A stretch of DNA of 64,000 nt, taken from NCBI GenBank assembly GCA_015146655.1, contig VKHL01000037.1, positions 152,627 through 216,626 of the forward strand. Direction: 5' to 3'. The notes under the pieces are model-generated. The model had not been told where the DNA came from, searched no databases, and saw only the letters and a program-made list of their open reading frames with translations. The first letter of the stretch is position 1. Each line of letters starts with the position of its first letter. Position numbers and translations under genes: made by a program. This document shows, in pieces, positions 1 through 64,000 of the stretch. The DNA comes from Ochromonas danica (taxonomy: Eukaryota; Sar; Chrysophyceae; Chromulinales; Chromulinaceae).

Positions 1-2
1 CG

Positions 3-529
3 CTCTTATCGAATCTCCTTCCAGGCTACAGTTCGAATGCAATGGATCAAGAAATCGAGGTATGGCATGAATCTACTCCTTTTTCTTTTGCTCATCTATA
101 TGCTTCATAAATGGTGCTGTAGGAGGAAGAAGCACCAGCTCTTGGCCTTCCTTCCATTCTTCCCAACGTCAGCCAAGGGCCAGGGCTGTCTAAGTGGTAC
201 CCAAGAGATGATTATTGTATACAAATAATCACAGGAAACTTATTATCTAGAGACTTTCTCAGCAAAGAAAAGCCGCAAGCCATAGTAAATGCTGCCAATT
301 CGGCCTTACTTCATGGGGGTGGGATTGCAGCTGCCATTAGCAGAGCTGCTGGCAGGCAACTTGATGAAGAGTGTCGAAAATGGAAAGAATGCTGGAAGTC
401 GGTCGTGATGCTGCCGTGACCACCGCAGGTTATATTCCTGGAGTCCTCAAAGTAATTCACGTGGTTGGGCCTCAAATCCAAGAGGGTGTGCGACCCAATG
501 AAGCTCAATGAAAGGACCTCTTTAATGCA
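3..529 (+). pseudogene. Broken 5' part of the macrodomain of the following gene
   Basis: Translation in the frame starting at base 3 gives the first half of a macrodomain: ITGNLL, then VNAANSALLHGGGIAAAI and RAAG, the ADP-ribose-binding loops of the family. This frame has stops at 108-110 (TAA) and 120-122 (TAG). Near base 400 the homology shifts to the frame starting at base 2, which continues with TTAGYIPGVLKVIHVVGP, and that frame is cut by TGA at 509-511 before running into the long open frame that follows. Homology continues directly across the shift and across TGA, so introns explain these lesions poorly. They look like mutations or assembly errors. TGA is a normal stop here, since several other genes in the window end with it. 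The true 5' end may lie before base 1. Confidence 0.7.
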
Positions 530-3500
530 GTGACAGCAGCCCTAAATGCTGTTGTCGGTAGAAACCTCTCTTCGGTTGCCTTTCCTGCCATTTCAACGGG
601 TATCTACAACTTTCCTATGGATGAAGCGGTGGCTATTATGGTTGAAGCGGCATCTCGATTTGGCATAGAGAATTCCGCGATCTCCTTGCAGGTGTATTTT
701 GTTCTTCTTGATGAACAGAGTAGTCAGATGTTCAAGAACGCTTTGGGTGCTTTGGATCTTTCTAAGCAAGGCTCATTTGCGCCATCAGTTCGCATTAGAA
801 ACAACAACAAAAAGCTGCTAAAATCAGGCAGGGAAGATACCACTCAACCGCCTAACAATGAGACTAGACTATTGAAGTCTAATGAAATCATCAGGGATTA
901 TAAAGCCGCCGGTGTCGTTTTGTACACTGTAAGATCCGGTGAATTGAATATTCTGCTTGGCCTGGAAGATCGAATCGGTGAGGGATTAGTGCTCAATGTG
1001 CTTGGTGGGAGAGCAGAGCCTCGAGACCAAGACTATCGTCACACCGCAGCTAGAGAATTTCACGAAGAAAGCAAATCCCCGGTCAGTGAGAAGGTCCTGA
1101 AAAGAATGCTGGCATCAGAGCAGGCAACTGCTATTTACTTCGATAAGGGGCAATATGTTCTTTATCTGGTTGATTGCCTGCCAGAGCTTGAGAAATTAGA
1201 TGTCTCGTTCCAACAATCAAGTCGCCATAGCGAGATGGATAAACTCCTTTGGGTCAAGTGGAAAACTCTTTTAGAGGGCTCCAAAAAGCAACCTCCTCAT
1301 ATCACCATGCGTTCCTGGAGGAGAGTGGTAGACTACAACATCTCTGAGTTTCTTCAAAAACTCCTGAATTGTCCTCTAATACTTGATATTGTAGAAAGAA
1401 GGGCATGCCAAACTGCTACATCAAATATGCAATCTGAGTTTGACTCTCTCTTGAGAGAATCATGGGATCCTTTTCCCGAAGACGATAAAGAATGGAGACT
1501 TCGATTGGCTTTTCCTCCGTCAGTTTCCACCTCTTTCCCCATCATACCTCTCGAGCGCAACAGCGCAGAATACCAAGCCGTATCGCAGCGATTTAGTAGC
1601 TCTCCTCCAATTATCACCATTCGCAAAGTGAACTGTGAAGTGAGAGAGGCTGAACACGATAAATTGGTCCAAGAGCTTCAAAAGCAGAATGGAAGTGATA
1701 AAGTTCATAAAATTGAGCCTGTGTTTCATGGGACACCTGAGCGTTGGAGAGCGACTAATATTGCTCTAAAAGGCTTTGATCTTTCCATTGTTAGGAATGG
1801 AAGATCTTCCGGGAATGGTGTATACACGGCAACTGACATCCAAACCCCTCTTGGATATAGTAATAATCAGGGCAGCATTTTGCAGATGAAAGCGATACTC
1901 GCCCCAAACGACCACGGTTATCAAGCTGAAATGAAAGGACCTCCATTCACACCAGGGACTATTCTTGTCTTCCGTCAAGCAGCTCAGGTGCTACCTCGTT
2001 ACGTGATCGACTTTGCGTCACCTGGGCAGGATGATGCTGCTCTTGAGAAGAAAGCTAAAGAACAGCATTTACACGATGCAGCAGTAGCTAGAGAAGAGAT
2101 GGAGAGACAGCAGCGATTGATACAAAGCATGGAGGATCAATATGCCGCGGAACGCATCCGAAATTCGCAGTCTTCAAGTAACTATTTCAAACAACGCATT
2201 GAGACTTACCAAAAGGATTTCCAAGATACTACTGAGAATGACCAGATGGCATGGAACAAGGTTGAGAAGATTATGCGTTTGGTGGATATCGAATGCAGGC
2301 AATTTAGAAATGGCGCGCCTCTTCCTATCTACTATCGCAAACATAGTCTTATCAAGACTATTCGAGAGAATGACGTTATTCTTGTAAGCTCTTCAACTGG
2401 TTCGGGCAAAAGCACTCAACTACCTCAATACATCCTAGATGATATTTTAGAACCTTGCAATGACCACAGGCGTGTGGCGGTATTAGAGCCAAAGCGATTT
2501 AACGCTATTACTCTCTGTCAACGAGTAGCAAAGGAGAGGTCTCAGCAAGTGGGCAACGAAATCGGCTACAGTTTAGGTCAAGGAGATTGTTGTGCCAGTG
2601 CAGTAACGCGAATCGAATACATGACACACGGCTTGTTTATCAATCGGGCACTCAACTCCAAAAAGTTATTGTCTGTTTATGGAGCAGTTATTCTCGATGA
2701 AGCACACGTTCGCTCTGTGGAAGTTGACCTCTGCTTCAAGTTACTTCTCAATGCCTTGAAATATAGCAAACAAGAAGGAGGAAGGTCTTTCAAGATCATC
2801 ATTGCCAGTGCAACTCTTGGTGATAGGGAGATGGGTCTATATCTGAACTATTTCAAGGAAAGTATTCCTCTCTGCAGGGCAACTACTTGTGATGCATCCG
2901 GTCAGCAGTGCTTTCCTGTTCTCACCGTGCATAGAGCAGAAGCAGAGCCTGATTGGGAAGAGGCCAACAGTTTGGAGACAACCAAAGCGTTGGCAGTGCA
3001 TGCTGTAGAGATTGCACTGCAGCTCATTAGAGCTTCCGACGAAGGTAACATTCTTATCTTCATGCCTGGCGAGAGTATTATCAATACTTGCCTAGCAAAT
3101 ATCCAGAATTGGGTTCTATTCAAAACCAAATCACAACCGACTGCAAAGCAAGGAATTCCTTGGAATAATAGCTTGGATTTTGAGTTCAAGCTAACCATAG
3201 ACTCAGACGGTGGCAAAGAAAAGAAAAAAGTTATTGGAGTGTATCCTTTCCACGGAAAAGTGAGTGCGAGGTTAAGACAAAAGATGCTCTTCCACAAGGG
3301 TCAAGATCGAATCATCATTTTCTCCACCAACATAGCGGAGACAGGAATCACATTACCAAACATACGATATGTCATTGACACTGGCTTAGAGCGTAGAGTT
3401 ATTTGGAATCCAACATCTGGTATTCAAGAAATGAAAACGATGAAAGTCACTGCATCTTCCATGAAACAGCGTCTTGGCCGAGCTGGTCGCGTTGCCTCAG

Positions 3501-6019
3501 GTATCTGTGTTCGGTTGTACTCAGAAGATACCGCTAAATCTCTTGATGAGGAAATTCAGCCAGAGATCAAAAATGGAATGATTCTGCGCCTGGTTTTAAC
3601 AATGAAGCAGCTGGCGAAGCAAGGAGATGACGGCAAGCTTTTGACAGAGGTTCCTCCAACATCCTGGGAGTCTGCAGAGAAGATGTTGCAACTGCTTGAA
3701 GCTTTGGATGAAAACAAAGAACTGAATTCCGTTGGTCAAGCTTTGCTCACTTTGGGCCTTGATCTACGGATGGGACGATTTCTAATTGCTTGTAATTCTG
3801 CTGGTTGTCTAGGTAGCGGCATCTTGATTACTGCCATGGTCACCCTGTCCAATAAATTGGACTTCTTGCCGTTGAAAACTGTTGGTAATTATGCTGCAAA
3901 GGAGTTTTTGGATCCTAATGGCGATCACTTTACTCTGATGGCTATTTTTCAGGCCTATCTTGGCGCCAAGAACAAAAATTCGTTCTGTTCAGACTATGAC
4001 CTCGATCCAAATGTTATGGAAGAAGCCAAGCGCTCGAAAGAACATCTAGAAATGATCTGCCTAAAGATGGGATGGAGACAAATGGATCGCAAGAATGCAA
4101 AACCAGAAGACATCCGCAAGGCTTTGCGAGAAAGCCTTTGTGCCGCTTTCTTTGACCAAATAATCAATGCCATAGTGCCCGGATCTCCTGCCAAGAAATT
4201 CATTCGCATTCTCCCAAAGCAAGAATCACAACGCTTTCGTAGTAGCATGAAGAGCTTCTTGGATAGTGCAGGGTTGGGTGACAGAGAAATGCAGGGAAAC
4301 TCTCCTCAGAGCTTTCTCGTCAGCAGCGGTGCATTGAAAGCTAAGTCTACACAAGATGAAGGCAACGCTGATGATGATTACGATGACGACAATTATGATG
4401 GAAGTGACGCTTCATCTCAGGGTAGCATTTATTCCGCGAACACGAATATCACACCAACTTTGTCACCAGCTGTTCCTTCCCAACAAAAGCAACAAACGTT
4501 GACTCTCACCCAACAATCTTCTTTGTGGTTGCTTGCAGAGCAGCAAACAGCAACACCTCTCAGCTTGGCTGTCTTCACCTCGATCATGATAACCGACTCA
4601 GCTCGCGAGCCAGTTATTCATTTAGTTTCTTACATCGATGCAGATGATGTTGTAAACGGAGCGAAACAATGGAGTGAAAAGATAAACTTTGGCAAAATTT
4701 ATCGCAAAATCAAGCCTATCACTAGACGCTACCCAATCTCTTCCCAGCTTGCTAAATATCTTCTTCTTCAGAAAGGCTCAGCGATGCGAAAATACTTTTC
4801 AACGTATGATTTAGTTGATACAAAAGTTGACAAGGACAAGAAGGAACTCATTGTAACAGCACCACAACATATTCTGGAATACTTCAATAACAAGATAAAG
4901 GAATTGGAGGAAGAAACTGATCGAGAAGAGTTTTGCCTGCCGCTTCCTTCGCTTACTAATACTGAAGACAAGACCAAAATAATAAAGCTATTTGGAAGAG
5001 GCAAAGCAAAGAATGAAGAGAAAGAACATCTCGTGAATGACTTGAACAAAATGGTTCTGGATGCATTGGGGGATCAAGGAGATTATCTTCCTCTCCAACT
5101 GAATGATGTTGGAGTTGACAATACGTCTTCCCCTTGGATGATTACGGTCCGAGTCAGTGGATCTGGCAAACAGCTAAGCAGTCTCATGTTGGGTCATATT
5201 CACAGTCTTATTGCGCAAACGCTCCGGCAACAACCCACTCAATCCTTTGACTCCGTGCAAATTAAGAATGCCTCCTCCACAGCCATACTGAGCAAGTCCA
5301 ACAACTTTTTGCCAAATCTAGCATTATTTTCGACATCAGTCCCGCCAGTAGCGCCTTTTAATCACAAGAACAAAGCCATGGTATTTCTAGCTCACGAGGC
5401 TATTTGGAACGCTAATTGCAAAATATATGGCGGCTTCGTGCGCGATTTCATCATTCGCAATGAAGTAGCTAATGATATCGACATTGCATATGATTCCAGA
5501 ACTCAATCACTGTCACAAATTCAGCTTATTATCATTTCAGCTGCCAATAAAATCGGCCTGCGGTGCACAGACAATTGGCGCCAGAAAGGTATGGCGCAAT
5601 CCCGGCGATTCATATTGGGCAACCAATTGGGTGGATCTTCCTTTGAAGTGGATTTGGTCGACCAAAACGTGGTGAGTAGTCAAGGTCTATCTCCAGGAGT
5701 TGACTGTGATGTGGGCAACTTTATTGTGCAGAAGCCTGGTCATCAACAATTTGGTCTGCAGCTCAAGGTGAATCATCCGATGCTCCAGACAGTCCACCAA
5801 AGCATCCGACATTGCCTGGCAAAGGAGTTTGTCTTCTATTATGATCAAAACAATCCGATTGGCCAAGCACGATTGCAGAAATATCTCCAGAGAGGATGGA
5901 AGTGTCTGACAAAGTTGCAGCCAGTTATGCAGACGTGGGCAACAAGCGCAGGCTATGCCAATCTCCTTGCTCCTCAGAAACAATACTCCAAACCTTATTA
6001 CAACCTGGTTAATAGGTAA
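530..6019 (+). CDS. Macro-Nudix-PARP-DEAH helicase-nucleotidyltransferase fusion protein
   Basis: An intronless open frame of 1829 codons. The first ATG is at 617, so the true start is uncertain. Domains in order, by codon: the end of a macrodomain (about 1-75, with FPAISTGIYNFP); a Nudix-like fold (about 120-230, box GGRAEPRDQDYRHTAAREF followed by HEE, one residue longer than usual); a PARP-type catalytic fold (about 400-510, VFHGT and GNGVYTATD); a coiled coil; a DEAH RNA helicase (about 600-1150, STGSGKST, LDEAH, ASATL, STNIAETGIT, QRLGRAGR); an acidic linker; an unassigned alpha/beta region; and a Pol-beta-like nucleotidyltransferase (about 1620-1740, GGFVRD, NDIDIAY, FEVDLVD). The macro, Nudix and PARP families bind, cleave and transfer ADP-ribose; DEAH enzymes remodel RNA. 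A joint role in RNA or protein ADP-ribosylation is inference. The lack of introns, unlike most neighbours, suggests a retrocopy, a mobile or viral source, or a recent arrival. Confidence 0.85.
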   Translation: MTAALNAVVGRNLSSVAFPAISTGIYNFPMDEAVAIMVEAASRFGIENSAISLQVYFVLLDEQSSQMFKNALGALDLSKQGSFAPSVRIRNNNKKLLKSGREDTTQPPNNETRLLKSNEIIRDYKAAGVVLYTVRSGELNILLGLEDRIGEGLVLNVLGGRAEPRDQDYRHTAAREFHEESKSPVSEKVLKRMLASEQATAIYFDKGQYVLYLVDCLPELEKLDVSFQQSSRHSEMDKLLWVKWKTLLEGSKKQPPHITMRSWRRVVDYNISEFLQKLLNCPLILDIVERRACQTATSNMQSEFDSLLRESWDPFPEDDKEWRLRLAFPPSVSTSFPIIPLERNSAEYQAVSQRFSSSPPIITIRKVNCEVREAEHDKLVQELQKQNGSDKVHKIEPVFHGTPERWRATNIALKGFDLSIVRNGRSSGNGVYTATDIQTPLGYSNNQGSILQMKAILAPNDHGYQAEMKGPPFTPGTILVFRQAAQVLPRYVIDFASPGQDDAALEKKAKEQHLHDAAVAREEMERQQRLIQSMEDQYAAERIRNSQSSSNYFKQRIETYQKDFQDTTENDQMAWNKVEKIMRLVDIECRQFRNGAPLPIYYRKHSLIKTIRENDVILVSSSTGSGKSTQLPQYILDDILEPCNDHRRVAVLEPKRFNAITLCQRVAKERSQQVGNEIGYSLGQGDCCASAVTRIEYMTHGLFINRALNSKKLLSVYGAVILDEAHVRSVEVDLCFKLLLNALKYSKQEGGRSFKIIIASATLGDREMGLYLNYFKESIPLCRATTCDASGQQCFPVLTVHRAEAEPDWEEANSLETTKALAVHAVEIALQLIRASDEGNILIFMPGESIINTCLANIQNWVLFKTKSQPTAKQGIPWNNSLDFEFKLTIDSDGGKEKKKVIGVYPFHGKVSARLRQKMLFHKGQDRIIIFSTNIAETGITLPNIRYVIDTGLERRVIWNPTSGIQEMKTMKVTASSMKQRLGRAGRVASGICVRLYSEDTAKSLDEEIQPEIKNGMILRLVLTMKQLAKQGDDGKLLTEVPPTSWESAEKMLQLLEALDENKELNSVGQALLTLGLDLRMGRFLIACNSAGCLGSGILITAMVTLSNKLDFLPLKTVGNYAAKEFLDPNGDHFTLMAIFQAYLGAKNKNSFCSDYDLDPNVMEEAKRSKEHLEMICLKMGWRQMDRKNAKPEDIRKALRESLCAAFFDQIINAIVPGSPAKKFIRILPKQESQRFRSSMKSFLDSAGLGDREMQGNSPQSFLVSSGALKAKSTQDEGNADDDYDDDNYDGSDASSQGSIYSANTNITPTLSPAVPSQQKQQTLTLTQQSSLWLLAEQQTATPLSLAVFTSIMITDSAREPVIHLVSYIDADDVVNGAKQWSEKINFGKIYRKIKPITRRYPISSQLAKYLLLQKGSAMRKYFSTYDLVDTKVDKDKKELIVTAPQHILEYFNNKIKELEEETDREEFCLPLPSLTNTEDKTKIIKLFGRGKAKNEEKEHLVNDLNKMVLDALGDQGDYLPLQLNDVGVDNTSSPWMITVRVSGSGKQLSSLMLGHIHSLIAQTLRQQPTQSFDSVQIKNASSTAILSKSNNFLPNLALFSTSVPPVAPFNHKNKAMVFLAHEAIWNANCKIYGGFVRDFIIRNEVANDIDIAYDSRTQSLSQIQLIIISAANKIGLRCTDNWRQKGMAQSRRFILGNQLGGSSFEVDLVDQNVVSSQGLSPGVDCDVGNFIVQKPGHQQFGLQLKVNHPMLQTVHQSIRHCLAKEFVFYYDQNNPIGQARLQKYLQRGWKCLTKLQPVMQTWATSAGYANLLAPQKQYSKPYYNLVNR

Positions 6020-6341
6020 CCCACTCCAAGTGTAAAAGAATGAATCAAATCAGATGGTCTCGTACTCTCAATGCACACCCTATCATCTTTCTTAACCCAG
6101 ACCAAAGAAAACACCCATCATGACTAAACAAGTGAGCTATGGATAGGGTAGGGGTACCAAGTAAATCAGAAATAATCTGAGGAGAAGAATCGGCAGCACT
6201 GCAACAATCCATTGAGACCATCCAAGAAACGACTTCATCGGAAACAAACAGTTTGTAAAAGTCGGTTATTGCTCTGTTTGGGCATTGAGAGGTGAAGCAG
6301 ATTTCAAGACAGACATACTGACCCCGGGACCCTCACAGAAG
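6020..6341. other. Intergenic region with the next gene's promoter
   Basis: No convincing coding sequence. It holds the 3' flank of the fusion gene and the upstream region of the C2/GRAM gene. An open frame runs into the next gene from about 6285 but has no ATG before 6342. Confidence 0.5.
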
Positions 6342-8385
6342 ATGTTTCTGAAACTTGAAAAGCTTCAAGCCAGGGATCTTGTCGACACTAGCACGGTGAC
6401 CGACTCTCAAGACCCTTGCTTAATCATCAAAGTTGGCAATGAAGAGCATGAGACCTCCAGGTCAGCGACTCTTTCTGCTTTCGCTTCCCTTCCCTCCCTG
6501 ATTGACTGTGGCACTGTGTTGTGCTTGATATTAGGGTAAAGCATGCTGGAGCCAATGCTGACTTCATCGAGTCGTACGAGCTTGAGATTGACGGCAAAGG
6601 TTATGCAGATGGCAGCCTCGAGGTCTCTCTCCCTCGCCTGCGCTCCATCTCTTGTATATGACACTTCCCGACTGTGTGTAGATCTCTGTTGAGGTAGTGA
6701 ATCGTGGCTATGGCGGCAAGCAGCGCGTGCACATTGGCCTCGCTCAGGCCTCGCTCAAAGCCTTGCTGCCTGCACCTTCATCATCCGCCACGACGATCAC
6801 GCTAGACCTCACTCACTATGCTAAGAGTGGCGAGCAAAAGAAGAAGGGCAAAGTGATGATGGTAGCTACCTTGTCTGACGTGCCCTTCGCGACGAAAGAC
6901 TTGGAGCCTGTTGTCATCCAGCAGCTAAATGATGACACGAAGACGGAGCTGCTCACTCAAGCCTTCGGAGATGTGGGCGAGCTAGTTGATGGTTAGCGAA
7001 CCTTCCTTATAGTTGTGCACAGTTCTTGGTGATATGATTGCTGGAACAGATTTCCACTGCGGATATATGGGTTCGTCGCTGATCTGCTATGGCCGCCTCT
7101 ATGTTACCACACGTTACCTTTGCTTCTATTCGCGTCTCTTTGGCAGAGAGAACAAAGTGCGCATTCCCTTCGATCATGTACGAGAGATCACGCGCTCGGC
7201 AGATATCTTCAAGCTCAAGGCTATCCTCAATGTTGACGCTGGGAGGAACTACCGATTCCATTCCTTTTGGGACTTTGAATCAAGTTTCCGCAGCGTTTGC
7301 CACGCCTTGGATATCTTCCGGGATCAGCGCAACCTGCTGATTCCCGTCTCTAACCAGGCCACAGCAAGCGAGATAGTGGACGAATCTCTTCCACTGGCGG
7401 CTCGACGGGGAAGTTCATCTTCCGCGACGGCATCAACAACGACAGACGAAGGGGAGGCAGATGACGCGCTGCAGGCTTTCAAGAAGGAAGCTGAACGTTC
7501 TCGTGGGAAGACTGTGGTGCTGAGCCAGCAGCCTCTTCCAGTCACTCTAGCCACCTTCTCGCGTCTCTTCCTCGAGGACGACGCGCCCTTCAGCTTCAAA
7601 GCCTTTCACGAGTCGATGAAGGATAGCAGTGTGGCGGTCAGTTTGTGGCAAGAGGTGGTGGAGTGTGGCCTGAGACCCGAGACTGCGCGAGAGATAAAGT
7701 TCTTCAAGCCAGTCAATCTCCCGGGACTGGCCTCCACGCGAGGAGTTAAAATGCAAAATTTGAAGCGCTTCGATGAGGCTGGTCTGTTGCTGTGCTCCTG
7801 CACGCATCTTGAGGATGTGCCCGCCGCCGACTGCTTCTCCGTGGATGACACTCTTGAGGTCGCCTCTGCTGTTGGTGGCTCTGGAGTACTCGTCACGATC
7901 TCCTTTCAGGTGACTTTTGTCAAGAGCACGATGATGAAGTCTCTGATCGTGGGGCCCACAAACAGTGAGATGAAGAAGTGGATGACAACCTTCTTCGACT
8001 ACCTCAAGAAGGTGAGAGAGATCTCTTCATGATGGGAAATCAGCCGACTTATTGAACTGTCTACTAGGCTTGTGCAGACTCTAAGACTACAGGTTCATCT
8101 TCGGGTCAGGAGAAAGACTCTACCAAGCAGCCAGTAGCAACAGCAGCTGCTGCGGGAAGTTCCTCAACACTTGCTGTCCCCACTGACACCACCACTTCCA
8201 ATCCACTGACACAGTTGCCAAGTCCCTATTTGCTGACGATACTAGTTTCTTTCGCAATCTGTTTTGTCGCTCTCTTTGCCATCTTGACTGTTCTGCTCTT
8301 CTCTTTGGCGAGGGATTTGCACGAGCTAACCGCATCTGTCAATCGCTGCCAAGAACTTTTGCTGCGCCACAAAGTCGATTTTTGA
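6342..8385 (+). CDS. C2-GRAM-VASt-TM protein, Lam/Aster-type sterol transfer protein
   Basis: Five exons (6342-6460, 6535-6622, 6682-6991, 7023-8011, 8068-8385) give 607 residues in a consistent frame. The N-terminus is a C2-like beta fold beginning MFLKLEKLQARDL, with DSQDPCLIIKVG. A GRAM domain follows (FHCGYMGSSLICYGRLYVT, VRIPFDHVREI), then a VASt/StART-like domain (about residues 340-500). A Ser/Thr-rich linker leads to one transmembrane helix near the C-terminus (LLTILVSFAICFVALFAIL). Lam, Ysp and GRAMD1 proteins with this order sit in the ER at membrane contact sites and move sterols; that role is taken from the family. The intron before exon 4 is only 31 bp (6992-7022). The N-terminal C2 domain is not part of the classic animal or yeast architecture. 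Confidence 0.88.
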
Positions 8386-8619
8386 TTGTCTATTAGCACA
8401 AATTAGCACTTTATTACAGTATCTTATACAATGTTAATTTACTACTAACCACATACTTACATGTACATTCATAGACTACACATACGCAGCCTCGTCTCTT
8501 GTTGGTTTCACTTGGGTTTGGGTTTGGGTTGTGTGGCGGACTGTTGGGCCGGTGTGGGCCAAGAGGACAAGGAGAGTGCAACCAATCGCTCACTCACTTT
8601 AGGTATCGCCAATAATGCG

Positions 8620-9896
8620 ATGATCACGGACAGCTCGAACTCCTCCCCTCCGTCTTTAGTGACTCTTTGCCAGAGGCAGCTGTTTTCGCAGCTGGAGAGA
8701 ACGAAATTCAGTGGTCGCATGATCAACGATCTCTGCAAATATGTCCTAGACCAGCTGCTGCTGGAGCCCATCTTCGAGAAGATTCTGGCGGAAACCCGAG
8801 CCATCACTGATGTCGCACTCATCGCTTATCTTGTCCCCAACAGACTCACCTTGGTGGTCAACTCCGCCCCTCATATTCGTAACTCGGTCTTCAAGCTCAT
8901 CGGCTTAAATTGTCCCAATTTGGTAGGACAATGGTCTTTCCTTTCTCTTTCTATCCTCCTTCTAAACTGTGTTTGCTTGTATGTTTGGGGATGTAGACGA
9001 AGTTGGACTTGTCGGATTGTGGCCAGGTCAGCAACTCCGTGGTGAGAGCTGTGCTTCAGGGCTGCGCACACTTGCAGCACATTGCTCTCGACCGCTGCCG
9101 TCGTATTACCGACAGCGCGTTTGATCTCTCTGGTGCTCCTTTTGAGCCAATGCTCGGCTGTCTCTCACTGGAGTCGATCAGCTTGCAGGGTTGTCCACAG
9201 ATTACTGGTGTTGTCATTGAGACGCTCAACAAGAACTGTCGCAGTCTCACGCACCTCAACCTGAGCCTCTGTAAGCAAGTGAAGTCACCAGCCATTCAGT
9301 CTGTATTCTACCACAATCAGCTGCGAGTCCTTAACCTGGCATTCATCGATGATATTTCGGATGAAGCATTTTTGTCCCTCCCGCCAATTCCCTCTGTGCG
9401 CATTGCTGATTGTCCACTGCAAATCCTCAACCTCTGCAAATCCCGCATCACAGATTCTTCTATGCATCGCCTTGTTCGTATGCATGAGCTTCGAGAAATT
9501 CATCTGCAATGGTGTGCAGGAATAACAGATGCAGGGATTTTGGCGCTGTCTGCGAGCTGCCCTAAGCTTCGAATAATTGATCTCAAGTCTTGTGCAGTGA
9601 CAGATGCTTCGATTATTGCGATTGCAGCCAATTGCCATGACCTTCGAGAGCTGGATCTCTCCTGGTGTTTTTCGGTCACTGATGCTGGCTTGCGCAGTCT
9701 TATTCCCCAGCACGGAGAGGAGAGCTTCTTGGAGAAGCTCAGTCTCGTCTGGTGTCCTCATGTTAGTGATATTTCGCTCGAAATTCTTTGTGAGCTACCG
9801 TCTCTGCAGTGTGTATTCTTGGGTGGTTGTTCCGCGGTCACTCAAGATGGCTTAAGTCTGCTGGAGGTGCATGGAATCGACGCCACCTTTTCATAG
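8620..9896 (+). CDS. Leucine-rich repeat protein, AMN1/FBXL-like
   Basis: Two exons (8620-8922 and 8997-9896) encode 400 residues from the ATG of MITDSSNSSPPSL. The frame is open further upstream to an ATG at 8461, so a longer N-terminus is possible, though that part looks non-conserved. From about residue 95 the protein is a run of cysteine-containing LRRs of about 26 residues: LDLSDCGQVSNSVV, IALDRCRRITDSAF, ISLQGCPQITG, LNLSLCKQV, IHLQWCAGITDAGI, IDLKSCAVTDASI, LDLSWCFSVTDAGL. This type occurs in SCF F-box proteins and in AMN1. No F-box is visible, so a substrate-binding or AMN1-like scaffold is more likely than a complete F-box protein. The function is not determined. Confidence 0.85.
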
Positions 9897-9972
9897 CACT
9901 AGAGCACTTCATGTGCAATCTTATGATGTAAATTAATTGTATTTAAATGTACAAAGTGGCTCATGTCGACTG

Positions 9973-11915
9973 TTAAGCAAGAAATCGCGCCGCCTTTCCT
10001 CCTGTTGTCTGTTGAAGGTCGGCACCAGAAATACTGATCATGTCCTCAGAGAGATTCTCCAAATTATCAAAACGAATAACTTCTCCTTCTTTCTCGCTGT
10101 TTGGAAGCGACGATTTGTCCGCTGAACTTTTGAGTAAGTGGTCAGGCAGGCAACGTTCACTGGCTAGATAGCGCTTCAACAATCGAGATGGACTATCAGC
10201 GCAAGACTTCCTCACGACAGCTAGTTGGTTAGCATGATGTACTTTTGGAGCCTGCATTAATAGCCTGGGAGATTACAGAACATGATTAATCAAGCTGAGA
10301 AGAAGCAAATATAGCAAACTTACGTGCAGAATTCGAAGAAGCAAGCTTGGACAAAGAGCTGCAATACACCCAATACACTGCCCTGCGCATTACAGTGTTT
10401 GTTCAATTGTTGACTGCGCAAAGCTTGAATTGCTTCCTTAGTAAACATAACCATCACACACATGAAAGGCCACGAGGTATCCTCAGAAGCCAACGCGCGT
10501 GGAAGAGCTGGTTGATCACTACCAGATAGTTTGAATACTTGCTTGAAAAATGCGGCATTGCTGTGGAGGAAGTGCAAAGCTTGAATGACTGAAAGTATCT
10601 TCATTGATCGATTGAGATCAGTGCGCGGGTCTGATCCTTGGAAGCCCAATTGTTCCCAGCGCCCGTCTGTTGGGCCCGGTGGAGCCTCAGAACTGCTTAT
10701 CAAGCTGACGTAAATCGTACGCAACATTGCCAAATGCTGTGGCACAAATGGATCATAATCAAGCTGAGCCAACAGAAATGGGATTTCAATCTCCTTAGCA
10801 CGGGATGCATTCAATTCCGGAGGCTTTCGCCATCCTGAAAGCCATCCCTTCTGCTGAGGCTCCTCTACAATGACAATGCTGCTGCGAAAACGAGACAAAT
10901 CCTGCGAGAGGCAAAACGAAAGAGCATCATCATACGGAAAACAGGAGAATTGCTCTTCAGAAGTGCAGGAAGCTGTTGGAACACCCCATTCATCTTGTTG
11001 AGGAGCGTCACAAAGATTTCCATTTGCAGCCGCGATATCATCAAACTCTGTCATAGCGCCACTTCTGATTTCATCTGATCCACGATCTTCATTTGCACCC
11101 ACTTCTTCCTCTTCCTCACCTTCTTCCTCATCTTCCTCTTCAATCGCATCTAAAGCGCCTCCAATCAACAATGTTGGAGGAATGGGAGAGCTGGTCTGTT
11201 GAGATGGAAGATCAAGCAGCAAAACCTCCTGATCGCCCATTCCCTGTCCATAGACGTCCACAATGTCAGTTAACGCTTTGCGAGCATCGAGACTGATGGA
11301 GGAGACTTTTGTGGCCGTATCCAGAATGAGAGGCTCTTCAGGGTTTTGTGGAGCCACAGCCGCTGAAGGCCAAGCGAGAGCCTCGCGAAGAGAATCCTCC
11401 ACAGCCAGCGCGTTGATTTCTTCCGAAAAGTCAACTCGATCATTCTTCACCAACTCGCTCTCCTTGTTGTGTGACTGCATCAGAAGATTGCGAAGGGTTT
11501 CATCATTCGTGTTCGATGCTTCAAACACTGCGAACTCGTCGTCTTCTTCCTGACTGACGACTGCCTCTCTCTCCGTCACAACAGCCTGTGGCTCGAAGGT
11601 TACTGTAACTGATCTGTGGCTGTAACTTTCTGTTGTGGCCTTGCGGATGCCAGCGCTTTGGTCACCAGCCACTCCAACACCAGCAGTAGCGCCTTTCACC
11701 TGCTTAGGAAGGGAGTGTGCCACTTCAGGATGAGAACCAGCGGAGGTGAAAACTTCAATTTCTTCCTCGTCGTCAACAAGTCCTGCTGCTGCAGGTCGTC
11801 CAAACCCCCCATGGTCCACCTGGTCTTCATCCTCTGGTAGAGAGATTGAGGAGTCAGAGTCAGAGTCCTCCTGCAAGGCTGCGGAGAGGTCGCCCTCCAC
11901 TGTGAAGGTTGCCAT
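9973..11915 (-). CDS. ELMO/CED-12 domain protein
   Basis: Two exons (11915-10324 and 10264-9973) give 627 residues; an in-frame ATG at 12005 would add 30. The N-terminal two thirds is acidic and disordered (DSDSDSSISLPEDEDQ, EEEDEEEGEEEEE). The ELMO domain lies at about residues 375-560, with EIPFLLAQLDYDPFVPQHL and the hallmark RWEQLGFQGSDPRTDL. The C-terminal exon, starting LLMQAPKVHHANQL, is unassigned. ELMO-domain proteins act with small GTPases, as Rac GEF partners or as ARF/ARL GAPs (ELMOD family). Without the ARM and PH parts of animal ELMO1, an ELMOD-like GAP role is the better guess. The gene diverges from the permease next door. Confidence 0.85.
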
Positions 11916-12084
11916 CTTTCTCTCTGCAGAGGACTCGAGTGCTGAAAAGCCAGGTGGAAAGAACGCGTTTTTGGGCAATCTCTCGGCGTTTGATGAGAAC
12001 AACAACGATGATGCAGCGCAGGAGATCCGACCGCAAGAGAAGAGAAGGATATCGAGGACTTCTTCTGAAGGGACAGTCGCTGAA
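11916..12084. promoter_or_regulatory. Shared upstream region of ELMO gene and permease
   Basis: About 170 bp separates the two divergent start codons, if the shorter ELMO start is right. Both promoters must lie here or inside the genes. No TATA box or other clear motif is seen. Confidence 0.4.
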
Positions 12085-14007
12085 ATGGATTGGAAGCATT
12101 CTCTCTATGTCTATGCGCTAGGTAACAGTCTCCCTTTAGTAATGAGAGCTGTAGTTCTTCCTAATATCAGCTTTGAATAGGCTTCTGCGTCATGAACGGA
12201 AAGCAGGCAGCAATCTGGCAGTCAGGTGGGCCTCCTCCCCTCCCCTTCCGTTACATTTCTATCCTATGTTTTGACTCAATCATGCTGGTGCTTTTTGATT
12301 GTGGTAATAGGATTTTTGTATTATGGCGTCTGGAATTTTTTCACGGCCACTGCGGTTTGTGCGTTCTTTTATCTGTGCCTGACGTACTGTCTGGCAGAGC
12401 TGGTCTCTATTGTTCCCTTCTCTGGAGGATGCTATGGTTATGTGCGATGCACTCTAGGCCCAACCATTGGCTTTCTTACCGGCTGCTCTGAGGCGGCCAA
12501 GTACACTCTTTTCAATCTCATGACTGTGTACACTGTGGGTGTTCTCTTCCAGAACATCTATGACTTCCAAGACGATTGGCTTCCAGTTATCTGGTTGGCT
12601 TGCTATGTTCTAGCAATAGCTCTAAAAGTCGTCCCATTGCGTTGGTCAGTCTATGTGTGGGTGGGTTTGGCTGCCATGACTCTCGTCACTCAGTGCATCT
12701 TCATCTTTGGGTCAGTTAAGGTGAGCAACTGGAAACACTTTCGAAAGGACATTAATGCTTTCGACTCCAAGCGAGATGACTTCCTCCAAGCATTGAGTTC
12801 AGCCGGTTACTTCTTCTTTGGTATTGATTCGGTTCGCACCTGCATGGACGACGAGTCCAATAAGGTAGTTCCTAAGGTAATGGTGGTTGTCACTTTCATC
12901 TCGATCTTCACAGCTCTGGCAAGTATTATTTCCATGCGTGCCTACTCCATGAATCCGCTGCTATTCGCTACGAATTTCTTCCCTTATATGCCCGGGTTGG
13001 AAAAAGCGCTGCCGCAAGCCAATGAGAAATTGCTCAATTTGCTGGACTTGCCTTGCATTGTTGGAGCTACTTTGGGTTTCTTCTATAGTGGAGGAAAGCA
13101 AGTTAGTTCGATGATGGAATCCGGCTTACTGCCTTCTCTCTCTTTGTGTGGGATCAAGAAACATAACAAAGTGGGAGATGCTGCTGTAATGCAAGGTGGT
13201 ATTATTGCCGAAAGTGGTAGCGGCAGTGTTGAGGAAACGATGACTGTGGAAAAGGTGAATCGTGTATCTCAACGAAAGGACGTGTTGGAAACCATTATCC
13301 CTTTGAGTTGTTGTGGGATCGTCTCTTATGTCTTATTAGTGGTGTGTTACTATAAAGTCAATGGGTTTCTGTCTCATGTTATACGTACGGCAATATCCTT
13401 AGCTAGCATTGAGGGCTTCTGTATGATGGGCGCGTATGTAATCTTCTCGACGAGATTTGGAAATATGGAGCGAGGGTTGAAAAGCCCCTTCGGTGCGGGT
13501 GGAGCTGTTCTGGCAATGGTTTATTGGGGTTACCTTTTTGTTGCTAACTTGTATTTTCAAGATGAGAAGGATCGTCTGTGGGAAGGGCTGTCTGTTTTGT
13601 TTTTCTTCGTCGTGTGCTTGACTTATTATATCGTCTTCGCTAGTCGATGGCAGTTCTTCTCTAAGGAAGAGCAGGAGAAGTTTTTGAAGGCTTATGTTGT
13701 TAATGGTAAGACTGTATCGTGTATGAATCAGAATCTATGGCTTGACTGATTACTTGTTCTTTATGCTATTACATCAGCTAACAGAGATAAGAAAAGGGTG
13801 AACAAAGGGCGGAAAGAGAGTAGGATCGCCAACAGTGTGCTGAAGATCCTTTCCAACTTGCGTGCACCGACCAGTATTTCTGCATCTTCTTCCTCTGTTC
13901 GTCCAGCAGGGGTGCCATCTGTTGATCTGAATAGGCTGAGCAGCGATCGAGGCAAAGGCGGACTGTTGCCTTCCCTCGTCACGAGAAGCTCTCACGCCAA
14001 TCATTAG
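12085..14007 (+). CDS. APC-superfamily amino acid/amine permease
   Basis: Four exons (12085-12121, 12181-12225, 12311-13705, 13778-14007) join in phase to 568 residues. The first two exons are tiny and encode MDWKHSLYVYALGFCVM and NGKQAAIWQSG, the first membrane segment. The rest has about 12 hydrophobic segments, with the family-like stretch GGCYGYVRCTLGP and GFLTGCSEAAKY. A hydrophilic loop lies at about residues 355-385 and a Ser-rich tail comes from the last exon. Spacing and motifs resemble the amino acid/ethanolamine permease branch; the substrate cannot be told from sequence. The last exon is supported by a clean GTAAG donor and CAG acceptor and ends at TAG. Confidence 0.85.
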
Positions 14008-14194
14008 TTGTCAGTTTGTCAGTATTATTTCTTTTCAAACTGATGTTCAGAGTTATCTTATGTGATGGTTATACTGAGGAATCTGTTTTTTGGTTACATG
14101 GCAATTCCTATTTTACTGTGTATATTGGTTTTCGTTCTGTTTCGTTGAGTACAATCAAAGGATGTATATATGACTACTATTAGCGAGCGATTTC

Positions 14195-14612
14195 TATGTG
14201 TGCGACATTTGTTGCAATAGGTTAGTATTTGAAAAGCAGCTTCCTGCCAACCGAAGCGTGGTGATTGTATTGTTTGATTCGAGCAGTGAGTATGAGAGGG
14301 AGTATGGTGGAAAGGGCTGATAATGCCACGATGATAATCCTGTGTGCAGCTCCATCGCCTCTTTTTTCTTGGTTTTGTTTGTGATCAGTGTGCAATGTAC
14401 TATTTTAAGATGTGTAACTCTAGTTAGCAATCAAAATGTGTGTGATATTTGCTGCTGCAGGTTAGTATTTAAATGCTACCAACGGAGCTCTGGTGGTTAA
14501 CTATGATGACTATACGATTCCAGCAATCAGAAAAGGGGAGTGTGTGGTGGAAATAGCCGATACTGTCACGATGATCGTGTGCATGACCTCGTCACCTTTG
14601 TTTTCTTTGTTG
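14195..14612. repeat. Diverged tandem duplication, period 240 bp
   Basis: Two related stretches lie head to tail, 14195-14384 and 14434-14612. The shared 9-mer GTTAGTATT occurs at 14221 and again at 14461, exactly 240 bp later. Matching blocks follow in the same order: GTGTGATATTTG-like start, GTATGGTGGAAAG/GTGTGGTGGAAAT, CACGATGAT, CATCGCCTC/CGTCACC and TTTTCTT. Substitutions and small gaps show that the copies are old. No coding potential is seen. Confidence 0.7.
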
Positions 14613-14747
14613 CGACAAGAAAGGATAACATTGTTGATGCTCTATGGCACGGCATGGTTTAAATGACGGTTGTTTGTTTCCCTCCCTACATTATTCTTTT
14701 GAGATATTTATATGTTTTGTAAGATAATCATGACAATCAACTTCACA

Positions 14748-14790
14748 TCTAGCGTGGGTCAAAACTCGCGTCCGGGGCAAAACTCGCGTC
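14748..14790 (+). repeat. Left terminal inverted repeat
   Basis: Begins TCTAGCGTGGGTCAAAAC and contains the 14-mer CAAAACTCGCGTCC, the second copy running one base past the TIR match. It matches the right TIR base for base. Confidence 0.9.
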
Positions 14791-15143
14791 CGCGTTTCTA
14801 CACTGTGGTCGTTGACTTGTCGTTGACAAACGACCACAGACGTCCATTGTTGATCTTTTGTCTTTAATGGCGATATCTTTGACAAGGAGCACCCAAGCCC
14901 CACTCCAAGCTGAATTATGATATTTCTAGGCATTTCCTATCTAAATATTATAAATTCATGCAAATCGGATGAGTATCAAAACCATTTCAGGCGAACAACG
15001 TCTTTTTGTTGGTCCCGCTCCACCTATCAGATAGAGAATGGTAGCGATTCTTCGCCTTCCCATCGATGAAATCGTCTTCTTATGATGAACTTTTTATTTG
15101 GTAGATGATTGTTTCCCTCATCTCCATCATGAACTGTGTCGTT

Positions 15144-15880
15144 TTAGTGGTTTACAAGGCTCTCCTCGTTCACCACATGTGAAGAATAGTCAAAGCCCAT
15201 TTGGATAATGCACACACTCATGTGTTGCATCAACTTCGACTTGCAACCCTTCTTCTGGCAGTACCAATGAGCGTACTGTGCATAACATGCCAAACAAGCG
15301 GACCATCCATCGTCTACCCACGACGCATTGTCGCTGTTGAGCACAGACGGGATTCGTGCAGAAGAATGGCTCGCCAACTAGGAGGTTGGGAGTGTTTCCT
15401 TTCTTGCCAGAGAGCGCTCCACTCTCCATAAGTTCCATAATGCGCTGCTTTTCTCCTTTGGTGGCAGCTTTTCGAGCTTTCTCCAGCTCGCGGCTCGCTT
15501 TCGCCTCTCGCTCCCGTCGCTTTTTATCGCGCATTTCCTCTCGTTTTTCGCTTCTTCTCTTTTTTCTTCTTGAAGTCGCTTTTCTTGCTTATGGAGGGTT
15601 TTCTCCCTGTTTTCTTAAATTGTTCTGCACCATCTTCTACCCTCTTTCGTTTCTTCCGTTCACTAGAAATCAACATATTCATAATGTGAGATAAAATTCA
15701 TAATGTCAAAAGTGATATCATACTTTTTGAACTTCGACACAGTCACACCAAAGTGCTCACATGCTGCTTTTATGGGGATACGTTCTTCCTCAACAACATG
15801 GAAGATCATATCGCGTTTCTCAGAGTCTAACAATCCCGCAGCACTTGGGAGACTAATAACAGAAGCTGCCTAGGTACAAG
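15144..15880 (-). pseudogene. Remnant of a pogo-like transposase lacking the DDE core
   Basis: Read on the minus strand from about 15880, one frame gives a helix-turn-helix of the pipsqueak type (EKRDMIFHVVEEERIPI, KAACEHFGVTVSKFKK). It is followed after frame breaks by a long charged helix (MRDKKRREREAKASRELEKA) and then a Cys/His cluster (CLACYAQYAHWYCQKKGCK, LMQH). An N-terminal HTH and a charged C-terminal tail fit pogo/Fot1 transposases. The 300-residue DDE domain expected between them is absent, so this is an internal deletion copy. The family call is inference from layout plus the TA site, not from a catalytic motif. Confidence 0.45.
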
Positions 15881-16319
15881 TTTCCTGTGGGTCTTGAAAC
15901 TAATGGATTGGGCCTTCTTCGGTCTGAGAAGTGGAGTTGTCGTTTCTTGACAGCCCTAAAAAGGTTGCATGCATCGTTCATGACCCTCCCCAGGACGAGT
16001 GAAGAACTGCAAAAGGATAAATTGCGATTTAAGGGCTGATCTCGAGTATCTATAGCTCTAGATGGCGTCGGTCAGCAAGATTCGCCCCGCCACGATCTCT
16101 TCGGCTACTTCATCTTCGGATGGAACAGCTCGTTCTTCCTCCTGGATTGACCTCACATCACAAGTGGGAGATGTTAGACCTAGGAAGGAACCGATATTGC
16201 ATAAAAGATTGATGATTTGTGCGAAATCCGATTGGAAATCAAAAGAACAAATTTGAGTGCAACATCGAGGATGCTTGCCAAAATTCCATACAGCAGCGGT
16301 CTCCCCACTGTGTGTGGTC

Positions 16320-16362
16320 GACGCGAGTTTTGCCCCGGACGCGAGTTTTGACCCACGCTAGA
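16320..16362 (-). repeat. Right terminal inverted repeat
   Basis: Exact reverse complement of 14748-14790. The flanking base beyond the match differs, so the repeat ends here. Confidence 0.9.
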
Positions 16363-16674
16363 CATGGTTATGGGTGGTATTGAGGCTTTTGAGTACTGAG
16401 GCGAACAATCCTCCCGTCTTAACTAACTTAGACTACTCGGTCAAGACTATCCACTAGTTGTACACTTACATCTCATAACAAAACATCTCAGTCTAATCAG
16501 CGCCACGGCACGATCCTGTGAGGAGACTTGAAGATGAGATATTACTGTAACTTTGAAACAAATCTATTTCCAGTCTTCCAGTCATCTTGAAATGAAAACC
16601 AACAACAATAATAACAAGAAATATCATATCATATCCATGCAATATCAATTTTTATTACAAAAGTCAAGACACAT
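16363..16674. other. Intergenic, no feature seen
   Basis: AT-rich 3' flank of the phosphate translocator. It contains short A-rich runs (CAACAACAATAATAACAAG) but no reading frame or RNA that I can support. Confidence 0.5.
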
Positions 16675-17678
16675 CTACAATTTTTTAGATTCAAAGATAG
16701 CATAGGCAAGGCAGCCAGCGATAGCGATGGCGCAGCCGATAATCTTGGGCACTGGAAATGTCTCGCCCTCCGTGAAGAAATAGAGGGCAACAAAGATAGC
16801 GACGCGTTTGAGAGTGTTGCCCACTGCCGTCGAGACAGGGCCTAAACTGCCCAGAACAACATTTTGCATCTCATTGTAGATATAGAAGCACATACCACAG
16901 CCAACGAGGTCTCTAAGCAATGTGGGAGAGGCAGAAAGGCTCTGGTAGGCCAAGGTCAACGCATTATTTCCGTCGTAGAGGAAGCAAAATGGTAAAGTAA
17001 GTAGTGCAGAGAGGATGGTCACCACAGCGTGATCATTGAGAGGGTCGAGTTTTGTACGAGTCTATAAACAGATAAATCAGATGTTGCACCAGCTATGAGG
17101 AGGGTGGGCTGTATTACCTTGAAGTCGGCAGGCAAGTTCTTCCTCAAGACAGATCGCAGAGCGAAGGAGACATTTCCGATCATGGCCATCACAGCTGCGA
17201 GGGTGGCGAACTCGCGGCTCATTGTCTGCAGATCGAGCTGGCCCAGTGTGGATGCGTAGGCCACACCATAGCAAACAGGAACCAAGCTCAAAGCGGTGAA
17301 TGGCTTCGGTACGATCCCGTTGATCAGCAAGCCGAGCAGCACGGAGACGACGGGCTCGCTCGCTTTGATCACATGAGCAAAAGAGCCGCCCCCCTTCTGG
17401 AACATCGCCACCACCGTCGTGGTATGCCCCAAAGCATTTAATGCCGCAATAGGAAGCAATCGTAGAATGTCAGATATGGAGAGCTTGGGCGCCTGCCGAA
17501 TGCCCAACACCCACAGAGGGAGTGAGTAGAAGAGCCCCACCACCAGCTGCAGCATGGAAATGGTGACCGGAAAGGGGAAAACCTTGAGCTTGGAGTTCAG
17601 AACATTGTATCCAGCATTGAACGCATACCAAGCGACAAAAAGGGCGAACAGCTTCAAGCTATCAGCAAAGCCAGCCAT
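16675..17678 (-). CDS. Plastid-type sugar-phosphate/phosphate translocator
   Basis: Two exons (17678-17118 and 17061-16675) give 315 residues, the full transporter core with about ten membrane segments. Family signatures: WYAFNAGYNVLNSKLK in the first helix, GHTTTVVAMFQKGGGSFAHV with IKASEPVVSVLL in the middle, and GNTLKRVAIFVALYFF near the end with the transport-site KR. These are hallmarks of the plastidic triose-phosphate/PEP/glucose-6-phosphate antiporters. There is no N-terminal extension and hence no visible transit peptide or signal sequence. It could sit in an outer plastid membrane, as in algae with secondary plastids, or in the Golgi/ER as other members of the superfamily do. The substrate is not resolved. 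Confidence 0.85.
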
Positions 17679-18010
17679 GAGGTGAAGTTCAAATAAAGTG
17701 AGGAGAAGTGAAAGATTGGCTCTTGTGAAAGATATGTTTTCCTGCGATTTATTCGCCGGCCCTTTCCAAATATTGTGACCAAAGGAGGTTAGAGAGAGGA
17801 AAGGTGTGATACAGTAGCAGGTAGAGGTGGATTGCGGCTGAAACCTGTTCTCTAACAGAACGATCCCATGGAAAGGAAAGGAAGAGCGCAGAGTCGAGAG
17901 AAGCGCTTCAAAAACCAGCTTTGCGAGGCAACAAACGACCTGCAGCGTGAGAAGCGAACTGCCATCTGGGAAGTTAAAGTATTTGGGAAGTTAAAGTGTT
18001 TGGGAAGTTA
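17679..18010. promoter_or_regulatory. Divergent upstream region, translocator and NDUFA9 genes
   Basis: This region lies between the start codons of two divergent genes. No open frame or core promoter box is evident. Its right end carries a short 17-bp tandem repeat (separate entry). Confidence 0.4.
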
Positions 18011-18018
18011 ATGTTTGG
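17966..18018 (+). repeat. 17-bp tandem repeat, three copies
   Basis: The unit TTGGGAAGTTAAAGTGT occurs about three times in a row with few changes, ending at the upstream in-frame ATG of the NDUFA9-like gene. Confidence 0.7.
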
Positions 18019-18088
18019 GGACAGCCTCGCAGCAGCAAGGCGACCGACGCTCTGCTTTGCACGAGAAGAACTCTTGAAAGCAGAAACC

Positions 18089-19286
18089 ATGTTCAGCTCC
18101 AGTCGAGCCGCTCGGACCCTTCATATAGTTGGCAAGCGATCCGCAAGTAGTGGTTCCTTGCTCTATGCTCCTCGATTGGGTTTAGGGGGCAGACAGACCA
18201 ACTACAGTAATATCACTGTCACAGTCTTCGGCAGCTATGGCTTTGTCGGCAGATATGTGATGGGCGAGCTGGGTAATTATTATTGATCCTTTTCGCCGTG
18301 AAGATGTCTCTGTTTCTTATGTGTTGTGTAATTTTCTTTGCTCAGGAGCGTGCGGTACTCGGGTCTACGCTCCTTTCCGCGGCGACGAGCTGGAGGTGCG
18401 CCACCTCAAGCCCATGTTTGACTTGGGACAGCTGGGTCTACTTCCTTTCAGCCCGCGTGACAAAGATTCTATCGTGGAGAGCCTTCGCAACAGCGACGTG
18501 GTGATCAACCTCATCGGCAAGCACTACGAGACGAAGAATCCCTTGCCCACCCTGCGCGAGAATGGCGAGTACTCTCGAGTCAACTACAGCTTCGAGGAGG
18601 CAAACGTCACTATTGCTGAAACTCTGGCTACTCTGGCTAAGGAGGCTGGTGCGAAGGCCTTCATCCAGGTCTCGGCAGTGAGCGCCGACAAGGACTCCGC
18701 CTCTGCTTGGTCGCGCTCCAAGGCAGCAGCCGAAGTGGCCGTTAGGAAGCAGTTTCCTGAAGCCGTCATTGTCAAGTTAGCAACCGTGTTTGGTGCTGAA
18801 GATCGCTTCTTGAATTGGATTGCTGAGTTCTCCTCTCGCTCGCTCTTCTTCCCTTTGATCAACGGGGGCCGCAATCTCGTGCAACCTGTCTACGCTGGTG
18901 ATGTCGGCAAGGGAATTCTGGAGATCGTTAAGAATTACAATGATGTCGCTGGTCAGACTTTCCAGTTTGTTGGTCCTGCTGAATACTCTCGCAAGGAGGT
19001 GGCTGAGTACGTGCAGGATGTCACTCGCTTGGGCAGGCCTCTTGTCGATGTGCCCGTCTCCTGGGCTCGAAGAACTGCCAAGATCACGGAGCATTTCATC
19101 TCTCCTTTCTGGACTGAGGATTTCGTGGATTTGTTGCTCGAAGATGCGGTCAAGCTGAATGATCCTTCCCTCAAGACTCTCCAGGACTTGGGCGTTGAAG
19201 CCCGCAGTATGGACTCCCTCGCCTTCGACTACTTGCATCGCTTCAGAAAGGGAGGTCACTTTACTGTCGTTAAGGGTTACCATTGA
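18089..19286 (+). CDS. NDUFA9: NDUFA9-like mitochondrial complex I subunit
   Basis: Two exons (18089-18272 and 18346-19286) encode 374 residues. A second in-frame ATG at 18011 would add 26. The N-terminus is rich in Ser, Arg and Ala without acidic residues (MFSSSRAARTLHIVGKRSAS), a typical mitochondrial presequence. Next comes an atypical SDR Rossmann fold: VTVFGSYGFVGRYVMGELG as nucleotide loop, DVVINLIGKHYETKN, FIQVSAVSADKDSASAWSRS, and later FQFVGPAEYSRKEVAEYV. These match the complex I 39-kDa subunit, which binds NADPH in the peripheral arm and is structural rather than catalytic. Confidence 0.9.
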
Positions 19287-19446
19287 ACGCCTTCCATTAA
19301 TACCACCCCTGTGTAAGTTAGTTACTGTAATTCCAAATTGGAAATGGAATTGTCACCGAAACTCTCTGTTGTTCCCACGCACCATAACAATAACTCTCAA
19401 ACACCATTTGTTTGTTATTGTCATCGCACTTTGTTTCTCGCTGAGA

Positions 19447-22400
19447 ATGCCAACCAACGCCGATTTGATCAAGCAATTCCAGCAATATGACTTAGTTCCA
19501 ATGGATTCAGACGAGGAACCCGGGCGGAGCAAAAGAGAGAAGAAGAAGTCCAAGAAGGCTGAGACGAAGAAGGCCAAGTATCGAGAGAGAAAGTTGGATG
19601 ACGCCTCAGACGACGAAGGTGCTGTTATCGTGACCAAGACGAAGCGGATGAAAGAGAGCTCTGTGGGAAAGGGTGGAGAGGAGGAGAAGGAGGAGGAGGA
19701 GATGGACCGCGATATCGCCGCCAGAAATGATTTTGTCTCTCGCATGCTTGAGCGAGACGAAAAGCGAACGAAGAAGGGCCCTGAGGGATTGAGTGCCGAG
19801 CAGTTGCAGGAGTTTGCAATGCGCGGCCGTGTGAGTGGGGCGGCGGGGAAGGCGGAGGAGGTCTCAGCGCTGCGCGACCTCTCCAGACAGCTCTACCTCG
19901 AGAAACGAGAGGAAAAGGAGCTGAAGCTGCTGGAGAGAGGGATGAAAGAAGAGAAGGAGCTCTTCGATAACGAGCGCCTGTCGAAGGAGGAGCGACGGCG
20001 GCTGCGCCTCAACGAGAAGATCTTGAGCATGGCCACTGACAAGCACCGCTTCTCCTACAAGGACGACCACTACCACATCCCCGATGGATATGAAGATGAG
20101 CATGGAAGAGTGAACAAGAAGAAGAAGGAATCGGTGCTGACACGGCGCTATGAAGAGGAGGAGGTAGTGCGGACGGAGCAGGAGGTGTGGGAGGAAGGCC
20201 AGCTCAAGGTCGCCAAGGCGGCTGCGGCTCGTGACAAACTTCGAGGAAAGGGCGATCAAGATGACTATGAGTTTGTTTTTGAGGACCAAGTAGACTTTAT
20301 CTCTGCTGAGATCTTGCGCAACGCGACGGCCCAGGAGCTACCGCACCAAGGAAAGGAATCGATCGATCGGCCTGAAGATATCGAAGAGGAGGAAGTCGTC
20401 AAAAAGCCTCTCACAGCTCACGAGCGCATTCTAGAAGGAAGAAAGAAACTCCCTGTTTTCGCCTATCGAGAAGCCTTTCTGCAGGCAGTGCGCGACAACA
20501 AAGTCCTCGTCGTCGTGGGTGAGACGGTGAGTGCTTTTGGATTGTTTTCGTTGCTTTTCCACTCTGATGTGTTTTTAACCGACGATTCAAATGCATTTGT
20601 GACGACAGGGCTCTGGTAAAACTACGCAAATCCCTCAGTATTTGCATGAGGCGGGGTGGTCTCAGCTGGGGCGTATCGGGTGCACACAGCCGCGCCGAGT
20701 CGCCGCAATGTCCGTAGCAGCCCGAGTCGCTCAGGAGATGGATGTCAAACTTGGTGCTGAGGTTGGATATAGCATTCGCTTCGAAGACTGTACGTCAGAG
20801 AACACGGTCATCAAGTACATGACGGATGGCATGCTTTTGCGCGAATTTCTCAATGAGCCGGACCTCGCGTCTTACTCGATCATGATGATCGACGAGGCGC
20901 ATGAACGAACTCTCCACACAGATGTTCTTTTTGGCCTCGTCAAAGATATCTCTCGCTTTCGCGAGGAAGATTTCCGTTTGATCATATCCAGCGCGACACT
21001 TGATGCGGAGAAGTTCTCCAAGTACTTTGACGACGCCTCCATTTTTATGATTCCTGGCCGCATGTTTCCTGTGGAAGTCTTCTACACCAAAGCTCCCGAA
21101 GCAGACTACCTTGATGCAGCTGTTGTTTCTATCTTGCAGATTCACATCACTCAGGAGTTGCCGGGAGACATTTTGCTCTTCCTCACAGGCCAAGAAGAGA
21201 TCGAAGCAGCCGTCGAGATCCTCACTCAACGTACGAAGGGCCTGGGGTCAAAGATCAAGGAATTAGTCATTTGTCCTATTTATGCCAACCTTCCCAGCGA
21301 AATGCAAGCCAAGATATTCGAGGCTGCTCCTTCTGGCGCAAGAAAAGTTGTGATCGGCACGAATATCGCGGAAACCTCTCTCACAATTGATGGCATCTGC
21401 TACGTCATCGATCCTGGCTTTTGCAAACAAAAGTCATACAATCCTCGCACTGGAATGGAGTCTTTAATAGTAACACCCATCTCGAAGGCTGCAGCCAATC
21501 AGAGATCTGGTCGAGCAGGTCGCACCCAAGCAGGCAAGTGCTTCCGTCTCTACACCGCCTGGTCCTATCAAAATGAGTTGGAAGACAACACTGTTCCGGA
21601 AATTCAGCGCACAAATATGGGCAATGTGGTTCTCATGCTCAAGTCGTTAGGAATTAACGACCTGCTCAATTTCGACTTCATGGATAAACCTCCTCCAGAA
21701 GCTCTCATGCGGGCTTTGGAGCAACTTTATGCTCTCGGAGCGCTGAATGATCGTGGTGAGCTCACGAAGATGGGCCGGAGAATGGCTGAGTTTCCTCTTG
21801 ATCCCATGATGTCCAAGGCCGTGCTGGCCTCAGAGCGCTATCTCTGCACTGCCGAAGTACTCACCATTGTCTCGATGCTCTCCATAGGATCCTCAGTCTT
21901 TTATCGACCCAAAGACCGTGCTATTCATGCTGATAATGCCAAACAGAACTTCGCTCGAGGAGGTGGAGGAGATCACGGTGCCTTGCTTCGTTGTTTCTCT
22001 GACTGGGTGGAGACAGGCTATTCGACTCAATGGTGCTATGAAAACTATGTTCAGGTGCGCAATATGAACAAGGCAAGAGATATTCGTGAGCAATTAGAGG
22101 GTTTATGCGAGCGAGTGGAGCTGGAGCTGGTTTCCAATCCACACGACATGGACAACATCCTCAAAGCTCTCACTGCTGGCTACTTCTATCATGCGGCACG
22201 CTTCGCAAATAACGGAGAATACAAAACTATCAAAACTCCTCACACTGTCCATATTCATCCATCATCGGTACTGGCAAGCAAAGCTGAGAAAGCCGAGCCC
22301 CCACGCTTCCTGCTCTACCACGAGCTGGCGTTCACTTCCAAGGAATACATGCGTACGGTGGCACCCATCCAGCCAACATGGCTCACAGAAGTAGCTCCGC

Positions 22401-22489
22401 ATTATTACAAGACAGCAGACTTCGAGCAAGCCGAAGGTAAAAAGCTACCCAAGGCTGTTGGAAAGGCTTCAGCACCCACTGAAGAGTAA
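19447..22489 (+). CDS. DHX16: DEAH-box splicing helicase, DHX16/Prp2 type
   Basis: Two exons (19447-20526 and 20609-22489) give 986 residues, close to the family length. The single intron splits helicase motif I: the first exon ends ...VVVGET and the second begins [11 protein letters not shown]. Downstream are [41 protein letters not shown] and [18 protein letters not shown], then the winged-helix, ratchet and OB parts ending [10 protein letters not shown]. The N-terminal 330 residues are charged, with FEDQVDFI just before the helicase core, as in Prp2/DHX16. Prp2 drives the step that activates the spliceosome before the first cleavage. DHX8 and DHX38 are close paralogues; the N-terminus lacks the S1 domain of DHX8. 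Confidence 0.92.
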
Positions 22490-22617
22490 CGTTGTTGTTC
22501 ATGAGCCCAGACAAGTCCCTGAAACACTTTGTATCATAATACACACTGTCGCCTGGCTAGCATACGCTTAGATCCGCATTGTTATCGATAAACTTACCCG
22601 ATTTTAGAGCATATCGA

Positions 22618-23865
22618 TCAATTAAGGCAAGCGCGACGACTTGCTGTGTTGTCTAGCCCACGCCAACACTGCGGACAGTTGGAAGAGTCTTTCAGCATTT
22701 CGAGCAACCCTCGGCACTCGCCTCGGCCTCGTAGGTAATCCTCTACAGCTTTGTAGTGAACCAACACTTCACGCAAGTCATCTGAACTTCTTTTGCGCCA
22801 TTTCGAACGGGTATCCAGCTTAATCTCTTCCGCAGATGAGCTGTTTCCGAACAGAAAGGTAAACACTCGCTGGCAGAGAGATTACTTCAGATTGTCACAA
22901 CTAAGAAGCAGATATTCAATACCTGCATCTCTCTATGTGGATCTTGCAACAAGTGCTCATAGGTTACTCGCAGTAGCTGCGGGTCCATGCCGGGCACTCG
23001 CCGCGCTTCTTGTAGCAAAGAGTGTAATCTCCTCTCCATGCCATCGATGCGAAGCTGCCAGCGACGCATCTGCTCCAGAATGACTGATGTATTTGCATTA
23101 ACCAGCTCTAAGAAGCACGACTCACGCCCTTCGCGCAGATTCGAACGACCACAGCGTCTGTGCAACTCTTCCCCTCTCAGTGCTAGACAAGCAGACCACT
23201 AAGCGCAATGCATATCACATGCTGCAACCACTACAATACTAACTAACCTGACACAGCCAGTTTGACGATATTGTCTCTTGTATACACAATTATTCGAGGT
23301 GAATGATAAGAGGTGGATTGAGTGAGAGGCAGCATGACATTCTGCCAATGCACCGTGCCCTCCACGTGCTCCAGATTGAGTGAGAAGCCGACGGCTTTCA
23401 ATGGCTGAACAGCCTTCAAAGTGAACAAATAGTCCTCCAAGAAGCGAGTGCTGGGCAAATTCTCCGCTGAGAGCTTGTCAGTTGGGCGGTGGAGAGCACG
23501 TATTAAATGAGTCTGCACCTCCTCCGCAGAGAATCTTCCGCCGTCCCTGTCAGCGCCCTGAACAATCTCCTTCGAGATGAAGAGCCCAGGGATTCTGAGA
23601 AGAGGCACAGAGCAAGATATCCTTAGGACAGGTTCAACAAGAAGAACGGGGGGGGAGGGTAGATGTACTTGTTGAGCAGCTCTGTGAACCAAGTCGAGCC
23701 AGAGCGCGGCAATTTCAACACGAGGACAGGCACAGGCGCCTCCGACACGTTCACTGCCGCTCTTCCCCACCCAAGCGCTAAAGTAGAGTGAAGAGCGGCC
23801 ATGGCGATGAAGCAAGTCACCACGGTGACCACCTTGGCCAGCATCTTCCATCTATCCATTTTCAC
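22618..23865 (-). CDS. Type II membrane sulfotransferase
   Basis: Four exons (23865-23668, 23594-23249, 23173-22923, 22869-22618) join to 348 residues. An N-terminal signal anchor (LAKVVTVVTCFIAMAALHS) precedes the PAPS-binding loop VLKLPRSGSTWFTELLN. The second site appears as IIVYTRDNIVKLAVS followed by CGRSNLREG. The C-terminal half is helical and ends in a Cys-containing tail (NCPQC). Such enzymes act in the Golgi lumen on carbohydrate or protein acceptors; the acceptor is unknown. A run of eight G on the + strand near 23645 looks like a frameshift but lies inside intron 1 (23595-23667). The gene is divergent from the LC8 gene. Confidence 0.87.
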
Positions 23866-23963
23866 CCCATTTGAAGGAATAAACAGTTTCTGTGGCCGTT
23901 ACAACAGTTTTTTGTTGGAATGGGTCCAAATCAATCGAGAAGAGCAATCGAAGATTTCTCTGG
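23866..23963. promoter_or_regulatory. 98-bp divergent promoter region
   Basis: Only 98 bp lies between the sulfotransferase start codon (minus) and the LC8 start codon (plus), so the two promoters must overlap. No clear TATA box. Confidence 0.45.
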
Positions 23964-24483
23964 ATGGCGGCCTCAGAAGTCGGTTCCGCACTCAGTGCGT
24001 TTGTCGATTACTCGGAGATGAATGAGGTGAGCGGTGGTCAATCTCTTCTTCAGGTGTGCTCTGCTCGAAGACCTCATGGTTCTGTTTTTGTCTCGCACAG
24101 GCAGACCAAACCTTAGCCATCGAGATCGCGCTGAACGCTCTCAAGACACAAGAGAAAAACGAGCGACCGGTCTATCACAAGGATATCGCACAGCTGGTCA
24201 AGCAGCAGTTGGACACGAGCAAAGGGTAGGCACTGCCTCGACTGTTACTGTTACTGCTGTTACTGCTGTTACTGCTCCTTCATATCTCCCTCTCTTCTCT
24301 TCTACAGGGGCACGTGGCATGTGGTGGTGGGCAGCTCCTTTGGTTGCTATGTATCCAATGAGACCAAAACGTAAGTCTCTCTACTCGATGCCCTTTCCTC
24401 TTCTCATTATGACAAAACACCTGCACAGAATGATCCATTTCCATGTTGGCAGCATTTCCTTTTTGATTTGGAGGCATGGATAG
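23964..24483 (+). CDS. LC8-type dynein light chain
   Basis: Four small exons (23964-24026, 24101-24225, 24308-24370, 24429-24483) give 101 residues in a consistent frame; the gene is easy to miss because no exon exceeds 125 bp. The product shows the LC8 fold: AIEIALNALKTQEKNERPVY, HKDIAQLVKQQLD, then GTWHVVVGSSFGCYVSNET and MIHFHVGSISFLIWRHG at the end. LC8 chains are dimeric hubs of axonemal and cytoplasmic dynein. Identity to canonical LC8 looks moderate (GSSFGCYV in place of GRNFGSYV), so a divergent axonemal LC8 paralogue is likely. Intron 2 has short TACTGCTGT repeats. Confidence 0.9.
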
Positions 24484-25097
24484 TCCATTGTTTAAATTGT
24501 AAATAACTTGAAGCAATACACTGTGACCCCTCACTTCTTGTTAGATTGGTGAACACAGACTTTAGATACACTTTGCATTTGCAGTCTGTTAGCTGCAGGC
24601 TTCGCAGTCTGGTCTGAGAAGCGCTGTCTTCATAGGTATGACCATATGGCTGCCTATATTAGGCAGATGCAATCGAGTTCTAATATAATGTCATGGGAAA
24701 TTCGACAAAGAAGAAGAGGAAGCAAATGGTTGCTGTCGTTATTACCAGAACATGAAGAGTAACAAATGTTATTACCACAAATTAGTTGAACAGCATAAGT
24801 TTTGTCGATAGTCTATGTCACACCAGCAGGATAACAACCAGCACCACAGAGCAGCATATGCCAGTGGAGTACTTACTGTACATTGTAGCCTGCTGCTGTA
24901 ATTTGGAAATAATTCGCTCATTCCCCGCCCCACAACTTGACAAACAAGGAAATTCTCAGTTATAAACCGCATTTTAACAGTTCCTGGAGGGTCTTGGATC
25001 TTGTCAGGCCACTCTTCTGCGCTTGCCTGCTTGGCTGCTTCTTGCTTTGCTTCTGCTCACACGGCTCTGCTCCGTTAAAATTGACTGCTGCGCTAAC
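24484..25097. other. Intergenic region, one unassigned open stretch
   Basis: No gene is supported. On the + strand a frame stays open from about 24552 to a TAA near 24762 and reads like protein (SEKRCLHRYDHMAAYIRQMQ), with a possible TTGCAG acceptor before it. No start codon fits at the front, and I recognise no family. It may be a decayed exon. The right part should contain the sorting nexin promoter. Confidence 0.35.
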
Positions 25098-26510
25098 ATG
25101 AGTGACTTCACCCTCACCTTAACCGATCCCACCAAATGCACGGATAAGTTTGGCCAGGCCTATGTCACGTAAGATCGAGATCGCTCCCTTGCTTGTTGAT
25201 CACCGTTTATGTCTCTCTCACTGAACGTTTTTCATGGTTAAAGATATAAGATTAACAGCCGCATCGATCGTCCAGGCTTCCTGTCAGGGGAGCTCACAGT
25301 GGTGAGAAGGTACAGCGACTTCTCGTGGCTGGCTGGAGAGCTGGTGGTGCAGTACCCAGGCATCATCGTGCCGCCCGTGCCTGAAAAGCAAGCTGTGGGC
25401 AGATTCTCTGCAGAGTTTATTGAATCCCGTCGACGATCACTCGAGAAGTTTTTGTTTCGTGTGTTGTCCCACAAAGAGCTGGGCCAGGCCGCTGTGCTGG
25501 TGACCTTCCTGCAGGCTGCCGAGGACAACCTCGTGCAGGCCAAGGAGGAGGCCAAGGCCAACCGCCCCAAGAAGTCGACCATTTCTTGGTTAGAAGGGAC
25601 GGTGAGCACTCTGGCTAATGGCCGCGCTGAGCTTGAGAAATCGGCTGCGGACATCAAGTCCGAGGAAATCTCTCAGTTTGTGGCGCAGCAAGACAAAGTG
25701 GTTGCTGTGGTCATCAAGCATGCAGAGGGGCTATCCAAGAAGAATAATGACGTTTCTCATGCTTATTTCGACCTGGCCCAAAGTCTGAAAGGGCTGGGCG
25801 AGGCGGAGACTCAGCAGTCGCTGGCGCAAGGGCTGGCGCAGGTCAGCGGCGCCACGGACAGTCTTTCTGCCCTTCTCTCTACTCAGGCTGAAGCAGAAAT
25901 TGTCAAACTTGTTGAACCTTTGCAAGAATATGCGAGAATGTTAGCATCCATCAAAATAGCAGTCAGCCAAAGACAGGAACGACGTAACCATTATGTCCAA
26001 ACGCTTTCCGAAGTCGAGGCACGTAAGACCGCCTATCGCAAGGTGATGGGTGTACCAGGCAAGGAAGCACAGGCCAAAACAAAGGAGCAACTTGTTGTGA
26101 ATGCCGAGGAGGCGTGCAGCCAAGCACAGAAAGAGTTCGAGCTTGTGTCTGAGCGGTTATTGACTTCCTTCGAGGCTTTCAAAGCACAAAAAGGTCAAGA
26201 TTTCAAGGAAACTCTATTGCAATTTGTATCGATGCAAATTGATTTCCATCGCAAAGCGGAGCAAGTATGGAGTGACTTATTGCCCAAAGTTGAAATGATG
26301 CCTGTGGAGAGTGTGCAATGGCCAGAGCCACCTACAGCGCCTTCCCTTCAAACACCCTCCTCCTCCTCCGCTAATCCCTTCGCCCCTCCTTCACCTCCTT
26401 CGACGAATCCTTTCGCCCAACCTCACTCACCTACAGATCGTCCTGTCAGTAGCCGTTCGGACTTCCAGGAACATAGTGGTGATGAAGAGGATGAGCTGGT
26501 AGGTGTCTAA
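25098..26510 (+). CDS. Sorting nexin with PX and BAR domains
   Basis: Two exons (25098-25168 and 25244-26510) encode 445 residues. The PX domain (about 1-125) has the phosphoinositide motif VRRYSDFSWLAGELV and GIIVPPVPEKQ. A long helical BAR-like region follows (about 140-385). This is the architecture of SNX1/2/5/6 and Vps5, which coat and tubulate endosomes with retromer. It is shorter than SNX1 because the N-terminal extension is missing. The tail is Pro/Ser-rich and carries two NPF motifs (SSANPFAPP, STNPFAQP), known ligands of EH-domain proteins such as EHD/RME-1, and ends in an acidic patch (GDEEDEL). Confidence 0.88.
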
Positions 26511-26662
26511 TTCTCCCTCTTGGACCATCATTTCACCATAAGCCAGAAAATGAAAGTTGGATGAAGAGACGCGCAATCTTGTCCCTGTAGAGAATAGGCA
26601 CGTTGTAGACTCAGTTTAAGTGCTAAAGATAACCAAAAGAATATACAGTATAGTATATTTTG

Positions 26663-28164
26663 TTACTTCCTCGTCGAAACATACACTGGAAAAGAAGACA
26701 TCATGTCACTAGGTAATGAGGTTCCCATTTCGCTCCACTGCTTTGTATAAGAATCATAATCGAGCGCCAGACTGTTAATCCAGGCAGAAGCAATTAGTTA
26801 AGTGCTGCCACAAAGCACAAATCAGCTCAACCTTACCTCCATCGCAAAAGATCAGCTTCAGCCATCTCTTCAATCTCGTCGTCTTTTGCTTCAGCTGGCA
26901 GTCTTTTTGCATCTATTGCACCGAATGGACGCTTTTCTTCGGTTTCGGGCCACGAGATCTGTTCTTTAATGCTCTTCCCGTTAGATTTGGCATCACTTTT
27001 ATACTCCATGTCCTTAGTCTCTGCAGTCAATGAATACAGCTTGACCATCCAGTCTCGTTTCCTTCTTCGTCGAGTCTGTTGCTGCAATTGTTTGCGTTGA
27101 ACGCGATCGAAGTGGAAAGCTTTCGGTGGAGCCCGATAGTCATCCACAGTATCCTGAAACCAAGGAAGAGGAGAAACTTTGTCAATGAGCTGTGAAGATA
27201 TAGCTCTCCAAGGATTGTTATCTTCTCGTCGGTACCACTCCTGCAATGCCTCCGGACAAGTTGTGCTGACAATAGTATCAAAATAGCGCACCCCCACCCG
27301 CATCGCGCCCGCACCTTTCCTTACTCTTAGCTTGGCATATTCAGCTTTGTTGTTAGCCAAAGTTGAATCCACTGGACGCTCTTTGACGTAGCAGCGAGGT
27401 GCGAACGCATTGACATCACAGAGCGGGCGATGTGTATATATCTTGAAGTACACTTTAGGAGGGAACATCCATCCTCCTAATCGGAAGCGAACATGAATTC
27501 CTGCCGCTCTATCTAGACAGAATGATTCTTGTGGGATTATCGTTCTAAGAAGGTCAGCCGGTGCTGCACGCAATTTATGTTGAATAAGATCGCGAAAGTA
27601 TCGATAGATGCGTCGACAGCAATAAGCTCGCCAACACCGCTGAATCTTGGACGCTGACTCAGCAAAGCGCCCGCGAGCAGATTTCTCCCTTTGTATCACA
27701 ACTGATCGGCGCTCGGAGATCTCTTTCCAAAACGATTGAATGACTATGGCAGCGACCTGATTAACCAAAAATAGTCGACGCTTAAAACGCCCACGACACT
27801 TTACCATCCTCCAAAACGATTGGATTCTCACAGCACACCAAGCGGAGAAGCCTCCATTGAGCCATGGGAATGCTCTCTCGTTCGACCGTTGCTTGGTTTG
27901 GTCGAGGAAGCGCAGGTACTTGTCCAACTGTCTGTTGGCCACCTGGCGTCCGCGCTTTTCTTTCTTGCCCACGACTGATCTGCTCCTTTGCAGCCTTCTC
28001 ACAAGAAATCCTCTGATGACCTTCTGAATAGTTACTGCGGCGTAGTTGAAGACACATAAGGGCCTGATCCATGGGTTGCGCACAAGCCAACGTCGCAGGG
28101 CTTTGGACTTCCGAAATATCACCAATCTTTTGGGAGACGTAATGCCCTTCCTAATCCTTGGCAT
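26663..28164 (-). CDS. IQ-motif protein, possibly flagellar
   Basis: Exon 1 is 28164-26837. A TAA follows at once if exon 1 is read on, but an AG/GTAAGG donor there and a TTAACAG acceptor give a second exon (26771-26663) adding LALDYDSYTKQWSEMGT and a Ser/Pro tail, for 478 residues in total. At least four IQ motifs occur in the first half: AAVTIQKVIRGFLVRRLQ, CAVRIQSFWRMVKCRGR, AIVIQSFWKEISERR and SKIQRCWRAYCCRRIYRYF. IQ motifs bind calmodulin or EF-hand light chains. The second half (GGWMFPPKVYFKIYTHRP, NAFAPRCYV) recalls the C11orf65/MFI family; that match is from memory and tentative. Confidence 0.8.
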
Positions 28165-28379
28165 AAGACTAAAATCGAAACCAGAACACTAAAAGTGATC
28201 GAAACAACCGTCTGAGTATGTCGATTATTCCCCAATCGAATCAAATGGAATCGAAAATCAAAACGAAATGAAACGTTAAAACGGCACTAAAAACACCATT
28301 GAAAGAAGAAAAACAGTTTTTCCCGAAGCTTCGCTATCTTAACTTGTGTCATAACATGTTGCTCATCTGGTCATTAAAT

Positions 28380-31300
28380 CTAAACTACAGTTAGAAGGAG
28401 TTCGTATTCTTGATCGCATCCAATGTAGCTATCACAGATTAGATAGAGATTAAGGTTATAATCTCCCGGAGATTCAGGAGCGGTAAACTCCAGCACGGCC
28501 TGCAACACATTCAAAGCGAGCAATTAAAAGCAATAAATACAATCATCAGTTAAATTCTCACCTTAAACTCCACATTAGCGACAAATCGCTTGACCGAGTA
28601 AAGAATATTTGACGAAGGATCGCCGACCACAATCCACCAGGCCTCTTTCTTTGTGAAGGGATACTGTGCGCTGACAACTGTTGGATCAAACGCCGCGTCA
28701 TCCTGGCTATCTCTTGTGCAAGTCACAGTAATGGAAATGGTTTCCTCGGCTGAGACGGTTGCATCGTAAGAGGTACTGTAGGAGACCTGCATCACAGGAT
28801 AGGCATTGCAAAACAAAGCTATTTCGGATAGCTGAGAGGGCGAGAACGCGAGAAGCTTCTCTCTCTCATCATCTTCCATGTCCAAGAGATCAAAAACAGT
28901 CTCCACGGGCGGATCACATACTTGCAGCCTTTTCACCAGATCAACAGAAAAATGGGGAATTTGCATCAAAGTTGGGTCAGAAACCTTCATGCCCTGTACA
29001 ATGCATTGGGAGACTTCCATGGCCGCCAAGGCGGGCTTGAGCCAACCTTGAGATGAAATTACATCCACCAAAGCTTGGACCAACAGTACACCTTGCTTTA
29101 GGATCTGCAGTTGATCCACTCGAAGCTCACCGTTAGCTGGCACGCGATTGAACTGACTGTGTAAGAGCAATAGCGCTTTTTTCATTCTAATATCTGCACC
29201 AGCATTCTCCCAATTGGGGGCAAAATCCATTCCAAGACTCCCTGCCAAAGCTGATAGCAACTGCTCTTCTCCTAACCGCAAAGGCTGAGACACTTCATTT
29301 ACAGCGGCCAGAATCTCCGTGATTGCTTTGAACTTCGACTTACTGGTCACACTTGAAGAGAACAGTTCCACTGTAGTATAGGATACGCTATAAAAGGCGG
29401 CTATCATGCCCAGATTGAGAGGACTGAGATCCATGTCATTTTCCACAGCCAAACATTTGCTCTCTTCCAAATCATTCACAGCAGATTCGATCAATTCTGA
29501 AAGATGATCGGAAAGTTGATGATGCCCTGCAGAACTGAGATTATAGTAGTTTGGATTTTGAGCTAGGCGTCGATAATAAAAAGTCCACGTCAGGAAATCC
29601 ACAGCATCCGCTTTGGAAGTAATGGTCTGCGAGACTACCTCAGCATTGAGAAAATCATGCAAAGCATGGTCCATATGACTTTCGAGAGGGACAAGATCGT
29701 GCAGAAAAGTTCTTAGCCGCTCCTTGCGAGAAGAGTGACAGAAAATTGCACACTTCCCACGCGTATCGGCATGCCCGGCTCTTGAGACCATTTGCCAGAT
29801 TTCGTTCACGCGAAGATCAACAAAACGATCACTTGCGCCATCATACACAACAGTATCCAAAATCAGGACAGTAGGCGCCCAAGTCGAAATCTTGAAAGCC
29901 ATTGAATAAGGAATAATAAGAACTTTGAAACCATTGTTGGAGAACAGAGTTTCCAACACATTCATGTCCACCTTTTCCATGCTGTCATAAAGATATCCTA
30001 CACCATACTCCAAGGTTTGAGCAAGAGCTTTGTCTTGGAATGGAGAGCTCTCTAGACCAAGTTCCTTCAAAGACGACTTAAAATGTTCCTCTTTACCAGT
30101 AGCTTCCACCTGAGTGATAATATCAATAGCAAGCATCTGCGCATGTTTACGAGAAGGGGCAAAAACCAGAGTACGCTCCCCAGATAGGACTGCGCTAATG
30201 ATCATTCTAAGAGCAGGTTTTTGCACCGCTTGCAAGCGATTACTGTAGTCGATTTCATCTACTCCATGAATTCGCACATCCAGAGAAAAAGGTCTAGCAT
30301 TCGGAGGGAAATTAAAGACGGCACTTGAAGCAGCGCCAATAACATCTCCTACATCTTTGGCGTTCGCGATGCAGTAAGATAGTCCCACAATACGAGCAGA
30401 ATTCTGTAGTTGAGTAATCATAAATCGCGTCCGAGCTAGAGCAATCTCTAGGCAGGCTCCGCCTTCGCTCCCAATCGAGTGCAAATCATCGAACACAAAT
30501 AGCTGGATTGTACGAAAGATCTTCCTCTGTCTCCATTTCCTGCTCAAAGACTCCCAAACTGAAGGGGAAGAAATGACTACTTGAGCACTTTTCATCAATT
30601 CTAGATCTCTCAATTGGTCTCCTTCCAACAAAGCCACAGAAACCGACAGTTTTTGAAATCTGTGGCACCAATCCTTATAGCGAACCTCAGCTTGATCCTG
30701 ATTACAAGGAATATAAATTATCTTCCCAGGGCCGAGAGATAGTGCTCTGAGAATCGCCAACTCGCCGCATAACGTTTTTCCAGATCCATGTGGAGCACAG
30801 ACCAGCACATTTGCGTCATTTTCGTACAATGCGATGTAGCACTGTGTCTGTACAGGATTCAAATATTGGATAGGAGCAAAGAAGTCAGAAATATCAGAAT
30901 TTTTCAAAGAGGCAATAGGCAAGGCTTGGAGATCAAGCAACTCGGAAGGAGGTGGGAACTTCGGAGGCAAAACCAACCTCCTAAATGAAACAGGCGCACA
31001 GACCGTAGAGTGCAGCCAGCGATCAGCCATCACAGTTATAAAGTAATGTGGAGGTCTGGGCTCAAACAAAGGCACAGTGAAGTCTAGAAAGTATTCCGCA
31101 GTTCTTGATCGAACCATGATGGGCTCTGAATATAGAATATGTTCACGATCTGCATCTTCCACAAAAAGCCAGAACAGCATAGCTCGTCCATGAATCTGAT
31201 CGTTTAACTCGAAGTCTAACTCAGATGTAACTTCGAAACGCAATAATGAGCGACTGAGTGGATAAACATTAACATTGAGCTTCAGCTTTGGGATCATATG

Positions 31301-34300
31301 CACGAACTTGTGCAGCGTTTTGCCCATCTTTGGGATCTTAACTAACTCACCCAAATCTTGAGGAGAAAGGTCGGCATACTTGTCCCACGAAATTGTGCTA
31401 ATCTTCTCCAGCTTGCGAGAAATTACATCAGGAATAGCAGCGAATTGTCTCAAGCTGCACTGTGATTTCCACATCCTTCTTTCCGTCATGATGCAGAGCT
31501 CTAACAAACGTACAGCTAAAGCTGCCCATTCCTTCTTCAAGGCTATCTCAAATAAAGCTCTCAAAATACGGCAAGCTGATTGTTGGATGTATTGCATATC
31601 TGCCAAAAGAGCAAACCCCTGTTCAGCGAAGGAAAAGTTACACACGTGTGATGCAACAATCCATGACAACTATTCTATATTTTCTTACCTCCAATTTTAG
31701 CCGCGAAATATAAGCTTGAAGCAAGACATTGATTTTAGCTGAAGGCTCTTCCACGGACTCCTTGATGGGAATCGGCACGCGATAAATCAGGCTTCTCAAC
31801 TCAATCTTTTCCTCGTCTCGTACATGGATGTGTTTAAACTCAGCAGATAAGCTAAATAGTCTGAACACCTCTACTTCATTCATAGAGGAACGCAAATTCT
31901 CATTGTAGAGAGCAAGACTCTCCGCGGTGATATAGTAGTAACTAGCAATTTTGCCGAGGTAGGAAGAAGCCACAGCACCAGTCCTTCGATCATATTTTGC
32001 CAAGCCAGTTTTATCCAAACTCACAAGGGCAGCGTGAGCAAAATTGCTTCTAGCACGAATAAAGGTGGGATCATTGGCGATATCATCCTCCGAGCAACCA
32101 TACATGAGTGGCCGTCGCAACATGCGAACAAAGAAATAAGAATAACCCAACCATTCAACCGCTTCATCCAAAGAAGATACAGTACCTAATACTATTTCTG
32201 CGTTCAGTATGTCTGGAAGGCGACTGACGAGATGGCTCTCAATGGGCAACTGTTGATTCATGAGAGATAGGTAATACTGCAGCTCGGAATGATCAGTGAT
32301 GATTATTCCTTCACCTTCCGAATCTAGACCATATCTCCCTGCTCTACCCATCATTTGAAGGATATCTAAGGGAGATAATTCGGTCCATCTGCCTAAGTTA
32401 GGGGAGTACATTTGAGTGCCTTTGATGATTACTGTTCGACAAGGCAGGTTCACGCCCCATGCAAGTGTCGCCGTCGAAATTAAAACTTTGATGTGTTTGT
32501 CTGCAAACAAATCTTCCACCAACGTACGATCCGACCTTGCAAGACCTGCATGGTGCACGGCAAAGCCATACGAAAGAAGTTCCTTGAGATCTGCATTCTT
32601 GGCATTGCCTGCTTCAACCTTAAGAATCTCGTGAGATGCACTACCTTCTTGAAGAAAGCGCGACAGAGTATCATTATCGGCTGCCATATCTCTCAAAGCC
32701 CTAGCAGTCTTCACTGTATCGGCGCGAGAGTGAGTAAAGATCAGCAGCTGGTTTTTGGTTCCATGAACCAAGGCCTTCTCATAGCAGATTTCATTCATCA
32801 ATTGAACTCTTTTTAACGCTTTCTTCTCCATAACACCAATGAATTGCTGTTGGAGAGGAACTGGTCGATAGCTGTTGTCGAAAAAGTGTAAATCCTGAGG
32901 TTTGACATGTAGGAAGGCTGCAACGTCTTTATAATTGGGCAAAGTTGCAGATAGACCAACCAATCGAACAGGAGAATGCGTAGACTCTGCATTTCTAATC
33001 ATGCGGGCAACCAAAGCCTCTAACACAGGGCCGCGATCGTCATGCAACAGATGTACTTCATCGATGATAACCAATCGCACCACCTGAGCAAAACTCCTCT
33101 CAGTCACTTTACGAGTGACAATATCCCATTTCTCTGGGGTAGTCACGATAACTTGAGTATCAACGATCTCCTGTCTACTAAGACTCTGATCTCCAGAGAG
33201 CTCTCGAACTTGCATGTTGAGGGGTGCAAGGCGTTTGCCAAATGTCAGTACACACTCCTGCACCAGAGCCTTCATAGGAGCAATGTACACAATTTTAAAA
33301 TCCTTTGTGTTGATTTTCCCATCAGCTCCTCGAAAGCGATTGATCATACCCATCATACAAAGCAACGCGACATTGGTTTTGCCTGATCCCGTGGGAGCAC
33401 ATAGCAACATATTGTCTTCTCCATACAAAGCGGATCCCAACAGTTTAGATTGGACGCGGTTAAAATTTCTAATACCTTCAAAAACAGGTTGCATCCAATC
33501 TGGCAAGTCGGTCACCTGTTCGAGCTTCTCTCCTTCCACAACAGCAGGCTTGAGGGCTGGAACGTGCACCTCCTCAAAGCCTTTTTTCTGCGCACGCCAG
33601 CTTTGTTCTGGCAAAGTGCAACGTGTGTTGCTCATCAAGTGACTGCCAGCAGAGAATGAATAATCATCTAGTTTGATTGTTTTATTAACTTGCTGTAGGG
33701 CTGAAGCACGACCTCCGACTGCAGCACCATCTTCATCTTCTTCAGTCATCACATTAAGATTCTTGGAGGAACTAGATACATTCTGGGAAGTAGGGCCTTT
33801 GTTGCTGCTGTCGTTAGACTTTTCATGAACCCATCCTCCAGCAGAAACCTTTTGGTTCAGCAGTGCCAGTATGCCTTGCGCTTCTCCACCTGCTTGTTGC
33901 ATTTCTTCCTCTACACGCCTCCTCTCTTCAGCACTTTGAGCTTGCTTAAGTTTGATACAATAATATATCTTGGCCCGATTGCGCAGAAGAAATTTGATGA
34001 GATCAAACTTGTCAAAGTCCAGCAGAACAACGAGTTGGTTTTCACAAAGACGCTCATCTGCAGTAGCTAAGATAGCCAGAGCTTCCTCGGCTAAGCGAGA
34101 AGAAATAGTTGCCTCACTATAGTACTTGGACAGCTGTCTTTGCAACCAATAGGCATCAATATCATGCACATTAATATCGGTCTGCAGGGAGGTGGAGGTT
34201 TGAGCGACAGCCACATCGCCACGGCCCTGTAATCGCGCATGCTCCTCCTCCATGACCACATCTCTTGAATCTTCTTCATCATCATCATCATCTTCATCAT

Positions 34301-34937
34301 CTAACATGGCAGCAATATCATCATCGTCGTCGTCGAAAACAACAGCCATCTCTTCATCCACGGGGCGATCGCTTTGAACAGGCTGTGCTTGCACCTCATC
34401 TACGAAATCGGTCACCTTGCGGCTGATGGAAGTCAATTTAGACAATGAATTTAACTGTTGTCCAGTCAATTGCCGTATCTCGGACAGTTTTTGAGCCTCA
34501 GATAGGGAGGCATTCTTTAGCACAGTGAGCACTTCAGTGGTAGCGCTCACCAGAATGTCATGAGGCTGGTCTCCAACTATAGACCTGACTTCAACCAGCA
34601 TTTCTTCAAATGCAGCACGGGTTTCCGCGGATTTTGGAACATAAGACAAGGTGGAATCGGTCTCCGGCAACTCCAATTTCGCTCTTGCCACTCGATGGGT
34701 TCCATCTTCATTCGACAGCCTAGCCTTCTTAGAAGGAGGGCGAGAAAAATCTTCTTCAGACCTAGTTATGCCTTGCAAGCGATCGCCCATTTTGAAAGTT
34801 CCAAGTTTTCCTCTCAAGCTCTCAACTTCACCTTTGCCCGCCTCGCGATTGCGGCGTCCGTCTCGCTCCGCCTCCAAGACCAAGTTCGAATTGGCACCAT
34901 ACTCATAGAGTTTGCTACGTAAAAACTCATCGGCCAT
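28380..34937 (-). CDS. SNRNP200: Brr2/SNRNP200, U5 snRNP double-cassette RNA helicase
   Basis: Three exons (34937-31689, 31618-28562, 28499-28380) total 2141 residues, nearly the human length. It starts [20 protein letters not shown], as Brr2 proteins do. The N-terminal cassette is intact: [46 protein letters not shown], followed by a Sec63 unit. The second cassette keeps a P-loop-like APHGSGKT but has VFDDLHSIG for DEVH and lost the SAT motif (GLSYCIANA), as expected of the regulatory pseudo-helicase. The last exon supplies the end of the second Sec63 unit ([16 protein letters not shown]). Brr2 unwinds U4/U6 during spliceosome activation. Confidence 0.95.
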
Positions 34938-35109
34938 GGTATAGATTACTGCAGGTCAGGATTCCTGTAAACTCTGAATGGGAAGCCTTGGCCATCCGCT
35001 CATAGCCCAGAGCAGAAAACGCGCTTTCGAACAAACGCGTTTCCACAGTTCCACTGACTTGAAACCGTTGTTTGAGGCGAGCAATCGATTCTTTCACTTT
35101 CTGGCGTGA
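34938..35109. promoter_or_regulatory. Divergent upstream region, Brr2 and dynein heavy chain
   Basis: 172 bp between the two start codons. On the minus strand this stretch stays open for about 60 codons and includes an ATG (MAKASHSEFTGILTC...) whose frame ends in TGA just inside the Brr2 coding region, so it could act as an overlapping upstream ORF on the Brr2 mRNA. No core promoter box is recognised. Confidence 0.4.
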
Positions 35110-38100
35110 TTGGTAATATGTCTCTCTGAAAAGATGATCAAACCATCAAAGAAAGCAGTAAATAAGAAAAAATTAAAATCTCTTGAATGGACTGATGAAG
35201 CCATCGCACAGTGTAGCGCATTGAATGGCGGGAGCGCGAATGCAGCCTCGACAATGTCTTTGCAGTTTGACGTCGATGGCCAGCAGGCGGAAGACTTCAC
35301 CACCATGGAGTCCAAGATCGCTCGTGTACAAGCCCGTAAGAAAGAAGCAAGGGAGAGGGAAATGAGGTTTAAAAAGCTTAGGCATTCGCAGGACAACATT
35401 TCTTTTGAGTCGCCCGCACTCAGTGGGTCTGATGCCTCCAAAGCACGAACCCTTGCCTCCGCTCTGAACGCTCACTTTGAGCGAGTTTTCGCGAACAAAG
35501 AAATTGACAGTGAGCCGTTGTCTATCAGATTTCCTTTGTATATGTATGACTCGAGTAGTTTCGATGAAGTGTTGTCCTTCGCTTGTGGGCGTGGAGTCTG
35601 CCTTCTCAACCATCTGGAAACCCTTCCTGCTGCCGCTAGTCCGCTTGGGAGATGGTACCCCTGCGATGTTATTGAAGTTTCTGAGTCAGATGTTCTCATG
35701 ATTGCGCAAGGACAAGTGGCGGAGGTCACCATGCGTGTGCCTAAGCTGTTAGTGTGTCTGCTGGCTCATTCCTTCGAGACCTACGTAAAGCGGATTTATG
35801 ACGCTTTAAATCGACGCAATCGGTGTGTCTCGTTGATGAAATATATTATCTTTGTGCGTTCTATGCCTATGAATCGTCGCATTACAAGTACTATGGATGT
35901 GGCGCAAAGACAACGCATATTCCAGAAAGCTTCTTCCTCGACCTCCCTGCGACATCTTCAGAGAAGTGTTGCAGATGAGCAAATTGATGAAGCGCAAAGA
36001 GAGTTTGAATTTGTTATGAATTTGTTGCTCTTCGAATGCAATTTACTAGCCAAGAAAAATGTTGCTTTTGCAGCTTCCTTGCATCTCCCGCAAAGGCTAC
36101 AAACCGAACAAAGTAAATCTGCGAAAGCTCCTCAATGTGGACTTATTGTCTTACCAGCTCATAATATGAAGGCTAAATTGAGTCTGCACCGCAGCTCCTC
36201 GTATATCAACTCCCCTGCTGCTATCGCGGCGCTTCATTGTGTTTTGCGTGAAAATGAGATTATTTTGGCACAGAGAGTTATCAAAGTCTCGTATACCAAG
36301 CCTTTTACTTTGGAGAAATTTGATCGTTATCTCAATGAGCAATTGATTCTAGCCATTCGCACGATCAAACAAGATTGGCCTGTTCGAACTGGACAGGCTG
36401 TTCGAGCTGCCATTCTTCGCAGCCAACAATCTTCTGATCCATCATGTGTGGTCTATGATGTGGGTCTGCGCAATATATTTGAATTTGAGAACACCCAAAA
36501 TGGAATTCGGAGCCTGTTGGAAAGAATGAATTTCATGATGAGCGATGTGTTGAAGGAGGGGCTTTCGAACAGCCTTTTAGCTTTTACAGATTTGGTTGAG
36601 AACTTTTGCAGCTGTGAGGTGCAAGTTCATGACATTCGTCATATCGATGTCATCATTCCGGAAACTTCATTTTATCGAAAGCAGGCGCTGCCGCCACTGT
36701 TCAGCATTGCCTTCCGTATCACAACTGAAGATAAAGTGCTGAACCAAGAAGATATTGATAAGAACAAGAAAGAAATTGCCGCATGGTCAAAAACTAAAGA
36801 GGCAGCCAATGGAGAGAAGTGCCCAATAGCTATAGTACCGGCTGTAGTTGGCAAGACCTTTGAGTACACGCAGAATCCTGATGATTTCAAAGAGGCTATG
36901 CTGAAGGCCTTTCGTCTCATTGTCACTGATTTCCTTGATGTCCCACACATTCAAAAGTATGTTCTGGAGAAAGTTTACTTTCCTGTCACTAAGTTTATCC
37001 CCAGTATTTCGTTAGAGCTAGACTGGGTACGCAATGCGCTGGAAAGAGTTGACAGGGCCGTGACCAATGCCCTCCATCCGCTGCATTCCTACTTGAAATT
37101 TTTCCAAAAGTATGAATCAGTGCTCAATATAGATATTAACTCGTACATTAACAACAAGATTCCCGTTGCTCTAAAAGACTCGGAGAGCACCGAAATTGAG
37201 TTGCCAGTAGCAGTGAATCTGACTCAAGTTCGGGCCCTGATCGATGAGCATCTCGATAGCATCCGCGAGATCGAGGAGAGTTTACCCATTCATCCCATTG
37301 CTTGCGGTCTCTTTTTGGTGGAGGTTGTCAGCGTACGCGTTCTTTTGCTCGAAAAGCATCGTTCTGTAATTCGCGCAGTGCTTTCTCAGCACGCCAGTCG
37401 CTGTTCTATAATTTCAGAATATTTGGATGATGAGTTCAAGAAAATTGCCAAGAAACTGCAAGATCGTCCAGAGAATATCGAAAAATTGGTCGAGCAGGAA
37501 GAATACATTACGGCACTTCCGACTACAATTAACACGTTGCAGGCTTGCAGCCAAGATATGATGGCCAGCTACGACCTTTTAGATATCTATCGCTTCAAAA
37601 TTGATCTGGACAGTGGATCCCAGAGATGGAATGTTTTTGGAGCCCCTGCCAAGGTATACTTGAAATGCACTGAAGTACAAGAGAACAATGTGGCAGTGAA
37701 AAGACGATTCCGAGATGAAATGCTCGGTGAGCAGGCTTCCTTTTTGAAAACCCTCCATGAATTAGATCATGCAGTTGCAGGCCTTGAGAATCTTGTGGAT
37801 TTGTCGGACGTGGTCAACATAGCGGCGAAGGTGAAAGAAGTGGAGATGCGCCTCAACAATGCACAAACTAAAGCGAGGCTCTTCAATTCTCGTGAGACAT
37901 TATTTGAACAAGATATCACTGACTACGAAGAACTGAACCGCATTGCTCGAAACTTTGAACCTTATTCCAATCTTTGGCAGACAGCTAAGGAATGGCTGGA
38001 ACTGGCGGATGGCTGGCGCCGATCATTATTTATCAACCTCAATGCTGAGGAAGTTGAGCGCAGCGTCGATAAGTTCAATGTGGCTATCAACAAAGCAGCT

Positions 38101-41100
38101 CGATATTTTCAAAAAACGGATTTAAAGCATCAAAGCGCTATTGCAAATAAGATCAAGGGACAAGTTGCGGAGTTCGTACCCGAAGTTCCTCTGATTGTTA
38201 CTCTTCGTAATCCAGGCATGCGCGATCGCCACTGGGAGAAGATTGCCCATGAATTGAATGTGGACATATTACCTATTGATAACTTTACTACAGAGCAGAT
38301 AATCTCAATGAATCTTAAAGACTCGCTGGAAACTATCCAGAAGATTGGAGAAAGCGCCGCGAAAGAGTTCCAGATTGAGCAAGCACTTGATAAGATGGAA
38401 CGTGAATGGGAGAATATGAATCTCAACATTTCCCACTATAAGGAAACAGGGACTGGTGTGCTTAAAGGTGTGGATGATATCAATGTTGTGCTCGACGAGC
38501 AGATCACGATGACTCAAGTAAGATGCTACTCTCTTTTTCTTTGTTTATTCTCCTAATTTTGATGTATTTGCGCAGACAATTATGTTTAGTGCTTTCAAGG
38601 GACCATTTGAAGCACGCATAGAGGAGTGGAATCGGAAGCTTTGCTGCGTTTCGGACGTACTAGAGGTGTGGATGACTGTTCAGCGTAGTTGGCTCTATCT
38701 TCAGCCCATTTTCGAATCTGCTGATATCAACCGTCAACTGCCAACAGAAGGGAAAAAGTTCTCCACTGTTGACAAGAGTTGGAGGCAAACCATTTCTGCA
38801 GCCAAACTCAAGCCTAAGGTTATTGATTTTTGTGATAATGCGAAATTATTGGAGCGCTTCCAAGAGAGCGAAATCCTTCTCGATCAGGTGCAGAAAGGTC
38901 TGTCAGACTACCTAGAAACGAAGCGATCTGTCTTTGCTCGTTTCTATTTTCTTTCCAATGATGAATTGTTGTCTATTCTATCTGAGAGCAAAGATGTGAA
39001 ACTTGTTCAGCCTCATCTAAAGAAGTGCTTTGAAGGAATCGATAAGGTCAAGTTCCTTGCCGACCTGACAATTGATCGAATTATTTCGCCTGAAGGAGAA
39101 GAAATCATGTTGACCAACAAGATCAACCCTGTGGAGAAGAATGTTGAGCACTGGATGTTAGAGCTTGAAGGCATGATGCGTCTCTCAATACGAGATGTTA
39201 TGGCGCAAGCTATTGCAGATTATCTCCAGACCCCGCGGCCTAAATGGATGCAAAAGTGGGCTGGAATGTGTGTTCTCAATGGATCCCAAATGCACTGGAC
39301 GAGAGAAATGGAGGAGCTTTTTATTTCGAATGGAGTCAACGGACCTGCCATAATGTTCCAACGGCAAGTGTCTCAATTGGCCGATATGACAGTCCTGGTG
39401 AGAGGCAAATTGAGTTCCGCCGCGAGGACCACTGTTGGCGCACTTACAGTAATTGATGTCCACGCGCGTGATGTGATCAAGAAGCTGGTAGATGAAGAGG
39501 TTGACCGTAAAGATAATTTCAGCTGGACCTCACAGCTCCGATACTATTGGGACCAGGGTGATCTCTTCGCTCAAATGGTCGCTGCAACGCGACCGTATGG
39601 ATATGAATACTTGGGCAATACTTTCCGTTTGGTGATCACTCCTCTCACGGATAAATGTTATTTGACCCTCATGGGAGCTTTGCAGATGATTTTTGGTAAG
39701 TATTGATGACCTCGCCACTTACCCTTTCATACTTTTAAAACTTACCTGCTTTTTCTATTTGATAGGCGGAGCGCCAGCTGGTAGGTTGTTGTACTTTATT
39801 GTTATGTTTATGTTTTCACTGTAGTTGTATGCTTGTCACAGGCCCAGCTGGAACTGGAAAGACGGAAACGACGAAAGGTCCCATCATTTAATTTTTATCT
39901 TTGTTCTACTGTTTTGTTTATACGTTTGTCTTGTGTGTAGATCTTGCAAAAGCACTTGCGATGCAATGTGTCGTATTCAATTGCTCTGATGGCTTGGATT
40001 ATATTGCTATGGGAAAGTTCTTCAAAGGTTTGGCTGCTTGTGGAGCGTGGGCGTGCTTTGATGAGTTCAACCGCATCAACATTGAAGTTCTATCTGTGAT
40101 TGGCCAGCAGATTATGTCTATTCAAATGGCAATTCGAGCTAAAGAGACTCGTATCCAGTTCGAAGGCAGTGATATCTTTGTATCTGATAGGTTTGCAGTG
40201 TTCATTACGATGAACCCTGGTTATGCTGGTAGAAGTGCTTTGCCGGATAGTTTACAGGCTCTATTTCGCCCTGTTGCCATGGTGAGAACACTCTATTATG
40301 TCTTTTGGTGACAATCTTTTTACATTGTATTTTTTTCCATTAGATGGTTCCTGACTATGCTTTGATCGGAGAGATCATGTAAGACTACACCCACACATAA
40401 TGTAGCAATCTTGCTTAATGCTATATGTTGCTTTAGGTTTTTTGCCTATGGTTTTGAGCATGCGAAGGAATGTGGTGCTAAGATGGTAACAACGTTCAAG
40501 CTCTGCTCTGAACAGCTCTCAGCACAGCCACATTATGACTATGGTATGCGTGCTGTTAAGACTGTTATCACTGCAGCTGGCAACTTGAAGCGACAAGAGC
40601 CTGATGCAGATGAAATGGTCTTGCTTTTGAGAGCTTTGCAAGATGTAAATATTCCAAAGTTCTTGGAGATGGATTTACCGTTGTTTGAGGGCATCATCTC
40701 AGATCTCTTTCCCGGAAAGAAGAGGCCAGACCTTGACTATGGAGCCCTCATGCGCTCAATGAAGGAAGAAATTTGCAAGTTCGGCTTGCAACCTGTTAAG
40801 TTTTTCATAACCAAGGTCATCCAACTCTACGAAATGATCGTGGTCCGCCATGGACTGATGTTAGTTGGTCCTACTGGAGGAGGAAAATCATCTAATTTAC
40901 ATGTTCTTGAGCATACTCTGGGCTCTTTGAAAACCCAAGGTATTGCAGGTTTTGCTTATGAACATGTTAAGATCTATCAGCTAAACCCCAAGAGCATTAC
41001 GATGGGACAAATGTACGGAGAGTTTGATCCCAATACCATGGAGTGGCGAGATGGAATTATGTCCACCATGTATCGTGCTGCAACAGTAGATGGACCGGAT

Positions 41101-44100
41101 CGCAAATGGATCATGTTTGATGGACCTGTTGATGCCATCTGGATTGAGGTATGATTCTTCCTTGTTTTTTCTTGTTATGAGTTTTATGGCTTCTTTCTCC
41201 CTTTCTATAGAACATGAATACTGTGCTAGACGACAACAAGAAGCTATGCTTGAACTCAGGAGAGATCATAAAGATGTCTAATGGTATGGATGAAGTTTAT
41301 TCACACAAAACATAGTTTTGACCTTTTGGGTGGATGCTTTATAGAAATGACCATGATGTTCGAGGTAGAAGATCTGGTTGTGGCGTCACCGGCAACTGTA
41401 TCTCGTGTGGGTATCATCTATATGGAGCCGAAAGGCTTGGGCTTGGATGTGCTCTTACAAAGTTGGCTTAATCGCATGCCCACGTGCACACCAGATATCG
41501 TCAAAAGCAAACTTATGTACTATTTCGATCTCTACGTTGCTCCTTGTCTTGTTTTCCTTCGCACGCATGCAAAGGAACTCGTGCCTACCGTGGATAATAA
41601 TTTGACTGAATCGTTACTTCGTATTCTCGATTGTTACATGGAGCCTTACCATCTGGAAGAAGGGCGACCACCGCCCACTGACTTAATGATTGCGGATCTC
41701 ATCACTTGCATTGACCCGCTGTTTATTTTTGCTTTGATTTGGAGTATCGGGGCCACGATCAACGAGGATGGTCGACACTTGCTTGACGCTTTTCTGCGTC
41801 AAGAACTTGCTGCCAATAAGTTTCCTTGGCCTTTCCCCAAGATTGGCAGCATTTATGACTATATTTTTATTGTGGAGACAAAGAAGTGGACGAGGTGGAT
41901 GGAGATCATTGATAAGTTTGAGATAGATCCAAAACTGTCTTTTGCGGAGATTATTGTTCCTACCACCGACTCTGTACGCAATACCTTTTTTCTTGATCTC
42001 CTGCTATCAAACCACAAGCACACTTTGATGGTTGGCGCTACAGGTACCGGCAAAACAATCAACATCAACCAATATCTCATGGGCGCAGCCAAAGTGCAAG
42101 GTCGTATCATCCGCACGAACATTATTCCTATCGCGATGACCTTTTCGGCTAATACGGGGGCAAATATGACTCAAGATCTTCTAGATTCTAAGATGGACAA
42201 GCGCCGCAAAGGTGTTTATGGTCCTGCAGCAGGGAAGCATTTCTACATCTACGTTGATGACCTTAACATGCCAAAGCGTGAGGAATATGGCGCACAACCT
42301 CCTATCGAATTGCTTAGACAGTGGTTTGATCAAGGAGGGTGGTATGATCGCAAAGATTTATCCTTCCGCAAGATCATTGATCTCACCTTTGTAGCTTCCA
42401 TGGGACCTCCAGGAGGTGGCAGACAAGAGGTCACAGCTCGATTCCTTAGACATTTCAATATTATTGGCTATGTTGAGATGTCGGATAGTTCAAAGGCTCT
42501 CATCTTTGGTACTATATTGAAGAGCTTCTTGACTACTCTTGAGGGGAACGTAGTATCCATGACTGATGATATCGTGTCAGCATCTATTGATATATTTTCC
42601 ACCATTGTTCGAGACTTGCTTCCCACGCCCAGTAAATCGCATTACACCTTCAATTTGCGAGATTTGGCCAAAGTGTTTCAAGGAATGCTTATGGTGGATC
42701 CAAAGCGGGTGAATGCCAAAGATCAAATCGCTCGTATCTGGGTACATGAGAATCTTCGCGTCTTTGCAGACCGTCTCACATGTGAAGAAGACCATCAATG
42801 GCTTCGTAAGCAATTGCAAAGCAAAGTCGAGAACGTCTTTGGCATGCCATGGGCATCTGTTGTCCCCCGTGATAGACTTGTGTATTGTGACTTCCTAAGT
42901 GGCGGGGATCTTCGTGTATATGAAGAGGTGGCCAGCATGGATCAACTCAAGACTGTGATTGAAGAGTATTTGTTAAATCATAACGCGGAGTCCAAGCAGC
43001 CCATGCCCTTGGTCATGTTTTCTGATGCTTTGGAGCATGTAGCTCGCATTTCGAGAGTGTTGCGTCAGCCCCAGGGAAATGCCCTTCTGTTGGGTGTCGG
43101 AGGCAGTGGCAGGCAGAGCATGACTAAGTTGGCCACATACATTATGGGCTATCAGTTGGCGACTGTCGAAATCGTTAAGGGCTATTCCATGAACGACTGG
43201 AGAGAGGATATAAAACGAATCCTTATGCAAGCTGGTGTGAAAGATAAACCCACAACCTTCCTTTTCTCTGACGTGCAGGTAATCTTCTGTTTTTCGATTT
43301 CTCGTCTTGTGATTGTTTTCTCACTTTTTATTTTCACAGATTATAAACGAGCGTATGGTTGAAGACATTAATAACATTTTGAACTCTGGAGATGTGGCTA
43401 ATTTATATGCTCCTGAAGATCTTGAAGCTATCGCCTCTGTTTGCAGGGTGGAGTGCCAAAAGAAGAAAATTCCGCCAACCAAATTGAATATATTTGCACA
43501 GTATTTACTGCGAGTGCGGAAGAATATTCATCTTTGTGTGGCTATGTCTCCATTGGGCGAAGCGTTTCGAAATAGATTAAGAAACTTTCCTTCTTTGGTG
43601 AATTGCTGTACTATTGACTGGTTTACTAATTGGCCTGCTGAAGCCTTGCAATCTGTCGGCCTGTCTATTCTTCGGTCCAACGATTATGGTCTTGGTGACT
43701 ATGAGCTGTCCACGGTGGAGATGTTCAAGAACATTCATATGTCTGTTGAGAAAGCTTCGATTTCTTTCTATGACACTCTGCGAAGAAAGAATTATGTCAC
43801 CCCAACTTCATATCTTGAGCTGTTAAGTAGTTTTGGCAAGTTGATTGGATTGAAGCGCATAGAGATCAGCACTAAGAAGGATAGATTGCAAATTGGCTTG
43901 GACAAACTATCGGAAACGAAGAAAATGGTAGGTGTAATGCAGGAAGAGTTGGTGATTCTACAGCCACAACTTGTGGCTACTCAAGCTGAAGTTTCAGCGA
44001 TGATGGTTGAGATTGCCAAGGACCGTGCATCGGCGGCAGATACGAAGGCACAGGTGGAGGTAGAGGAGGCAAAAGCTAACTCGAAAGCTGCAGATGCAAA

Positions 44101-47100
44101 GGCCATAGCCGACGATGCGCAGCGTGATCTGGCAGAAGCCATTCCAGCCCTTGAAGAGGCTGTGAAATGCTTGAAGATGTTAAACAAGCCTGATATCGAT
44201 GAAGTTAAGTCATTGAAGACACCTCCCGGTGGAGTCGTTCTCACCATCAAAGTGTGTTGCATTATGTTCGACATCAAGCCTATAAAGAAGAATGATCCCA
44301 ATCAAGCTGGCAAGAAGATTGATGATTACTGGGAAGCCGGGCAAAAGTCGTTATTAGCAGATGCAAAAGCTTTTCTTTCAAACCTTGAGACATTCGACAA
44401 AGACAATATCCCCGACCGTATTATTAAAGCAATATCTCCATTTATGGATGACCCAAGCTTCACTCCTGCGGCTATTGAGCGCTCTTCCAAGGCGTGCACT
44501 GCGATTTGCATGTGGGCTCGTGCCATGCACAAGTATCACTTCGTTGCTTTGGGAGTTGCACCTAAGCGAGCTAAATTAAAGGAGGCCGAGGCTGAGCTGG
44601 CCGTTGTGATGGCTCAACTAGCCTCTGCGAAAGCGACGCTAAAAGAGGTCAATGACCGATTAGAGCAACTCGAGAAAGATTATAATAGTGCGGTGGAGAA
44701 AAAGAATCAACTTGAGGCTAAAGAGGCCTCTTGTAAGGTCCAACTAAGCAATGCCGACAAGCTGATTGGTGGCTTGGGTGGTGAAGAGGCTCGTTGGAAG
44801 GAAACAGTGACAGTTCTGAATGAAGCTTATCGAAACATTCTTGGAGATGTCGTCGTCTCTGCTGCTACCATTTCTTATCTAGGCCCTTTCACGGCCGACT
44901 TTCGCAACAGCTTGGTCAGTTCTTGGCAACAAGCTTTAGTGGACTATGGCTTGCCACATACTGCTAATTGTAACCTTGAAGTGACGCTCTCTAATCCTGT
45001 CAAGCTTCGCTCTTGGCAGATGTGTAACTTACCTGGTGATTCTCTCTCTACCCAGAATGCACTCATCATGGATCATGGTCGCAGGTAAGGATCTTTGTTG
45101 TGCTTTTTCTTATATCTATATATTATATGATATATCTAATGTTTGCGTTATCAACTCTTTGCAATAGATGGCCTCTCTTGATCGATCCTCAAGGCCAGGC
45201 CAATAGATACATTCGATCGATGGCTAAAGATAGCAATTTTTGTGCGAATGGTATGGACGTGGTAAAGTTATCGGACAAGAATATGCTCAGAACCCTCGAA
45301 AATGGGGTCCAGTTTGGTCGTTGGGTATTGCTAGAGAACATTCAAGAGACTTTGGATGCTGCACTAGAGCCTATCCTGCAACAGCAAACCTTCAAACAAG
45401 GAGGACAAGACATGATGAAGTTGGGCGATAACATTATTCCTTATAACAATCTGTTTCGCTTCTTTCTCACCACCAAGTTGTCAAATCCTCACTATGCTCC
45501 CGAAGTGCAGGTCAAAGTGTCTTTGTTGAACTTCACTATCACTCAGGGCGGATTGGAGGAACAATTGCTGGGTGTTGTGGTGACCGAAGAGTTGCCTGAA
45601 CTCGCCCACCAAAAGGCAGACCTTGTGATACAGAATGCTGCCATGAATAAGCAGCTGTATGATATTGAAAGCGAGATTTTATACCTGCTCTCCAATTCAA
45701 AGGGAAACATCTTGGATGATACTGTCTTGATCGAAACACTAGCTCAGAGCAAGAGAACCTCGGAGGAGATCAAAGAGAAAATGAGAGAGGCTACCAACAT
45801 TGAAGCTGAGATTTTGAAGCAAAGTGAACTATATCGACCAGTGGCTAAGAGGGCATCTCTATTATATTTTGTCATAGCCGATCTTGGAGAAGTTGATCCG
45901 ATGTACCAATACTCGTTGCAGTGGTTTACACAACTCTTCGTTCGAGGAATTGCCACGGCAAAACCTGCTTCAGATCTTGAGCAGCGTATCACCAACCTAA
46001 ACGACTATTTCACCCTCTCGGTATACAACAACATCTGTAGATCTCTCTTCGAGAAGCACAAACTCCTCTTCTCTTTTATTCTGTGTGTCAAGATTATGCA
46101 AGGCGACGACCTGATCGATGGTGTTCTCTATCGATTTCTTCTCTCTGGCATTTCTCCTGAAGTTGTACAAGCAAAGATGCCTGAGTCTAACTGGTTGGAA
46201 TCTAATGTTTGGAGTGATCTTTGCTCGCTTGCTGGTATCAAGCAGTTCCGCAGTTTGCCTGAATCGTTTGCCAAGAACTTGAGTGCTTGGCAAGAAGTTT
46301 TTGAAAGTTCGGATCCTCAGGAAATGTCTTTGCCCAAACCATTCAGCACGATTTCACTGCTTGAAAAGCTTTGTGTTTTGAGGTGTTTACGAAGGGACAA
46401 AATGGAATTAGCGCTGCAAAACTTCATTGTGCACTATCTTGGGGAGACTTTCATCCAGCCTCCACTTTTCGATCTGAAATCTTGTTATTTGGACAGCGTT
46501 AACATTACTCCGTTAATTTTCATCCTTTCGTCTGGTAGGTGGAGTTCCTCAGTAGAATTTTCATTTGGGAGTTTGTGATTCGATTTTATCCATTACTTAG
46601 GCTCTGATCCGAATAAAGATCTCGACATCCTGGCCCAAGAGTTAAACATGACGGACAAGCTCCGGCGCATTGCCCTTGGACAAGGACAAGGCAAGAAAGC
46701 AGCAACAATGATTGAGAAAGGTGCCGCTGCGGGAGAATGGTGAGATGAACCCCGTAGCTGTTAATCTTTTGGTTCTCATTCTTGTTTGTATAGGGTGATG
46801 CTTCAAAATTGCCATTTGTCCATCTCTTGGATGCCTGTGTTGGAACAAATTTGTGAGACCATGGAAGCTGATAAAATCCATCCGGACTTTCGTCTGTGGC
46901 TAACATCCATGCCCTCGGAGTCTTTCCCTGCTTCTGTCCTGCAAAACGGCGTGAAGATTACGAAAGAACCACCCAAAGGACTGAGAGCAAACCTGAAAAA
47001 TACATTCCTTAAACTGGACAATGACAAATTGCACAAAACAAACAAGGTTGTGGAGTATCAGAAGCTTCTCTTTGGTCTAGCTTTCTATCATGCCATAGTT

Positions 47101-48696
47101 ATCGAAAGAAAGAAGTATGGTCCTTTAGGATGGAACATTCCCTATGAGTTCAATGACACTGATATGGATATCACAGCTGCCCAACTCGAACTCTACGTCA
47201 ATCAATACGAGGAGATTCCTTACAAGGTACTACAGCAATTAGCCTCTGTGGTCAACTATGGAGGTCGTATTACAGATGATAAGGACATGAGGACCTCAGA
47301 TATCCTTATTGCTGACTTCTTCACGCCCAGAATATTGGAGGCCAGCTACTTTTTCTCAAAATCGGGCGTCTACTATAGCATCACTCCAGATCGAGATTCT
47401 CCATATAGTTCTTACATGGAGTATATAGATTCTCTCCCTCTCAATGCAGAGCCAGAAGTTTTTGGGATGCATAGCAACGCTTCGATTACTTGTGCTATCA
47501 CGGAAGCTGACGCAACCTTTGGAATTATTCTCTCTCTCCAACCTCGCACTAATAGTGCTGGTGGAATATCTAGAGAGCAGCAAATTATCGACAGCGCGTT
47601 CAGCATGGCTCAGCAACTACCTGTACTCTATGATATCGATGGTATTGGCCTCCTTTATCCCACTGACTATCATGAGAGTATGAATACAGTGCTGGTTCAA
47701 GAATCGCAACGTTATAACAAACTGTTGGGGGTGAGTGAGTATAGTTTTATCTCGTTCACGTCAATGATTTCAATTCCTGTTTTTTCTCTTTGCTTCATAG
47801 GTCATGCATCAATCCTTGAGAGAATTGCAACGTGCTTTGAAAGGTCTCGTGGTCCTCTCTTCTGAGCTGGAGCATATGGGCAACGCGATTTATGATCAAC
47901 GCGTCCCAACACTTTGGTACTAATTTCTTTCATGATTCCCTTTTATGAAATGCATTGAATCTGACTATTGGATGATTTTCTATGCAGGTCGAATTCCGCC
48001 TATCCTTCGTTGAAGCCTCTGTCGCCATGGTTCAACGATCTGCTTCAGCGTTTGCATTTCCTCACAAATTGGATCGACAATGGCATTCCTGCAGCATTCT
48101 GGATATCGGGATTCTTTTTCCCTCAAGGTTTCTTAACTGCCATCCTTCAGAATTATGCGCGCAAATATTCTTTCCCCATCGACACGGTTGCATTCTCTTT
48201 CGTCATGATGGATAAGACAGTGGCAGACATCCGCGCCAAGGCATCAGATGGATGTTACATTCACGGCTTATTCTTAGAAGGTGCTCGATGGGATTCGAGA
48301 GTGAACAGTTTGATAGACCCAAAGCCAAAAGAGTTATTCTCAGCGATGCCTGTTATTCATATGCTTCCTGAAAAGGACCGACCAACTCCCACCTCTGGGA
48401 TCTATCGATGCCCTGTTTACAAGATCCTCACGCGAACAGGCACTCTATCTACAACAGGTAGGCGATCCCGTGTTAATCCTATTGCTTTTTTGTGTTGTTG
48501 TGCAAGCGCTAATTCAACATGGAAATGATTGCTAGGTCATTCTACCAATTTCGTGACTTGGATTGAGATTCCCAGCAATAAGCCTACGATCTTCCGCTCT
48601 TCGCTTGTTTCGGAGACCAACGCCCAAGTGCGGTTTTGTGACCAAGACTACTGGATCAAGGCCGGTGTGGCTTGCTTCTGTGCCTTGCGGTATTGA
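35110..48696 (+). CDS. Axonemal inner-arm dynein heavy chain (DNAH3/7/12-like)
   Basis: Sixteen exons total 4202 residues. Exon ends: 38517, 39695, 39780, 39877, 40281, 40378, 41148, 41283, 43278, 45084, 46534, 46739, 47730, 47916, 48457, 48696; matching starts: 35110, 38576, 39766, 39842, 39941, 40344, 40437, 41211, 41345, 43340, 45168, 46601, 46794, 47801, 47988, 48536. AAA1 has [21 protein letters not shown]2 [12 protein letters not shown]3 [11 protein letters not shown] and AAA4 [10 protein letters not shown]. The stalk is a coiled coil (43.9-44.8 kb) and the C-terminus ends [16 protein letters not shown]. Length and C-terminal signatures fit single-headed inner-arm dyneins, so the organism builds a motile cilium. 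Exons 3, 4 and 6 are only 15, 36 and 35 bp. Confidence 0.95.
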
Positions 48697-48829
48697 GAAA
48701 AACGAATGAGTGAAAGACTCTTCTTGAGATCATCCTGTCTCCATTGTAATTGTTTGTTTACCATGATAATCCAACATGAGGTAAAAATTAATAGCAATAT
48801 ATATACAACGAATATCCCAATTGGCTTAA

Positions 48830-50143
48830 CTAGCGATTAAGTGCCGCAAGTCGAGCTTGGAGTGCTTTCAATGGGTCGACCTCCTCTGTGGAAGCTGCCG
48901 GGGGAAGGATCGGTTCGTCACTCCCCACTAAAGGCTGAGGGGCGCTTGGAGCGACGGGGTTAGCAGCAGGTGTGGAAACATAGCAAGATTTTGGTACGAA
49001 AGGCGGCATTTCCTTCTCTGCAGAAGCAGAAGGACATGCGCTGCTTTCCACTGCAGCAGAATGCACCTCGAACACGGGCACGGAATAGACAACGCCTGAT
49101 ACACCTGAGAAGCCGGCCGTCTGCGGCTCGTGGAGGCCCTTCACGGGACCTGCAGTGCGAGGGAAGAATTGATTAATAAGAGATCCAAGGAGAGCGAAAA
49201 ATTCCAATCAGAAAATAGTCAGAGAGAGAAAGCAACGGGCTAACCTGCAGATGGATGTTCAACCCGCTCCTGAGGCGCGCTCTCTTCCTCCTAGCACATG
49301 CAGCAATGATGATCTAACATTATATATTGATTCCACACATCTCCTCACCAGAACATTGGCGCCGTAGCTGTTCGCCAGGCTATAGCCCGTAGGGGCGGAC
49401 ACAGCTCGCTCTCCCCGCTTTTCGACCTCCTCCACCACTGATTCATCCACGAGGTCACCAACGCAAAAGCACAAACAAAATATGAATAGAAGCGAAGGGA
49501 AGGGAAGGGAAAGGAAATACTCACACTTGGCAGAAGGTTTCCATCCTTCCACCTCGTAAGAGTCGGCGATGGCCTGTAAGTAGCTGAGAACCAACTTGGT
49601 CGAAGGGTCACGATAAGTGAGTTTCTCGCGCAGACGAGGGTTCACGAAATTCAACTGGCCGCCATCCAGCGACATCTTCTTGCGGTAGTCAGCGCCGAAC
49701 TTCCTCAAGAGCTGGGAGCGAACTTCTCTCAACTCCTCCACGTCCACCTTGTCGGCTGCCCATATCACGGAGAATACTGTTTCTTCGAGATCTTGGGGAC
49801 ATTGTCTGCTGCTAGCGAGGTGCTTCATGCGCTCATGAACAAGCTCAAGTAAAAGCTCGAGGAGCTCATAGCCTTCCATGTGGTAGTCCTCGCGGATGAT
49901 GTGCTCGACTCGAATTACGGCTTTCTCCTCCTTCTCGTCACGCAACAAGTTCGCGATTTCGCGCTTCTGCAGCTTCACTGCTTGAGTCTTCTTGTTGTTC
50001 AACAGCTGAATCCTCTGGATTGCCATCTGTTCTCCACTCAAGGAATGAAAACTGAAACTGAAAACTGAAAACTGAAAACTGGGCTTGCTTACCTTTATGT
50101 AAGATTTAACCTTGTCTTCAGAGAACGGAAACAGAAAATTCAT
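48830..50143 (-). CDS. IST1: IST1-like ESCRT-III regulator
   Basis: Five exons (50143-50093, 50026-49525, 49437-49349, 49290-49245, 49149-48830) give 335 residues. The core matches IST1: AIQRIQLLNNKKTQAVKLQK, REIANLLRDEKEEKAVIR, VEHIIREDYHMEGYELLELL, FSVIWAADKVDVEEL, VRSQLLRKFGADYRKKM. The C-terminal half is a disordered linker. The last residues, LKALQARLAALNR, form an MIM1 motif (LxxRLxxL), which binds MIT domains of Vps4 and spastin-like ATPases. IST1 acts in multivesicular-body formation and cytokinesis. Intron 1 contains a short AACTGAA repeat. The boundary of intron 2 is the least certain, since the frame is also open through it. Confidence 0.9.
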
Positions 50144-50434
50144 TATTTATTGATAGAGGGATGAGGGAGGCTAACGTTAATAGACTACTGAAAAGCTTTG
50201 GAGAATGGTCCCAATGTAGAACTCAACTTCCGTTTAATTGACAGGGACTGGGAGAAGTGCATGTTTCCAGATTCCCAGAATCTGGCCCCTGAGAGAGATT
50301 GCGAGGGAAGTAGTAATCGCACACTTTGGTCACCACCTTTGCTTTTCATCTTTTGCAGCAGTTGAACGAAGAAGTTGTGAACTCCCTCCCCTTCCCGCTT
50401 TGTACTGTAGCTTTTGATTAGTGTGGCCGTGTTA
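50144..50434. promoter_or_regulatory. Divergent upstream region, IST1 and sulfotransferase-like/JmjC genes
   Basis: No open frame or known motif. It separates two divergent start codons; the open frame of the right gene extends a little upstream but has no ATG before 50435. Confidence 0.4.
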
Positions 50435-53123
50435 ATGCTGGATATAATGCAGGGGATTCGAGGCGCTTCCCGATTTCATCATACCAGCGTACGAAAGACT
50501 GCGAGTCTCACCGTCAAGCTACTCATCGGCGCGCTGTGCTGTATGGTGCTAGTGGGAATAATCTTTGCGGCATATTTATCCCCAGGTGGCCTAGAAAGTG
50601 GACCCTCGACTTCTTCCTCTTTGGTTCAGTCCTCTTCGACTCCTTTCGCCTCTTTCTCTGCCGCTTTCTCCGCCGAAGCAAAAGAACAACATTGGGATGC
50701 CGCCGCGACAGAAGTTGAAAATGCGGATATGCCTGACTGGTCAGCAGAGTTTTGGACCCCTATTGACGTGGAGGTTTCTTCTTCTTCCACGACTTCTTCT
50801 GACCCGTTGGTCACTTTGTGTCGTCTGAACTATCGCGACCATTGGGCAGCGCCGCACAACTCGCCCATGTTTCGCGATCTGGTGATAATATCTTCGTGCA
50901 AAGGTAGGAATCGCAAGCGAGAGCGAATGTCCGTGCTCCTTGAGGAGGTGAAGCGGTTCGCAGGAGCGCCAGAGGGGCGGGTAGTGTCTCCCACTGCCTT
51001 CATCTTCCACGAAAGCCGCGTGGGGTCCACCCTCGTGGCCAATCTTCTCGCCACTGATCCCTGGTCGCTAGTCTTTAGTGAATCGACTCCAATCGCCAAC
51101 GCTATCATGCACTGCGAGTATTGCAGTAAGGAAACAAAGGTCAAGCTATTTCGGGATGTTCTGACTCTCATGGGCAGGTCACCCTTTCATAAGAGACTCT
51201 TTGTCAAATTTCAGTCCATCACAACCACAAAGATAGATATTGCTTTGGAGGTAAGACTCGCGTTGTAATGGGATAGATGGTTGTGTTGATGATTGTTCCG
51301 ATTTCAGGCTTTCCCAAACACGCCTTGGGCTTTCCTTTTCCGCAACCCAGTTCAGACTATGATGTCCCATTTGGATCCAGCCAAAGGAGCCAATATCGGT
51401 GGTACACCTTGCTTGCGCTCAAAGCGAAGCCCGCCAGAGCAGGTACTGTGGGCAGTCGCACAGCTCTTCTCGCCGTCATCCTATTGATATCTCTCTCAAT
51501 GGATAGGTTTCTTCTTCTTTATCAGAGGCCGGGCTTACAGGTCAACGTGCTTCCAATGAGGCTTGGTATGTCTTCATCGCTCTTTTTACTCCGAATTCTG
51601 ATCTATTTGTTCTGTTTAGGTGCGCCGCTCACTTGAAGATGCTCTGTCAAGCCGCTCTTTCCGCGTACGGTCGATATAACAGCACAAGTTTAGGACAACG
51701 AGGACTACTCATCAACTACGACAGCCTTCCGGGAGTGGTGCCGAAGGCTCTCTTTCCACTCTTTGGTATTTCTGCTGCCGCTTCTGAGCATTGGATACGC
51801 CGTATGAATGCGGAATCGCAACTTTATTCGAAGAACCGAGCGGATGAGGATCAGCCCTTTCATGGTGATGCACGCGACAAAGAGAGTCGTGCCACTGCCG
51901 AAATACGAGAGACTGCTGATTTGTTGCTGCAACCCATATACGAGACTTTAAACCAGCTGGCATCAGACGGATATCGTCGACTAAAGGCTGCTACTGTCAC
52001 ATCTTTTTCTTCTCTCAACTCAACGACTCATAACTCAGCCGTGGTAGACTGGATGGAAGTGCGTAGAATGCCTTTCAATGATGAAGAAGAGGAAGAAAGG
52101 TGGGACTTTTATGGCCACTCGAAGGCGATTCCTGCTGTTAATTTCGAACCCTGGCTTCCTTTTGCTACTCGACATCGCTCGCGACCCTTTGAACGACCGC
52201 CTTGTCCTCCACTTCCTTCTCCTGGCTATCCCAAGGAGTACCGCATGATGGACATTTTGTCCAACTGGAATGCTGACTCCACAGAGATTCCTCCTTTTCA
52301 TTACGACTCGCTCTGCCACTTCGACTACAACAATGAGTCGCAACTGCGCCAGGCTTACGAGTATCGCGCACGTGAGGTGCCTTTCGTTGTCTACAACGTG
52401 CCCGAGGTGGACAGAGTAGCAAAGAAATGGAACAATGTGGACAACGTTGCTCGAATGTTAGGTAGTAAAACCTACCGCACGGAAACTTCACAGAGCAATC
52501 ACTTCATGTATTGGAGTGGAAAGGGTTCACCGCGTAGTTGGTCGCCGCCCACCAAAGTTGTCTATCGCAAGTTTCGGGACTGGTTGGATGTAGCAGTTGC
52601 TGGACAGAACAAGTCTCTTGAGGAACGCGATCACCAGTACTTTCGTGTAAGTTCGGACATGGGCAATTCTTGGCTTTACAAGGAACTTCCTTTCTTTCAG
52701 CCGCAAAAGTCGCTGTTTATAGTCGAACCGCGTGAGCAGAGAGGTATCCATTGTCGCTTCGGCATGCGATCTGTCATTGCGGAGGCTCACTTTGATGGTA
52801 GTCGCAACTTTGTGGCAATGCTTTTTGGACTTCGGCGCTGGATTCTGACTCATCCCAACCAATGCAAACACATGCATATGTACATGCGACCGCATCCTTC
52901 AGCGAGGCACAGTTCTGTGGACTGGTCGCATCCAGACATTGAGAAGTTCCCTAATTTTCCCAAAGTGATGGGTAATGAAGTCATTCTTCAGCCTGGAGAT
53001 ATGCTGTTTGTGCCCACTGTCTGGATACATTTTATTGTTTCCTTGAACGTGAATATCCAATGCAACACTCGATCTGGTATCTATCATGGCTTTGACAAAG
53101 ACCTTCGTGAGTGTGGCTTCTAG
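50435..53123 (+). CDS. Membrane-anchored sulfotransferase-like and JmjC fusion protein
   Basis: Four exons (50435-51250, 51308-51442, 51507-51565, 51620-53123) give 837 residues. A signal anchor lies at residues 26-48 (KLLIGALCCMVLVGIIFAAY), so the rest should face the secretory lumen. Residues about 185-430 look like a sulfotransferase: FIFHESRVGSTLVANLLA as P-loop and AFLFRNPVQTMMSH as the 3'-phosphate site. Residues about 620-837 form a JmjC/cupin-8 fold: AHFDGSRNFVAMLFGLRRW supplies HxD, LQPGDMLFVPTVWIHFIV the second His. These are the Fe(II) ligands of 2-oxoglutarate oxygenases, so a hydroxylase activity is plausible. The pairing suggests two modifications of one substrate, or a sulfotransferase fold kept for binding. 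The gene is adjacent to and divergent from IST1. Confidence 0.85.
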
Positions 53124-53528
53124 TAATACAATGTATCATACTGTAGTAGATTCTTCTATCGCTACCAGCTAGGCTTTGCAGTAGACTTTTGGTGGACTTC
53201 ATACCATCTTGATTAAGTGGTAACATAAAAATTCGAATTGCCCTATTGCTTTCTGTGATTACAAGTTTATCACAAACAATGAATGTTTATGACCGGCAGA
53301 TTGCCTTGCACCGTCTTAAACGTCCGGTTCGCACTCCCTACTGAACCAAAGTATGCCAAAGTATTTGTTAGAAACAAGGAACTTGTTAAGAAAATGACTG
53401 TCGTTAACAGGCATGTAAACACAGCATAAAGCAGACGTTGCTGATCGTGCTTGAGCTAAATCACTACAACTATCTTTCAAAGTCGCACATAAGTAACAAA
53501 ATCCGAATGCTTTATATGGAGAGACCCT
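53124..53528. other. Convergent intergenic region
   Basis: Shared 3' flank of the JmjC fusion and ABCG genes. No reading frame, RNA gene or repeat seen. Confidence 0.5.
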
Positions 53529-55544
53529 TCAATAGTACTGCATGCCATACATTAACCTCCGGAGTGCCATATAACCAGCCAGTTTAAGCAAAACAAAAGT
53601 ACCGATCAAGTATGCCACATTGATTCGGCGAGGAAGCCGATCGGCACCCAGCCATCTTTGAACTGCAACGGCATGAATTTGCTTGTTGGCACGACAATCG
53701 CCTATAACGTCGCCTTTCACGTCACACTCCACTTCCATTTCATCCCAATACAAAATCTGGATCAGACAGTCGTAGGCTAGTTTAATCAAACTTAAAGGAG
53801 CAAAGTAATTCATGTAGCAAGGAAGAGGATGCAAATAGAAACCTCCGAATACTGTCATCGATATTGCACACAATGTGGCCAAAGTCACAGAATGCTCAAT
53901 GTGGCCACTAAGCACGCTTATTAGGGTACCCAAGCTCTCCCCAAGTAAACAACAGAGCCCGATCAAAACAGAGAGCAACGATATCGTCGTCATACTGGTC
54001 GCACTAGACCAATATAATGCAGGGATAAGCACAATCGTCACTGCAAGCATAGGCATGATCAGTCTGCTTAACAAGCCACATAAAATCCGCGCCAGATAAT
54101 AAGAACTCAAGCGATAGGCTGCACGACTCTGCTCGAAAAGCAACACTTGTTTCTCAGGAAAGAAATCCAATACTCCTCCATACAAACCATGGAAAAACCA
54201 GTAAGTTACGAGAAAGAACAGCAAACCTGCGGCAGCTCCCACTTTACTCTCTTTCAGAGGGAAAGTTTGAAACCAAGTCGCTCCGGCAAGAAAACTGACA
54301 TAAAATACTTCAATGTATGATAGCCAATGATAAGCTGCAGACCGCACACTGGATTGCCAGGATCGCCAAAATAAAACATTCACTTCATTCAAAAATGGTT
54401 GTTGACCAACTACATACAGACTGTCCAGGTCTCTTTCTGTGGTTAATGAATGTTCAATCAATCGCAACACGTGAGCATCACTATAAAAATATACGAGCCA
54501 CGATTGCGTCCACCATCCTCCATCTCCCGAGCTACCAGTCGCCAGGATTTCCAGCATAAAATCTGCCGGATTAATGCGTGATGAGCGTGAGTAGATCCCA
54601 TAACTTTGCAAAACAGATACAAGCTGAGAAGGAGACCCTGAATAGACCACCCTTCCTTGCGAGAGAAACATCACATCGTCGAATGCCATAAATAATCCCG
54701 TAGCAGGCTGATGAATAGACATCAAAATAGTTAATCTTCTTGTCATGCCACAAATGCCACAACTAAGATCCCGCAAATACATCACAAGGGTTAGAGCGAC
54801 AGCGCTGTCTAAGCCTGAAGTAGCTTCGTCCAACAAAAGAAAAAGTGGTGAAGAAAGAAGCTCAGTAGCAATGGAACATCGCTTCCTTTCGCCTCCAGAA
54901 AGCTGGGCAATACATCTTTCAGCAAGATGGAAGATACTGAGCGTTCTCATTATGGAATCAATGTGCTCTTTATCTCCATTTCCTCGCAGCAGACACGCAT
55001 ATTGGAGGTGCTCCGAGACTGTGAGCATTTCCATAAATAGATCGTATTGAGGAACAAACCCAATTTGACGCCGACAAGAAACGCTCAACTCATTCGAGGA
55101 TGACGGAAACAGAACATGGCGCGAGCCATAAAATACCTCGCCAGAAACAGTCTGGCAGGAGTCAAGACCAGCCAAGACACGAAGAAGGCTTGTTTTGCCA
55201 CACCCTGCAAATGGTTAGTCAGACAGAATTCAAAGAGATGGTTCAACTATTTGCCTACCAGAGGGACCCAACAATGCTACTAAGCTTCCAGCAGAAACCA
55301 GTCCGCTGCAATTGGTTAATATGTTCGAATGGTCCATGCGCTTGGTGATCCCTCTCCAAGCTATCATTGCAGTAATACACGTACTTGTTGTCAACTCTTC
55401 ATTACTCAGAGATGGAGCCAACCGCTCTTCTCGAATTTTCTGTTTTTCAACTTGTTGGACCATCCGATATGAAGCTTTATTCCAAGCATCTTGCCAAGAG
55501 CTCGCAGGAAATATTCCTAACAATCGCTGCCACCAGGTGACCAT
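53529..55544 (-). CDS. ABCG-family half transporter
   Basis: Two exons (55544-55259 and 55204-53529) give 653 residues, the usual length for a White/ABCG half transporter with the nucleotide-binding domain first. The intron splits Walker A: LLGPSG at the end of exon 1 and CGKTSLLRVLAG at the start of exon 2. Others: the Q-loop region QIGFVPQYDLFMEMLTVSEH, signature LSGGERKRCSIATELL, Walker B LFLLLDEATSGLDSAVAL and the switch His in ILMSIHQPA. Six membrane segments follow from about residue 385, with an extracellular Cys loop between the last two (ECDVKGDVIGDC). It must dimerise to work. ABCG half transporters usually export sterols, lipids or drugs; the substrate is unknown. Confidence 0.92.
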
Positions 55545-55688
55545 CTCTCTAGCGCTGACTCTTTTGATGATGAAAGACTCGTCTTCACTGACTCAGAGCT
55601 TCAGCTTCCTGTGAAGTCGAAAACTGAAAAACGAAGTTTCAGCATTGTGTGTACTGTCTGAGGGATCAAGCCGCCTTCTCTTCCTCTC

Positions 55689-57366
55689 CTAGATAGCCTT
55701 GAAACTGCCAAAAGGACCAAAAGAGCAACGCAACGGTAACCACTCCTGGGACAGAAGAAGAAGAGCAAGATATGAACTGATAGTTATACGACAAGCAACA
55801 ATAGGCACTCACCAACTGCATAATGAACTCGGAAGTACTGGATTTGAAGACGATCAGCCCAAGCGCCAATGCGATCCCGAACCCACTATCCAAGCATGCC
55901 ATAACATTAGACTCCACGATCAATAATGTCAGCAGCTAAATGACTCACCCTTCGACGATTGGAGAATGTCTCAACGGAGCAAGGAAGGCGGTAACGACCG
56001 CTTTGCATGAAAAAGCAAGATGAGATCAAGAAAAGAACGAGATCGAAAAGGAAAATCGAGAATGCGAACAACAGCTTTAAGAAGAAGAAGAAAAGTGTCA
56101 TAATGATTCTCATTATGATGTATAGAACACTTGCGATGACGAACAAGACTGATCCAGCACTTCCACACTGTCTTGCAGAAATTACTGCCTGCAACTGCTG
56201 GCTGAGTGGAAGGCAGTCGTCATTAAGCTGGCAGCAGATGACACGACACTCAGCAACAAGCTTCGCGCTAATTGCAGTTACCCCTCCATCCGTTTGGTCA
56301 TCATGGAGGCTTCCACTTACGCCGTGACCAGACGAGGCCAGCGCCACTTTCTGTGAGCAAGCTTGAGAGCTGTGACTGCTGCTGCTAGAGTGTGAAGTAG
56401 CGAGCTGGCGGAAGTAATTGAAGTAAGCTAAGGGATCCATGACTGCCGGAGACCTTCCCATCGAAACTGCCAGCTTGTTCTCTTCGACTTTTTTAAAGAT
56501 AGGGTCATTTTCAAGGTCCACCTCCTCCTCCACATTATCAAAAAAGGGACGCGATTGGAAGCTGAAGTTAATTGCTACTCGAATAGGATGTGATTCTGTG
56601 CTCTCGGTTACCCTGTTTACATTACGACCTGTGGAACCAATAACGTCCTCCGATGGAGAAAGAGTCTCCTTAGCAACTATATCACTCGACTGCTTATCGT
56701 ACTTAACTTCCGCATCCTCTTCCCTAATAGTTTCATAGTCCCACAGAGAAGATATTCCAAATCCTCCTCCTGCGACTTGAGAAGAAGCTCTGGCAGCATC
56801 CAAATCACATCCATTGCCCTTCACTTCCTCATCATCGTAGTCACCCTCGCTGGTGGTGATGCCAAAGAAATCTAAATGTTTCTTGCTCCTCTCTTTGAGC
56901 TTAGCCTTCTTGAAGGATTTCTTTGCTTTTCTCTCAGCAGAGCTCACTTCATTAATGAGGGACTGCTGTTGAGAGAAATGCTTGTGCTCCTTCACAGAGG
57001 CAAAGGGAGAAACAGTTGAAGGGGTCAAAAGCGCATCTCTCGCTTCAGAAACCTGTTGTTCCTTCAATTGCTCACCCGACCAACCACCTCTCTCGCCAGC
57101 CTCACACTCCTCCTCCTCCTCCTCTTGTTGCTCTTCCATCTCACGTAGACTTTCTTCTTTCTCTTGCTGTGCTGCTAGGTCATCCAAATTAAGGATCTCC
57201 AGTCGCTGGACATTGCTGATGAGGTCTGAGGCCTGCATTCACAATGTTCGTCATGGCATATCATAGTCTACCAGGGCAATATGGACATTGAACCTACCTC
57301 TTCCACAGAGCGTACCAGTTGGTCTTGTAAGGCACTAAAGTCCAGTTGATCGAGCCAAGAAGACAT
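55689..57366 (-). CDS. Acidic coiled-coil protein with hydrophobic hairpin, family unknown
   Basis: I do not recognise the family. Exon 1 (57366-57298) encodes MSSWLDQLDFSALQDQLVRS, and exon 2 (57232-55949) follows in phase. The N-terminus is a Glu-rich coiled coil, the middle is Ser-rich and basic/acidic (KKSFKKAKLKERSKK). Near residue 385 begins a very hydrophobic stretch of about 50 residues (IASVLYIIMRIIMTLFFFFL onward), long enough for a membrane hairpin. The 3' end is unclear. A strong AGG/GTGAGT donor suggests a 37-bp intron (55948-55912), then exon 55911-55813 with DSGFGIALALGLIVF, then either splicing to 55745-55689 (502 residues) or read-through to 55666. It starts 144 bp from the divergent RCC1 gene. 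Confidence 0.6.
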
Positions 57367-57510
57367 TCTTGGAGATATTTAATTATCTGTGACACTCATC
57401 CAGAGAGACCAGAGCAGAGATAAATGAAATACGCAAATTAGATAAGGAAATGTGTAATGTTGGGCTAAAGAAACGGAAATAATGATGAGAAAATAGAGAA
57501 AATAGGGAAA
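57367..57510. promoter_or_regulatory. 144-bp divergent promoter region
   Basis: Lies between the start codons of the hairpin protein (minus) and the RCC1 protein (plus). A/G-rich on the + strand; no defined motif. Confidence 0.35.
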
Positions 57511-60500
57511 ATGAGTGATTGTAGTTCCTCTGAAGATGAAGAAACTTGGAACTCTCGTGGGTTTGAACCCTTAAGAAATGCGATTGCTTTTGGCTGGACT
57601 GAAGGTGAGGCTCTTTCTTGACCCAAGTTGCCGCTTTCAACTTCAAAGGCACTGCTTTTTGGACTGACTGACTGACTGACTGACTGACTGACTGACTGAC
57701 TGACTGACTGACTGACTGACTGACTGACTGACTGACTGACTGACTGACTGACTGACTAGCTGGACGCTGCGGCTTTGAGGGCTCCACGGCACCTTCCTTG
57801 CAGCTTTGTCCTCGAGCCATTCCTGCCATTAGACTGGCTCAGCCGGAGCGGAAGGGTCTGAAGTTTGTCTACAAGAGTGTGGCTGCGGGGGCTCGACACA
57901 CAGCCTTCCTCATGATCAATGCTGGTGACCCTGAAGTGTCTGATTCACTCAGTCGCTATCGATTTGACAAGCGAACGCGAAAGTCTATCCTTGTCTTGAA
58001 ACGTCAGAAGAAAGTACTCGTTACCGGATTGAATCAGATGGGGCTCTGCGAAGAGCTCGGCCATGCCCAGCCCACTGAGGTTCCCATTGAAAACCTCTCT
58101 GAGAGCCTCTCTTCTGTCGCCGCAAATAATGGATCAACTTATATTGTGACTAAATCTGGCAACGTCTTGAGCTTTGGAAACAATAAGTTTGGCAAGCTGG
58201 GCTATGATCTGAGCGCATCGGAAGAGGAAGAGGAGAGAGAAGGAAAAGGGCTCGTCTCTTTGCTGCCCAGAAGGATAATTGCTTTGGAAAGAAAAGTTGT
58301 TCTCAAAGTTGCCACTGTCTCCCATCATGTCTTAGCATTGACCAAGTCGAATGAGGTTTATTCGTGGGGCAAGAACGACAAAGGACAGCTGGGAAGGGTA
58401 TGCATGCATGCCTATTACCGCCTTGTCTACAGCCATCTTGGTTGAAAATAATGCTGTCTTGTTGCATGTGTGTTCCCAAATTAGGGCTTCGAGAGTCCTT
58501 TTGAAGTTCTTCCCGCGCCCATCACATTTCCGGTGGGGCCCAGGAAGTATTCGGTGATTAGTCTATCTTGCGGGCAAGAGCATAGTATTGTGCTGCTGCG
58601 AATTACCACCATAGCTCGCAGAAAGAGCAGCCTTCAACCCATTGGGAAGTCTGTCCCCAGTTCACGAGAGTTTGTCGCTGGCAGCAAGACGATGGCGCAA
58701 AGCCAAGCAAGCGGCCCTTTTATTGACGAGGAAGAAGGACAACCTTATCATGAGACGTTTGTCTATGGATTTGGCGACAGTAGCCGTGGGCAACTAGGTC
58801 CAGGTGATGAGTCAACTCGAGCACAGCCGCAAGAGAACTTTTGGGTGACAAGGCTTTTGCGTAAGCTGAAGATTCGACTCAAAGAGGTTCGCTGTAACTA
58901 GTGTGTTCTGACCCGTGAGTGTGCTGATTTAACATCTCTATTTGGCAGGTGGTTTGTGGCGGGTTCTTTGTAATGGGATTGGTTGAATCAAGTGGACAGG
59001 TGATTGCCTGGGGCGCTAATGATTATGGCCAATTGGTATGACGATTAACTTTTTGCTTTAGCTAAAGCTGATTTCTTGATATTCGACTGCAGGGCTTGGG
59101 CCACCAGTATGACACAGCGGAGCCCACCTTATTGCAGAGTCTGCAAAAAGTTTACCTTTTGTCTGCTGGCATCCGTCATTGTGCAGCCGCTGCCGAGAGT
59201 TCTCACAGTCTCGCTGACTTGTACACTTGGGGTTTCAATGGATGGGGTGAATTAGGTTTGCCAGCTCTTGTTATAGAAAGATGCCCAGACCTCTGGTGTG
59301 TTTAATTGATGTTCCTGCTTTGGATCCCTTTAGGCCTAGGAGACACTTGCGTAAGATTATATCCAACAAAGGTTTCAGCGATGAAGAATAGCCGAATCAG
59401 GGCCTTGTCTTGTGGAGACAGACACACTGTGTTGCTGACAAGTCACAAGCCCATGTTGGCTGGAGAAGTCCCCGCTTTACGGCCATTCTTTCAAATGATT
59501 CAGGTAGCTTTCGTCTCAATCATTTGACTACCTTTCTAGTCTTAGTCCTACACTACTACTTAGGAAGAGACGCCCAAATATAGAGAGAAATTGCTACGTA
59601 AACTGAAGCGACGTCTGCAGCGCGAGAGTTTCCTCGATCCTGAGGTTTGCGTTATTTCACTCACTTATCTTCGATGTATTGAGACTGGCTGTTTGAGTGA
59701 TGTAGATATTGAATGATGCTTCGGCCATTCTTCCTGACCAAGCGGGTAGCCACATAAATGATATTCGCAATGACATGTTTGAGAAAGGTCTTCGGTGAGT
59801 TGCAGAGCCCTTTTGCTACTCAATTTAGGTCATATTTTAAGATTTTAACTACGTGCTGTAGTTATTGCCTGGACACATTCTGTGACGAGTTCGATTGGCG
59901 ACGGCTTGCAATGGAAACGTGCTTCCGAGTGGTTGTCTCCTCTCAATTGACTCTCCAAAGCGTGTGCCTAACTTGCGCTCGTAGATGTGTCCATATGTAT
60001 CGACTGACTCCATATGTTCGCAATCGGAACAAGAATATCCCTGGCACTACGCGTTGTGATTGCTATCTGACAGGAAATTGTCAATGTAGATGGTCCAAAA
60101 TCAGGGAAGTTTTCGATCGAGTGGCGCAAAGGGAAGAAGATGGATGCATCAATCAGACACAATTGAGAACTGTCTTGAAACTCCTTCGCGACCCTTTCCC
60201 AGTAGAAGCCGCAGATGTCGATGATGCCATGATAACTTTCAGCCACCAGAGATTATCTAAACAGCGGCCACGTTTGCATAACCGTATTAGAAACCCTTTT
60301 CGTAAGCACGTACTGGAGGCCTCGCGGTCCACCGTTAACGTTGCTGAATATGAGAAAGAGTCTGACTACAAATCCGACGATGCAGATGACATTCGCCTTC
60401 CTGGGTCAAGTAATCTAGCCGGGGATGAGCTGCTGCGTGTTGACCCTATTAGCTTTGAAAAATGGTATCGACAATACTACGACGAGCCAGATCGTTTGTC

Positions 60501-60522
60501 CGGAGAACACCAAATCCTTTGA
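57511..60522 (+). CDS. RCC1-repeat protein with C-terminal Cys-rich and EF-hand-like region
   Basis: Nine exons: 57511-57604, 57817-58397, 58485-58886, 58949-59035, 59093-59255, 59334-59503, 59564-59644, 59706-59794, 59862-60522, total 775 residues. Exon 1 encodes MSDCSSSEDEETWNSRG and ends NAIAFGWTE, an RCC1 blade start; its acceptor at 57817 was chosen because it is the one that keeps phase. RCC1 blades: VLSFGNNKFGKLGYD, EVYSWGKNDKGQLGR, FVYGFGDSSRGQLG, VIAWGANDYGQLGLG, LYTWGFNGWGELGLG. The C-terminus has clustered cysteines (CLTCARRC, CDCYLTGNCQCRW) and an EF-hand-like helix pair (VFDRVAQREEDGCINQTQL). RCC1 propellers act as GEFs or scaffolds; no specific role is claimed. Intron 1 (57605-57816) is the longest intron seen and holds a microsatellite. 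Confidence 0.82.
57662..57757 (+). repeat. (GACT)24 perfect microsatellite
   Basis: Twenty-four uninterrupted copies of GACT (96 bp) inside intron 1 of the RCC1 gene. The opposite strand reads as (AGTC)n and gives a spurious Ser-Gln-Ser-Val peptide. Confidence 0.97.
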
Positions 60523-60732
60523 TATCTACTTCTCCAAACGAGGCCGTTTATCTCGCTTCTTTCCCAAGGATGGGAAAGATATTTGCTTGACATATAGCCA
60601 ATGCAAATCCACATCTGTGAACTCGAGATATCGGGAAGATAATCCACTTATCTTCAGTGTTTTATTCATTTTACATAAGAGCCAACAAGCCACTACCAGC
60701 TAGTGTAATATACATTGAGTTGCTTGTTGTAA

Positions 60733-62033
60733 TTAATAGCCGGAAAAATAGAGTTCCGCAAGTTCATACCCCCCAATTTGAGATATTGCAGCAAAAGCAA
60801 AACAATAAAGGACAAAGAAAAGGCGAATCCAGGACGACGTGAAAAGCAGAGTAACAACGCCAAGTGACATTACCGTCATAATAGATGTATATAGGATTCT
60901 TCGAAAAGTAGCCATGGTCCCACTGGTAGTTTGGCTTGGAAAAGTGCTACGCAAGGAAATAGAAGGATCATTCCCCGTTTCATAGAAGGCGGTCAAGAGT
61001 TTCTCCTTATCTTCAAAACTCTGAAGTAGCCACTGCACGAGAGAGTTTGTTGGTTATGCAATAATTTCACGCTAATTGATAAATTTACAACTCACTCACT
61101 TTCTCAAGGCCTGGCTCGTCGTCAGGCAGTACCTTCAGGGGAACGCGTTGTAAAAAGAGATGCACACGATGTGGAAATTCACCTCGAAGAATAGAATAGT
61201 GCGTGGTTCTTTGGCCTGGATTAAAGTCTTCATAGGCAATCGTGAGATTATGAAGGACAACATTCCTTGATGGCATTGACTTGAGGCTGCTAAGGCAGGT
61301 GACAAAACCTTTCGGTCTAGGATACAGAACATATTTCAACTGATTAAGACCTTTCTTTGAGGCATCTGTTCCATCCAATAAAGGTGTGGATAAAACAATA
61401 AAATAATAGTGAAAAAATCACAAAGACAAATGTTCACCTACATTGGCCATTCTTGAAAACGTTCGACTCACTGAGGTCTGTACCCTCCGGAAACATAATT
61501 ATCGCAGGAAGGGTTTTATGTTCACCTGCAAAGTATCGCAGGAGTCTGCGCAGGTGAGGCACGTCTTGTTCCCTGCGACGGCCCAGGAAAGCATAGGGTA
61601 GAGTCTGCGCTGCATAGCCAAAAAGTGGAACAGCACGCAAGCTTTCCTTCAGCAAAAATATGAGAAAAGGGTAATAGTGCTCGAAAAAGGAGGCATAGGT
61701 CCAGCCACAGAACATCCAGTCGACAGTGCTGCGATGGTTGCAGATGATAAATACCTCACTATCCTCCTCTTCCTCCATATCAGCTCGATGAACCACTACT
61801 TCAATATTACCGAGACAGTAGAGCAAACTAGAGGCAAATTGACAGAAGCATTCATTTGCGAAACGCCGCCAAGTCTGTCTGCTTCTTCGCCAGGATGGGG
61901 CCCAGGGCGTGAATAATATACAGGGCAGAAGCAGCACGAAGGCTGTCATGGCAGCAATCATGAGAAGGATAAAAAAGCATAGACCTCTGAGACGAGAAAC
62001 AAGACCAACTTCAACTTTCTCATGTCTTGCCAT
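60733..62033 (-). CDS. 1-acyl-glycerol-3-phosphate acyltransferase family (LPLAT) protein
   Basis: Three exons (62033-61442, 61365-61100, 61032-60733) give 385 residues. An N-terminal membrane segment (LCFFILLMIAAMTAFVLLLP) precedes the acyltransferase core: catalytic FIICNHRSTVDWMFCGW (NHx4D) and the acyl-acceptor site IIMFPEGTDLSESN, then YPRPKGF. The C-terminal exon holds two further hydrophobic segments (ILYTSIMTVMSLGVVTLLF, LFFVLYCFAFAAI). This layout is that of the AGPAT3-5/LCLAT1 group, ER enzymes that acylate lysophospholipids such as lysophosphatidate or lysocardiolipin. The exact substrate is not resolvable here. Confidence 0.9.
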
Positions 62034-62837
62034 TTAATTAAAGAATCTGAATCATTTTTCCGTTTCAAAAACCGCAACTCCAAAAACAACTTTTTGGAAC
62101 TTGTCCCAAAAACAACTTTTCAGCTGCGCTATTAGACCACTCTTGCAATGAATGAGTTTTGCGATAAAATTTTAACCAAGCATGAGAACGCAAATCTCAT
62201 GCCGTACCATTTTGGAAACGAATGATGAGGATGTAATGACATCCATCCATCATATGCTGAACAAATAAATATCGAGCTAGAAGACTTCGCGATTGGAAGA
62301 GGATTTTAAACACAAGCAGAGGTGGATTATAGACAGTCCCAAGTGATATAACTAACTGGACCCAGTCCAACCCTTCTTTGGTGAACAACAGTATTGGCAG
62401 TCCAATTGGTATAGGGTCCAATTAGTATAGGGGTCGAACCCAATACTATCTACTATTTAAATAGTATCAGTGGATACTATTCGGCGGTTTCCGTTATGTA
62501 CGCATGCGACTTTCCGCCCACTTGCAACGGAGTTCATTATCACCATATAATATATATAACGGCCCCTAAAGGAGGAATAGTTTTGCAGGCATATTTTTAC
62601 ACAGAGGACTACGCACGCAACACAGCACCAGCCTGCAGCATCCCTCCACGACCCTAGTTGCGCAACTGACCGCGCGCACTGCACTCCATGCCACTCACCC
62701 CCCCTCCCCCGCCCATAACAGAGCCGAACAACAATGTAATGATTTACAACACAACATAATAGGATAACTATAGAACTGTGCCAGCCAAAGAGCATTGCTT
62801 GATTCGGCCAAACCTTTTTCCAAACATTCTTTTCTGG
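62034..62837. other. Gene-free repeat-rich stretch
   Basis: No supported gene. It holds a direct repeat CCAAAAACAACTTTT (62080 and 62106), near-duplicate CCAATTGGTATAGGG / CCAATTAGTATAGGG blocks around 62401-62432, and a perfect 16-bp palindrome (TACTATTTAAATAGTA, 62451-62466). These may be relics of mobile elements. Confidence 0.5.
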
Positions 62838-62854
62838 TAACCCTAACCCTAACC
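62838..62854 (+). repeat. Short interstitial telomere-like array
   Basis: TAACCCTAACCCTAACC, nearly three units of the TTAGGG telomere repeat read on the complementary strand. It directly abuts the transposase remnant. Confidence 0.6.
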
Positions 62855-63420
62855 ATGGAGGCGATAGACATCGCTTTTGATATTAGTCTCCCTAGTAACG
62901 TTAAGAAACAAAACGAAATGGCTGGGTTGCCCGAACTAGAAAGCCGTTCTACAGGGAGGCTGTTGATGTAATATCCTATCGTAATCGACACGATTGTTGG
63001 AGGCTAGTGGTTTTAGCAGGATGTGATGCAAGAGATGTATGTAGATTTACAATGCAACGATACAATCGCTTGGGATCTCTCGCAGATGAAGGCTACTTAC
63101 GTTGGATCAAGGAAAGCTGCAGCCTCGGTTCTTTCTTATTATCGGAGAAGACGAAGCATTCACATGTACGAACCAACTGCTTGTACCATATGGTGGTCGT
63201 GGATAAGGTACTTGAAACGATTCGTTCAATTACCACTTGTCTGCTGTTATGAGGTAATGCATGGAACGATCTTTTGCACTGTGCTTCGTTGTGATGCACT
63301 ATGGAGGCCACTTCGTTGTGATGGAGGCCACTAACCGATGGACGCTCGTCTTAACTGTTTGTGCTAAGTTGCATAACTTAGTATCAATGCCGATATTCCA
63401 CCACTTAGCAATCTATTTTA
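62855..63420 (+). pseudogene. Degenerate PIF/Harbinger-like DDE transposase
   Basis: All three + frames hold consecutive pieces of a DDE_Tnp_4 nuclease, in the right order and broken by stops and frameshifts: DISLPSNVKKQNEMAG, then LVVLAGCDARD, DTIAWDLS, FFLIIGEDEAFTCTNQLLVP with YGGRG, MERSFAL, RCDALWRPLRC, and NRWTLVLTVCAKLHNL. The order and spacing match Harbinger-type transposases, where GDEAF and ERxFG lie around the catalytic acidic residues. No intact frame remains, so the copy is dead. The start codon region (MEAIDIAFDI) directly follows the telomere-like array. TIRs were not found. Confidence 0.75.
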
Positions 63421-63750
63421 CGAAGATGCAGAAGATGATGACAGACAGACAGACCTGAAGTTTTGAACAGCAATGAGAACGACGAGGAGGATGTGCCAAA
63501 TCCTGGCTGTCATGCAAACAGAAGAGCAAACTTCACTCGAGAGCTGGAGCTGAAAGGAATGAGAAGACCTTTGAATGCAGCAATGAACTCCAGAGCTTAA
63601 CTTGTTACATAATAATATACAACATGTAAGCTTACAAAATACAAGTAGTACGAAATCACGTACGATCTCTTTGAGTTGTTTTAGCGCTTCTTCTTTTTCT
63701 TCTTGTGAGTCCAAATCAAAAAGGAGTCGAAGAGCTTCCACCAATTTGCC
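63418..63750 (-). CDS. 3' end of an unidentified gene running off the window
   Basis: A likely exon, 63750-63664, encodes GKLVEALRLLFDLDSQEEKE followed by EALKQLKEI, between a TTTTCAG acceptor and a GTACGT donor. A final exon, 63600-63418, fits in the same phase and ends at TAA with a hydrophobic stretch (IWHILLVVLIAVQNF). The 5' part lies beyond the window end or inside the hexamer repeat. I recognise no family; the first exon is a charged amphipathic helix. The terminal exon is the weaker part of the model. Confidence 0.35.
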   Translation of the reverse strand, partial: GKLVEALRLLFDLDSQEEKEEALKQLKEIVRDFVLLVFCKLTCCILLCNKLSSGVHCCIQRSSHSFQLQLSSEVCSSVCMTARIWHILLVVLIAVQNFRSVCLSSSSASS

Positions 63751-63822
63751 CTGAAAACGGAGACCATTTAAAATTACATCAGAAAGAGGTAGGGAGTAGT
63801 ATTTAGTGGTGGTAGCAGTGAG

Positions 63823-64000
63823 ATTCACATTCACATTCAGCTTAACATTCACATTCACATTCAAATTCACATTCAAATTAAGCTTCAGATTCAGACTCAG
63901 CTTCACATTCACATTCGCATTCAGCTTCAGATTCACATTCACATTCACATTCACATTCACATTCGCATTCGCATTCACATTCACATTCACATTCACATTC
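63823..64000. repeat. Compound hexanucleotide repeat (ATTCAC-type)
   Basis: Tandem hexamers of ATTCAC with variants ATTCAG, ATTCAA and ATTCGC fill the sequence to the window edge. On the minus strand it is open and would read as alternating Asn-Val, but there is no sign that it is translated; it is more likely an intron or intergenic satellite upstream of the partial gene. Confidence 0.9.

Follow-up and report, generated by a model that had tools for sequence, protein, structure and literature searches.

A predicted Ochromonas danica protein with Nudix, PARP-type, DEAH helicase and nucleotidyltransferase modules in one frame, preceded by an interrupted macro domain

Reading frame and the interrupted macro domain

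Within the window, by which we mean the whole 64,000-nucleotide stretch analysed from the 31.2 Mb eukaryotic genome of Ochromonas danica, positions 512–6019 of the forward strand form one uninterrupted frame (stop to stop; 1835 codons). From its 5′ end, this frame encodes the C-terminal half of a macro domain, then Nudix and PARP-type ADP-ribosyltransferase domains, a DEAH RNA helicase, what may be a KH-like segment and, last, a nucleotidyltransferase; the run from Nudix to nucleotidyltransferase is encoded without a change of frame. The listed open reading frame (ORF) spans 530–6019 (+; 1829 codons), with GTG as its first codon and TAA as its stop. An earlier note on this DNA had placed the whole gene in one frame from position 3, which is wrong: the frame is open only from 512, and reading it from position 2 gave eight stops, the last of them at 509–511. 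The list and order of modules claimed in that note were supported by Pfam and PDB matches and by motifs, with the macro domain split across frames.

The gene probably begins upstream of the window, at an ATG 451 bases before window position 1 (L001:6177; C37:152176), as judged from the sequence. The 3′ end of a probable first exon, recognized by its open frame and GT–AG junction, lies at 1–59 (+) and is followed by a probable GT–AG intron of 63 bases (60–122, +); four introns placed in neighbouring genes were 58, 61, 82 and 83 bases long. Exon 1 would comprise 170 codons with no assigned domain, its one Pfam match (13.2 bits, E 0.087) being no better than noise.

The macro assignment is certain at the level of sequence similarity. 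The N-terminal half occupies an open stretch at 123–416 (+; Pfam Macro 40.2 bits, match 285–389) and matched MACROD1 (E 9.7e-9) and PARP14 (2e-7) in the PDB; the middle lies in a second frame at 368–511 (+; Pfam Macro 17.5 bits, 368–508) that ends at the TGA at 509–511; and the C-terminal half, at 512–760 (+), starts the long open frame and matched both Pfam Macro and PDB macro domains, the latter with E down to 6.4e-11. A genome search recovered the domain in two pieces (38.9 and 60.3 bits), jointly covering profile positions 1–118, with one TGA inside the second. The macro reading frame is not intact: a frame change falls in the 368–416 overlap and an in-frame TGA at 509–511, both within about 390 bases.

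Two explanations of these lesions were rejected: an altered genetic code, as six of the 14 listed ORFs end in TGA (though intron frames, and not true stops, may account for some of these), and small introns, as the four placed in neighbouring genes measure 58–83 bases and the interrupted stretch is itself recognized as macro domain. The TGA looks like an ordinary stop here, and Rfam on positions 1–7000, where nothing matched at E up to 1, offered no SECIS that might explain it. Unless the lesions stem from errors in the assembly, the protein encoded by this sequence would have no intact macro domain. In MacroD-type hydrolases, the catalytic Asp follows the GGG loop; in the alignment to MACROD1, an Ala of the present domain stands opposite the MACROD1 Asp, and the MacroD-type catalytic residue is missing. 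A profile search found no second macro domain in the genome.

Modules of the long open frame

The Nudix domain (815–1300, +) was recognized by Pfam, by PHROG and by an RExxEE metal-site motif at ORF residues 175–180. Its segment scored 24.6 bits against Pfam NUDIX (cut-off 21.1), with 19.7 bits, under the cut-off, in the whole-ORF scan; it matched MutT/NUDIX in PHROG at E 6.5e-4 and no PDB sequence at E ≤ 10. The strict Nudix box (Gx5Ex7REUxEExGU) had no match in the ORF protein, in which only RExxEE is kept. A chance test on 20000 shuffles of the ORF protein yielded RExxEE alone in 430 and the nucleotidyltransferase or helicase motif patterns in none.

The PARP-type ADP-ribosyltransferase (1490–2150, +) was identified from PARP12 structures, Pfam PARP and motif positions. 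Three of the five PDB matches listed for it were PARP12 structures (E 1.5e-4 to 6.6e-4), the other two being unrelated with E over 1, and Pfam PARP gave 19.6 bits (E 7e-4), below the cut-off of 26.7. The triad reads H400-Y432-I478 in ORF residues: HGT at 400 and GNGVY with Y432 both aligned with PARP12, while I478 aligned with the PARP12 Ile in a second alignment stretch of only 0.7 bits. The NAD site of PARPs uses the His and Tyr of this triad, and in mono-ADP-ribosyltransferases (mono-ARTs) the third residue is not Glu. The domain is a putative mono-ART of the H-Y-I type, Clade 3-like by similarity rank. The genome search found no clear paralogue of the segment; a search with PF00644 and PF02877 also gave no match, as did its control, and is uninformative on other PARPs. 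The nine phage records returned by tblastn with this segment (E 0.1 or worse) were treated as chance.

The helicase is likewise a certain assignment by similarity. The DEAH-box RNA helicase core (RecA1, RecA2 and the start of HA2; 2270–4000, +) matched PDB sequences at E 3.6e-63 to 3.8e-40 among the best 60 of 71 matches, was covered by Pfam DEAD and Helicase_C, and has motifs I, Ia, II (DEAH), III, V and VI. HA2_N scored 13.5 bits, under its Pfam cut-off of 21, and no OB_NTP_bind match was found in ORF residues 1151–1600.

Downstream, a possible KH-like RNA-binding segment (4712–4921, +; ORF residues about 1395–1464) was suggested by an AlphaFold2 model and weak Foldseek matches. The single-sequence model of residues 1325–1829 was poor (mean 41.6), and within it the segment appeared as beta-alpha-alpha-beta-beta-alpha with block means of 49–85. 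Its first Foldseek match was a secretin N-domain (E 9.6e-3), with the KH domains of PCBP2 (0.012) and FMRP (0.016) also matched; GxxG is absent from residues 1395–1464.

The last domain (5330–6016, +), which according to modelling likely has a Pol-beta fold, was assigned as a nucleotidyltransferase from hhalign, AlphaFold2, Foldseek and its motif, GGFVRD-9-DID at ORF residues 1634–1651; a third carboxylate is likely supplied by FEVDLVD at 1705. Pfam PolyA_pol scored 16.9 bits (cut-off 23), hhalign to viral relatives gave a probability of 94.6, and the AlphaFold2 model had a pLDDT of 61.7. Foldseek against the PDB gave no match at E 0.001 or below: the best 50 of 881 matches (E ≤ 10) ran from 3.6e-3 to 1.8e-2 with TM-scores to the query of 0.25–0.32, and 49 of these were Pol mu/beta/lambda, ‘tRNA processing enzyme’, OAS3 or Cid1, the remaining one being an alarmone synthetase. 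In BFVD, the model matched giant-virus proteins. The viral relatives came from 21 motif matches in viral contigs, 11 of which were judged by eye to be one family; nine full-length sequences were aligned, two truncated ones left out (one later used as full copy L064) and the other ten (CCA-like, unrelated or too short) dropped. As the motif was the basis on which these relatives were chosen, it adds no independent evidence to the hhalign, AlphaFold2 and Foldseek results.

Of 132 pattern matches, a search with an alignment that included the window sequence confirmed only one, which spanned 36 residues around the motif; stricter or wider-spaced patterns gave no match. When prokaryote genomes were scanned with the nucleotidyltransferase alignment, 24 stretches came up and none was confirmed, and the genome search found no clear paralogue of the C-terminal third of the ORF. 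Phage tblastn with the nucleotidyltransferase returned 14 records, none better than E 0.05; nine of the ten listed were annotated as tape-measure protein, and these records were treated as chance.

In the domain search that the earlier note proposed for the 1829-codon product, Pfam gave Macro, NUDIX, DEAD and Helicase_C over the ORF. The note was also correct that the motifs of the helicase (I, Ia, II, III, V, VI) and of the nucleotidyltransferase (GG-x-V-R-D...D-I-D) are present. The Nudix, PARP and nucleotidyltransferase segments could all be assigned as well, but with PARP and PolyA_pol under their Pfam cut-offs and the strict Nudix box absent.

Relation to known proteins

PARP14-like (Clade 3) macro-PARPs similarly place macro domains N-terminal to the PARP catalytic domain, and the macro N-terminal half can be aligned with PARP14, both having AAA after the GG loop; the H-Y-I triad is shared with PARP12. 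Unlike in PARP14-like proteins, a Nudix domain here separates macro from PARP, the DEAH helicase and nucleotidyltransferase follow downstream, and the PARP domain is not C-terminal. All core motifs are common to the ORF and the DEAH/DHX helicases (Prp43/DHX15, DHX35 and HrpA), whereas here the HA2/OB regions are scarcely recognizable, extra enzyme domains lie on either side, and the equivalog scores for HrpA (240.9, cut-off 722.75) and HrpB (234.5, cut-off 546.15) fall far short. The nucleotidyltransferase shares GG-x-V-R-D...D-I-D, weak profile matches and Foldseek tRNA-processing enzymes with poly(A) polymerase/CCA-adding head domains, but has nine residues between RD and DxD and scores below the Pfam cut-off; the closest of the relatives retrieved were short viral proteins from IMG/VR and, when folds were compared, proteins of giant viruses.

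Tpt1/KptA with its macro and Nudix partners likewise combines ART, macro and Nudix chemistry, applied to RNA-derived ADP-ribose. The ART here is of another family, with no PTS_2-RNA (Tpt1/KptA) match in Pfam scans taken to E 1 for the ORF and to E 5 for the PARP segment, and a KptA gene is encoded separately in this genome. A KptA–Nudix fusion is reported in Bodo saltans mimivirus in the part of PMC9503650 available. PARP13 (ZAP), which requires the helicases p72 and DHX30 according to parts of PMC8066025, likewise pairs a PARP fold with an RNA helicase, but as separate proteins in animals and not in one chain; Pfam scans of the ORF gave no zinc-finger family.

No close relatives of the nucleotidyltransferase, helicase or PARP segments were confirmed in viral contigs, and the same architecture was not found there. 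The claim that no described protein has this module order stands in so far as the literature searched, with partial coverage, contained no counterpart. Neither helicase nor Nudix occurs as a word in the main texts, as available in part, of two PARP surveys (PMC2964712, Citarelli 2010; PMC4245714, Perina 2014); Perina 2014, in its available part, describes more than one hundred PARP types with many additional domains, and these may include an unlisted helicase or Nudix fusion.

Possible roles

We tentatively read the locus as a native cellular gene of a flagellate eukaryote, whose product would be a DEAH helicase directed at RNA, with an ADP-ribose unit (macro, Nudix and PARP) on its N-terminal side and a nucleotidyltransferase on its C-terminal side. 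Most likely this is an RNA helicase that mono-ADP-ribosylates RNA ends or proteins bound to RNA; its mechanism and every activity, the RNA target and the cooperation between domains are what we infer from these modules. The helicase, perhaps aided by the KH-like segment, would engage and remodel RNA or RNA–protein complexes, and the H-Y-I type PARP domain would then put single ADP-ribose units on RNA ends or on proteins on that RNA. The macro domain would read (or remove) this mark, the Nudix domain would cleave ADP-ribose or NAD-type ends, and the nucleotidyltransferase would add nucleotides at RNA 3′ ends. In vitro, PARP10 and TRPT1 attach ADP-ribose to RNA ends and macro hydrolases (MacroD-type) remove it (PMC8053099, in part), chemistry that makes the reversible ADP-ribosylation suggested by the earlier note plausible, but the removal half of that role loses weight, with an interruption of the macro domain in the assembly and Ala in place of the MACROD1 Asp at the aligned position.

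An antiviral effector is an unlikely alternative, in which the helicase would recognize foreign RNA and the PARP and nucleotidyltransferase would mark that RNA or its proteins, as a fused counterpart of PARP13–DHX30 or of PARP14. Macro and PARP together do recall PARP14-like proteins, PARP13 works with helicases (PMC8066025, in part) and the nucleotidyltransferase fold resembles giant-virus proteins. The neighbours that could be assigned are, however, ordinary cellular genes of housekeeping type, so the neighbouring ORFs scanned lend the suggested defence role no support, and PADLOC matched the helicase part alone and weakly (SngC 30.8 bits, GajB 13.1). Immune gene families are often expanded, and the PARP and C-terminal parts have no clear paralogues in the genome.

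Quite improbable, too, is that the macro lesions are real and the N-terminal part is being lost, leaving Nudix or PARP as inactive binding modules on an ordinary DEAH helicase. The frame change and normal-looking TGA so close together, the degenerate Nudix box and a PARP score under the gathering threshold would suit such decay; the 5505 bases after the TGA without a stop, and the retained RExxEE, H-Y and nucleotidyltransferase motifs, argue against it.

In tRNA splicing, Tpt1, Poa1-type macro proteins and Nudix enzymes handle 2′-phosphate and ADP-ribose products. By analogy, the helicase could open damaged RNA and the nucleotidyltransferase rebuild 3′ ends in the manner of CCA-adding enzymes, with such products left to the ART, macro and Nudix domains. 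This RNA repair is favoured by the presence of macro and Nudix next to an ART, and by a Pol-beta-type fold that weakly matches tRNA nucleotidyltransferases and tRNA-processing enzymes, but the ART resembles PARP12 with H-Y-I and not KptA/Tpt1, and separate PolyA_pol head domains over the cut-off lie on contigs C6 and C2. A separate strong Tpt1/KptA gene on C169 (170 bits; the only PTS_2-RNA match in the genome) weakens the RNA-repair role raised earlier in its simple tRNA-repair form, and we consider it distinctly improbable. That two or more genes were joined by mis-assembly, as the disturbed macro region might suggest, is extremely unlikely, given module junctions that keep frame over 1835 codons, an even base composition (third-position GC 0.40–0.48 over eight blocks of the ORF) and a gene lying inside a 216,626-base contig.

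Taken further, the mono-ADP-ribosylating helicase reading would have one polypeptide write (PARP), read or erase (macro) and trim (Nudix) ADP-ribose on RNA, coupled to a DEAH helicase and a 3′-end nucleotidyltransferase, so that both RNA ends are modified in an undescribed protist pathway of RNA processing or surveillance; this larger claim is doubtful. RNA ADP-ribosylation is known chiefly from test-tube work, its cellular relevance being called unclear in the abstract of PMC8053099. The genome searches turned up neither another macro domain nor a clear PARP-segment paralogue, so the system could prove unusually easy to dissect. If true, the natural fusion of a mono-ART, two ADP-ribose-handling domains, an RNA helicase and a nucleotidyltransferase would argue strongly, on genetic grounds, that the chemistry is used on RNA or RNA–protein complexes, and would offer one protein in which RNA ADP-ribosylation could be tested.

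Reading frame and macro domain

The long ORF lies at window 530-6019 on the forward strand (1829 codons, stop TAA), in a frame that opens at window 512, directly after a TGA. An earlier note had placed the gene start at position 3 and read the whole gene in a single frame; this does not hold, as the ORF's own frame from position 2 contains eight stops, through 509-511. The most likely gene start is an ATG at L001:6177 (L001 is a stretch of the same contig reaching upstream of the window), 451 bases before window position 1. In this model, all on the forward strand, a first exon of 170 codons from L001:6177, with no fold assigned, would be followed by a 63-base GT-AG intron (window 60-122); the four introns that we placed in neighbouring genes measure 58, 61, 82 and 83 bases. 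An open stretch at window 123-416 then carries the N-terminal half of a macro domain, whose middle lies in a second frame at window 368-508, ending at the TGA at 509-511, and whose remainder lies in the long ORF.

In a whole-genome profile search with the macro family, the first part scored 38.9 bits and the second, which spans one TGA, 60.3 bits; these two matches, both at this locus, were the only ones in the genome, and no second macro domain was found elsewhere. Both halves also matched solved macro domains (E 9.7e-9 and 6.4e-11). Because of these family scores and structural matches, we read the macro domain as real by descent, yet broken in the present assembly, where the frame changes and a nonsense codon follows. 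TGA ends 6 of the 14 listed ORFs and looks like an ordinary stop in O. danica. The frame change and the TGA fall within 389 bases, and the next 5505 bases are stop-free; for two lesions scattered evenly over 5.9 kb, the chance that both fall in that stretch is about (389/5894)^2 = 0.004. Sequencing error, local decay and an unrecognised transcript form are all possible origins of the lesions.

The macro loop reads GGGIAAAI. At the aligned place MACROD1 has an aspartate, which is catalytic, whereas PARP14 has AAA, as the window domain does; because this AAA is common to the two, the loop sequence speaks for a reader of ADP-ribose no less than for an eraser.

Nudix, PARP and helicase modules

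Pfam NUDIX scored 24.6 bits on the excised segment (cut-off 21.1) and 19.7 when the whole ORF was scanned, and an independent PHROG MutT/NUDIX match covered the same stretch (E 6.5e-4). The metal-site motif RExxEE is kept; the strict Nudix box was unmatched in the ORF, and a sequence search of solved structures with the segment gave nothing at E up to 10. The PARP segment was matched by human PARP12 (E 1.5e-4), which accounts for three of the five listed rows, and by Pfam PARP at E 7e-4, under the curated score. Its predicted triad is H400-Y432-I478, with I478 placed by a second aligned stretch that scores just 0.7 bits; we take an H-Y-I triad to be of the mono-ADP-ribosylating kind. The segment has no clear paralogue in the genome (next match E 2.4).

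All core DEAH helicase motifs are present, and solved DEAH helicases match down to E 3.6e-63 (among the 60 listed of 71 matching PDB sequences). The helicase scores well under the equivalog cut-offs of the HrpA and HrpB models, and the best-scoring other helicase in the genome shares 34% identity, limited to residues 598-1029. The usual OB-fold domain of DEAH helicases was unrecognised in residues 1151-1600; a neighbouring DHX8-like helicase ORF scored 80.1 bits for it. Beside a DEAH helicase gene, at L004:3063-3662, lies a long simple repeat encoding poly-histidine/poly-valine, inside which a run of ten Ns (L004:3261-3270) marks an assembly gap.

KH-like segment and C-terminal nucleotidyltransferase

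A single-sequence structure model was poor overall, with one better stretch (pLDDT 49-85 in blocks of ten) showing a KH-like order of elements. Its Foldseek matches were weak: a bacterial secretin N-domain came first (E 9.6e-3), followed by the KH domains of PCBP2 (0.012) and FMRP (0.016). As GxxG is absent from the segment, we treat a KH domain here as a possibility raised by the model.

The last 229 residues contain GGFVRD-9-DID. A scan of viral contigs for nucleotidyltransferase motifs gave 21 stretches, 11 of which we judged by eye to be one family; nine of these, compared with the window domain in a single profile comparison, gave a probability of 94.6 (E 6.6e-8), and the alignment extends to residues well away from the seed motif, KxF and GW among them. 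With the window domain included, the profile found tRNA nucleotidyltransferases or poly(A) polymerases in five of six listed PDB rows, weakly (E 0.14 to 1.4); without the window sequence it found none in the PDB, the one row being another protein.

A structure model built from 11 sequences (pLDDT 61.7) gave 881 PDB matches at E <= 10; the 50 listed had E values between 3.6e-3 and 1.8e-2, with no match reaching 0.001. Among these, 49 were Pol mu, Pol beta, Pol lambda, 'tRNA processing enzyme', OAS3 or Cid1, and one was an alarmone synthetase. Against viral models the best match was a Hokovirus protein (7.3e-6), and the 12 matches at E <= 0.001 comprised nine from giant viruses, two from phages and one unnamed, three being named nucleotidyltransferase or poly(A) polymerase. 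The nucleotidyltransferase proposed in the earlier note is thus supported by motif, profile comparison and predicted fold, with the reservation that the relatives used in these comparisons had themselves been chosen by motif. Elsewhere in the genome, the sole other match to the C-terminal third was at E 0.03 over 63 residues.

The short viral nucleotidyltransferase family (IMG/VR contig stretches L033, L035, L036, L039, L041, L046, L047, L050, L052 and L064) spans about 160-185 residues as cut, carries GGFVRD-9-DID, KxF and GW, and is seen weakly by Pfam PolyA_pol in three of four members scanned. BFVD matches including A0A1V0SH99, A0A7D3UUZ1 and Q5UNU4 are giant-virus proteins, many uncharacterised, with the window domain's predicted fold. 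Gene exchange between giant viruses and the O. danica lineage is possible on these models.

Genomic setting and proposed function

Within partial literature coverage, the domain order appears undescribed, although each part comes from a known family: searches combining PARP, macro, Nudix, helicase and nucleotidyltransferase returned no such protein in titles or abstract openings. The words helicase and Nudix do not occur in the main texts of two eukaryotic PARP surveys, Citarelli 2010 and Perina 2014. The latter covers more than 1900 PARPs from 249 species, with many additional domains across more than one hundred PARP types, among which an unlisted fusion could be included.

The contig belongs to a 31.2 Mb genome of 337 contigs. 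Third-position GC is even along the ORF (0.40-0.48 across eight blocks, 0.43 overall) and 0.49 in 17 pooled neighbouring ORFs (range 0.43-0.64); we read the ORF as probably one gene, native to this genome. Downstream, on the same strand, a gene at window 7013-8032 encodes GRAM and VASt lipid-transfer domains. Among the neighbouring ORFs scanned, those assigned comprise GRAM-VASt, LRR and ELMO proteins, an amino-acid permease, a DEAH helicase with an OB fold, a sorting nexin, a Brr2-type helicase, dynein, a cupin and an ABC transporter; two scanned ORFs, one upstream of the window, gave no family at the cut used. For the 557-codon ORF at L001:4058-5731, upstream, a Pfam scan of L001:4100-5728 gave nothing at E up to 5; the ORF may resemble a SET-type methyltransferase. 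Several open stretches at window 35110-47865 encode an axonemal-type dynein heavy chain (best match E 2.1e-201 for the one 693-residue piece searched), which suggests a flagellated life stage; together with the Brr2-type helicase and the sorting nexin, it fits a flagellate eukaryote.

An antiviral role for the protein is possible, but the genomic context gives it no support, with no sign of a defence island or viral insert among the scanned, assignable neighbouring ORFs. We think a repair role purely of the Tpt1 kind less likely: the ADP-ribosyltransferase in the ORF is of PARP type, and the genome carries a separate, strongly scoring Tpt1/KptA RNA 2'-phosphotransferase gene on another contig (C169:32393-33133, L066; 170 bits).

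We consider the whole protein most likely to be a mono-ADP-ribosylating RNA helicase. Published work on other proteins supports some of the proposed steps: in vitro, RNA is modified by PARP10 and TRPT1, a reaction that macro hydrolases reverse (PMC8053099), and PARP13 depends on helicases (PMC8066025). RNA would be bound by the helicase, and perhaps also by the KH-like segment; the PARP would place its mark on RNA ends or RNA-bound proteins, the macro domain would read or remove that mark, the Nudix domain would trim, and the nucleotidyltransferase would extend RNA 3' ends.
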